Positions 1 to 64,000 of a stretch of DNA of 64,000 bases are shown here, one piece after another. A program made the position numbers and the translations under genes. The stretch's first letter is position 1; each line of letters starts with the position of its first letter. The stretch lies in contig NC_088309.1 of the NCBI RefSeq assembly GCF_910592395.1, positions 8,618,501 through 8,682,500 on the forward strand, given 5' to 3'. This stretch comes from Lineus longissimus. Its lineage: Eukaryota > Nemertea > Pilidiophora > Heteronemertea > Lineidae. The notes beneath the pieces are model-generated. The model did not search any database, was not told the DNA's origin, and worked only from the letters and a program-made list of their open reading frames with translations.

Positions 1-3000
1 GATTCCCTTGCAGCCTTGCTATCCGCGACATGAACCATCTTTACAACCAAGCATTGCGTCCCGATTAGTGTTTATTTTGCTGTGTAATCCAACAAATTGC
101 AAAGGTTACTTGAAAAAGTCGTGATTGGCAGAGTACCCAACAAACTAGCAAAACATTCTCTTCCATACCACATATTGATGCGATATGAATTCGGGCAAGG
201 ATATCAACTGCTAATAAACGCTTGCCAAAAGTTCAGCAATTGGACAGATTCAAGCCTTCGCTCGGTTTAGCAGCTTCGAGGGCGCTGCATTTGCCAAGTA
301 TGATTTTCTATAGTTTGAACATTATAGTGCATCTGATGCCGCACCATTACACCACGAAGTTTTCAGATTGATCATGAATACGTAGCGTACAACGGCATGT
401 GAACTTATATGTCTAAATAGACGTATATACGATATGATTACCAAAATGGTCGCTTAAAGTCAAAACGTGCTTCCTGTCAACTTATAGTCTCATCGTTGGC
501 AAAAATAAGAATCTTTGCAATGTGCGTCTGGCATGTTTAACCAAAATCTGCTAGATAATCACGAGTTTGCTACGCGATCTATTCTTGGCGGAACCGAATG
601 CGATATGATTTCTGTTTCAATATTGGATTGTATCTGACCTGGCTGAACTCATCATGTTCCGCGTATCAATTTACCTCCATGATTTCACAGGTGGGTGCAG
701 TATTAAAAAAATAATGTTGGTGAACTGAACATAACTACCAGTAGGTGAATATCTTATAATACACTTCTTGTCTTGCATTGCATTTAACAGAAACTGTAGC
801 CGTCGTGCAAGTGTATAAAACAGTAAGAGATACCTACATTGTACGTCATCAGTTACCTTTTATGCTATCTTCTAATAAACCTCTCAGCGCGTATATCGTA
901 TTAAGTGACTTCCGTCCTAAATGTAGTTCACCTTTAAAAAGTATAACTGCGCCGTCGACTTTTCTCCTATGTATCACATTGAACAGATGCGAGCTATTTT
1001 GGTATTTACCACCGGTATAATAATAATCAGACAGATAACGTCCTCCTATACCCAATACTTGGGTTTGCTACAGCGAACCCGTGATGAACATGGTGTCATC
1101 GTCACCCATATCGAACATACATGCCAAATCAAGGAACTGTACGAATCCATTGATGCTTTTATAAACGGGATGAAGAAATAAAACGGTATTTTCTACGCTT
1201 GATAGTCATATGTCATTATGACTGGGACCAAATTATTCTGAGGATGTCATCAACAGTTCGCCTTCAGAGTGCGAAAACAATGTATCAAAGTATACCAATT
1301 GCAAGAAGCTACGGTGGTGAAAAATGCTTTAATTCAGGAATACATTTTTGGCGCCCACACCTATCGGAGACGGAGATAATGGACTTTTTTTCGCGATCGC
1401 CACTCTGTCTGGCAAGGAGTGAAAAACCGAAGCAAATAGGCAAGATAAACAGAAATGACTGTTTTTCCGACACCTTTTGCATTCTCATACCGGCCTGCCT
1501 ACCAACTCGAACTTGATGCACTGTCCTACTCTGGCAGTAGGATGAGGCGGACTGCGATTATTTTTCAAGCTTCAGATATTCAATATGTCAGTCTGTGAGC
1601 TCACAATAACGTCACGAAATGACACTAACCAGAACAAAAAGATGGACTCGACAATGGTCTTCTAGACTTTTTTATGTTACAGAAGTACCTTCATATATAA
1701 TAACACCGTTAGTATTTACTCTTTGGCCGACATCGATTTAAGCGCATGCGTCGTAAGATATAAGATTGCTCTTGGAATACGATTGTTATGACGTCATTTC
1801 CTGAAGTCGTCACGCGTCGATATTGATCATTGTCACTTCCATTAACCCATTCGATAGTTGTTGACTAGGTGTATCCGGGAAGCACGCCATATCAATACTA
1901 AGACAGAAGATTTCTCAGAAGAATAACAGTGACACTATGAACAAGATGGTATCCAAACATGGAGCATCGCAAGCTTATGGAACATGATAATGCACTGACA
2001 GCAAGGGCGGCCAACTTAAATAATGCAATTAATCATTTCTTTTCTGCGCAGTACACATGTTCTTGCTGTTTTGGGAATCTGCAATAAAGGACTTTCGAGA
2101 GTTGTCCTCATCCACAGTATATAATCATCGAGTGACCTCTGTCTATTTCGTCATACGAGGTAATGGTGCATCATCCATATCAGTGCAAGAGGAGGTTTTT
2201 TCTTTTTTATCACAAGATACAATAAGACACAAACTTGAGTATCACTTACTGTTTATGCTTGTAAAGAGCTTTATTTTTGTTTGAAATTCTAGACAGAGTT
2301 TATTATGAGCGATGTTTTTATTTCCTAAGTCTTTGGTCTTCAGCAAAAATGTTTTCATAGCATAGAGTATGTACTGCTACATCCTCCCTAAACAGGATTT
2401 TAAGTCGTTTCTATAATACAGTCAGACAGGAGAGTGAGTTTAGAAGCGATACAAAAGTCTGCTGTAGAAGGATGAGATTGCTGTTCATGCACATCTACGA
2501 GTAGATGGTGCATTATAGGTCCTCTAAAATTGCTTACGTGAATTAATCCCTGTCACAATATCATAACTCCACCGCCTACTATTCGTACAAAGCCTCCAAA
2601 ACAAAACCTTTTCATGCGTGAAAGTACATTACTCGACTCATTGGCAGCGTTTGACCACACAATAATCATGTGATGTCACTTTTCAAGGACAAGCAAGGCA
2701 CACTGAATTCGTACAATCCCGGACATACCGGATCAACATACCACTACGCGGTAAAGGAATCGAGATTTTGCAATCTAGCCGTTCCAAGAAATTGTACATT
2801 TCCTTTGTGTTGCAGTTTTGTTGTGTTAAAAATAGATATTCTCCGCTATGACATATACTTCCACTGATATATACTGCTATCCATCACAAGAGTTGTGGCA
2901 AATTCCCATTACGCTTAAGCCCCTTCAAAGATCGTCGATTATTAGACTTAGGCAAACTTCAATGCCTCTTATATTGATGGTATCTTTACAGCATCGGGCA

Positions 3001-3806
3001 AATACTGGGCTGTATAGAAAACCATCATGACGTAAAGTAACGCTTTAAGAAGAATATGGAATTTTTGAATCTGGTTACCAGCTGTGGGAAGAATGGTAAA
3101 ACCGTTTAAAAGTTGTGTATGTATCCAAAGCTTAGTCCAAAGCCATTAAGCTTGTACTGCTGCCAGTGTGAACTATTCTCAGTAGGTGATGCGACTTTGC
3201 GCAATAGAGAAATACTTATCCGCGCGGCGGAAGAATCTACCTAAGAATGGAAATTTAAGTTACTTCGCTTGAGCTTCATCACCGAGTTACTCTACCGTCG
3301 AGATTGGACGAATGCCCACGCCATCCGTGTGCATAGCACTTTCTTGTGATTCAGGAAAATAAAAACAAACCTTCCAGAAGTGCAGTTATTAACGCACGCA
3401 AATTTGCTGAAACGTGTTACATTCAGTATTTGTCTATCAGTCTACTGGCGTGAACGGCATTGTTGAAATGAATATTGAATAATAACAAAAATTGAAATGA
3501 TCAACTTCAGGCTCAATTTTTCATTGTTTGAACGAAGAGTGGAGTCCTTTGATATTATATGTAGTTGATGAGAATGCTCGTGCTTGAAGCGTTAACTTTT
3601 CCACGTGGTATGCATCAGTAAGCAACTGATCACCAAATAGCATTTAGGGTTGAACAGCTCAAGTTCCCTGGAGCTTGAGGTGCAACTGCATAACTTCTTT
3701 AAGAAATTTGGCCGGGTAAAATTTCCCATACCATTTCTTCTTATACCTTTTTTGTTGCTGAATATTGCTTTTTTTTAAATAGCAGAACCCCAGCATTTAT
3801 ACTTAC
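1..3806. other. No confident gene; probable K2P intron
   Basis: This stretch lies downstream, on the minus strand, of the K2P exon that ends at 3807, so it is probably part of that gene's first coding intron or intergenic DNA. I searched the minus strand for the expected next exon, which should complete the GYG filter and start a His-Ile/Thr-Pro type sequence behind an AG acceptor, and did not find it. The next exon should therefore lie outside the window. Open frames here are short, lack splice support and look like chance, apart from the weak candidate listed at 1074-1181. Confidence 0.5.
1074..1181 (+). other. Weak candidate terminal coding exon, function unknown
   Basis: A 36-codon frame starts right after a possible acceptor (GTTTGCTACAG at 1063-1073) and ends at a TAA (1179-1181) that overlaps an AATAAA-like polyadenylation signal. 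The peptide has balanced, protein-like composition (RTRDEHGVIVTHIEHT, then a helical KELYESIDAFI segment). I do not recognise a family and found no partner exon on the plus strand, so this may be chance. Confidence 0.15.
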
Positions 3807-4365
3807 CTATCGTCGTAATGACTGTTACTGCAAATAATAATGCTCCAGCGTATGTCCATTTTGTTTCTTCTAAATTATTTATTCCATCCCACCCGTTTTC
3901 TTTCACTGATTTAATCAATTTCTCCTCATAAGATTTTATAAGTTGTAAGACATTTGTCCGCAGTACCTCTCTTTGGTTAAACAACTTCATTGCTTTTTCT
4001 GTTATATCCTCTATAGTATCATTACGTAACGCTAACATATCCGTCATGGCTTGTTTCTCTTTAGGGGCCTCGAGGGCCTGGAAAAGGAACCCTCCCATGA
4101 TTGAATACCCCACCACTAATCCAGATAATCCAATGTGAGAAAACAAAAATGCCCAGAATTTCTGACAACATATTTTGACCTTTCTAATGTGTTCTCGTCT
4201 CATTCTTGCTCTTTCTGCTGCCTTTTCGTCCATCATAAGTTCCACACGCGGCGCTTCCGCCAAAGCCGTAGTATCACCCATCTCAATCTGAACTGCCCCC
4301 GCGTCCACCGTAGGGGCCACGACTTCCTGCTCCGACAACGCCGTGGTTGACACAGTAGTAGACAT
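3807..4365 (-). CDS. Two-pore-domain potassium (K2P) channel, first coding exon (partial)
   Basis: This exon encodes the N-terminal 186 residues of a K2P leak potassium channel, a plasma-membrane protein that sets resting potential. With the ATG at 4365-4363 there is a 70-75 residue cytoplasmic N-terminus, which is long for the family and charged near its end. Transmembrane segment M1 follows at about residues 76-98 (HIGLSGLVVGYSIMGGFLF), then an extracellular cap of about 55 residues with a possible N-glycosylation site (Asn-Asp-Thr, about residue 115) and no cysteine. Last come the pore helix and filter start (WTYAGALLFAVTVITTIG). The exon stops after the first base of the first Gly codon of GYG, at the donor G|GTAAGT, giving a phase 1 intron. 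From memory, an intron at this point in the first pore is widely shared among animal K2P genes. A GTG five codons upstream is not a credible start. Later exons are not in the window. The subfamily cannot be set from this exon. Confidence 0.95.
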
Positions 4366-4474
4366 TATCCTTTGACACACGTTTTATTTGGAATGTAATA
4401 AATTGTCCCTGTCTCTCACACAAGTTGGACTACGTCTTCAAAAAGTTATTTTGCCGTTCACGACGCCATCAAAA
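4366..4474. promoter_or_regulatory. K2P 5' flank/5' UTR up to the duplication border
   Basis: Only about 110 bases separate the K2P start codon from the left border of the duplicated block. The stretch must hold at least part of the K2P 5' untranslated region. An A/T-rich AAATAAAAC lies about 20 bases upstream of the ATG, too close to act as a normal TATA box for this start. No promoter can be called with confidence. Confidence 0.3.
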
Positions 4475-5730
4475 AGTTTTATTCCTGAGCATATTCTGAA
4501 AACATGAACACGTTTTCTTCTTTTTGACAAAGTGCCACTGAAGCATGCCACCTGAACAATCCTTCACAGTGTAAAGATTCACCTTTTCTGTCTACCATAG
4601 TACCTACATTATACGTTCGAATCTACCTTCGCATCCTCCGTCAGAACAACTGGCGGCCCACCAGACACTAGTGGTTAATTCTTCGCGCACCCACTACGGG
4701 GCAGATTAGAAGTCAGATTGATATTTCTGATGACATCCTTGGCATAATTTTTCCCACTTTTATTCCCTAGTAATCCATATCGTGCAAACTTTCAGGCGCA
4801 GAGGTCCCGTGACGGCATAACCTCACTCGCTCTTCCGTACGCATACCGCAGGAGCATCTTCAACTTATCCGACTACGCGTGCAATTCGACTCTGGAATCC
4901 CGATATCGGCCCAAGAAGGAACTTTCAGGAACGATATGGTCTTTAGTAAAATCAATACAAGTTGATTCAGACAAATAGGAAACCAAGTAACTCCTCTTTT
5001 AGTGCACATGGATTTTCTGCACATACGAAGTCTACTTAAACGCTATTTTCTGTTCACAACTTTATTTGCTTTGGGTTTTGCGTTGAACCACATATCTTAT
5101 CCAGTTTACAAGCGACGGTTTGGCCGGCCCAGTTTAAAAACAGATTCATTAAGAACCGATCTAGACATATGTCGACAGTGTAACTAGTCTATTGGACCTG
5201 AGGGATTGGGGTTTTTTTGCTTGGAGGAAGCTCTCACCAATTCTCACTACAATAATAGGCAGGTTTCGCAACCCAAACAAACGACCAACTACGAAGGTAT
5301 GTCGTTTCATGTGCTATTCATTTAAAATAATATTTTGTTCTTGACTGCCAGAGGGATCAGGGAATTTTCAAAAGAAGTCGGCGATAAAATACGTTATGTA
5401 CCGTATTTAGTTGGTAGGTAGTCGTTTGCAGCTCTTCCTGCCTAAGCAAAATGTATGCAATATTCCTGTAAGCGTGCATGTATATCAAGGAGAATTGGAA
5501 TAAAATGGTATGTATTGTATTATCGGATCGAAACGCTAAAAAAAGGTGGAATTGCCTTCGGTTCTTTCTGTAAATCATAAATTTCGTAGAGTCTCATCAT
5601 TATATGAACGATATCTTTACCAATATACTATGTAGACGCTATGTAGCCGGTTAAAGGGCGTCTGTAAAAAAGACATGTATATCACGTGCAATATTCCTGT
5701 GTGAAACAGACGCACCAAAACCGGTTAAAT

Positions 5731-6066
5731 AGCGTTTGGAAAGTGTCAAAATAGAAAAATGCAGCAACATATTTCTTCTGATTACCAGAGAAAGTCGATT
5801 CGTTAATTATTGCTTCCAGAGATGGCACCGACTGCACTCCAGGCAGCCGGAATGAGCGCACGTCTCCTATGGCTAATGGCGTACTCCACTAATCGGTATC
5901 CCTGGCTCGGCAGTCAATTAATCTGATTATTTTTCAAATATGAAGGAATTCTTCTTGGCAATTTTGCTTAGGTCTACAGTTGATCTTTATGATAAATAGG
6001 TTATTTCGCACAAACATGGTCTTGATTATAATCGGCCTGTTGAAAAACATGCACGATAACACTAAT
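5731..6066. other. 336-bp segment present only in duplication unit 1
   Basis: In unit 2 the flanks join directly at about 14417 (GGTTAAAT then TTCATTTGG). Here 336 bases intervene. No clear terminal inverted repeat or target-site duplication is visible, so insertion in unit 1 cannot be told from deletion in unit 2. Just upstream, about 5647-5735 contains two direct CCGGTTAAA-NN-GCGT motifs roughly 73 bases apart. Confidence 0.7.
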
Positions 6067-6337
6067 TTCATTTGACGTCCTGCGGGCAACGCATTCGGGG
6101 AATTATTTGGAAATCAGGCAATAAGACCCATTGACGCCGAATTTGTGTCCTTGACTTTCATCTTGAAAAATATGAAGAATTAAAAGATACATCATAGAGT
6201 TGCTATCGAGAATTATCACTTAAACATATCTATATGAAGCCCTAACTATGTATTGGGACGAGAGGAGAATCATTGAAGAATGTTTTAAGGAATAATGCTT
6301 TTTACGGCGGGGTGATGAAACCTAAGCCTAATGTACG

Positions 6338-6343
6338 TTTATT
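6338..6343 (-). promoter_or_regulatory. AATAAA polyadenylation signal, PAN gene copy 1
   Basis: The minus strand reads AATAAA 17 bases downstream of the TGA of the copy-1 PAN gene, which supports the adjacent exon as the true 3' end. The same signal is kept in copy 2. Confidence 0.6.
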
Positions 6344-6360
6344 TTCCACTCACAAACAGA

Positions 6361-8261
6361 TCAGACATGACAGTTGCGCATTACTGCTGAAGCCGGGATA
6401 CGGGCAGGCATACGCGAACTCGGACAGACTGCAACTAGCATATAAGATATGACAAGAATGAAACTCTACATCCACAGTTATCCCGGAGCAATTGCGTTAT
6501 TTACCCTGGTCTACGTCCTTTGTCCCTTGCGCCCTGCATGAAGAGTTGCTAAGAAGACGACCGTTTAAGCAGCAGACAAAAACAAGACTTAATGGAAATT
6601 CTAAAATATGACACAAAATGCCTAATGAAAGCAAACGATAATTTGGCAACGTGGACACATATGATGTGTTCCCTCCTTCACACTGTTGTGGAGAGATTCA
6701 CTGTTGTTGGGCTTCCTTAAAGGTATGAGTGTGAGCAAATGGTTGAATGATTCCAGGAAACTTCAGTACCTCTAGGTTGAGATGGGACCAGAACGAAACC
6801 GCAGCAAAACGTATGTAGGGAAAATTACTTCACAAATTATTATACACACTTAGTTACCCCTAGTGAACATTCACTGTCACTAGGTTTAGGCGCATCTTCT
6901 ACCCTGCCTGGGATTAGAAAAATTGTAATTTTAAGGGGTAGCCTATTTGTAGTATGATAGTGATCGCAAGAAAACATGAAACGAGTTACCATTACGTGAA
7001 AGCATGACTAGCAAACTTACTGGTGTATTGGTGATATCCTTTTATCCCAATCCGTGTAAGTTTGCTTCTTGGACAAACGAATGTCTTTAGCCAACAGCTG
7101 GGGTTAAATGGTGTGGTAGGGGCAACAACCGATATATGCTGGAATGACCTACATCTTGGTCGTTTCGAACATTCCACTTTGCAGTTGCCCAGCGAGATCT
7201 TTATATGTGTGATGTCGTAACCAGGGCAATCTGCAGTTTGGTGTGTGTAACAATATTCTGAAATAAGCCTCTCATATCTGCAATTGTCTCTACATGTAGA
7301 AAATATTTTGAGACTCCGTGTATGATCGGTTTTTTCATGTTTCTTAATAGATAACAGAACATTCGCATGTTCGATGCAATGTAGTCATGCACTTCATCTC
7401 TTCACCTCACCCTGCATGCCTACAAGATGAAACTGTAGTTATACTTTTCACTTACTATGACGACCCGGTATATTATATACTTACTCGGCTTACAAACTGC
7501 AAAGAAAAGAATACAACATTGTTTACAAAAATACATGGTCAGTCACATCCAAAAATGCCAAAAATCATCTTATGAAACAGCAGTTGGACAAGGGACGTTT
7601 ATATAACTATCTACCTTTCAAATATTTTTTATATGAAAAAGAAAACTAACAAGTCAGAATGAATGGATGGTTGTTACTATAAAACCTACCGACTTTTTCA
7701 TAGTGCTTTAACCCCGGCTTTAACCTTGCTAGACTTATGTCCTTTCCAGAATGTGGAGTGATGCGGCACCTGTTGGTACCCGTCATGTACTGAAAGCCAC
7801 CACACAACGATGTTGTCGCACATAGCTGTTTGCAGGCGGGTAATGTCAAGACCTTCTGTATGTTGTAACCTCTCGTGCATGTGCCATGTCGAAGTTTCCA
7901 GCAAAAGGCTGTAACGAAGAGAATTAACACGATTTACTGGTTAGAATCTGTGAGAAATGTTCAACCTTGAAACATGCAGCACATGTCGGCTCCGCGCGAT
8001 AACCTACCTTCCAGTATGATCGACATATCTTTGCCATAAGACAGTCGTAGGAAATGCGCGAAAGCAACTGCCTGTTACGAAACACAGGATGACACGCCGA
8101 GTTACCAATTTAGACATGATTGGACTACATGTATGGTGTGTGCGTTGTCATCTGCATGTATCTTAAAATAATTTATCAAGACTCCTACCTCCGACAGTTT
8201 CCTCTAAAAGTGTCGTGAAAATCACAAACAGTAGAAAAACACAGACCCGACTTGGCTTCAT
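6361..8261 (-). CDS. Secreted protein with two PAN/apple-like domains, copy 1
   Basis: Four-exon gene read by splice sites: 8261-8189 (73 nt), 7908-7690 (219), 7257-7021 (237) and 6434-6361 (74). They join at three phase 1 boundaries to give 603 nt, a 200-residue protein. Exon 1 encodes a signal peptide (MKPSRVCVFLLFVIFTTLL). Exons 2 and 3 each encode a cysteine module sharing C-x3-C-x5-C-x(11 or 18)-C with an aromatic/Gly-rich core (CGGFQYM; CRSFQH), as in PAN/apple domains, which bind proteins or carbohydrates outside the cell. Exon 4 gives a 23-residue tail with two Cys, a TGA and a nearby AATAAA. The symmetric 1-1 phases suit shuffled extracellular modules. Immediately upstream of the ATG a TTATTATTCACAG acceptor suggests a 5' UTR intron. 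Ligand and tissue are unknown. The splice model is inferred from sequence; the last exon is the least certain. Confidence 0.8.
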
Positions 8262-9807
8262 TGCCTCCACTATGTTCTGTGAATAATAAATCTTAAAATA
8301 TCAACATGGGAATCGGACATCAACACGAAGTGAGATAAGTAATTCTCATCGATAGAGTAGGCAACAAAATCGAGTTATGGAGACTTTGTCTTTTGACTTT
8401 TCCTGGAGTTTTTCCACTTGTCATCGATACCAGTAGTATAATAACGTTATGACATACGCAGATGATAAGTCTTATATTCAAAGATTTCTTAAGTGGTACT
8501 TGTCCCAGAGAATATTTTGACGAATGGACGAAGACTAATTACCGAAAGAGAATGGGGAAGACACAAATTTTACTTACACGATGATATTTTAAGAACGTCT
8601 TTTTCGATATGGTGAACAGTCTGCACCAACGTCACCAATGTTGTACCATTCCATCAGCATAGCAACACTTGCGGTGTTTATCAATCGCGAATTAGTTACT
8701 TGTTTTATGAATATTAACAGCAGTGAATGACGGCTTATTATAAACCGCGAGATGCGGAATGCGAAAATGCGAGATGCCAACCTCGGTGAGAGAACAATGC
8801 GCCACAGGATGTATTGCAAATATGGAATCTGAAAAGGCGAACACCCATGAGACCAAGGTTGTAGTAGGGAGCTGTCCTTGTTTTGATTGGTCCATTGAAA
8901 TAGACTCCGCTGTGCGATGTGTGGAATTTAACATAATCTGTACATGCTTCCCGAAATTGGTGGCTTGCATTGGAACTAACTTTTCCCCCCTTGTCCGTCA
9001 TTAAAGGCATTCAAGTGTGTTGGTCAACCATGACTATCTCCTTTGTCCCTCCACCATAAGGCCTACTTTCCCCTTATGACATCACTATTTCGGACACTCA
9101 GCGCCCCATTTCTGGAAAGGTATATAGCCTAGGTTCGATGGTCAGACTATCCCGCGCTATTAGGGATGACCTGACGTTCGCCAGGTGCGTGCCCTGTGTT
9201 ATCGGTCAATCTTGTGTATGGTGACTTGTGCCGCCAGGCGTAACGTGAAAATAATCTTGATACATGCAGCATCCTGAAATTTTGTGGTATTATACACACA
9301 GTTTATCTTGATAAGTTGCAAAAAACTTTGTGGTCAAGATGAACATGTAGTTGCATGTAACCTTTGCATTGTCTTCGGCCCGACTATCATTGAATGGAAA
9401 AGTGGACAGCAGCGGCAGAAATCACATCTACATAGAGATGCATTTTCCTACAGGCGATTCAGCGACACACGGGCATATCATACACTCAGGCCTATCGCCA
9501 TGTACCTAGTGTGGCGGGGAAATGGGCGGGGGAACTTTTATTTCTCATTGACAGGAATTGTCGAGCATTTTATCTCATTTACGAGATCTTTCAAACGTGA
9601 AGAATCGCTCTTTGTACCACTCTAGCTCATGATGTGTCCTGAACTAAATATCTCATTTCAATGATCTCTTTGATCTCAGGCGCCTTCTTTTGAAAGAGCA
9701 TGTCACAATGATTATACCGGAAAAATCCTTCGCGGGCCACGTACAAGCCATGGTATGCATGCTTATAGGCCCACTCGTCGAGTATTTTGCCATATACATA
9801 TTACCAA
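8262..9807. other. Upstream flank of PAN copy 1, no gene seen
   Basis: This stretch holds the presumed promoter/5' UTR of the copy-1 PAN gene and duplicated DNA with several indels relative to 16952-18290. The longest open frame (9284-9625, plus strand) is broken in the other copy by a ~175-base indel, which argues against its being a gene. Confidence 0.5.
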
Positions 9808-10255
9808 GTATGGATTATCGATACTTGATATTACTTACTATATTTCACAGTTGAATTTGAATTTACTGAGAAAAATTGAACATAAAGGGTGTCCCAGAAA
9901 AAACGTCCTGCTAGTAAAAGTTCGATATGTGAACGACGAATCGATATATTTTAGGTTGGTCATTTTGTTTCCTTCACTGTGAACATTAAAGGCAATCAAT
10001 AACACTTGAATTGCTGGTGTTGATAGATGATACGTGATGACATTATCAGGGTGAACTCCAATGCAACACATAGATCTGATATGACATTTTAGGTATTCAA
10101 CTTTCAATAGCGAGACGTTTTTATTCTGGGCCATCCGATGCATTGCGTCACTAAAAAAAATTGTGGATGGAGCATAGCATCTGAGTTTTTGATGGCTATA
10201 GATAAAACATTATATTTTCAAGTTAATACATGGTTATAGATATCTGACACACAAA

Positions 10256-10261
10256 TTTATT
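10256..10261 (-). promoter_or_regulatory. AATAAA polyadenylation signal, GT62-like gene
   Basis: Minus-strand AATAAA about 50 bases after the TGA of the glycosyltransferase, in the expected place for 3' end formation. Confidence 0.55.
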
Positions 10262-10312
10262 ACCAAGGATGATCGTTTTTATGTCAGAACAGAACTGAAA
10301 AGCCGAGTCTTA

Positions 10313-11857
10313 TCAATTACATCCCGCCCAGGATTCATCGTTACAGGTATGAAAAATACGCAAGCCTGGCATCAGCCACAGCTTCAGACCCATAGCCTGC
10401 GCCATTCGAGAAAATCCCTCCGTCTCAATTTGATTCCGAAATATGAATGTTGGAAAAGTTAAACCTTGCTTAATATGAATAGCTTTTAACAAAATTAAAC
10501 AACCGCCTACACCATCGACCTCCACTAAATCTTCCAACAAAAATCTATCCGCCTGCAGACGAGGTGGTCTTTTTTGCCCATAACTTTCCAAAAATAAGTA
10601 ATTTGGATTTGTGTCTTTGATATATTTTAACGATTCACTCGTTTCCTGCCAAGTATTCCGATCATAGAGGGCGGGCTTAGCCCGGGACCCAATCAGGCAA
10701 ATCGGAACGACGATGTCCTTCTTCGCCGCTAGGAGACTTTCTATGATATTTGGCGGCGTTTCTTCAACATCACTGTCAAGCCACATGACATAGTCTTCAT
10801 CTTCCAAACTGCTGAAGACTAGCATATTCCGAGCAAGAGCTATGTGGCGTCTTCGAACAAACTGGATCTCCATACTATGCTTAGCTTGAGGCGCCTTATC
10901 AACATGCCACTGCTGGTGCGATTCCGAAAGCTCCGTAAAATGGTGAAACTGGGCCCGACGGAATTCGCCTTTAAACTCGTTAACCATCGCAATGGACATT
11001 TCAATCGTATTGTCCGAACTGCTGTCTTCACCGATTCCTATTGATATCAGTGAATGTGGGTATGTCAGCTGCTTAACAAGCTTTTTGAAAGCAGGAATAC
11101 TCTTTTCTGAATTGTGCATCAAGGATAATATGAGCACCTTAGGGCCTTGTGATTGTGGATGAACGTCTTTCCGCTTGAATTCCGGCATGGATGTCTCAAA
11201 TTTCCTGTTTTTAACCGTAGTGTTTGATGTAACATTGGGCACAACTGGTTTGCTTTTCAATGTTTTTACAGTTTTAGTGGTTCCAACACCGTGTCCAACT
11301 GACTCGCCTCCAGCAGTAGTCGCTGATCGAACATTGGGTACAACAGTAACTGACTTGCTTTTAGCAGCTGTGGTCGATGGAGCACCCGGCCCAACTGAGC
11401 TGCGTTTTATTGTATCGTTTGATCGAACAGCTGGTCTAACTCTCGTGCTTTTAACAGCAGTGGTTGATCGAACACCGGGTACAACTGTTACTGACCTGCT
11501 TTGAACAGCTGATGTTGATGGAGCACCGGGCCCAACTGAGCTGCGTTTTACTGTATCGTTTGATCGAACAGCTGGCCGAACTGTCGTGCTTTTACCATTG
11601 TCGGTTGATTGAAAACCGGGATCAACTGAACTGCTTTTGACTGACCTGCTTTTAACAGATGTATTCAATTGTAGACCTCTTCCAACTGACTTACTTCTAG
11701 CAATGTTTGACAGAACATTTATAGGCACCGGTGATTCTGTTTCCACGAATGCAGAGCGTTTAAAAAGTTGTATGAGAATTATAGTCAATGTTATCGCCAT
11801 CCCTATGATGAATAAAACTCGTCTCGGTCTTGATAGGAAACCAGTTGTTGATCTCAT
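10313..11857 (-). CDS. Anp1/Mnn9-like (GT62) glycosyltransferase, type II membrane protein
   Basis: Single-exon CDS of 514 residues, starting at the ATG 11857-11855. An acceptor-like TTCTCTTCCATTACAG ends 16 bases upstream, so a 5' UTR intron is likely and the in-frame upstream codons are probably intronic. A short basic N-terminus precedes a signal anchor (residues 14-32), as in Golgi transferases. Residues 71-216 form a Ser/Thr/Val/Pro-rich repeat stem. The catalytic domain spans about residues 240-506: a KVLILSLMHNSEKS start, RRRHIALARNML, the nucleotide-sugar/metal motif in MWLDSDVEETPP (D361-S-D363), KDIVVP, VGGCLILLKA, and IETEGFSRMAQAMGL before a final PGLRIFH. These blocks, in this order, match the fungal Anp1/Mnn9/Van1 alpha-mannosyltransferase family as I remember it. 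Fungal members extend Golgi mannan; the animal substrate is unknown. Alternatives are other GT-A folds, but the motif order makes GT62 most likely. Confidence 0.9.
   Translation of the reverse strand: MRSTTGFLSRPRRVLFIIGMAITLTIILIQLFKRSAFVETESPVPINVLSNIARSKSVGRGLQLNTSVKSRSVKSSSVDPGFQSTDNGKSTTVRPAVRSNDTVKRSSVGPGAPSTSAVQSRSVTVVPGVRSTTAVKSTRVRPAVRSNDTIKRSSVGPGAPSTTAAKSKSVTVVPNVRSATTAGGESVGHGVGTTKTVKTLKSKPVVPNVTSNTTVKNRKFETSMPEFKRKDVHPQSQGPKVLILSLMHNSEKSIPAFKKLVKQLTYPHSLISIGIGEDSSSDNTIEMSIAMVNEFKGEFRRAQFHHFTELSESHQQWHVDKAPQAKHSMEIQFVRRRHIALARNMLVFSSLEDEDYVMWLDSDVEETPPNIIESLLAAKKDIVVPICLIGSRAKPALYDRNTWQETSESLKYIKDTNPNYLFLESYGQKRPPRLQADRFLLEDLVEVDGVGGCLILLKAIHIKQGLTFPTFIFRNQIETEGFSRMAQAMGLKLWLMPGLRIFHTCNDESWAGCN
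11210..11647 (-). repeat. Coding tandem repeats in the GT62-like stem region
   Basis: Within the CDS, residues 71-216 are built from degenerate ~16-residue units. The clearest higher-order repeat is two 47-residue copies (residues 93-139 and 140-186; nt 11441-11581 and 11300-11440), each opening VRPAVRSNDT[V/I]KRSSVGPGAP and then SVTVVP. The DNA is nearly as conserved as the protein, implying recent unequal exchange or slippage. The high Ser/Thr content suggests an O-glycosylated, mucin-like spacer that holds the catalytic domain off the membrane. Confidence 0.85.
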
Positions 11858-14687
11858 CTTTGGTTGATTTACCTGTAATGGAAGAGAACAAAATAAGATA
11901 CTCTTGGTACGCGGTTGGTTAGTTTTCAAAAATAAGAACTACTATAGGACAACTCATCTTATACCGTCCGTTCAGAATTAGCAACAATTCATAGTGTCTG
12001 ACATTGATATTTTTGAGAAAGGTGATATACATGTATATGATGTATTCAAAACATCTATGGAATTGCCGATTACTTTTGACAGTGTTTTTCTACATATCTA
12101 CCAGTACAGCTACAGTATGACAGCAGTAGCAAGGAAGGAAGCGTGTCAAAACTGTCTTGAAGCTGTAACAACCAACACTGTTCGTCTCTCCCTAGACCCC
12201 TTACCCCCGCTAGAAAAGCGAACAAGATGAGTGATAGGCCCACGTGTACACCAATTTCCCTCTTATATTACATGTATCGTACTGAACCGTCTTACACAAG
12301 GCCAATATTTGCAAATATGTCCAATTCGTAATCCACTCCAACTTCGCCGTATTGAAATTTCCAGAACAGATAGAAATCGAGTCGTTTTGGAGCGGAATTT
12401 CCCAAGTGTTCCAGGCAAAAACGACTAGAACATATGGTCGATTCACCTCTTCTGCTATACCGTATTACTACAATATCCTTTATTTGCTACGGTATGCTTT
12501 AACTATTCATGGTATTCACGATACTTCCAGTCAAGGCGTCATAAGACACTCCTATATGAATCACAATTCTCACAATAAATCTCAACATACAAATTTCAGC
12601 ATGAATGGGCTCTTTCTAAATTCTGCTAGTTTGGGAAAGATATACATTAATTCACAATCCACAGCTGAATCAGGTTGGAACGACAATTACCCTGTAATAC
12701 ATAGATCCCACAGTGGAAGTTTATGTTGCTCACCTCTTCTTCTTCCTCTTCAGTGATCGCTCAGCACTTTGAGGAGTTATTCTCCAAGGAGCATTCCACA
12801 CCACTCAGTCTTCAGCCAGAACAATGCCACTGGTCTCCATTGTTGTTCATTTTGATGATTTGCTTATCACCTCATTGAGTAGCATTCATTTCAAGACACA
12901 GCCAGCTACTAATATCTAAACCATGGAAAAAGTCCACTGGCAAAACTCAGAAAATCAACGAGAACACCTCATATCATATTACATGTATATATCTATTATA
13001 GGATTTCGACTCCAGTATTGGCATAACATAGAATACAGGTCGCTCAGTTCGACCATATTTTGAAAGTTGGTGTTCTGTGTGTATACGTACAGTTGCATCT
13101 AGTGTCCAAGGAAAACCAAGACATTTTGTTACGTCATTCGAGTGACAGTAAGTTTTATTCCTGAGCATATTCTGAAAACATGAACACGTTTTCTTCTTTT
13201 TGACAAAGTGCCACTGAAGCATGCCACCTGAACAATCCTTCACAGCGTAAAGATTCACCTTTTCTGTCTACCATAGTACCTACATTATACGTTCGAATCT
13301 ACCTTCGCATCCTCCGTCAGAACAACTGGCGGCCCACCAGACACTAGTGGTTAATTCTTCGCGCACCCACTACGGGGCAGATTAGAAGTCAGATTGATAT
13401 TTCTGATGACACCCTTGGCATAATTTTTCCCACTTTTATTCCCTAGTAATCCATATCGTGCAAACTTTCAGGCGCAGAGGTCCCGTGACGGCATAACCTC
13501 ACTCGCTCTTCCGTACGCATACCGCAGGAGCATCTTCAACTTATCCGACTACGCGTGCAATTCGACTCTGGATCCCGATATCGGCCCAAGAAGGAACTTT
13601 CAGGAACGATATGGTCTTTAGTAAAATCAATACAAGTTGATTCAGACAAATAGGAAACCAAGTAACTCCTCTTTTAGTGCACATGGATTCCTGCACAAAC
13701 GAAGTCTACTTAAACGCTATTTTCTGTTTACAACTTTATTTGCTTTGGGTTTTGCGTTGAACCACATATCTTATCCAGTTTACAAGCGACGGTTTGGCCG
13801 GCCCAGTTTAAAAACAGATTCATTAAGAACCGACATAGACATATGTCAACAGTGTAACTAGTCTATTGGACCTGAGGGATTGGGGTTTTTTTGCTTGGAG
13901 GAAGCTCTCACCAATTCTCACCACAATGATTGGCAGGTTTCGCAACCCAAACGAACGACGAACCACGAAGGTATGTCGTTTCAACAAGTCATGTGTTATT
14001 CATTTAAAATAATATTTTGTTGTACTTGACTGCCAGAGGGATCAGGGAATTTTCAAAAGAAGTCGGCGATAAAATACGTTATGTACCGTATTTAGTTGGT
14101 AGGTAGTCGTTTGCAGCTCTTCCAGCCTAAGCAAAATGTGTGCAATATTCCTGTAAGCGTGCATGTATATCAAGGAGAATTGGAATAAAATGGTATGTAT
14201 TGTATTATCGGATCGAAACACTAAAAAAAGAAGGTGGAATCGCCTTGGGTTCTTTCTGCAAATCATAAATCTCATAGAGTCTCATCATTATATGAACGAT
14301 AACTTTACCAATATAATATGTAGACGCTATGTAGCCGGTTAAAGGGCGTCTGTAAAAAGACACGTATATCACGTGCAATATTCCTGTGTGAAACAGACGC
14401 ACCAAAACCGGTTAAATTTCATTTGGCGTCCTGCAGGCAACGCATTCGGGGAATTATTTGGAAATCAGACAATAAGACCCACTGACGCCGAATTTGTCTC
14501 CTTGACTTTCATCTTGAAAAATATGTAGAATTAAAAGATACATCATAGAGTTGCGATCGAGAATTATCACTAAAACATATCTATGAAGCCCTAACTATAT
14601 ATTGGGACGAGAAAAGAATAATTGAAGAATGTTTTGAGGAATAATGCTTTTTACGGCGTGAGTGATGAAACCTAAGCCTAATGTACG

Positions 14688-14693
14688 TTTATT
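14688..14693 (-). promoter_or_regulatory. AATAAA polyadenylation signal, PAN gene copy 2
   Basis: Minus-strand AATAAA 17 bases past the TGA of the copy-2 PAN gene, conserved with copy 1. Confidence 0.6.
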
Positions 14694-14710
14694 TTCCACT
14701 CACAAACAGA

Positions 14711-16951
14711 TCAGACATGACAGTTGCGCATTACTGCTGAAGCCGGGATACGGGCAGGCATACGCGAACTCGGACAGACTGCAACTAGCATATAAGATAT
14801 GACAAGAATGAAACTCTACATCCACTTAGTTGTCCCGGAGCAATTGCGTTATTTACCCTGGTCTACGTCCTTTGTCCCTTGCGCCCTGCATGAAGAGTTG
14901 CTAAGAAGACGACCGTTTAAGCAGCAGACAAAAACAAGACTTAATGGAAATTCTAAAATATGACACAAAATGCCTAATGAAAGCAAACGATAATTTGCCA
15001 ACGTGGACACATATGATGTGTTCCCTCCTTCACACTGTGTGGAGAGATTCACTGATGTTGGGCTTCCTTAAAGGTATGAGTGTGAGCAAATGGTTGAATG
15101 ATTCCAGGAAACTTCAGTACCTCTAGGTTGAGATGGGACCAGAACGAAATACATCAATCTTATTGTTTTCTGCTCATTGTATACCTTTAGCAGCTGCACA
15201 GAAGTCACAGCTCAATAAGACAGAATAACCCTCCCTCCTCCCTCGCCTCAACACTATTGTATGTGGTTACATGTATGACACGAAAAATAGAATTACCCAT
15301 CAGCTTGTTCGAAAAAAAACCCCGAGAATTCATTTCAAACCGAGCCCCCATCCCCAATCACTTCCTGGATTTATCATACTTACCAGGACAGGGGACCTCT
15401 GAAATACCAAACAATCATAGTTTTAGTTTTATAGCATTTCAAAAAATACAAAATTATATGATATGAGAATCGATTATGTCTGCCAAACTAAAACCGCAGC
15501 AAAACGTATGTAGGGAAAATTACTTCACAAATTATTATACACACTTAGTTACCCCTAGTGAACATTCACTGTCACTAGGTTTAGGCGCAACTTCTACCCT
15601 GCTTGGGACTAGAAAAATTGTCATTTTAAGGGGTAGCCTATTTGTAGTCCGATAGTGATCGCAAGAAAACATGAAACGAGTTACCATTACGTGAAAGCAT
15701 GAATAGCAAACTTACTGGTGTATTGGTGATATCCTTTTGTCCCAATCGATGTAAGTTTGCTTCTTGGACAAACGAATGTCTTTAGCCAACAGCTGGGGTT
15801 AAATGGTGTGGAAGGGGCAACAACCGATCTGTGCTGGAATGACCTACATCTTGGTCGCTTCGAACATTCCACTCTGCAGTTGCCCAGCGAGATCTTCATA
15901 TGTGTAATGTCGTAACCAGGGCAATCGCCAGTTTGGTGGGTGTAACAATATTCTGAAATAAGCCTCTCATATCTGCAATTGTCTCTACATGTAGAAAATA
16001 TTTTGAGACTAAGTGTATGATCGTTTTTTTCATGTTTCTTAGATAACAGAACATTCGCATGTTCGATGCAATGTAGTCATGCACTTCATCTCTTCACCTC
16101 ACCCTGCATGCCTACAAGATGAAACTGTAGTTATACTTTTCACTTACTATGACGACCCAGTATATTATATACTTACTCGGCTTACAAACTGCAAAGAAAA
16201 GAATACAACATTGTTTACAAAAATACATGGTCAGTCACATCCAAAAATGCCGGAAATCATCTTATGAAACCGAAGTTGGACAAGGGACGTTTATATAACT
16301 ATCTACCTTTCAAATATCTTTATATGAAAAGGAAACTAACAAGTCAGAATGAATGGATGGTTGTTGCTATAAAACCTACCGACTTTTTCATAGTGCTTTA
16401 ACCCCGGCTTTAACCTTGCTAGACTTATGTCCTTTCCAGAATGTGGAGTGATGCGGCACCTGTTGGTACCCGTCATGTACTGAAAGCCACCACACAACGA
16501 TGTTGTCGCACATAGCTGTTTGCAGGCGGGTAATGTCAAGACCTTCTGTATGTTGTACCCTCTCGTGCATGTGCCATGTCGAATTTTCCAGCAAAAGGCT
16601 GTAACGAAGAGAATTAACACGATTTACTGGTTAGAACCTGTGAGAAATGTTCAACCTTGAAACATGCAGCACATGTCGGCTCCGCGCGATAACCTACCTT
16701 CCAGTATGATCGACATATCTTTGCCATAAGACAGTCGTAGGAAATGCGCGAAAGCAACTGCCTGTTACGAAACACAGGATGACACGCCGAGTTACCAATT
16801 TAGACATGATTGGACTACATGTATGGTGTGTGCGTTGTCATCTGCATGTATCCTAAAATAATTTATGAAGACTCCTACCTCCGACAGTTTCCTCTAAAAG
16901 TGTCGTGAAAATCACAAACAGTAGAAAAACACAGACCCGACTTGGCTTCAT
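14711..16951 (-). CDS. Secreted protein with two PAN/apple-like domains, copy 2
   Basis: Paralogue of the gene at 6361-8261 with the same four exons and phases: 16951-16879 (73 nt), 16598-16380 (219), 15952-15716 (237) and 14784-14711 (74). It encodes 200 residues and has no frameshift or stop, so both copies look functional. Exons 1 and 4 are identical to copy 1. Exon 2 differs at two bases (one Leu/Ile change). Exon 3, the second PAN module, differs at 13 bases with seven amino-acid changes (T/S, R/S, I/R, K/R, I/M, A/G and I/T), none at a cysteine. Intron 3 carries a ~344-base private segment. The 5' leader has a short insertion before the ATG. Function as for copy 1: a probable extracellular binding protein, ligand unknown. 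Confidence 0.8.
15150..15493. other. ~344-bp segment private to duplication unit 2
   Basis: Relative to unit 1, where GAACGAAACCGCAG is continuous at about 6792, unit 2 is interrupted by ~344 bases with only a 3-base AAA microhomology at the joins. It lies in intron 3 of the copy-2 PAN gene. No transposon termini or family features are visible. Confidence 0.7.
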
Positions 16952-18528
16952 TGCCTCCACTATCTATATGTTCTGTGAATAATAAATCTTAAAATATCAA
17001 CATGGGAATCGGACATCAACACGAAGTGAGATAGGTAATTCTCATCGATAGAGTAGGCAACAAAATCGAGTTATGGAGACTTTGTCTTTTGACTTTTCCT
17101 GGAGTTTTTCCACTTGTCATCGATACCAGTAGTATAATAACGTTATGACATACGCAGATGATAAGTCTTATATTCAAAGATTTTTTAAGTGGGATTTGTC
17201 CCAGAGAATATTTTGACGAATGGACGAGAACTAAAAACCGAAAGAGAATGTGGAAGACACAAATTTTACTTACATGATGATATTTTAAGAACGCCTTTTT
17301 CGATATGGTGAACAGTCTGCACCTACGTCACCACCGTTGTACCAATCGTGAATTAGTTACTTTTTTTATGAATATTAACAGCAGTGTATGACGGCTTATT
17401 ATAAACCGCGAGATGCAGAATGCGAAAATGCGAGATGCCAACCTCGTTGAGAGTACAGTCCGCCACAGGATGTATTGCAATATGGAACCTCAAAGGCGAA
17501 CACCCATGAGACCAAGGCTGTAGTAGGGAGCTGTCCTTGTTTTGATTGGCCCATTGAAATAGACTCCGCTGTGCGATGTGTGGAATTTAACATAATCTAT
17601 AACCTAGTTTCGATGGTCAGACTACCCCGCGCTATTTTTAGGGATGACCAGACGTTCACCAGGTGCATGCCCTGTGTTATCGGTCAATCTTGTGTATAGT
17701 GACTTGTGCCGCCAGGCGTAACGTGAAAATAATCTTGATACATGCAGCATCCTGAAATTTTATACACACAGTATATCTTGATAAGTTGCAAAAACCTTTG
17801 TGGTCAAGATGAACATGTAGTTGCATGTAACCTTTGTATTGTCTTCGGCCCGACTATCATTGAATGGAGAAGTGGACAGCAGCGGCAGAAATGGTGATTG
17901 TCATGGTCCAGGGAAGTAGAAAATCTCGTGGCAGAAAATATTAATTACTCATCTCGCGATCCCCATCTCACGGTTTATCATGAGCCGTGTATGACCGGTC
18001 ATACACTGATGATATTCAGTTCCAAAGTAGGTCATTGCTTATTCATCTCGATAAAGTGTTTACATCTTTGTAAGCATCACATCTACATAGAGATGCGTTT
18101 TCCTACAGGCGATTCAGCGACACACGGGCATATCATACACTCAGGCCTATCGCCATGTACCTGTGTGGCGGGGAAATGGGCGGGGGAACAATGATTATAC
18201 CGGAAAAATCCTTCGGGGGCCACGCACAAGCCATGGCATGCATGCTTATAGGCCCACTCGTCGAGTATTTTGCCATGTACATATTACCAACTAGAACACC
18301 TCATATCATATTATATATTTATTATAGGATTTCGACTCCAGTATTGGCATAACATAGAATACAGTCGGAATGAATGGAAAAGATTCAAATATAAAAGATT
18401 ATGTCCAACTACAAAAGTCGCTCAGTTCGACCATATTTTGAAAGTTGGTGTTCTGTGTGTATACGTACAGTTGCATCTAGTGTCCAAGCAAAACCAAGAC
18501 ATTTTGTTACGTCATTCGAGTGATAGCA

Positions 18529-20292
18529 AATTTCCATTGATAACATCTAGATGACCATGCTGCCATCCCTGGCGTTTGTCAAATTTCGTTTATCAATAGG
18601 CAAGTCCATGTTTATCTGCTTGGGGTTTAAACGATGTCGATTTGTTGTATGTAGCTAACTCAGTCTTATAACCACCCACTTGCGGTTTGAACCTCTCATC
18701 AAACACGGGAAAGAAGGGAAATTCAGATTTTGATCACTACGCCTCGTACGGCAACGCCTCCCATGCAGTTTGCGGCTGTAGTACTCCTGTTCAAGTTGTT
18801 GTCAACTTAGCAATAGACGCATTACATGCATAAACTCTAGATTGTATTGAATAAAGCATAAAGAATTCATATTGATTTTGCTTTGACACCGCTTGTAACT
18901 TAGTACATCATCACACCAATCCTTAGCAAGAAAACGAACATACGCATTTGTCAACAACTAGCCTACACCAAATAAAACAATCAGAATTCTATATTACATC
19001 TACTGACATATACATCTTCCAAACTATATTTTCCAGTTGACAGATGCCAATTGCAATATTATAAAACTGCTACTAAGGATTCCTATGATACCGTTCCAAT
19101 TTAACTATGAGCTATAATGTGAACTGAGCCAAAAAGATTACATATTGAGAGTAGGGTGCTCAGTTTCTTTTACATTTGACTGTTAACGTGACTTTTTGCG
19201 ACAGTAGCGGATTCCACGCCGTTTTGGCATTGTGGATTGTTAGGATCGGGGTTAATCAAATACATGCTGTTTAAACTGCATGGATTCGAACGCCGTTTGA
19301 AATAACGCACTTCGATATTTTGAACACCATTTGCCGCGCAACTTCGTCTTCGCAGAATTAACTTCCTGCAGCGGGTATCTGGTGCTCTTGACTTAATAAA
19401 AACTCTAGATTCGTCGCACATTCCCTACTCTCGCTCTTCGATCCAACTCACACTTAACCAGCTGTTGATAGAGAAAATCTAGAGGCTCGAAAGATAAACA
19501 TTATTTTGTCTTAAGGCAAAGTATACATCTAGTATACACTGCATCTATTACTATGTTCTTAAGATCAATCCCATCCCAAAGAAATATCTATACAGACACT
19601 GAAAGTATTACAGCTTTTATGGAAAAGACACAGTGAATTAGCCACATTTTTCAAAATAAGGTACAAACAATGGAATGTAAGAAGAATTTTGCCCGAGTGG
19701 GCATTTATAATGAATACACCAATTGCGTGCATTGCAAAGACAAAAGTGCAACATTAAGAAACCTCAACAAAATAGACATTGTGCGTAGTGCAGGATGTAA
19801 TAGCTTACTAGCACTGGGAGCAAACCGAATCATTCCAAAGTAAATTTTGTCAAAATATATTTTCGTTTCATATCAATTCAACAATGAGGTATGGACGAGT
19901 TAAGCCTTTTTCCACTCCCAGTTCATCACATCTAATTTCACCACTTGTTTCAACATAACACAATCATCCAATAGAATCGTCAACAAATGGATGCTTCATG
20001 TGTATTTTAGGCACATTATGTATAAACTCCCTGGTTTGGTTTAAAACGGTTAAGGATACGGCAAGTTTATTATTTGATTAAATAACGCCATACAAAGGCA
20101 CTTTGGAATGATAAAGTCAATGAAGTCAGATCAAATGTGCTTGAAAACAGGTTTTTGCCAAAAAACGACGCGGGTGGCAATACAATAAACATTAACACTA
20201 TACGAGACCAGCGAAGTCAGGATAGAAATATATAATGCCGTGAAATATATATATACAGCAAAATTGAAAAAAGCCACTGATATCAAGCACAG
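18529..20292. other. Intergenic region, one weak ORF
   Basis: This separates the duplicated block from the 3' end of the EF-hand gene. It is A/T-rich with no splice-supported coding exon. The only frame worth noting is 19170-19421, listed separately. Confidence 0.5.
19170..19421 (-). other. 83-codon Cys-containing ORF, unknown, low confidence
   Basis: An ATG-initiated frame of 83 codons with six cysteines and many basic residues (for example CRKLILRRRSC and YFKRRSNPC). An in-frame TAG lies two codons before the ATG, no signal peptide is visible, and no clear acceptor or polyadenylation signal flanks it. I do not recognise a domain. It could be a fragment of a Cys-rich extracellular protein, or chance. 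Confidence 0.2.
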
Positions 20293-20298
20293 TTTATT
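20293..20298 (-). promoter_or_regulatory. Candidate polyadenylation signal of the EF-hand gene
   Basis: Minus-strand AATAAA about 460 bases after the TAA at 20759-20761. It would give a 3' UTR of roughly half a kilobase. A further AATAAA-like site lies near 20065, so the true end is unproven. Confidence 0.4.
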
Positions 20299-20758
20299 TT
20301 CATGTCAAAGTATTCCATTCTTTCTCTCGCGTAGCTGCCATACGCAATCCAGCATAACTTCCATAATTCACACGCTAAAGCCCGCTTCGGAATAACCAAA
20401 TACTTGCCGTGTATCCATGCGCTTAACTAGTAAATCTAAATGAATTCCGAAGTTGTACGGTAAGACCCGACATTTTCCGAACATTTTCTGAGATGTACAT
20501 TTTTGCTCATCAGTCTTCTCATGTTTACATGACGTCACCATATAATTTATGTTAACCTTTAACAATATAACGGTAATTGCGAATCTACGAATCAGCTCCA
20601 TATGTTACTACACTGAAAGAAACCCAAACTGAGAAGGAATCCATGCAGATGAAAACCATAATTCCGCCACAGGAAATATATAATATTTAGTCCGCATACA
20701 GCCAACCATCACCATTTTTCTACATTGGGTAGTTTCAGCGAACAAGCAATGTCCATGT

Positions 20759-20875
20759 TTAGTGCTTCGAGAATAGGAGACCGAGTTCTTCTCTATTTAA
20801 CTTTCCATCCTTGTTAGTATCACACACTTCCAGTATAATTTTACTTTGTTCTTGTACGCGCGTAAGGTCGATGGT
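20759..20875 (-). CDS. EF-hand gene, last coding exon (EF6 and C-terminus)
   Basis: 117 nt, 38 residues and TAA. The acceptor is TTTTTTGTTTCAG and the entry phase is 0. It encodes TIDLTRVQEQSKIILEV, then the EF6 loop DTNKDGKLNREE and the tail LGLLFSKH. All liganding positions (D1, N3, D5, G6, L8, N9, E12) are filled, so EF6 should bind calcium. Confidence 0.95.
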   Translation of the reverse strand, partial: TIDLTRVQEQSKIILEVCDTNKDGKLNREELGLLFSKH

Positions 20876-23800
20876 CTGAAACAAAAAAGGGGCTTCCAGT
20901 TGAGGTATTTGACGGATTTAACTCGTCACGAAAGTAAAAAGGGACATTGCAGACACGAGATAGTACGCCCCTGTTCACGGGCCTCTTTCAAGAATGCTGC
21001 CATCTTGTATCAAACTCGTCAACGACTCGAGAAACCCCAAAGCAGTAGAAAGGTGACCGATAAGGAAAAGGAGGACATTGGTCACAAATATACAATACTG
21101 TGCCGATGTTCCTAAAGGCGCAATGTGACTAATGTATGCAAATTGCAAATCACTCCTTCCAATTATATATATTTGTGTCTTTTGCACGTCTTGACATTCA
21201 CATCAAACCGATTCAATGTATGGTCTTCGTAACACAGTGCCACACGTCCAATTAATTTTTCTCAAATAAATGATCTAAAACAGGGTTGGTATCATAAATT
21301 TGTTGATCGTTTTTATCAATCACTGCGATTAATAGATTACACCTACCGATCCTTCTCGCTCCAGTACATCCTTCATTAAGGCTATGAGCTCTTCGCTCTC
21401 AATCTCACCATTTCCATCCTGTAATTAAGACATAAGAACTTTGCTGCAACGCAACGCCGACAAGCGATTTTTATTGCAAATATCTGCGATATGTTTGCTG
21501 CGATATTAGCCATGAACATTTGATGGTGGTGCCATCGCATTGAGCATGTACTAGTACCAGGCCTATTAAGAGTATTGTCTTCGTCTTTTTCTCACCATTA
21601 GGCAGACTGGTAGGTTGTTTAGTATAATTCATAATGGCATGGCATGGTCAACTCGAAATATTGGATTAGGCGTCTTCCTAATGCCTTACGCATTTCAGAA
21701 ATGGTGTTATAGCGAATGGTCCGTTCTTACCCTGTCATAGTGCGAAAATATGTCATTGAAGACCTCCTTCGAAAGCTGTAATAAAAATAATTGGACATTA
21801 CTGATTTTTGTACATCATTGAGGCGAGAAAATGTAAATTGTGAATTTTATATCCATTTCGTATGGATGTTCACTTATACCCTTCTTCGCTAGTAATTTAG
21901 GCATACTGATTTTTTTCGATCGGGGGAATTATTCGGAATGATGATATTCAGTGATACTAGCACAATATTCAACGGACGTGTCTGTCAATTATAATAAAGC
22001 CCTGTGTTACGTTTGATTTCAAATTTTGACCTTGACTTTAAATGTACTGAGATAGGAACTATGATAACCGGCCAGTCCAAAGAAAATGTGTCACAATACG
22101 TACGCTCTTTTCCTTGCTGGCGAACTGGCAAAGGAAGTTTTCTTCGACGGGCAATAGTCTGAAAAATGCATTAGTCACTAATTTATGTTACACTTCTTGG
22201 CCATTTTGATCGTGTATCACAATCACATCGAAGATTTGACTTAAATCAAGAATAAACAAGAGCATGGAATCAGTGGATGTACCGGTAATTAAAGAGTAGA
22301 ATATATAGTGATAAACATATTCATAAGAATTAAACAAACATCGCATTAAATAATTCAGAGGAAGCTAATTATATACTCGAATACAAAGCATGGGAACAAC
22401 TGAGGTATCAGCGGGACTCTGACCAGCGCAGCAGCGACTCAGTCCACCTCGCCAAAAGTCTCGAGCGTTTTCCTTAAAAAGTTCTTGATCACACCGGCAA
22501 CAAGTTGGCATTAGTTTGTTCGTTTGTTTTCAGTCCACTTTTACTCTAAGACTTTTACTATGATACTTGAATCGCAACAATACAGTCAACTTCGTTGGAA
22601 ATGTACAAAGTAAGTGACCATGCCGATTAGGGAAAAAAATTCAGAAAAATACTGATCAAAGAAAACGTAAGCAAGACGTCGTAGTGAATAAAGATGTCAG
22701 TACATTTACGTTCATGTGCAGATAGTTCTCAGGCAATTTACAAGACGAGGAATTATATGCATTTGAAAGATAGACATAGAATTTCCCTTTCAACTAAAAC
22801 GTATAAAGAATGCGAAGATGATGAATTCGGTAATGATAAGAAGTAAAATGAATATAAATTGAGATTATTATTCTTCAAGTGAACGATTTGATATTATGGA
22901 CAGAATTGTCTTAAAGCATATACGTACACTGAACCAGCAAGTTCTTACACTCTACATACTCCCGCTCTACGTGCTCTGTATAATGGCAAAGTCTTAGCCT
23001 TTAAAGGCACATGTCGTTCGTGCTTATTGTATGTTCTCGTGGCTCAGTTGAAATAGAAATAAACCTTGCCATACTGAAGTCTACAAGCAAATTCGATGAA
23101 GCCTGGCATTTACAGCGGCAGAGTTGAATATCATATTCACTACATATTACACAAATATGTTTTTATTCAAGTTTAATTTCCAAATATATTTGAACGAACA
23201 GAAAACAAAGATGTATGAGAACATGTACCACTACCGTTATCCTCTTTTTAAAAACAGGGGAGCCATCTACTGAGGAAACGGGGGTAGATGACAACTCATC
23301 TTTCCTGTCACAAAGGAGAGCATATTATCTTGCACGTCGTGTCTGTTTCTTCCAAAAATAACACTGGTTTAATATTTCTTTTGCTTCTTTTCCATGGTTA
23401 CATGCTTGGACACCCTTTATTGTATTTATCAATATGAATCCTAATCGGGAGTTAATATCAGTCCGTGCGACCAAACATCACCGTACCCGATCAAGTCATA
23501 GTTCTACGATAGCATATACCAGAATTTTATGATAGCGTTTAATGCATCTGGCATCCCGCCTAAGGAATAGAGATGTGTGCAAATAAGATCCGGTCAAAGG
23601 GTTCAAGGGATACTTTCAAAAATTATTTCAAAAAGGCATGTCTTTGAGCAAATAATGTTTTGCAAGTATCCACTGATGATAAAGCATGTCCTTATCATTT
23701 TTGAACCATTTGTCCCAATAATACAAGGCGCTAGAAACATTGTACCACCTGCCAGACTAACGAATAATATAAATGATAATTCTCTGGGAATTATATTGAA

Positions 23801-26800
23801 CTTGGTATTTCGGGAGTTAACCCATATCAAAACAAGAGTACGGAGATATCTCCCCACAACAGATGCTGCAAAATCCCGAATGTAGCAAATGCAGTAAGAA
23901 GTTCACACACGCAGCGAAAGTCTACAATAAGACCAGTAAAATGCACATAGCAGATATACAGATGGTTATATACTTTGTCACCGGTACAATGTGTTTAGCA
24001 TCATGTAATAGTATTCGTGCCAGATTTACCATGCTAAATGGTCGAAAGAATGGCATGAGTGACTTTGTCAATGTTTTCATATGTGTATTAAAGCAACCAC
24101 ATCAGCACGTGACAACGTTGCAAATGGGTCCCCTGTATAAGAGCAAGACAGTGCGTCCTTCACGAATGGTGCATAAGTTATGGTAATAAAGGCAGTCTTC
24201 AGCAACCGCCTGTTAGGCAAGTGACAACTAACATGTAGTGTCGATTCGTCTACTGGCTGTGTTATGCCTGAATAGATGAATGTAGGTTAATATAAAGTAG
24301 TCGTTGGCACGAACTGATTGCTACGAAAGCTTACTAATATCTTCCGACGGAAAAAGGTTGTTGTCAATTTTTATGGGCCAGGATGCAGTTGTTACACAAG
24401 TTTTTATTGAATAGGTTTGCAGGTATTTTCAATTAACTGATTTCGACCATTTAGTGTGGATGTAATATGAACGTTTAAAAAATGAAAAATCCGAAGAAGC
24501 GAAGCCTGAGAGCACGAAATCATTACCAAGCTTACTTTGACAATTCTGCCAGTTCGATTTTTCCATCCCTATTGGTATCATACAGTTCAATGATAGTATC
24601 TCGATACCCGTTGATCATTTGTGGATTGATCGCCTGAAAGTGAAGAGACTATTAGAAACGACGACATCTAAACGCTATACTTATGCTAACTTACTTTGAC
24701 AGTTCGGACAGTTCGATCTTGCCATCCTTGTTGGTATCATAGAGGTTTATAATTGTGTGTTTATAGTCACTTATCATTGTAGGGTTGATGGCCTGAAATT
24801 GACAGAGAAAGTAGAATAATGTGCTCTAAGGGTCTAAGGATCTAACTTTCAGCTGTACACGCTTCTACACATTAGGAGATGACGTCACAGAGAGAAACAC
24901 GAACATGCACAAAGAAGACGACTTACCATCGTATCCAATACCAATGCATGCGAAAATATGCTGCGTCGTTTGTGGTCATGCAGTTGGTTAAAAAGTGTAT
25001 ATCTCAACACGTGTTCATGTATTAAGCTTTAAAAAACACTTCTACACTTCCTAAACCTCAAAATGTACGAGGTACATGCATATATCAATACACCGGTGAT
25101 GGATTTTTCGAATCTTTTACTGCTTGTTTTGCTGTTTGTGTTTGGTGGCGAACCACATCTGTGCATGGAGTGTTTTTTTCTATTAACAGACCTGATACTA
25201 AACATAATAATGCATAACAAGTAGTGTTTGATTGATAATAGCTAGCAATGGATTTTACTTGACACACTCATCATGATGTAAGCCTATCTAACCCATCTTG
25301 AAAACCCGGTGACCTCAAAGTATTGTTATCTGCATGTACATGATATCAATCAATTATAAGAAAGGAGGTAGCACTGTCAAATGTTTCTTGAAAGAAAACA
25401 TCTCATCACTTCAAAAAGTGGTGACGATAATGTTTGTACAATATTCTAAAATTGAAAAGATAAATATAGATATAAAACAATATATCTAAATTTTTGACAT
25501 GTCAAGAAAGATCTAGAACATACAGCTATTAATGAAAATACATGTAGTAACACAAACATGAAAATATCTGACTGTGCTGTTAACTAATAATTCTAAAGCG
25601 ATGTACTGTGCTGAAAGTAATGCAATCCATACGTTAAGTGTCGCCTTTACTCGTGAGGGATGCGGAGAGTAATCAAAATGCTGCTCGACTAAATCAGTGG
25701 TTTTGCAGTTCTAAACATGTAAAATGCGATGTATTCGGTGCTTTTCTACGTCGATAGAAAAGGAGCATTGGATATTCTGTTCTTGGTGATTTTCGGTTCT
25801 GACACACCACCAAATGAAAGTTTTGGCACCGTCTAGAGATTCGACATAGCCGACCACATTTCCAACTTTAAAGCCTTCAAGAAAAAGCAATTTAAAATTG
25901 GTATCAATCATAATTAAGTCGAAATTGTCATTGTAGTCAAATGCTCCTTTTCTTTCCTAAATGTCATTTGTAATGAATATAACCATTTTACAATCACCAA
26001 CACTCTTACTAATTGCTAACTCTCTTACACCAACACTCTTACTAACTGCCCAAACACATGGCTCATGAATAAGAAAATATTATAACTCAATTTAGTTCTA
26101 AAGTATTTGCTTTCGGTTGATAAAACATCCCTAAGTCACAAAATCGGCAAGGCCAATACGCATTCTATTAGGGATTGTAAAGAATGCTCCAGCTTCCAAC
26201 TTAACTCTATTTCCCTAATATCTCTAACAGGATATCTTTACACGAAAGGAAAAACATTCCACTCTCTGGCGATCAAAGGACATATATCACAACTGCGTAT
26301 TTGGCAAAGTTTGGCTGTTGACCAACTGTTTGCCTGTTATTTGTACCTGAACTGCGAGAGCTAGTCGACCGATGATGTTGGTGGTTGTCAAATGGCAAAC
26401 TAAATGGAACTGTAGTGTAAACACATGCCATATAACGCAACTACCACTACTGACCAGGAAGAAGCGTCGTGACAGCTTCTTAAAGAGACTCTTGAAAGGT
26501 GAGGTTTGCTTCTTCTCCTTGTCCTGGAAGTATTGCAAATTGCAAGACAATGAAGGCCTAAGGGCACGCTATTTTCAAGCTAAAAGCTAAATTGTGTTAG
26601 GGAATGAATTAGGTCTCACGTGCGATAGCTATACACAGAATGGTCAGCCAGGTTACCCACTGCCATGGCAAAGGTTTTGAAAGGGAAATTAGAAAACGGC
26701 AGTGGTGCATACTTTACATTAAAGACGTAGACACAGGCTTACGTTCCAGATTCAAATGAAAAAATATCGTACACGATTGTGCTGTTTGCTATTCGTATAT

Positions 26801-29800
26801 ATTTGAGAGTGCTATTCGTATATATTCGAGATTAAGTTTAAGGTTAACTTCTTCACAAAACGGGGATTGCTACCGTACAGGTACATGTACATAAGCATCG
26901 AACTGTGCAAGCATCTTGGACCACCGTACCATATACTGGACAAAGGCACATCACATCACATACAAAATAACATTATCTGAGATACACATATTACAAATTT
27001 AATGTTGATCTAAAGAGTGTCTACAGAAGTGTGGCGCGTGTGGTCGACTTATGTCTTAACTATTCAAAAAAACGCAATGTATGATACCAGAATTAATATA
27101 CGAAATGTCATGAACTTAGTAGAAACAGACTTATTCTAAACTTAATAGGGTATTGGCATCTCAATAGGCGACGCTGATTTTTACTGGGGAATGAGTCAAA
27201 ATGACAACGTCAGTCTCTGTCCTATTGTTGCAAATAAAAGTGCTGCCTGAATACTTATTAAAGGTAGGTTCAAAAACCAAAGACTCAAATTCATTTTCTG
27301 AAAAGAAGTGTCATATAAATTTTGGTAAGTGCAGATTTCAAAACAAAGTATGTGAATTGATTTCATTTACCAGAATATCCTGAAAATAAGGATTCTGAGA
27401 GTGAGTTTACTTTTATTTGAACTTATGGTATTCATATTCGAGTAAGTATATGTAAAATAGAAACGAATGAACATTTCCACTAATTATGTGTAAACCTTAC
27501 ATATTTTAACGTTTTCTATCATTATGATAACAGTTTGAATAATCCTCATTTTATCCTAAATTTAGATTTAATTTAAATTTAGTCTAGAAAATTCCATTTT
27601 TATCTTACTTATTTAAAAGTATTTCCAGTTAAATATTCATATTTATGAAACAGAGCATACTTTTTTTTAATCACATTGTCAATGGGTATTAAACTCTCTT
27701 GCCATTACCTCTGTATTGTGCAGCAGCAAGTCCCGTAAGAAGCCTTCAAGTTCATCAATCTCCAAATAACCACTTCTGTCCTGTAAAAAGAAGCAGAGAT
27801 CCTAAAAGTCACGTCTAGTTTTCACCATTTTTGTATCAAACTTGTTCTTTAGTGGCTTTGGTCATATATGGCATAAGCATAGCAAGTTTGATGTGAATGT
27901 TAATATTATTTCAATTCATGTACTTCACCTCGTGTTTAGTCACCACTAACATTGCAAACATGTTATCTTTGATCTGGTGGAAGCACAAATTGAAATTTAG
28001 GCAATGCCTGGTCAGATACATGTATTTGTTCTTCATCAAAATAAAATCATCTAACTACTGTTGACCGGCACTACTCTTTACAGAAGAATTTTAAACAGCA
28101 CACCTTCCAATTACCAGTCAAGCCACGGGGTATATGCTAAACCCTACCTTGTCATAATGGTACCAAATCTTCAAGAACTCAACGGATGTCAACTATATGG
28201 AAAGAAAACAAATAATAACATGACAATATGTCAACAAACAATTCAGTCAGTCAGTCATCAACAATAAATGATATGCAATTTCATAAACATCAAATATTGC
28301 AAACCGTTTCGGATTACTAAGTATTGTTTGGAATACATTACATTTGTATTTCTGCAAGTAATATATTGTTAGTGTTATCTAAATCATACCATTATTACAG
28401 AAAGGTGCAAAATAAAATTATGTACTTTTTTAAAGTAAACCAAAACAGTAAATGAAGAATAAATCTGCATTTGGGAGACACTCGAATTTTCTACAATTAA
28501 ATGAGAAAGTATGTAGGGCGGCTAAGGGCAACAGAAATTTATTAGAGCTATTTGACAACAAGGTGACTTATCACAATGGTGTTACCAGTAATGGGCCACG
28601 ATAGCAAATATTTCTAAAAAACACATTTTAGAGGAGATGAAATGCACTCCTTCAATTTCACCAGTCAGTACAGATCTAGATTCAGACAGGACTACAGAAG
28701 TTCGTAACCAGCATTATCAATGCGATTTGCCACCCTGATATAATGTGACAACCTAAAAGGGTATTTCTGTTAGGTTTACAATAAACAAAGTTAATTATCT
28801 AATAAGAAAACATTATGAAGCTTAATTCTACATTGCAGAGTTCCTCAACTAACTATATTATATGGATATTACAGAAAATAATCTAAGATATTTCATTTTA
28901 TACAGCTAAGGGAAAATATACATTGACTAAAATTTCTTGTTGTTTTTTTTAAATTGATAATGCATAATGCATTTTAATGTGTTATGCATTATCAATTTTA
29001 TTATTACTACTATTATTAAAACAATAGTAGTATATCAAAATGTGCAGTTCAATGTTTTGTCTATTACATGTTGTCAAACCTAATAGGTTAGGAACGTAAT
29101 AAAGAACGACCAAGTCAATTTTCTTTCAATTCAACAAACCACTCACGTCTCATTAAATGTTTTTGAACTGATGATTCTTAAACTAACCAGCAATTCGCCA
29201 AGAGTACTTTCACAGATGTGAAAGAACACTTTTCAATATTCAGCAGGTTAAAAGATCCCTGTGAAATGTTTAAAGGAACGGAATTCTGAAGTAAGGTGAT
29301 AAACGCAACCGAGTAAACAAACAACAATGAACAAACCAAAACAAAACAAAACATTTTAACGAAACGAAAGGCATGTTGAGAGTGGTGAACAACACCTTAA
29401 AACTACATCTAACTGTCACGCTCAGCAGAGATGGCCAGAACTAACTTGAAATATTTCTGAGGATCAAGTGCTAAGATTAAGTGAATCGACTGAGTTTTAT
29501 TTTGACTGGCATCAACTGACTCACTTCAACTATTTTATAGTTGATGGAAACGATGATTTGTAATTGTAACTTTTTTTTCTTAACATAGAAAAGATCAGTA
29601 ATGTATTGAACATTGCCTTACCATCTTGCAGTATGATTTAGTTGATGGTGGTCATAAATCATGGAGTGCACCAGCAAATGGCTTCGATATGTAGTGCAAT
29701 TTAACAGATTAGATGTAGAATACCGTGCAAATTAATGCCACAAGTTCGATATCTGTCTCATGCACATTTCCAAGACCGACTTCTTGGTTAGATAATATAG

Positions 29801-32800
29801 TCATAACACCGCCATGAGATATCAAAATTCTGACCTTTCTGCAACAGACAACAAAACTTAAAACGGAAACAACCAAACTACATACTGAAGCAACACAATG
29901 TCAAACAATATGAAGCAGTAAAACAGGATAAGAAAGTGGGTATAATTATCATGATCAAGGATGACAACAATTATGGTATGACAGTCATGCGATATTGGGG
30001 CTATTCAAGATTGTAATCGGCCACAGGCATTAGTTCAACACACAGAAACTCAATTTAAGTTCAAATCTTATAAATTTCAAAGATGGTTAAAATAATTCGA
30101 CCATTTTTAATAATTGGTCTCTAACGCTAATAATGTTGCAATCTGACCTAATAATAATATGGAATAAAAAGAATTTCCAGGCAATGCAATGCACATTCTT
30201 TGGTCAATGCACATGTTAGTGTTAAAATGAATTAGAAAAAGGAAAACTATCAGGCAACCCACGTGATCATCACTAGATAAAAACAAATGCATACAAGATA
30301 TACTGCAAACAGCCAGATTTCCATGCCTATTTATTTTTGCAATTTGCAAAAGTTATTAAAAATAGAAATTTTCTCACTATTCGCAAAGTCCACGAAAATA
30401 AAACACTTGACAGTTTGCAGTATTCAAGGCGAGCCCAGGAAGTTCTTCAATTCAAGCAATTTCAATACAATCATAATTTCGATAAAACTATCAACACTAT
30501 ATAGACTTAAAACCTCAGAATTAAAGCCTGCTTGAATATTTTCCGATATTGTCCTTTAGGACATGTTATGATAAATAAAATTACCTTCTCTTCAAATATA
30601 TAAAACTCAACTTGGTTAATTTTCATTTTAACTCAATGGTGTCGCAGTTGTAATTTAAACACACTCACACTGCAACGATCGATGGAAACAATGCACTAAT
30701 GGAGAGCATTCATCTTGTTGCCGCCATAGTTGCATTTTATTTGGTTAAAATTCGGGTAATTATGAGTATATCAACAAAAAGATATGCTTTAGACATATTC
30801 AGTTAAACTACTTGAAAATATGACAAGTATCTCACAATTCACGTCTAGTCTAATTGGAAACCTTGATCTTCGTACTCATATTTTGGTGAAGAATACAAAC
30901 ATGTGTCACAAAGTGAGGTGATATCACTCATGTCATTAGTGAAATAATTTTTAAAAATCTATCCACTCGATAATTAAATTTCTACTTTAATCAACTCCAT
31001 ACCCCCCTAAACTGATTATTCATCTTTGAAGATGAAGTAACCAATCTTTCAGGTCGGATTGTTTACACTTTGAAGCCATGCCCCATTGCTTGTGTATTAC
31101 GATGCTTAGTGTAAATTGTTCACAAATCTGGTCTGAAAAAAACTCAAGCAAGTCGTAAATTTTTGTTTGAGCAAGAACTAGTTACTCAGTATTTTCGGCT
31201 GTCAAAGTGGTGTTTATTTTGAAACCACTAGTGAGGCCTAGTCCTAATCCTAAAACTGAAGTTGGCAGCAGTACTGCTTCGAACAGCCAAATCAAGATAT
31301 CCACGTATTTTTTAAGTCAATTGCCTGCAGTTTGTGAGTTATCAATGAACCAATTATAGGCAATATTCTTTAAATAGAATCTTCTGATCAAAAATGATTT
31401 CAACGGAAAATTGTCTCCTGTATATTATTTGCAATGCAACAACAAAAACCAGCTAGACGTCAAGCATGACGCAAACTCAAGCAATGAGGCAGCCAGCGTT
31501 TCCCCTCTCAACCCCTATAAAGGAAAGGTTCATACAAATTTAAAACAAACAATAATGCACCCCAATGCACGGCACATGACAAGGGCATATTTTATATATC
31601 CCAGTTTAGGCTTACACGAGCATCCGATTTACCGCCCATGATAGAGTTCTGAAATTGAACACCGCAACCAATTATTGTACATAATGAATGAAAGAAGAGC
31701 GCTATCTGAAACCACGTTCTACCTTTATTCAAAGTTTTGTCAAGAGAGACTATGCAGGAGGCAAGTGGGCCAGAGTAAACTTCAGCAAGTGGTCGATAGG
31801 TGTGATAATATTTCACAGTAAATAAAAGTTCAGCACTATCTATGCTATTCATGCTTCCTACATAAGAGAGGGCAGTTCTCTGAATTTGCATTGTTGTCAT
31901 TTGAAGACTACTAATCACAACCAACATCACCTGCCTTCTGCCTACGATAGTTTCCCTTCAAAATAGTGAAGTGCATTTGCTGAACATTATATTCGAAACC
32001 TCTTTGTTGGAGGTCAGCTTCATTCGTGCTAAATGCTTTTGCCCTAGCTACGTCTGGTTCCCTTCAACATTCAGAGCTGATTAACCAACTGTTTGAAACT
32101 AATGCTGAAAGATCGAATGATAGGTTTGATGTCAAGTATAATGTTAACAAATGCTACAATCAGTCTTCAACAAAATGTGAACAAAATGATCAACAAGATA
32201 AACACTACTTTACTATCAAATCATTCACTAAATGGTAATTGTGTTTCTAGAAATTGCAAAAGTCACTCATTGCCTACGTATTGTGTTTCTAGAAATAACA
32301 CCATCCACTTATTGGCTATGTACGAAATAGGTATTGTGTTTCTAGATATATTATTATTACATGTAAACCAACTGCACTGTGTATACACTAGGTGAATGCT
32401 CTATTCATCTGATTCAGCATCAGGATATAATTGTCCGATGCACTACATCGTGTATGTGACAATGAAAAGTTCCATGCTGAAACGAGTAAAAGACGCTATA
32501 TTGCCAGAAATTACAACACACGTTCATAGTAATTGTGATGTAACATAATGTTATAGTTACTCACAATTATTGCCGTCCATATAATCACAATTACATGTAG
32601 GGCTATTGTTAACAGGTAATACGCCGTATCGGACCTGTTCCTGCCTATGTGAGCAACTTGTGAGGGGATTTTTGCAAATTCCCCGAGGCGTCAACGTGAA
32701 CGCCTATTCCATTGTTCGACAAAGTTATCGGGAAGTCGAACAATGGGATAGGCGTTTACTTTGGCGTTTCGAAAACTCCCTGTAATGACTTGTGTCGAAA

Positions 32801-35800
32801 CCTGCATGACAGGATCGACAATAAGCATACTTATTTTCTTTCCTCATTTTATTACGGGCAATATAGTTCCTTTAAAAATCGCTTTAAAAATATTTTCATG
32901 AATATAAAGAATTAACATGTTAAACTTAAGTTACTGAAAGATTGAATACGTTAGTTTTGAGGTAAATGTTATTGATAGAGTGTGCCAAGGAAGGAGTTCA
33001 AGAAGAATATTAAGTATGAAACATAAATCTTGAATGAAATCGAATTCTTGGAGGTGTAACCTGGTACCAGTCTGAGGATGATTAAGAGAGTCAGGGCCCA
33101 GGGATGATAAAGGGATGATAGGGAGGTAGCAGTTCAGTTGGTCGAAAACAGATGACAGTTGTTTTTTTGTCGTAAAGCTTCTCCTACACAACCATTTCAT
33201 TTTGATTCAATAATGTAACCAATTGATAAATCCTATATACACCCCAAACGTATCCTGATATGGAGTTAGCTGTAGTTTCAAGTTGACTGAAATCTGTAAT
33301 TACATGATCACAAAATTACTTCCTTGACCACATAAGATGATAGTATCAATATCATTTTAAAAAAATAAATGAACTCAATTATATTCTGAATATCGAAAGG
33401 AATAATGGATGTGTTCATCTAAAATAGAGTTGTAGATATGTAAAGTGCCCGATGGAGCTGCAAAATTTTGTTATACCTGCTGTAAATTGGAGGAGCGATT
33501 TGTAAACAGAGCGGGATAGAAGTATAAGAACAAATGTAGTAAAAGCATCCAAGTCATTTTGTCATCGATTTCAAGCTCTTAAATGGCTACTGCATATCAA
33601 GTAAACATTAACTTTTGTCATCAAATGATTAATCTGTTTATTTGATATGCACTTTCACACGTCCCTGGATATTTTTACATTCGGTGTTAGCAAATGCATG
33701 ATATCTTTTGGAAGGAATAGAATTTTTTGCACCACACCGATTTAAGATAAAGTGCACTTTTTGTCTGCTGAATTACCATTTTAATAAGTGCATTGTGCTT
33801 TGAGGTAAGTATGTTGCAACCGCCTACTTATTAATTGGAAGAAAGGAACCACTGTATTGAGATGTATGTACATATACCAAAAATACAAAGAAAGAACTGC
33901 TCTATAATTATACCAGTATTCCAGAATGACATTTGTGCCAACTAGTGTAGAAAATAAGCTTAAGGTTATTCATTGATATTTTAACTATGGACAAATACCC
34001 ATGATAGTTCAATTATATTCTTTCACTTGTTATGCTGAGGCCCCTTATCAAATGGTATATATTTAAGCTACACACTACTTATCACAAAGCACACCATCAT
34101 AACATGCAGGTTTCACATGGTTGCAGGGAGAATTAGTATTGGAAATAAACACAAAAACCATGTCACGTTCATAAGAAACTCAAGCCATTTAAGAGCAAAT
34201 AAATCCATGACAATACTACGCAAATGTAGAATTCCATTCCAAATAGTATATCGTTTTTATTCGTTTTAGATATGCACCATCTTTTTATGATTGGAAAAGA
34301 TTGTGAGACCATGTACAGAAATATCCTCGGGCTGTACAATAATGATTTTTTATCTCGTATTTTTTACTTATCAAAATTCTGTTGGAATAAAACAATCTTA
34401 AGCTGGTTTTATATAGAACACAAAAGCAGAATTGTGAAAATCCAGGCAATTCCCTAGGTGTACTCTTAAAAAACTGTAAGGTGTAATACATGTTATGGTA
34501 AATATTTAAGGGATGAGGTGAATTTTTATGCATTTTATTACATTGTCTAAAGGAGCGAGGTTTGTTTATGGTGACAGGATGTACAGTTGACATTAAAGAA
34601 TGCCATGTATTCGTGTAAACCACTGAGTAAACAATATAAATTCATTTAGCCTTGTATTCATCTCCGATCGAATCCTGGTTCTTTATTATCATAAAATCAA
34701 CGACAGAATAACATGTTATGTGCCACCTACTGTATACATCCCTTCACGTTTCCGTCAGCGACTTTTTAAACTATACAAATGAAGGATGTTACAACCGTTC
34801 ATACACGTACTATACACGTTTTATTTATATTTAAAAACTGTGTACATTTATTTAAGACTGAAACAAGCCAACACACTGAATACAGTTATCTAATGCAGTT
34901 TACACACAAACTTTGATAGATTTATCCCTGAGTAGCTTGATGCTTAGAGTTTATCTCCTACAGATTGTAATCCCATTTCCATGGCAATGCCCTTACCATC
35001 ATTTTTTTAAATCAGATACATCATCAACCAGAGGCAGTGATAATTAATGTAACAGGTGACTTCAAAAACAAATTAACCTTTTCGGATCTGCATAACTCTT
35101 TGAATAGATTATGACTGAGTGTAGTAAAGGATTCAATGGAATTAATAGCGTAATTAAAATGATTTATATATCATTTGAACTTCTGTAGAAATAAGTACAT
35201 AGTCACCATTACGAGTACAACCTACTACAGGCAACAAAAACATAATCATCTCTGAGTTGTCACGCGTTTAATAAAAAACAAAAATGGGATCCAGAATCTA
35301 CTGCTCTATTCATTTAGGTAATTTTAGCCTCAACGGAATATATAGTATAAGATACCGGGAACCACCTAAAAATTTCGATGGATTCCCTGTTTAGATGGAG
35401 CTAAAGTAAACAAGTATATTCCAAAATCTTACCTCCATCTAGAATGGACAATAGGATAGAGTTTAGTAAACAAATTATGCAGGTCCATAGGTATATCCAT
35501 CTCTTCCATGGATAAAAAATATGTGTTATCTCAATCCAGGTATGTACAATTGCTGCTAATGTTTACCATTGGGCAAAGGAAGATCCCCAGACTTTGTCAC
35601 TAGACGCAAGTATTGGTTTTTGGATCGAAACGGGAGAACCAAAGTCACAATGGGTTTCAATGTCAGCAGAACACGAGATACTGCTAGCTCATTTTATCCA
35701 AGGAAGAGATGGTGAACCTATGGTGCTAAAGAATGAGTAAATTCTATTCTTTGGTATAAGCATATGCATGATACCATGACATAACGAAGTACATGTTATG

Positions 35801-38800
35801 CATTTATCGTTCGGAATTTGCGCTATTTTTGCATCTAAAATTTGCTCGGCAGCGGCGATAAGTCACCCTGAGCCTGAGGAATCACCCTTTAACATCATGT
35901 AGTAGCAAATGGTGACACTGACTGTGAACTGAAATTGACTTCGTTGGTTATTTACTCTATTGTTCAATGAGTGTTAATCGCATCCAAAAAATAGTGGAAT
36001 TAAAGATTTGGTGTCCATCCCTAAAATTAACAATTACATTGATAGCCCAAATTTCGGCCTAAGCACTTCCAGAAACGACTACCCTGCCTTACCTTTTTCT
36101 TCCCAAGACATAATCTAAAGCAATCGATGCAGCCCCCAAGATGAGATGATAGCACTTGCTGAGTTCAGAATCATTTCGTCCGCATTAACAACTCGGTCAT
36201 GAATAAGAAACGCGGCTAGTACAAGTAGTACAAGTATATAGTACAAGTATGATAAGTGTGATGCATCTACGTATAAAAGATACAGCCTAAGTATATGAAA
36301 GGTACAGTGTAAATACATTGCGCTACTCCTCCCTCTAATACTAATAGTACAAATATGGCAAAGAATCTGCGTGTGATGTAATGTATGTGTATAATACATA
36401 CCGCCACTTCATTTCGGAATTCGTTCAGGAAGTTGTCCTCTGTAGGCAGCATCAAGGCCAGTTCGTTCATTTCAAGTTTACCATCGAAGTTTGTGTCGTA
36501 TTTTTCAAGCTGTAAAATCAAAATAATGTCAAAGATGTCGAAGTGGGCAGTGATTGCCTCTTCGAATCGGCAGAACCTACTCTTTATTCTCGATTGGTTA
36601 TCACAACTCTCCCCATCTCCAACCCATCCCCACAGTATGCCTTGTCACAAAGAAAATTGATGTGCTGATTTGAGTATCTGCATATAGGACCCTAAAAAGC
36701 GAAAAACGGCAGCATTTGTATTTTTCTATAGGATAATGAAGTTACATTTGACTTTCGTAGGATCATCTCTGGAAAGATAAGCAACTCTTGGATACCTTTA
36801 TAACGATCGGTTATCACTAGTTTATAGTTGGCACTATGAAATGCAGTCTTCGATTTTAGGGCGGAGTACAAGATGTTTTGTGAGGTCTGGAATTAGATGT
36901 TTCACGACGAGGCAATTATCGAAGTCACAAATCCACAAGTGCCGCATGCTGCATTATACTGCTTGATACAATTATTTGCCAGCTGATTTCTGGTTTTCAC
37001 AGTACACACCAGATTCCGCTATGGATTTCATAGACAAGTGATGGTAGCAATATATTCCCGCCTCCCAGTTTTTATTGTGACTGGGTTAGTCGTTTACTGG
37101 GAAATAAACCAAACAGCATAAAAAGATAGCAAAGAAACAAATTAGTCGAGGTAATTTCAGCAGGAACCTTTGTTTTATTGTCACAAACATGACAAACAAA
37201 GGGATGCATTGGCCATCAATGCCATTATAGTTTTCAAATACAATGTAACGTATTAAGTGCTCCGTGGTCACTTCCGCAATTATCATAAACTGGTTGTTAT
37301 GGTTATGGCGGGCAACCTTTCGATCCAATGCCTACTCTTATAAATTTTTGATGCTGCAGTCCACGTATATTGAAGTCCGTTCGATTTAACCTTGATTGTT
37401 AATGCATTCACGAAGTTGCAGTAGTGTAACGGTGCATGTTGCGCCCAGCTATGCAAACCACTGTTTTCATGTCAGTTTCGCAGCACGCTTCCCGTTATAC
37501 AAAATACAAGGGGTTTTTCCGTTATGAAATTCACAGTAAACTGACGTAATCAGCTGTTTAACAGGGCCCGGAGATTGGAAACAGCGACTTATCAATACCC
37601 CTTATACATACGGATAAAACTATGTTGAAAGAGAACGATTTTTGAATACAATTCTATCCGTATACGTTTAAGGATCCGTGATAAGTCCCTGATCTCAAGT
37701 TGCCGTATTTTCTACTTACCACCTTCTGTTTCAGGTCCCGTATTTCTTCGGGGCTTGGGCTGGGGTTTTCAGTGTCCTTCAACACGTCAATCAGTAGGGC
37801 CTAGAAGAGAACAACGAATGATATTTTTCGACCAGTAGGACTGGCTTCTTGAGTTCTTTTTTATGTAGCGGTGGCTTTACATTTTTGCCACTATGAAGCC
37901 ATCGATATAAAACAACATTGTTGCAGATAATCGTCTTGCATGACTACAGAGTTGCTTTTCAAGCAGTTTTCGGGCAAGGAGCGATGACGACATGCCTAAA
38001 TGCGACATTTATTTACTACTGATACATGTAGTTCTTGTGAATTGTTACTCTTGTCCAATCTATCACAAACTAAATTGTATTTATTCAAGGGTGCCTCTGT
38101 CAATTGCAGGATATTGGGGCTAGACCAACTCTAACAATGTAGTAGTTGCTGTGATTTACGTATAATCTCATTGCTATCAACTCGGCTCGTGTTTGCACCT
38201 TTCGGATATTCATCAACTTACGTCCAATTCGGTTTTGTCGATGTGACCGTTGCCATCTCTGTCGTATTTCTTGAACAACTGAAAAATATATGAAGAACAT
38301 TTTATGAAGAGTATTAAGATTTCAAAAGCATTCACCAAGTTGTTCTCAAATATTATATTAACTGAAATAGAAAAGATATGGTTAGGTATGTATTCAAAAT
38401 GCTAGTCGTGGTAAACCGAGGCAAAACATCTTAATTGTGTCAGCATGTTGCTGTCGATGTTGAGTTGTAAATCTTAAAAAAGTGCATAAACGGGGAAAGC
38501 AAATGGGAGGTATCTCGTAAAGAATCCCCATCAGGCATCGAGGTAAATACCAAATCAAAGCTTTCATTAGCGTAGCTTGCCAGTGTAACCTAACATAGAA
38601 TGATCAACCAACTGCGGTTCTGCAGGACTGAAATGCAAGGTTTCAACGAAATTCTGATGTTTCCATTTGCCCTGAATACATATTCCACCAAGCGTCAAGC
38701 CACAGACCAGCATTTAAAAACAAACTATTTCAATGGTTTTAACACGATTTAGAATTCAGAGCTGTTGGTCAGGCTAACGATCCCGAGAACAGAATGGTCT

Positions 38801-41800
38801 CTATCTTACATGTAGAGTTTCAGACAACTCCTATGGTGCATACCAATTGAAGAACTGCATTGGGAATACCTCTTATTGAACGGGAACCATGTAGCCGTCT
38901 TTGCTACTCACTGCCATCTGTCTTTATATATCGCTTCAGCATTATAATGGTATTCAATGTTTCGGATATCGCCTCAAGATATCGGGATACGCAGCATCAT
39001 GTCAGGAGCTTGCCTAGAATGGGCGAACATTATAGACATGTTAGAGCAAAGCACAAACGAACGCCTTTTTCGGAGCACAGTGCACTGGTAACAAAGCACA
39101 CACATCATTCTATTGATCTTCAGCATTGTTCTGGTAACTATAGAGTCCTCCCCTCAACCCATCAACATGCAATATTGATGTGGCCCGGAAACGTACTCGT
39201 TGACGCTTAGCATTGCCTGTAATGTTCACATTCACCATAACGACTTTCATTTGTCGGTATGGTTACTTACTCTATGTTGGAAAGTAGTCGTTGCATGTGT
39301 TGACAGTCGTTATCAGTCATATAATGACTTTAAGCCTTGTGTAAGCGATTTCTTTCATTGCGCGGTTGAGTCAGTAGCACATATTTGAGTTGCTTGCATG
39401 TGGGTCAAGCTTCCAATGGTCCGCTTACCCTGTTGGAATACAAACCCATGTCTGTCGATTAAGAACAAAGGTTTTACCGTATTCAGTTAGTATAGTTCAT
39501 TTTATCCAATTTCTGTGGGTTATTTTCTTGTGAACGAAAAATAATGGGGTCCATCTCAAACCGTAATGACTACAATAAGTATATATACAATTATCTCCTT
39601 GATGCAGAAGGTGAAGAGTTTCTGAAGAACACAAAAAAATAAGAGAATTTCTCAGAAGACTTTCGTTTTAACAATCAGATTTGCCCAAGCACAACTTGGT
39701 TTAAGATCTTGAGACGGCTGGTTGCTCGTCAATGCATGGCATGTTTGGCACTGAGCTGATAATGATAGGAGTCTCACACACGGATGGCTAAATTCATGTA
39801 AGTTAAAAGCGATGACTGATAACATCTTCTACGTCTCGGAGCAACCATAACAAATTGCCTAGGAAGACATGGCGATGATAATTCAATACTGGATGAGACG
39901 GAAGGGCGAAGACTCCCAAGTGCCCGGCCATCACTTTGCTAGGATGCAGTACACCATCAGGAGAAAAGCTGCTTCTAGAAATGGATGACTTGAAACGAGA
40001 TTGAACATATGGCCGATTGAAGAAGATAAATGGGTGATGTCGACGTGGGAGCATCGATCACCAGCAGGGAAGCCAAAACGCCTCATGCGCCACCCTCAAC
40101 ATTTTTAAGCCTACCACGGCAATTCGTTCTTGAGGATCACACTACCATTCCTATCTCTGCATACGATATTACTGCTAGCCTCATCCGTACACTGACAAAT
40201 ACTTTTAAATGAAGAACTTGCCATCAACTTAATGATTTTGGCAAGAAATGGGCCCAGAGCTAAACGGTGGCGGGGAAAGCATAGTGACAAATGGTCGAGC
40301 AAGATGACAGGGGACGAAAGCAGGTGATAGAATTACCGTAACTATCGCATAAGGGAGTTGTCTCTTATTTACGACAGACTTTGCCAGAAATTACCCTTTG
40401 AGGTTGCACAAGGGAATCATATTCACACATCACCCCATTATCTCTGACGTACACAATGTAGGCGAATTGCTGGCAAATGATTGGTGGGGTGACTTTAACT
40501 GTTAGTTAGCAGAGCACAACATAAAGTAGAAAACTTTTCACCTTCAAATTAACACTACCAGTTTAATTTTGTGTTACTATAATCCAGCCTGATTTTTTTA
40601 GTTACTGTCTACCTCCTTCGAAATGTTTGTGTACCTATTTGGTCTCCTATCGCTTTCTGTCTATATTTCTCCCCCAGACAGGCATATTTTTATTTTCGTC
40701 AGCAGCAAAAAGGGTTATAATGATAAATACTATCAGTTTTTACTGCCTCGCCTTTGTTAGGCAATAGGCAATTGTTGCGGAACCACAAAAGGCTATACAT
40801 GATTTTTAACTGCATTAATTATTTGACAATTAACATTGTCTGGCAATAATTGATGGGAGTGTTGTTTGCTATAGACATTGATAGGCAATACGTTGAGGTA
40901 GCATTCTTTTCTAGCTAGCTAGTCGTCTAGCAAGACTATGATGCAATGAATGCTGGGCATTATTTCGCAGAGGTGACATGTATCCATGATTAAAGGAGTT
41001 GGTGTCTCCCTTAACATTAAACAACGAATGTAGTCTATGATACGATCATGAACAATTTTACAAGTTGAAATATCAGCAATTTTCCAACAGTCCATTTATC
41101 TGAAATCCGTAGTAAATGGTGCTGTAGTAACTCAACGTCAGCACCAGAATGCTGCTGCATCAGAAGTAGCAGCAGCGTGAAGTCGCTTCAATCGATTAAC
41201 GTCTTTGTGACACTGATAGGGAACCTTTTTAGCCTACATAGTTCTGACAAATCGTTTCCTTTGATGCTGGCTTCTCCATAAATGCCAAGGAGTCAAGCAG
41301 ACAACTTCGCTACTTGACGTCGAATATGTCAATTGCCATGATCAGACTTTGTACTCATTCGTGGGTTGACTGTTTTGCCATGTCAGCGAAAGCTGTGTGC
41401 TCTGTCCACATTTTTTATCAATCTCATTTCAGACTCTTTGTGCCGTGGTGGTAACTTGAACTTTGATATTGTTTATTAGGGTCTTCTATTGATTACTTCA
41501 GGAAGATCATCATTAGAACCTAAATCGGCTCTTGGGCGACAAACTACTTTCATCCAGTATTTCCGGTAATGTACACATGCAGGAGGAATTTGGACGTGCC
41601 ACTAAAACGTCTTCAAGAAGATATTTTTCATACCTCTTATCATAAAATAGGCGGAAAGTGACCAGAGGAGACTAGATGCACACTTTTGCCTTATAATTTC
41701 GCCAGGAAGATGAAACACGTACAGCTACTAAACTGTTCAGCAAATTATCCAATTCGTTAGAAATGTCCTAAAAAATAACGCTCCAGACAAAAAAGAGTGC

Positions 41801-44800
41801 CTACAGAATGATAATGTCAATGTAAACAGACTGCTGACGTGTCTGTGTCTGGGTTCAATTTAATCGTTGAGGAATGGAATTGCATTGCTTAAGTACAACT
41901 AGAGCAATTACCCGGTAGCTGATTGTCGATTGATGACAACATGATTACAAAATACCGCAAATAGGCTACTTAGAACTGAGCACAATAAGTGAAGAAATTA
42001 TATTGACATCACGAAGGAAGACTCATTAATGTGCTGTAACATGCATTTTGAATGCCCAAGTGAGAGAAAAAAATATATGAGTATCATTGTAAATGTAAAC
42101 GGAAAGGCTGTGTTAGTCTGTGTTGGTAGTGACACCCTCTTATCAAGACCAGTAAAATCTGCATTCGTTTCCAAAGGCAGATAGAAGTGTCCACGTGTTG
42201 TTGAAGGGAACGGAATGGACCACTCTACAAAAGTAATGCCGCGAACTAAGCGCAACCAAACAGAATACCAAGCGTTCAAAATAAGCTTCCGGCTACATCT
42301 GCGGTTGCTGACTTTACTTCTGGACATACCAGATCAAACCAACCGTTCGTATAGCAACGTTAACTGCAAACAATATCGGGAAATTTGGCTAGCGCTTGTC
42401 CTCGGCCTCCAATGATACTGCAGATGCATGTAGATAGCGGGCAATGACATGTCTCCTCTCAGAAGCGGTTTCCATAGGAACGTTATGTGATGTTTGTCTG
42501 GTTTGCGCCTCTCGGCCGTCACTCGTTGCGTTTCTTGGTTCCTCATACAACTGACTGAAGATTCATTCTTGAGAAATGCCGCCCGACTTATAATTCTGTT
42601 CCTTCACAGGATGTTGTTTGTATAACTCCTCTCAGGCTTCTTTAAATTAATTCTGGCTTGAGAAGTGAAACCGTTTTGTAGAAGCAGGTTTAGAAGTCAG
42701 TTTATTTATCAATTGAATCCAAAACGTGCAGCAGTTTGATATACATGTATAAAACAAAAACTATAAACAGCTCGCTGATATATTTGTGATAAAAGTTATA
42801 CATTAAGAAGAAAGTACGTTTTCGTCCTTGTCAAATAGCCAGTTTTCCACCAGAAAAACTAAACTGAACTTCCAATGCCAAGGTTAATATATACATACAT
42901 ATGTACCAACTGTTTTTTGCATGAAAGAGAAGTAACTGAACCACGCAAAGATTAATCACTGCTTGTTCATGTACTACATACATGTATATGACAACCAGTT
43001 TGCCATATGAAAGAAGAAGCTGAACCAATGCAAAGTGTAATCTATTTATACAAAGTCAACTTGTTTCCAACATCAAAAACAAGCAACTGGCCAATACAAA
43101 TTACCATCTACCAGTGCCCTGCATCAGAGATGATGACTGTGCGAAGCTCAGTATGCATGGAGCAATAGCCCGAGCATTATTACTCGTGCTATGCGCATAA
43201 ATCTGTCAAGAAACAGAGCAAGAATTGTGTGGCTAAGTCAAAAAGCTAAGCGGGTCGATCATTTTACTGACAATTTAGCAGAGGGATTGCAAAGCTTTGT
43301 AGCAAACTTGCTGTAGCATATAGCTACCGCATCAGAATATTTTCGCGAGCATGAACTACGCGCAAAGTCCGCAACAATCTCCTTGGAGAGAAGAGTATAG
43401 TAGCATCTCATTGCTTTGATTTTTCTGGACCTAAAATAGACATTTTCCTTACGCACGATTTTCGTTCTGAACGTACTTTCCATTGAATGAATGCATGTAA
43501 TACCGAGATATTGGCTATTACATCAATCAAAATCAGTTTGGATTGCAAATTTGGTCAAACCTTCTCGAAATATATGATTCTGTTGATTTGGTAGGCAAAC
43601 TCCTATTGCGAATGAAGCAGTGCTCCACTGTTAATATTCCTCAGGGAGGTTTTCGTCCAATATACAAGAGTAGCTCTTCAGAGGAAACGTCAATACAGAC
43701 CCAATTTCAATGGATTCTGCGTAGCATATTCGGTGTGTGATGCTATGTAGGCATGTACATTCCACCATACATGAGGTCATCGTTTTGGAAGCATAGCGAA
43801 ACAGTTTATTACATATCGACTTGAACTCATGGCATATAATACGAGTATATAAATTGGATGTTAAATTAAGACGAAAATGCACTGGCATGAACCGTTGACA
43901 TTCTGAGAGTATGCTTATAGCAATTGTAATCGACTTGCTAAGTTGATAAAAAAATATTGTTCTTCCTCTTAAAATCATATATTCTAGTTCAACAAATCTA
44001 AGATCATTTATTGATAACTATACGAAAGTAAAATAAAGGACTGAGCCGGAACATGACTTCATGACCACTGGACAGCTTGGTGTCGCCAACAAATTGTCAA
44101 TCCATACTGAACGTCTTAAAACGCCTTGTTCATAACATCCTAACCAAACCGGTCTTAGAGTATCAAGCAGCACTCAATCGCCTTGTGGAGCAAAGATAGT
44201 CAACCTTCTGCCACGAATATTTGTACACGTATTGCATAATTGCTGAAAGAATCCGTGCAAATATGTTACTGCAATGTACAACTGGTAGAATAAAAGTATC
44301 TGATAATCAAAGTCCTCGATATTCGAAATTCCTCTGGAAGATCACGTAACTTGTGTATTACCAGTCTTCGTGGTCACGTGAACTCTTTCAGGCAATTGTT
44401 GCATATGATACTGGCAGGAAATAAAGAAAATATGCCGCGTCGTCTGACAGACTCAGATAAGAGTATTTCACGTCCCAGGATATCTGATATTTCCAACGTC
44501 GATACGGGGAATTGTGCAGTTTTTTTTCTGTAACTGACTGGGCTTGGACATATCGCAGCCAAAATACATTGAAATGGTGCAAGAAGAGTGTCTTTGCAAC
44601 CAAAGTGCACATTTTTGTAGTGCTGAAAGTGGTGACAAGAACTGAATTGGGAATTCGACCAACCAGCTCTACCGCATGAAGACTTCCATATCTTTCTGTG
44701 ATGGAATAGACCACGTGTTGCCGTTTCACCACCACAAAAAAAGTAAAGGAAATTTCCTTCTCAGTTTGCTAGCGAAATGGTTGAGATTTTTCTTTCGTTT

Positions 44801-47800
44801 TCTTCTTTCGCGAAGAACTTTATGGTTTAACTGCTGTCCAATGTTGCATGGCCACCTCTGCAACAAAAACAGTCACTTGTTAATCATTTTGGTAAATGCC
44901 AACGTCGACCTGCTTATTGATTGTATCCGCAGTGACGCCAATAAAGCTCCGTGGTGTCACCCAGGTGATGGGTGATCAAGAACGAAATTAGACGGTTAAT
45001 GCGAATGAAAGAGCAACAATGCCGTAGTAATGACAATGTCAGTCCCGATAAAGCACACAGGGCCACCTACACGGTCTCTTCGTTAGTGGGCTTTCTGAAT
45101 GTGCCATGCATAAATAGAGCTCAGCATCAAGAGATGACAGTTTTACAATTTGAAAACGTCTCGAGGTGTGAGAAAGCCACCAAACAAATGATTGTACGGA
45201 AAACAATTATTGCCACTGTCACCACCAAGGTCAACGGTAGGTCAAATGTGCTAGTGGGCTTGATGCAGCAAAGTGTTAACACCATACATCTGATTTAAAT
45301 TGATATTTGAGTATTTCGAATAAACCTATCACAGTCCAGCCCTCAGTTGCTAATTAGGGATGCCTACACATCAGCATGCACGTACATGTAGATTGGTTTA
45401 AGGCCAAACGCCTCATGGGCTTATTAATGCAGCATGTGTCAACCCGGCTAAAGTATTTGCCTAAATAATCCGATCAGAGACCATGCTCAATTGGCTAGGA
45501 GATAGTGTTACGCTATGATATTGAAAATCAATGAACAATACTCAGTCGACACGAAAAATGTCATGTCATTTAGTGCGGCTGGGAGTTAGGATGAGAATCA
45601 ACCGGTAATCATGTGGTGATTGATTCTATCCGAGCCTGAACGCTTCAACCATAATATCAGGTGCAAGTTAAGTGATTCTGGAATTTATTCGCGGAATTTC
45701 GAATTGCCATAATTTTCAAAAAATATCAACCCTCAAAATATTTTGATAGGAAGAACGAAAGATATTTTGTGATCTGCAAAAAGAATCTCGAGTTAAGGTG
45801 TTTCAAGGAAGCCGAATGGGATGTCTTATTAAGTATAAGGTACTAAAACATATCAAATTAAAACAAGAGATGCAAGGGTTTTGTTGGGCAATACTTTGTG
45901 TGCCGTTGCCTCTGTATGGTGCTATCATGCTTTTTTAAACCACATATAACTGACCCTCATCGTAGATATTAACATTACAAAGCTAGATTTACAAGTTCAC
46001 AATAGCAGTTGATCTCAGAAAATTCTCAAAAATTATGCTATAGAAAATGACGACGACCAACCCCATGGCAACAAATGCGATAGATTGTGCCAAACTTAAT
46101 CATCATATCATGTCACTATAACACTATTATGACATTGATACCTTAATAGTGTCTACCATGTATGTTTCAACCATACTACCTACATGTAATTACCAATAAT
46201 TGTTGCACCCACGCCTGCAGCAAAAACATGAAAAGGGTGCGTTCGCAAATGAACTTCATCTTACAATGTTTTGTCGGTTTTCGTATTACAGTCAAAATAT
46301 CGATATGTTGATTAGTGAATGGCCTCAAGAGATCAGTGATCTAACAGATCAAAGTTCTTGTGACCTTCATAAATATAAACATTGCAAATTTGCTTGTAGC
46401 CACACATTTTGATGCCCACTTTCAATGCCATAATAGATACGTTTTAGTCAATAAGAAAGATGGATCAGAGGTGATTCCCAAGTTCACTTGATGATTATGG
46501 AAATCATTACAAAATCCGTAATTGTTTGCGTCTTGTTCTTTGTACCTCATATCGGGCTATTCTGAAAAAAAGATTTTGTTACTGTATTTAATTTTTCCTG
46601 AGCACCAGTCATATCATATACGAACGATGTAGCCCTTTAAGTGTTGCCGACAACTGTTTATCTCCGATCGTCATTGGCACCGCTCATTTAAAACACACCT
46701 CAGCCGTTACCAAATCAACAAAAACTAATCAGGAAGTACCAAATGCAGAAAAAGCAAAAAAAGGGCCGCCCTGGACATCGCACAAAATGTATTTTTAAAT
46801 GGATGCGATTGGCCATTTCGTATGCGTCCCCATGTTCTTGCGATTACCTGCAGATGGAAATAAATAACGGGCAGTATGCCATAGACAAGGCATGATGTTT
46901 CTGTCAAGTGACAATTTTTACGAGCAGGTGGCCCTGTCTTTTGTGCACACCCCTGTCAGTTGCAGCCATTGGCAGAAGATTTATTAGCAATTCAGTATAT
47001 ATCTAATACATGTGAATTCTTGAACAGGGAGTGAATATGGCATTTAGAAACATCATGTACTGTAAATAAACCAAAATCGACAGCCTGGCAATCATTTCAA
47101 GGAGGATCATTTCTCGGTCACATCACAGAAGTACACTTATTGGCACGTCACGGGTGTTTATTTGATTATCCCTTCAGCATTGTTTAGTAGCTCGCACTAA
47201 GAACGGCATAAGCGTATTGTCTTAGATTTGGTTCTAGTAATAAAAGTGGTCTACAATGCATTAATCAATCGCATAAACTAATTAATAGTTCATGAACACC
47301 CGAAGTAATAATTCTTGCTCAGATTATGTGTACATAATGCGTTATACCGTTTGTCGGACGCCACTCCCTTATGCATTGGATGTACAGTGTCGACACTTCC
47401 ATCCTTTAGTATAATTCCTATTTGATCAAGCAAAGCAAATTTGTTCGTGTAACAAACTAAAGCGATGAAGGGGTGAGCTTTCGAGTGTTTACCTATGTCG
47501 TTTGGAAGCCAGGGTAACGATTATAATACCAAGCACCGTTGCTATGCCAACGAACGCATCCTCCGCTCAGGCTAAAAACGGTTAAGTGGTAACTCAAGTA
47601 AAAGTTGTTGGTTGTTGTGGAGCCGCCTGTGCCTTAGGCAGCTGAGTATGACAAGGTTAGCGTTAGACTTCAATATTAGCTATTGGGATCCATGAGACAC
47701 AAGTCCGACGGAAGAATGGTTGAGCGACGGGGAACGAGAAGAATATTGTTTGGCGTATTTTCGTGTATTCAATGTATCTGGGGCGAGGGGGGGGGGGGAT

Positions 47801-50800
47801 CCAGAGTTAGGACGATGCCAAACAACCATAATCGAACTTATCCACAAATGATTAGGCGTCCGCCTCATAACCTGAAGGTCAAAAGTTGTAGACCCGTTGG
47901 TGTCTCGTTCTGGTATGTCCGGCTAGTTAATAGACACCAGCCAGTTAATAGGGTAGTTAAAAACTGCCGTCTTGCTTGGTGTCTGGCGTTAGGGAATAAA
48001 AATGTCTCATAAGCCAAGTGCAAGGGCAAGTGACGCTGCAATAAACAATCGGTACATCACTTTACTTTATTTACTTGCCATACGATGTCATACTCATGCA
48101 TTCGACCACTAACCCAATACAACATACACGCGTTCAGAAAAATTAATTTCTATGCATGATTCATCATGTACAAGAGCTATAAGTAACTGTACAACTTGTA
48201 TCTCGGGAGTCCCATAAATTCATTATTTATACTCCTGCTACAGAAATCCAATATACGCCGTATACTGTTGTGTTCTTGTGCCTTCTTTTATAGAATTGGT
48301 GCTTTTTACGCCTTTATATAAATCATCAGCAAACGATCTTGCGTAACAAATAAAGATTTTTTGGCAACATCACGTCACATTTGTTCACATCAAGTTAGGC
48401 CAGATCGTAGTTCGTCACAATTTGCCGCCTTGGGTTTACCGCGCGACAATTGCAGTCGTTGGTGCATTTACCTCGAACTCTATGCGCCGATTGAACCACC
48501 CTCCGGAGTGGCCAACCCCAAAAGTCATGGTTAAGGTTTAATTTAGTTCGTACAGATTGGGTTCAGGGGACTAATCGTAAACGTATACGTCAATCAATCT
48601 CGTCCACAAGTTTGATAGCTTCATTTGTGCACTAATCTTACCCTAGGAACGATCCATAAATTACGGGTAACCTTTTTCCGGACAGAGGCGTCCTAGCAAT
48701 GCATGTAGTGTATTGCACTATCTAGCTAGTACTACAGATAGAGGTGACCCTCTCACTGGGCAGTACCCATTCACTCATTCTCTGGCAACGGAATGTACTT
48801 GTTTTTTATTCCGGCGATTGGCTAAGAATACCAATGACACTTGATTTAAATCCTGTAGTGAAATAAAGACAGCCTTTTGCGCCTTTATGTCGCCAACCAG
48901 CCCGCCTGCAGCAATTTCATTTATCACATAAGTCAGCGCTAACACAGGCTGTGCTTTAGATGGCCGCTATGATCTTAATATTGATTTTCGCCGCGACTTG
49001 ACACCATAACGTGTTTCTCCATAAGCATCAACTGCGTTTCCCCTGGTCGACAAGTGCTGGTCAATTATCTCCATTTGCACAACTCCAAATAGCGCTCAAG
49101 GTTAATTCACCGAAAGTGTCCTTAAAATATTGATACAGATTTGGAAGGCTGGAGATTACTTTGAAGATCAATGTTGAGCACCAATGCGATGAAATGACAT
49201 GGTGTACAGAATACAGTAAGCTTCTACACTTGTCTACCAAGTGGACCTTAGGCAGACGTTACATAGAGCGTCATGCTTCACTCCTCACGCCTCATGCTTC
49301 ACGGTTCACTCGTGAACCGAAGAATTAACAAGGTATTTCAACTTAGGCCCTCATTTTTTCCTATGTAACAGGGCTCATTGAAATACCTTGTTAATTCTTC
49401 GGTTCACGAGTGAACCGTGAAGCATGAGGCGTGAGGAGTGAAGCGTGAAGCTCTATGTAACGTCTGCCCTACAAGATCTTACAGCGAACTAATTTGTGCA
49501 GGATAAGATGGTGTACTGTTCATTGTATGACAAAGCAGTTACAAAATAACCTTCTATGCTCAATATGAGCATAATGTACATGTAGATGTCACAAGGAACA
49601 AGTTCGTAGTTCAGAATAAGCTTAAAGCCACGTGTACACTTTATGAGATGATACAATGGACCATGCATTTTAGAGAATAAGCTGTTTGCATGGGCCTGTA
49701 TCGATGAGCACAGTACACCACTGTAGATGTTACAATGATCAAGTTTGTACAGAATAGAAACCCATCAAGTGTAAATCGATCGACTTTGGATTACAGTTGT
49801 CCTCCATTCTTTGATGTATGAGAGATGCAACAAGATCTAGCGTATCTACGTTAGAGTGCCCTACAAGTCTTTTTGACTACAGTCGTACATTGCACGTGCG
49901 CTACTTCATATACCTCTGCTTGGCATGCTCCAAAAGCCCGACCCGTGGCATTCACTATGTCTCTCGATAACAGCAACAAACTGGCTTCAGAAGTGGAACG
50001 ACAGGCTGATTTAATCTCATTACCGTATGCCGGATAGCTCCCGAGCGGCGCATGCATTACCATTCAAAGTCTTATATGGGAAATTAAGACGGTTCCGCGA
50101 TGTCTTTTGGGACCCGTTCGTTTGGTATACGTCTTTTAGTCATGTTTATCATTTCTCCGATGTAGATATACGCCAGACCTTACCAATTTATCAAAATTTG
50201 TAGGACCACTGAATAAACGAATCATTTCTTTGAAGATGCCCTTATCAAAGTAAGCTATACGTATGTTGAAAGAGAATTAAATGAGAACTCGTGGTCATTT
50301 CCTGATGTCGATTTCATTGGTGTAATTAGTCTGCAAAGTGCCATGAGATGGCTCAAGCAAATGAATGTGCTGCTGCCATGACTGGATCTAAATGTTATGA
50401 CCCGGACGACACTCAATTTGAAACAGTGAATCATGTAAGGTCGAAATGGCGAGCAGTTCGGAATGCCGTAATTGAAACTTTTTCTCCTTTGAAGGAAATA
50501 CCTTTTTTAAAATTTTTAATTTCCACTGCGGAGCGAAAAAACATACGTGTAATGCTACAGAAAACACTATACGTACCAAAAAGCTACGCTTGGCATATTT
50601 TTCACCCGGCCGCTGCCAGTGCACATAGCTATTAGCCTATGATTACATATCCAGCTGGTTACAGCCGATTTTTCAATTCAGCAAAAATCTTCAAACCGCC
50701 CGGCACAATACCCCGCCATATATCACATGCAGACAATAAAACTAACGTAACCAAGATTAAGCAAATTTGCACAATCCTTGTTCCAATATACCTTGCGTAG

Positions 50801-53800
50801 CCAACATAAATATTCGCCATCAAATAATCGGCTGTTTGCGTCAAGGCAAGGTAAGAAGACATTGCCAGCATCGGAAAGGAGATTTCTTAACGCAGGTGAC
50901 AGGCATTCGTTTGTTAAGACTTGCAACAGCCACTATCCACACACTGCGTGTTACATTGGATCAATAATGCTACAGTACCCTCGACACGAAATAAACATGA
51001 CAGCTAGGATTCAGAAAAAACTTGCGTTCACCGCTATGTCGAGGCATATGTTATGTGTTGAGTGGGCAGGTGCTCAATGAAAATGGATTCTGGATTAAAT
51101 CACAGTATGGGAAGCGCGGTGGTGTAAGCTACACTTTCAAAAATAAAGCTTTTTAAGCTTTTGAAAATGTATAATGGTTTTTTGGCCAACACAAATATGC
51201 ACAGACCCCGTAGAGGTCTTACAGCGTCATGAAAAACCCTTCGATGTTTTCAGAATTTCCCAAAGAAATTCAAAGGTATTGCATTTTAGCGAAAACAAAC
51301 TCGACGCATATTCGTGTTGGCCGAAAAACCGTTCAAGGTTTTTCAAAAGCTCAAAAATGTTTTTGCTAAGAGTAACAATGGGACAGCGTCCGGTTTGTTA
51401 TCAGAAGGCCGTGGGTTCGAGGCTATGCCATGCAGAATGGTTTCTTGACGAGGCTGGGGAATGAAAGTCAAATACTTTGAGACGGTACAGCTTCAGAGCT
51501 GGGGCATAAACATGTATAAGAAAAAAACCCAAGACGACGAGTGCGTTTTAGTTCTTTCGGGTAACCCATTAGAACTTTTCATAGCGTCGTTCTCTTATGA
51601 AGTGTTGCTATGTTCATGAACTAATTTATTAAATAGCGTCGGCTCGCTTATATATTTTTGGACATGTACAATTGTTAAAAATTGCCTTATTAATTCAATA
51701 TACCCCTCACAACAGATCCATCACAGGACGATGTTTATTTGGTTAGCTGATAATGATGATATCATTCATACTCTTAACTATCATGCGAATTACATCTGAA
51801 AGGTTTTTTTCGCAGTCAACCAACATCCAACAAGTTATATATATTTCTGACGACAACCTCGTAAAGACTGATTCGCCTTTCACTTTTATAAGCGGGCCAT
51901 GCGGAGACAAATTTTCATTTCATTCCCATATCATTGTCTTTCAACATGAATAAATTATCCGTGGCGTGCCAGGCTTGGTGCTGATGACAAATGTATCAAC
52001 CAGGCTAGGGTGAACAGTATATAATGCACTACAATGTATTCCTGTTTAGGCCTAAGAATTAACTGATCAAATAAGAGCGAGTATGAATAATCAACAAAAA
52101 AAATCTAGGCTATCGAAAATCAGAGTCTCTTTTTTCACCGACATTTTCTTCTTAAATGTCGTGTTTCCCACTCGCAATAAAGCTGAAATGACTTATCGAT
52201 CCTTTGCCGGACATTCCCTTATGATATACTTACAAGTCTAAAAGCCAGAACCGGCCCAATACCAGAGTTCCACATTGAATTTCCATTTCATTACATCTCA
52301 TAACTAGCTATTCGTTAATGTAATGTCAGCCATTTTCCTTTTAGCATTGCATTGTTTGCTCTTGCGCTGCAGCAGCCGTTTGTATGAGAACCGATCCCAA
52401 GCAATAAATAACTTAAAGTGGGCATTATGTCTTAAGATGAAAGAACTGGTATGGTAATATGAAGCATCGGGCGGTCCAGGCTGGCAGAACAGTGCTGTGG
52501 GCTGTTCATTTAATCCTGCTCACAGTCTCTGGAGCTCCGAAGCTCTGGAGCGTAAATAACTGGTCTGATTTCTTGAACATTTGGGAGAGTGGGGGAGTGC
52601 CGAGGTTTCAGCATTTTTAGTTAAAACAACGATTTTGCCTTTGGAAGGTTAAAGGAATGGTCAGGGCCCGGTATTGTGTTAGATTTGAGCCGCAAAGAGC
52701 AGAAAGTGTGCTCGGTATGGTTTATGTCAAAACTAATTGACATGGAAAATTGAATATTTTGTGAAGACACGACTTAATTGATAGGGTATACATTCTGGGG
52801 TTTGCCGCGCGGTTGATTTACTGTCAGTGGTGCTCGAGTCATGCGAGTGTCTCGCATGCGCGGCTATTTCTGGAGCTGATCCATTCTCGCCTTATTCCGA
52901 CCTATACAGTGATTACACTTATTACATTACAATCACGTTGCAAGGATGTACTACCAATCCGCCCACTTATCACCGATAATGTCGCTTGGTGGTTAAACAA
53001 GACCTGAGGCAGCCACCGCATGGGAATGGCCATCAGGTTGAAGAGACAAAGCCATGTCATCCTGGTTCGCTGGAACCATGAAGAATGACTTCCAATCCTT
53101 TTGAGCCTAAAGAAGCGTTCGACCGATGGACACTCTATGTCTTGACATTTCAAATTCTTGCATCGGCTTGATTGTCAAAAGCAGTGCATACTGTCATGGC
53201 AATATTATACCTTGACTGATTTCTTTCCATAATACATGTCAATGATAGGTTACTATAGAGTTCCCTTTCAATAAACCTTGCGTTAGCCTTTACCAAAGAA
53301 TTTCTAAATACTTTTTGCCACTACCACTATAATCAAAAACAGTCTGCTACCAATATCATTCAAAAGTAATAATTACATACGATTCCTCAAACTCCATTTA
53401 CAGAAAAAGCAACCTGTCATTTCGATTCCAATTTGAAAATGCCGATCCATCATCAAAGAAGTGGTTGCGTGTGTACCGAGGCATCAGCACGAAAGAAATT
53501 TGAAATCAAGAACACATAACCACAATCAGAAGCTGGTTTTCATTTCTCTGCAAAAATACGATCAATAACGTTACACAGTGCACATGCAGTACAATGAACA
53601 CACTACAGGCTACACAGTTAAATTCTACATATGGAAGTTCCTGCATTATATTTTTAAAAAGCTTCGCTCATGTATATCAGCTCGGCACGATGGAGTGGGA
53701 CCACCAGTAAGATGTACATTACCAGCGAGAAAGCCTTTCGCCGCGGTCCGGAAGAGATCTCAACAACTGACTCCTTTTCCATATATTGAAGTACGTGCCC

Positions 53801-56800
53801 GGACTGATAATAAACCGCTTCAACCAGACCCGCGTCGATTCCAGTTATAGGGGCGCGAATCAGAAGTTATGCCTTTCATCTTGGTACAACCGAGATCACG
53901 ATTAAATTGGGGGATGGAATCTATTAGATTGGCAATTATGTTTAAACTTGAGTACGATTATCTGAATACTGTACTGGGATTTATATGATTCCTCTAAAAC
54001 ATTTGTTGAAGCTAGCATCCAATTAAGTTTTTTGATCAGGCAAATATGGCGGGCTGGTGTTGTCGATTTTTGCATCATGCATGTCAACCTATATGTATGT
54101 CCGCGAAGATATAACGCTCCGTCCCACGTCTTCTTCCTATCCGAAGTCCACTGCTGGACACTGACAAGGCAAGATGTCCTTACCAAGCAGTTCTGACATG
54201 ACTGAAGGAACAATCCCGACCACCTCGAGCCCGTAATCATGACCTGGAGCCTGCCCCATCTCATTAAATTTTACAACAATTTTGAGATGTTCGCTCAGCA
54301 ATATTCTGACATTAGCAACATCAAGTGCCTTCCTCGAATGCATAGCATGCAGAATTATTGCCTACATTAACTAGTTAACGATTTCTGAAGGAGACTGTGA
54401 GGCATGGTGTATTTCATCAACGAAGTTCAATAAAACCAAGAATATTCTCAACTAAACTGATGACGCAATTTACTTGGAGTGGTTGACTGGACTCTGTAAT
54501 CGGTTTCGCAAAAGCCAGATCTGCCAAAAGGCAAAATATGTTGGTAAATAATATAAGCGTACACTCAGAGCTTGATATACTTTGAAGGAGAGCAACAACA
54601 CTGGAACTGTATCTGAAGACGAACTTGCTTTGTGATCGTCATCATCATCTTTATTATCATCAAACTGATGAGTTGTGTTTCGGGAGTGTCTTCAACTTAT
54701 TTGATATTGTAAACGTACTGTAATATTTTGTAAATACTGTAAACATATTCACATGGCATAAGGCGACATCATTCCAGCGTCATCATCGCTATCAGCGAAC
54801 TGCAATCCCGTGTTCCCAAAACCCTCAAACGGATTCCTAACTGAAGAACATACATGTACTTAAGGTGATATCTCTGCAAACCATTAGTGTTATGATGATA
54901 GATGAACACCATCCGTCTTACAGAAGACATGGATCAGTTGTCTTATGTAGGCTTTAAGATAAGAGGTGACGGTAGCAATCGATCAGACTTGTGCTAAACC
55001 CTGAGATGGCAATATTATTGACACTCCCGGTGACGTCGTATCAAGAGTTCCGGTAAGCTATTCGATTATGCTACATGTAGACAGGTAATTTTCACGACAT
55101 GGGAGGGGAAAATTTGAATGACAGCTAACGAACGCCATGTTCAGCCTTGTCTATAAAGAGGTTTTTAAACTAACGCAGTACGTATGTATATAAAGGCAAA
55201 GGCAGAAAACGCTTGATCGTGTGTTTAAGCTTTTGTGATGACACAACCTTGCATATCCAGGTATCCCAGTTCCTGTCAATATGTAAACCCGACGTTATTC
55301 TCTAAAAAAAACAAGTTATAATCAGGATACTTCTGTTCACCATAAATCTGACGAAGCAGATACGTCTAAAGTGACAGACACGCTTTATGTCCTGATTATC
55401 CGCCAATGACAGTAAGCGGAGGACGTCACTTCCTTCATTTCCGTCGCGATATGATGCTTGAACAAATCATGTCATCTCAAATATCCAATTATTTGATTTC
55501 AAACTTTTCATTTTAGAATAATGTATAGGCCTCCACCGAAACAGCGTTACAAATCAGGATTATCAAACGCATCCGAGTACACACACAAGCATTTCAATGC
55601 GATAGATTATGCATATTCATATCGAGGACCCAAAATACGACATGAGTTAACGTTATGGATCAACAAATAATTCATAAGCTACATGTACTTAATAATCCAG
55701 TGTTTTTGATGTCGTCCCATGAATGACGTGCATGCTTGGCACAATATTGCGGGGCACTGAATTTTTAACAGTAATCGTAATACATCACTGATGCCAAGTC
55801 CGTGCTTTCAGTGGGCAAATGCAATAATTACATGCAGTATTTGTTTTACAGTAATGAAAATAACGCGAAACTTGTAATGCATTAATTTCATTCATTGGCG
55901 AGGCACCACTTTTACTATTCATTTTGCCTCCAGTATCACTGGAAATGTACACTGTCAGTGTATGGATTTTCTGAAAAGGCTACGGAACAAAGAGGACCAA
56001 TATTTTCATAATGAATAGGGTTTTGTTTTCGAAGGTCGGAAATGGCGAAGTTATTGCTAAAATATTTTATCACGTGACTCTAAGCTATAAGGTGATGTTG
56101 GAGTACATGTAGCAGTGAGCGAAATCTCGGCGCGATTCTTAAGTCAACAGAAAATTAGCGGTTGATCGTAAAGCAACTGTTAAGCTCTCGCGCCGGTGGG
56201 GTTCCGACAGGTCTTCAGTTACGGTAGTCAATGGCAACACATATTTGTGTTTTCAGGATCACACATGCGGTATCCCCAAAGGCAGCCAATAGCACTAGAA
56301 GCAACCCAGTCTTTGGCGCAAATAGTATTCCCGCTTCTTCCGCCAAGGCAATCGCTGTCCTGTTCAAAGTCAAGTTTAAATAAGAAAGGTTTGTCCAGTC
56401 GGCGTTCATATCCTTCCCCTGAAACCCACGATATGAGCTAGATTATCACATCAAAAGTGAAAAATGACTTGCGTCTATGAACAGTCGGTCAATAAATTTT
56501 GATCATGTCATCTGCTGGCAACGTAGACTATACCTTTTGTTGGATGCATGTAACGATTGCGTGCACCAGCTCGTATAGGTGACATAGTGCAGTTAGGTTG
56601 CATAGTGCCATGTTGCTGCTAATATTTGTTTACGATTTTTTCATCAGAATAATCCTGCATATATACATGTAGTAAGTTTACAATTACTTACTACACCCAC
56701 AACGTTGATTGGCTGCAGTTGTTATGAATTGACTGATTCCATATGTGCCCGCTCGCCCACAAGCCGGTGTCTGATCAAACTGATAGTCATCTTGTCACCA

Positions 56801-59800
56801 GGCCAATCTCTAGAGACTGGTAACATTTAATAAGGCTTTTTGTGATCATACATCAATAGATTTTTCTGTGTTTTATATCATAGGTACTTCTGATGAAATT
56901 TAGTTATCAACGACAAATGTATATGACATGATATTGACATGACGTATTAGCATGTAAGGGGAATTAGCACAGCGGAATAGTCACATCCATACTCAAATGG
57001 TCACGCCCATGCCCACATGCTGCAATCAAAGCTAAGACATATTTTCCCAACCAAACAATCATAGGCCAATTTAGCCGTTCAGTATTCCCTCATATCACCT
57101 ATATTTTTATTTGTCAATGATAATATCTGCAGCACCATTTTCATGATCAATGGGGTTTATCCGACAACCCTCGGAAGTGGTAATATTCCCGATGTTGATT
57201 AAAAACTTAATACAGGCGGAGCATTAAAACGACATCAAAAAGACATTTTTTGTCATTCTCTCGCTGATCTGCAACACAGCATCTACCATTATAGTTTTAA
57301 TGAACGTTGGGTAATACGTTATTGTTTTATCACGTTTATACAACCAAACAGGGTGATTGCTTTGTTCATTGCAACATCAGATGTCCCAACTGTCGCCATG
57401 AATATACTAACACGAATGGTTTGTATTCGTATCCCATTTTGGTTTTGTGCATGCTCTGTAATTGACCATGATTCATACATGTAATTTATTATATGGGCAA
57501 GAGTCTAGCCAGTTTGGACGCAAAATATCTCAGAACTACAGTAATGTAAGATGTGTACGGTTTGAGAGAACCAATGGTCAATAGTGGATAGCGAAGAAAA
57601 TCGAGTTTAAAGGTTTTTATAGCCATTGTGATAAAATTGCCGGCGTAAACAATTATCGGTGAGGTCAAATTATATTGCATAACATTTTTTCTCTTGATCT
57701 GTGCAAAGACGTCTCGGAACTTTTTATGATCGCCCTGATGCTATTCAACAGCAGTGGTAGGACTGCACTGGCTAGTATTTTGTGTGGTGAAAGCATATTC
57801 CGTCTCTGTTAACAGAAATGTAAATTTTGGTTAAGTAAAGTGGCCAACACATCTCGTGGCCAATGTCTCCACGAAACGCGGGGCATGACCTTAATGTAAC
57901 TGGATTGACTCTGTCACGCCAGCCCTAGTGGCGTTCGGCGATGAACTGATTCTGCATCATATACGGACACAGCCGCTTGGTCAAAGTTCTCTAGGCGGAC
58001 GCTAAGAACTCCGCCGAAGACGCAGACCAAATCAATATTGGGAATTATCAAAGCTAGTCTGTATTCACATCACAGGCCGAACCCTCCCGAAATTGCATGC
58101 TAGGCGGGTATAATGACGGTTGGCGAACTTTTGCTCACGGCTGGGAAAATTCATGTCTCCGGGGTATGGAGTAAATACCAGATAGGAGGAAACTTATATA
58201 CGCCTTGCCATGGGCGGGATTGGACAGGTTCGACGTGCCAAATAGTCTGGCCGTTTTGACTAAAATCGTCCAGACTTCAGCTTGATAGAACAAGGCGAAA
58301 AGTACAGGAGCCATTACTTCTAGCGATAAGACTAAAATTTGTCAAGTGAACAAGATTCTTCTGGTGATAGTCAGATAATAGTCACTGGTCGAACGTACCC
58401 ATGCAGGTCTAAAACCTTCATCATTAAAGTGACAAAAAGGCATTGGATTTTGATAGTGGGCAAAGGATGCGCCGTTGCCTGTACAATCGGCACCGCTCAA
58501 CGTCCGTGCCACCATATAGCCTATTACACAACGCTGATATGCAAGGGCATTCCGTTTGTTAAATAGGTCAGCCAAGGCGGGCAGTTATCAAACGGTCATT
58601 CAACTTTGGCCAAAGCCTTCTGGTGAATTCCTCCTATTTACTGCGGTATCACTTTCAGAAGGATCCTATTAGGAGTGTCACGGCGCTGCTGAAAGCATGT
58701 TGGCTGGCGATAAACCAACATTTCGCATGCCATTTTTGTCCCAAAGCCCGTCTCAGCAGATTACATGACACATTTTCCATATAAGTCCTCCCGTTACTTT
58801 CTCTGCATTTCAACCAGTGGTCCCATATATTCCGATGGTGTGATTCGTCCGGCCACATGGGACCGCTACCCGATATTCTTCATATCTATCACCAGAGAAG
58901 CCAATTTCAAGCTAACCATGTACGTGCAATCCATTGTTGTTCTCTAATGGTTAATACGGTTATGGATTATTCGTCGGCAATTGTCTGGAGATGCGGTAAA
59001 TAACGTTTGTGGTCTGATAGCTTGGAGGCTCAACCAGATTAAAAAGACGTGGATGCGTCAAGGGTTTTATGAGATTCATAGATTTCCTATTTACAACGGG
59101 TAGAAGTTTCAGTGTCTGCTGATAAAACATTCAAATTAGGTCGAAAAGAAATTTATTCGTCAATTTTCTGGACAGGCGACCATGCACTACATAACGAATT
59201 TCATCCTTAATTGATATGTGTATTTAGTTAAAATCAATTTCAATCGCATTCAGCTTCCGTCCCTCGAAACCACCAAGGGAAATAAACTTTCCAGCTGTCG
59301 AAGTGCGACGGACGTCATTCAGGGAATGGTTTCCCCAGTTGGCCTTGATGTGGGCCAAGGAAACTCTGGTAATGTAGACCAACACCACTATATAGTACTG
59401 ATAATAATAATACGTTCAAACGATGTAATATCAAAGACACTTTATTGGTATAGACGCCCATTGACTTTTTGATAATTGTTTTTGTCGTTAAAACGCGACA
59501 ATGACAGAATATATGCCGCGTTTAAATTTGCAAGAAAATCTTTCTCGTGTTAAGTTTAGTGACGTGGTATTAATTAAACTCGACTCATATGCTTTTCAAT
59601 CAATCGCATTCCTTGAAGAAACAGCTCAGTACCATAATATTATGGAGAATAATCAAAAGAGCGATGAGCAAAATACCAATCATCCCCTACCGTCAAATGT
59701 TAGCCCGAGGCGAACATTTTGCAGTGGGAATCAAATTAATAGAGTAGATAACGATGCGATTTGTAGCCGGTGCTAGCAGCATGCTGCAGCAATACGGTGT

Positions 59801-62013
59801 TTTATGTTGCCGCTTAAGTAGCTGCTTTATAATATTATGGGTTTTTTTCTATCTCAGTCTCTTCTTTGTGTTGGTTCTTTATGCGCATTCTGAATGAACG
59901 GACAAAAGAAATTGTAATCGAGGTATAAAAGGGAACATCTTTGCAAAAATACTCCTTGTTTTTTAAGAAAGAGCTAAATAGAGTAGTGAGAAATGTTGGC
60001 AATGTTTTGCTGCTCTAACTACCCGTAGGTGTTCATCCCATGTTTCAAATGCGCACAATAAGCCCTGTGGCATCCATTGCGCTTGCCTTGACTCACTTTC
60101 TGGAAATGGGACTGACGACAGTTAAAAATAGCATTCATGGCTTCGTGAGAACGTACATTATTGTCTAAGAAAATAAAGCAGTCGTAGAAGAAAAAGCAAT
60201 TTTAACTAGGAAAGATGGTACATGTACATACTAGCGCAATCGACTGAGTCACTAGTTAAAGCGAGCTTAGCGTATTCTTGTAGCATCGTATATTTTATCA
60301 TGGAAAGTCATTGACGCCAGACCCATAACAATTGCTTCAACAATAGATTGAGCTTCGGATTACATGGTAACACGTCTGTAGATCGTAGACCACGATCCGA
60401 TCCGATTCAGCAAGACTCGGCACTAATGAGACCATGTTGCATTTGAATTATTCACACGAACAAGCTTTGATTGAGGGCCAGAATTAACGCACGTCTTTTC
60501 ACTGCTCCCATGCACATGATACAATGCGCGTTTTATTTTGAAATAAATCTTATTTAAAATACTGAAAGAAATATCGTAATGCACATCGTAATTTAAATGA
60601 TGCTAATGCAACACTGATTCGCTTCGGTGGTAATGGAGCAATCACAATGCTTTGAAACACCCACGCTGTATTACAACATCATGCACGTCAAGAAATTCAT
60701 CCCCCATATGGTGAAGTGCTAGCTTACAGAACATCCTTCTTGCGTAAATACAGAATCAATTATTCAAGATGTTTTGACTACATTTATAGCCACACAAGGT
60801 AAATGTACCCCAAGTATAAGAGCGGTGCTGTATGAAGTGTTGATTATTGATGTTTGGAAACTATGACATGGCGTATATGTCTTGTAATGAGAGTAAGCTG
60901 GGAATTACCTCTGATAATCGTCCACCTTTCATCCACCAGTCACTCTAGAAAGCGCCTATCGAACTCATCTAGGCAGACCTTATTATTTCAAAAGTGGTAC
61001 GAACTTTGAGCAGTAGCAATATGATTATTACATTCTATCATCGTAATATGATTTCCACACAATTTTGCTCCTTGACATCACTCCCATTTCCACCTGCTCC
61101 TTCTATCAATGTAGTGCCTCGGGGTATTAATGAACATGCAATGTTGCAATTTCCAACTGTATCTCCAAGGCATTGGAAGCTAATTGTTGTCAGAATGATA
61201 CGCCGCATTCTATGGAGGAGATTGCTATTGAGGAATGCTGATGTTGATGCTCGTTATGTGAAACTTGGTGTTTGTGCTAGAAGTGCTGACCTGAGCACTA
61301 AACGTCGGTCGAACGTAACAACACTTAAAAGTGCGCAATTCAACACCTCCCATGTCAACTGACCCGCACTCTTAAAACGAAAGCGAGCTTTGGCGCTTTT
61401 GAAGCTTTAAACAACATATGCGGGCACATAATTACGCATGAAAAAACACTGACGGCTTGCGCTGGTGTTTCATACACCTGAAAAACCTTATTGGGTAATG
61501 ATTGCATACTGTTTCCGCCGATAAAGGTGTAAACCTCATAAATATCTCTCCTCCGGAGTCTCTGGTTTTCTCCTACTTTACATTACAAATAGCCCAATAC
61601 TGTTGATACAGCTAATAATATCCTAGCTGACGCTCAGCCCTCTACTCAAATAGAATGTATATACACCTTCTGAAGAAGCAACATGAATGAAAGATTTGAA
61701 TTGATTTGAATTCAACATATTCTTAGTGTTTTTCACGCTCAACAATGAAATGGTTCTATATTGTTTTAACAAATACACTAAATCCTACTACAAAAATACA
61801 CTAAAGTTAAAACATTTTAGCAACATTCTGATGCTCGACCTAGAATATTTAGACCTGCAAAACATCAAGAGTAGATAAAGTCTTGAGTTCCTACATAAAA
61901 ATATTAATCAATATCTATGATCGAAACTTGGTTGATAATTTAAAATGTTTACTTACAGCCACGAACTGTGCAGATGTCAGTTTTCCCTTGCCGGAAAATG
62001 CGTTGCCTAATGA
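20759..62013 (-). CDS. Six-EF-hand calcium-binding protein (calbindin/calretinin/secretagogin family), N-terminus missing
   Basis: Twelve coding exons on the minus strand, listed separately, join in frame to 268 residues plus stop when one of two EF4 exons is used. Family members have about 260-275 residues, so only a short N-terminal exon is missing. The loops are all canonical: EF1 DRDGNGHIDKTE, EF2 DTNFDGKLEMNE, EF3 DKDRSGYLEIDE, EF4 DTNKDGKIELSE or DTNRDGKIELAE, EF5 DRDGNGEIESEE, EF6 DTNKDGKLNREE. The linkers LPTEDNFL after EF2 and LLPVEENFL after EF4 are hallmarks of this family. In vertebrate calbindin and calretinin EF6 is degenerate; here EF6 and its CDTNKDGK context look more like secretagogin, while EF2 looks calretinin-like, so orthology needs a tree. 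Such proteins are cytosolic calcium buffers and sensors in neurons and endocrine cells. EF3 and EF5 share 45+72-nt exon splits, a trace of internal duplication. Confidence 0.95.
21347..21418 (-). CDS. EF-hand gene exon, second part of EF5
   Basis: 72 nt, phase 0 in and out, AG acceptor and GTAGGT donor. It starts inside the EF5 loop (DGNGEIESEE) and continues with the exiting helix LIALMKDVLEREGS. It has the same length and the same split point as the EF3 exon at 27709-27780. Confidence 0.95.
21731..21775 (-). CDS. EF-hand gene exon, first part of EF5
   Basis: 45 nt, phase 0 in and out, donor GTAAGA. It encodes LSKEVFNDIFSHYDR, the entering helix and first two loop residues of EF5. It is homologous in length and sequence to the 45-nt EF3 exon at 28148-28192. 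Confidence 0.95.
22104..22158 (-). CDS. EF-hand gene exon, EF4-EF5 linker
   Basis: 55 nt, entry phase 2, exit phase 0. Joined to the final AA of either EF4 exon, its first A completes a Lys codon. It then encodes LLPVEENFLCQFASKEKS, the family's conserved linker after EF4. Donor is GTACGT. Its phase 2 entry fits both EF4 alternatives equally. Confidence 0.95.
22159..24535 (-). other. EF-hand gene intron, nothing else seen
   Basis: About 2.4 kb of A/T-rich intron between the linker exon and EF4 exon b. The frame at 23863-24186 on the plus strand has a CSKCSKKF string but no zinc-finger spacing. No third EF4-like exon is present. Confidence 0.7.
24536..24633 (-). CDS. EF4 alternative exon b (mutually exclusive candidate)
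   Basis: 98 nt between a CACTTTCAG acceptor and the donor AAA|GTAAGC, phase 0 in and phase 2 out. It encodes AINPQMINGYRDTIIEL, the loop DTNRDGKIELAE and LSK. It is the downstream partner of exon a, with 25 of 33 residues identical and the same length and phases. It reads straight into the linker exon at 22158. Confidence 0.95.
24634..24694 (-). other. 61-nt intron between the two EF4 exons
   Basis: A very short intron with a good donor (GTAAGTTAGC), a possible branch site (TCTAATAG) and a polypyrimidine-AG end (TCTCTTCACTTTCAG). Introns near this size limit can block splicing of the flanking exons to each other by steric hindrance, one known way to enforce mutually exclusive use. Confidence 0.85.
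24695..24792 (-). CDS. EF4 alternative exon a (mutually exclusive candidate)
   Basis: 98 nt between a CAATTTCAG acceptor and the donor AAA|GTAAGT, phase 0 in and phase 2 out. It encodes AINPTMISDYKHTIINL, the loop DTNKDGKIELSE and LSK. Relative to exon b the differences are T/Q, S/N, D/G, K/R, H/D and N/E in the entering helix and K/R and S/A in the loop. All calcium ligands are kept in both. Using both exons would add 98 nt and shift the frame. Confidence 0.95.
25711..25956 (-). other. Candidate orphan or alternative terminal exon, unknown
   Basis: An 82-codon frame begins right after a GACATTTAG acceptor at phase 0 and ends in TAG. The peptide is protein-like, with a TNFKLLFLEGFKVGNVVGY stretch followed by FIWWCV, and I recognise no family. 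It is on the same strand and phase as the EF3 donor at 27709, so it could be an alternative last exon that truncates the calcium protein after EF3. No AATAAA was seen close downstream, which weakens the idea. Confidence 0.22.
25995..26060. repeat. Two-copy 33-bp tandem repeat
   Basis: CACCAACACTCTTACTAA occurs at 25995 and, with one change, at 26028 (period 33), within an EF-hand gene intron. Confidence 0.8.
26788..26833. repeat. Two-copy 23-bp tandem repeat
   Basis: TGCTATTCGTATATATT is followed by TGAGAG, then repeated with small changes, period 23. Confidence 0.8.
27709..27780 (-). CDS. EF-hand gene exon, second part of EF3
   Basis: 72 nt, phase 0 in and out, acceptor CTTTTTACAG, donor GTAATG. 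It encodes DRSGYLEIDELEGFLRDL followed by LLHNTE. Joined to the preceding exon it completes the EF3 loop DKDRSGYLEIDE. Confidence 0.95.
28148..28192 (-). CDS. EF-hand gene exon, first part of EF3
   Basis: 45 nt, phase 0 in and out, acceptor CCATATAG, donor GTAGGG. It encodes LTSVEFLKIWYHYDK, a typical LTS-x-EF entering helix of this family, and ends two residues into the calcium loop. Confidence 0.95.
28951..28998. repeat. Perfect 17-bp inverted repeat, 14-bp loop
   Basis: AAATTGATAATGCATAA at 28951-28967 is exactly reverse-complemented at 28982-28998. A run of ATT/ACT trinucleotides follows immediately. It could be the remnant of a small foldback element. Confidence 0.85.
32238..32349 (+). 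repeat. Three dispersed copies of a 17-mer
   Basis: ATTGTGTTTCTAGAAAT occurs at 32238 and 32280 and, with one change, at 32333. Spacings of 42 and 53 bases suggest a decayed short tandem array. Confidence 0.7.
32685..32770. repeat. Foldback element, 36-bp arms, 14-bp loop
   Basis: Arms 32685-32720 and 32735-32770 pair at about 30 of 36 positions. The inner part is close to perfect (CGCCTATTCCATTGTTCGAC against GTCGAACAATGGGATAGGCG). Most mismatches are transitions, as expected for an ageing palindrome or MITE. Confidence 0.85.
36402..36509 (-). CDS. EF-hand gene exon, EF2 and linker
   Basis: 108 nt, phase 0 in and out, acceptor TGATTTTACAG, donor GTATGT. It encodes LEKY, the loop DTNFDGKLEMNE, then LALMLPTEDNFLNEFRNEVA. 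The LALMLPTEDNFL part is the calbindin/calretinin signature after EF2. Confidence 0.95.
36510..37719 (-). other. 1.2-kb EF-hand gene intron
   Basis: Intron between the EF1-EF2 linker exon and the EF2 exon. No repeat or nested gene was seen. Confidence 0.7.
37720..37800 (-). CDS. EF-hand gene exon, EF1-EF2 linker helices
   Basis: 81 nt, phase 0 in and out, acceptor CTTCTAG, donor GTAAGT. It encodes ALLIDVLKDTENPSPSPEE and then IRDLKQKV: the exiting helix of EF1, a Pro/Ser-rich turn and the entering helix of EF2. Confidence 0.93.
38222..38278 (-). CDS. EF-hand gene exon, EF1
   Basis: 57 nt, phase 0 in and out, acceptor ATTTTTCAG, donor GTAAGT. It encodes LFKKY followed by the full loop DRDGNGHIDKTE and LD. 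All ligands are present. Confidence 0.95.
47787..47798 (+). repeat. Run of 12 G
   Basis: An uninterrupted G12 tract within GGGCGAGGGG...GATCC. It is a possible length polymorphism or G-quadruplex-prone site, and a likely place for sequencing error. Confidence 0.9.
47840..48010 (+). mobile_element. Probable degenerate tRNA-derived SINE
   Basis: AGGCGTCCGCCTCATAACCTGAAGGTCAAAAGTTGTAGACCC resembles the anticodon-to-T-loop part of tRNA-derived SINE heads, with a decayed B box. It is followed by a tail with CTTGCTTGGTGTCTGGCGTT, a type of sequence I associate with invertebrate SINEs. No clear 3' tail or target-site duplication was seen. Confidence 0.3.
49249..49471. mobile_element. Foldback/MITE-like element, 94-bp arms, 36-bp loop
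   Basis: Arms 49249-49341 and 49378-49471 are reverse complements with only two substitutions and one single-base indel. The inner ~65 bases pair perfectly. Within each arm the motif CATGCTTCAC occurs twice and the near-palindrome GGTTCACTCGTGAACC occurs once, giving nested folding. No coding capacity and no evident target-site duplication. The near-perfect arms imply recent insertion, gene conversion between arms, or selection on the hairpin. Confidence 0.9.
51365..51480 (+). mobile_element. Probable tRNA-derived SINE remnant
   Basis: CAATGGGACAGCGTCCGG, then GTTATCAGAAGGCCGTGGGTTCGAGGCT, reads like an A-box region followed by a near-consensus B box (GGTTCGANNCC, one mismatch) with a D-loop to anticodon-like spacing. 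The following CTTGACGAGGCTGGGGAATGAAAG resembles a SINE body. It does not fold as a complete tRNA by eye. Confidence 0.4.
52840..52858. repeat. Small perfect hairpin
   Basis: CATGCGAG-TGT-CTCGCATG, an 8-bp perfect inverted repeat with a 3-base loop in a GC-richer patch. Confidence 0.85.
56228..56418 (-). other. Candidate Cys-rich terminal exon, unknown, low confidence
   Basis: After a GTGGGTTTCAG acceptor, a phase 1 frame runs 63 codons to TGA. It encodes a peptide with six cysteines spaced C-x8-C-x11-C-x6-C-x8-CC and ending in a double Cys. A second frame (start at about 56409) is also open with hydrophobic content. No signal-peptide exon with a matching phase was found upstream on the minus strand, and no AATAAA is close, so this is only a lead. 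Confidence 0.18.
61957..62013 (-). CDS. EF-hand gene, first visible coding exon (N-terminal segment)
   Basis: 57 nt, phase 0 in and out, acceptor CTTTCTTTGCAG, donor GTAAGT. It encodes SLGNAFSGKGKLTSAQFVA. The LTSAQF string matches the LTASQF/LSANQF start of EF1 in this family. It contains no Met, so an upstream exon must supply the start codon. Confidence 0.92.
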
Positions 62014-64000
62014 CTGCAAAGAAAGAAAGAGACTTAATGAGTAATGAATGAAAATAATGCATATGTTTGGTAACATGCTTTCTATACGTTTTCAGGTGCA
62101 AAGGTATTTGGATAAAGGCGCCATGCAAGTTCATTATCGTAAAAGTGGTTGCATGAAAAGCGATTGATAACTCGTTGTGGTAAAATATTCTCAATCAACG
62201 ACTCCGAAGACATGAAATATATGAGTGGCCTGCCAAATTATAAGCAACAGCCGCCGTTTTAAGTACATTCAGGTGAATGTCCTTTGTAATATCATCGATT
62301 CAACTACACGGCCCAACAGTCATATGCATCTACTCTTTCGCAAAAGAAACACCCCATCTCGTAGAGGTGAGATGGTCCACATAATCAACGACTCCGAAGA
62401 TCAGATATATGAGAGGCTCAGCCCAATTATAAGTAACTGTCGCCGTTCTAAGTACATTCGGGTGAATGTCCTTCTCTATGTATCATTGAGGCAATAACGA
62501 AACTTTACAGTAAATAGCCCAAAACTATAAACATCTACTCTTTCGCAAAAGAAACACCAAAACAGTTATATGTAGACATTTCTTTGACCAATAATTTCGA
62601 ATATCAAAGAAAGTAAAAGCGATGCCTGGGGAAGCTCCGGTTTACAACGTGTCTCTTGCTTCAGTGTGTTCGGGTGGCTGTCATTCGCCTTGTATAAACG
62701 ACAATCTAGGTACCGTCACCCGGGAAGTTGCGCTAGCTGGGGATGCGTTCCCATGGAAATATTGGGCAGGGTTGCTGTAAACAAGCTAAGTGTATGAAAT
62801 ACAGGCAGGGAGTGGTTCTGGCGACGACCATTCACTGATGGTTATACTGGAACATGTGCCTCGATTGATGAATAGATATGAATTGTTGCCGGTACGTGCC
62901 GTAAACCTCTTGCTATACGATATTAGGACGGAATTAAAGATGAGGGTTAAGGACTTACGGGAAGTATTTTCAATTTTTTTCAACTTCAAATATTGACAAA
63001 TGGCACGTGTTCTGAATAGATTATTGAACAAGAAAAAATGCACCTAACCCACAAGCTTCAAGCCATAATATAAATTTCCTTAATCTTCACCGTAACCAGG
63101 CCCAACATTAACGCAAGTATAAAGCAGTGAGTGAGGCCGAAATATCGCCGTTCTGTGCACCAACCAACCTCGAATATCTCGTCCAATACCGCGTGTTTAG
63201 TGCAGTGCCCAGGGCAACTAATACATCCAAAATATTGAGTGTCAAGTGCGGTGCAAACAAACTAATTAGCTTATCCGGCCATGTATTTGAGGTATCACAA
63301 ATAATCTATTTGGTCGCTAATAAATCGATTTGCTTTTCATCATCAAGCACATTAATCGACTTGCGGACTACTCGATCGATGTTGTCAATTTGTAATCTAT
63401 TGATATCTGCGGTAATTGATTGTCAATTACTGTCGTTATGCGTGTCGGGAGAGTGAGCCCTCTTCAGAAGCATCAGTGTTTTTCATTCTACGATGACAGA
63501 TGATGCTCAGCTAGGAGTCAAATTGAATGTTTATCTGGTGATGTAAATTTGCTGCGGTGAGGAAATTGAAAGGGATGATAAATCATGGATAATTTGTTAT
63601 ATCCCAGTGCTTCAAAAGCTTACATAAAATACATGTGTATACTGAAACGATACCTTAAGCTTGAGCATGTTGAATAGCATAATGTATATATTGAATAAAT
63701 CCTGGTAGACAAATATCTCTAGTCGAGATTTTAACCCGCTGCCCAGTTATTAGCGACAACTCTGACAAATTGTTCAGTTTAGTTCTGACAAATTGTTCAG
63801 CTGTATCCGAAATTTGTCTCCAAGTCGATGTCATGGTAACTGATTGCAAAGCCACCATCAACTGTGGCTAGGGTAGCATTCACCAATGTTAGAAACCCAT
63901 CAAAAATTAAAATTCACTCCGCGTTAATATCATACATTTCTGACGGATGTATTAGACCTTTAAGTGTTGGAACGTTCCTGTGTACACCAGTCGCCTGATA
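62014..64000. other. Upstream intron/flank of the EF-hand gene, start exon not found
   Basis: I searched the minus strand for an ATG followed by a phase 0 donor and found none I trust. An ATG frame at about 62211 (MSSESLIENIL...) has no good donor. The start exon may be tiny, or lie beyond 64000. The region carries the tandem duplication at 62194-62558. Confidence 0.6.
62194..62558 (+). repeat. Two-copy ~190-bp tandem duplication with a central stem
   Basis: ATCAACGACTCCGAAGA begins copy 1 (62194-62353) and copy 2 (62384-62558). Both end in CATCTACTCTTTCGCAAAAG AAACACC. Between them CCATCTC-GTAGAG-GTGAGATGG (62354-62375) can form a short stem. The copies are diverged by substitutions and small indels. 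Confidence 0.85.

Follow-up and report, generated by a model that had tools for sequence, protein, structure and literature searches.

A hexa-EF-hand calbindin gene of the ribbon worm Lineus longissimus contains a tandem-duplicated exon encoding EF-hand 4 (EF4). To judge from the sequence, the two copies very probably (about 0.87) constitute a mutually exclusive pair, whose use would yield proteins differing at eight EF4 residues. Calbindins are classic neuronal calcium buffers.

The window, i.e. the whole 64,000-nt stretch of DNA analyzed here, is a chromosome-2 sequence (C2:8618501-8682500). The genome searched comprises 391,118,348 bases in 30 contigs, of which chromosome 2 accounts for 29,188,318 bases; according to an excerpt of the assembly report (PMC8593623), the assembly has 32 scaffolds totalling 391 Mb, and chromosome 2 measures 29.19 Mb. 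Fourteen coding exons of the gene were located on the minus strand of the window. They are listed here in the order of transcription, together with the short intron that separates the two EF4 exons, and X4 and X2 denote the two readable isoforms.

61957..62013, minus strand: N-terminal coding exon, SLGNAFSGKGKLTSAQFVA; matches the X4 and X2 proteins
38222..38278, minus strand: EF1 loop exon; matches the X4 and X2 proteins
37720..37800, minus strand: EF1-EF2 linker exon; matches the X4 and X2 proteins
36402..36509, minus strand: EF2 exon; matches the X4 and X2 proteins
31616..31648, minus strand: 33-nt exon between EF2 and EF3, NSIMGGKSDAR; in both readable isoforms
28148..28192, minus strand: first EF3 exon, LTSVEFLKIWYHYDK; matches the X4 and X2 proteins
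27709..27780, minus strand: second EF3 exon, DRSGYLE...HNTE, with the upstream splice donor common to the variants; matches X4 and X2
26455..26523, minus strand: 69-nt in-frame exon between EF3 and EF4, DKEKKQTSPFKSLFKKLSRRFFL; in X2, not in X4
24695..24792, minus strand: EF4 exon a (EF4a), 98 nt, AINPTMISDYKHTIINLYDTNKDGKIELSELS plus 2 bases; isoform X4
24634..24694, minus strand: 61-nt intron between EF4a and EF4b, with a ctaat branch-point consensus
24536..24633, minus strand: EF4 exon b (EF4b), 98 nt, AINPQMINGYRDTIIELYDTNRDGKIELAELS plus 2 bases; isoform X2
22104..22158, minus strand: linker exon after EF4, common to both isoforms, LLPVEENFLCQFASKEKS; matches X4 and X2
21731..21775, minus strand: first EF5 exon; matches the X4 and X2 proteins
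21347..21418, minus strand: second EF5 exon; matches the X4 and X2 proteins
20759..20875, minus strand: EF6 and stop codon; matches the X4 and X2 proteins

Spliced in silico, the exons of the window give products identical to the NCBI X4 and X2 proteins from residue 4 onward. Isoform X4 (P0001, named “calbindin-32-like”, 282 aa) is composed of 12 exons, with EF4a and without the 69-nt exon, while X2 (P0002, “calretinin-like”, 305 aa) is composed of 13, with the 69-nt exon and EF4b. Pattern searches for the first coding exon did not locate the one encoding the initial three residues (MAS). The NCBI isoform names imply at least four isoforms, two of which (X4 and X2) were readable, P0002 being a cluster of three members; the “isoform X” naming presumably denotes predicted RefSeq models. 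Each EF4 exon occurs alone in one full-length isoform (2/2 readable models, both predicted). Assignment to the hexa-EF-hand family was made on the basis of six loops in the protein and matches to EF-hand Pfam models, and PDB sequence matches included calbindin (1.2e-47) and secretagogin (1.4e-40; partial query). A search of the genome (391 Mb, E <= 0.001) with EF4b returned two matches only, EF4b itself and EF4a, and no further copy of the gene was found at this threshold with either P0001 or EF4b as the query. The 33-nt exon has no counterpart in the nine relatives aligned, and it may be optional too.

The preliminary description, prepared from the DNA letters alone, had placed two adjacent homologous 98-nt EF4 exons in this gene. 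Both are present on the minus strand at those positions, share 25 of 33 residues, have equal phases (entered in phase 0 and left after two codon bases) and are each flanked by consensus splice sites (..tttcag and gtaag(t/c)), all as it had been reported. Being adjacent, homologous, equal in phase and compatible in their flanks, they qualify as tandem exons. Of their 98 bases 71 are identical and 27 differ; within the 32 whole codons, 12 differences are silent and eight change a residue. Among ungapped 98-base matches in the window, exon EF6 came next (52/98), and then other places with at most 46/98. Chance likeness was rejected, since the pair reaches 71/98, against no more than 46/98 at places outside the EF-hand exons of the gene. 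For EF4a and EF4b the NG86 method gave a dN of 0.16 with a saturated, non-computable dS, and YN00 gave a dN of 0.21 and a dS of 1.46 (dN/dS ~0.15). When the 14 exon peptides were compared with the window (tblastn, E <= 0.05), a close duplicate was found for EF4 only, and weaker matches linked EF2, EF4 and EF6 with their linkers, i.e. an ancient repeat. Little similarity is left in the introns around the pair (22/60 bases before and 27/60 after the exons match in an ungapped comparison that includes the splice consensus), so the duplication is probably old. EF4a and EF4b are about equally close to five hand-picked relatives, with which they share 21/22, 20/21, 16/16, 15/14 and 17/14 of 33 residues (a/b, respectively).

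The translations bear out the prediction that no calcium ligand is lost: loop residues D1, N3, D5, K7, E9 and E12 are equal in both versions, and the loop differs at two places only, as described earlier, namely positions 4 (K/R) and 11 (S/A). The six other residue changes are confined to the entering helix and the residues preceding it. A difference in EF4 charge had also been put forward; it is present but small, the net charge being -1 for EF4a and -2 for EF4b, i.e. one unit.

The frame logic set out in the preliminary description was reproduced by in-silico splicing. Joined to the linker exon at 22158, EF4a and EF4b both read in frame through to the stop codon, and inclusion of both or of neither causes a frameshift and an early stop; the frame thus admits one EF4 exon per productive mRNA. 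When EF4b follows EF4a, five out-of-frame codons precede a stop. Skipping of both exons gives 25 shifted residues before a stop, and the same shifted tail and stop result when the 69-nt exon is included without EF4.

The intron between the two exons might itself prevent their joining, as the preliminary description suggested. It contains a ctaat branch-point consensus with its A at +43 from the donor, 18 nt before the 3′ splice site, and a second branch-point match just 7 nt from the 3′ splice site. According to an excerpt of PMC7969005, ~50 nt is the limit below which donor and branch-point factors cannot assemble together; the putative branch point at +43, recognized by consensus only, would fall below this limit, cited in a paper on OGDH, should it hold in Lineus, and any branch point of this intron must in any case lie within its 61 nt. 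Intron lengths in the genome were sampled between myosin-head exons (neighboring pairs with a gap of at most 8000 bases, within profile overlap limits). All 40 sampled introns exceed 61 nt, with approximate lengths of about 113 to 3034 nt, in a sample that represents one gene family and was drawn by a method that can miss very short introns. A splice search on 16 of the myosin pairs solved 14, the shortest best-scoring intron being 113 nt, and for the two pairs without a splice solution the intron estimates are 114 and 142 nt. One myosin match reads through ~96 additional bases; these may represent another intron of about that length. Since the sampled introns are longer and the branch-point consensus lies at +43, steric exclusion by the 61-nt intron is plausible in this genome. 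Across the 257 nt of the pair region, predicted RNA folding does not exceed that of shuffled sequences (z 0.94; 166/200 fold as well or better).

We propose that the 61-nt intron would block splicing of EF4a to EF4b first, its branch point lying too close to the 5′ splice site for both snRNPs, and that frameshift and mRNA decay would remove any double or skipped product as a second safeguard. For this enforcing step, exclusion by frameshift and decay alone, with the 61-nt intron spliced normally, is a possible but doubtful account. It agrees with the fact that introns of ~60 nt are efficiently spliced in some animals, such as Drosophila; the greater (approximate) length of all 40 sampled introns speaks against it, as does the position of the sole branch-point consensus at the usual distance from the acceptor, 43 nt from the donor. 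The choice between EF4a and EF4b could also be linked to the upstream 69-nt exon, EF4a being used without it and EF4b with it. Such linkage, compatible with the main explanation, corresponds to the composition of the two readable isoforms (a/minus in X4, b/plus in X2), but these are just two visible models and the three-member cluster P0002 may hold other combinations, so we regard it as rather unlikely.

That either EF4 exon is a degenerating duplicate, or a poison exon serving mainly to reduce protein output by way of frameshift and mRNA decay, is highly improbable. The early stops produced by inclusion of both exons or of neither are what such level control would entail. Against this, both exons are open, with intact ligands, consensus splice sites and a dN/dS of ~0.15; each is used in an annotated full-length isoform, and their similar closeness to the five hand-picked relatives points the same way.

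The AlphaFold model of P0002 (pLDDT 79, pTM 0.61) is closest to secretagogin, with a TM by query of 0.51-0.59 and an rmsd of 6.7-11 Å across the five best rows; calbindin D28k follows at a lower rank (0.30-0.32), and the overall superposition of the model on secretagogin is loose. An excerpt of PMC11032447 states that domains B (EF3-EF4) and C of secretagogin change shape upon calcium binding and that SNAP-25 and syntaxin-4 peptides occupy a groove in domain C. Since the groove lies in domain C, the idea that the EF4 swap alters it, which had assumed SNAP-25 binding by EF3-EF4, was dropped. The first four EF-hands of calretinin are arranged as two highly cooperative pairs (excerpt of PMC3913827). 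Because every ligand is kept in both versions, and in view of these properties of secretagogin domain B and of calretinin pairing, the most likely effect of the EF4 exchange would be to tune cooperativity, kinetics or a contact made by domain B. It would not turn calcium binding off; rather, the ligand-sparing versions would adjust the EF3-EF4 lobe (domain B) in its affinity, its kinetics or its contacts.

The 69-nt exon (26523-26455, minus strand), which the preliminary description does not mention, differs between X2 and X4. It is in frame (phase 0-0) and its peptide contains eight K/R and two D/E residues; the host protein is acidic (35 K/R and 56 D/E in X4). Its donor, CTG/gtcagt, departs from the consensus and in this respect appears to resemble those of many regulated exons. 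For comparisons with relatives we used 218 proteins listed from three protein searches, the third of which contributed the best 120 of 592 matches. Among these listed proteins the 69-nt exon peptide was found only in P0002, the best local score elsewhere being 39, at a different place, versus 116. In four other listed proteins the EF3-EF4 stretch is at least 11 residues longer than that of X4: those of P0090, P0116 and P0126 look like gene-model errors, and the fourth, at 43, is probably that of Seison P0103, which has an unrelated lysine-rich insert there. An amphipathic helix was considered and rejected, as the hydrophobic moment of the peptide was reached by 11.7% of shuffles; with this moment unremarkable, only the basic charge stands. 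By eye, its spacing would fit a 1-5-8-14 calmodulin-binding pattern. This part of the P0002 model has mostly pLDDT values below 50 (residues 160-176), with a short predicted helix. The basic exon could act as a second dial on the EF3-EF4 lobe.

A second hexa-EF-hand gene is present in L. longissimus on contig C11 (~C11:3660836-3706864, L009-L013), and it matches Mytilus calbindin-32 better than the window gene does. Its EF4 loop is encoded in a 56-nt exon (LQLFDQNRDGKLQLSEMA plus 2 bases), whereas the window gene holds the whole of EF4 in one 98-nt exon, and its EF3 loop is encoded in a 57-nt exon (VWKQFDRDNSGYIDADELK). A scan of the C11 gene for additional, equally long EF3 or EF4 exons gave one copy of each, and a concealed duplicate was rejected. 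In an unrooted tree of 47 proteins, with the C11 gene left out, the window gene grouped with cnidarian and further proteins (19 rows, 99/97), its closest placement within this group being weak (93/61). Mollusc, flatworm, rotifer and arthropod calbindin-32 proteins formed another group (22 rows, 99/99). The window gene thus lies outside the arthropod/mollusc calbindin-32 group in this tree and was not recovered as an orthologue of protostome calbindin-32 (Cbp53E).

Comparison of the 218 listed proteins gave 52 rows in which two proteins differ in one block. Those used comprise one Lineus, seven decapod, 37 Mytilus-type (many of them cross-species pairs) and one Gigantopelta row; six were set aside (four, plus one Seison and one duck) and taken as different genes or model errors. 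No other nemertean protein is named among the matches listed. In decapod calbindin-32, isoforms of Homarus (X3/X4), Panulirus (X3/X4) and Procambarus (X5/X2) differ at eight EF3 residues only, and the Penaeus chinensis model P0089 contains both EF3 versions in tandem. The alternative EF3 type occurs in at least 7 and the main type in at least 15 of the 218 proteins among the matches listed, P0089 being counted in both. Like the Lineus pair, the decapod swap affects one EF-hand block of the same family by eight substitutions, but it concerns EF3 instead of EF4 and loop positions 5 and 9 differ. The decapod unit of 19 residues (57 nt inferred) keeps the frame, unlike the 98-nt exons of Lineus.

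In Mytilus californianus, M. trossulus, M. galloprovincialis and M. edulis, calbindin-32-like isoforms (X3-X6) differ at four EF4 residues only. Models of M. coruscus and M. edulis (P0150 and P0152) contain one EF4 version and then the final part of the other, and two Mytilus-like ENA contigs of 1.1 and 1.3 kb (P0151 and P0163) contain one version each. Since contigs so short carry a whole 307-residue frame, they look like transcripts. As in Lineus, the same EF-hand is involved and the isoforms are identical except for an EF4 block of equal length (QLFDRNKDGKLQLSEMAK / KLFDRNGDGKLQFSELAK). The Mytilus swap differs from it in belonging to another gene lineage in the tree, in comprising four substitutions, not eight, and in its extent, as the block falls in the 56-nt half-EF4 exon of the C11 gene, whereas the Lineus pair encodes the whole of EF4 in 98 nt. 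Both the Mytilus EF4 and the decapod EF3 blocks lie within exon limits of the C11 gene, which supports exon exchange in both groups. The Gigantopelta calbindin-32-like isoforms X1 and X2 (P0176 and P0181) differ by homologous alternative ends of EF6.

The different lineages, the different exon limits and the residues shared by the members of each pair are best read as signs of independent origins, and the Lineus swap on the one hand and those of Mytilus and decapods on the other are probably separate inventions. A shared history blurred by gene conversion or loss is conceivable. We consider it somewhat probable that the hexa-EF-hand family has been a repeated target of exon exchange, arising independently in nemertean EF4, mussel half-exon EF4 and decapod EF3, with invertebrates tuning the middle lobe by splicing where vertebrates have three genes. 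That vertebrates possess three genes of the calbindin family is stated in an excerpt of PMC3913827.

Several other features were distinguished in the window. A 541-aa stop-free frame (10313-11938, minus strand) matches Pfam family Anp1 (PF03452, 163 bits), which is known mainly from fungi. This frame sits between direct repeats, 4474-9807 and 13150-18290, with a further pair at 12956-13155 and 18288-18533; nine matching pieces show 90.8-98.3% identity, and the arrangement looks like a recent segmental duplication. A 202-aa frame (3775-4383, minus strand) has no Pfam match at E <= 0.001, and by eye we take it to resemble the start of a two-pore potassium channel.

The preliminary description knew of no comparable EF4 switch in this family. 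This stands as regards papers, since none reporting an EF-hand swap in calbindin, calretinin, secretagogin or calbindin-32 was found in the open-licence literature searched; it does not extend to sequence records, in which the Mytilus EF4 and decapod EF3 swaps can be seen. The mechanism is already known in kind, EF-hand exons being exchanged in CaV2.1 and alpha-actinin, and what the sequences suggest as new is the EF4 pair of a ribbon-worm calbindin and the recurrence of EF-hand swaps within one family. The following comparisons rely on excerpts of the papers cited. Exons 37a/37b (EFa/EFb) of CaV2.1 encode an EF-hand-like domain and are mutually exclusive, as proposed for the Lineus pair, but belong to the C-terminus of an ion channel, not to a hexa-EF-hand buffer/sensor (PMC12165946). 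In alpha-actinin 1 the alternative EF-hand exons 19a/19b alter calcium binding (PMC4435478); one version loses it, whereas EF4a and EF4b both keep the ligands, and the brain form joins 19a to 19b, which in Lineus would break the frame. Exons 4a/4b of OGDH, which set calcium sensitivity, resemble the Lineus pair in being separated by a short intron; its branch points lie within the steric limit (PMC7969005), as the putative one of Lineus would. OGDH is, however, a metabolic enzyme, and in birds and mammals the intron is 118-131 nt long and its branch points are unusually distant, unlike the 61-nt Lineus intron with its branch-point consensus at an ordinary place. Calretinin CR-22k is, as in Lineus, the product of an alternatively spliced hexa-EF-hand gene, here of vertebrates, but it arises by exon deletion leading to truncation, not by exchange of homologous exons (PMC3913827). 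Two EF4 versions in an otherwise identical protein, together with the likely parallel swaps, would offer ready tests of the effect of ligand-sparing EF-hand substitutions on calcium handling. Convergent tandem exon duplication is documented in many families in an excerpt of PMC9741552, in whose main text the word “calbindin” does not occur; if the present reading is true, a calcium-buffer family would join the genes with this mode of evolution.
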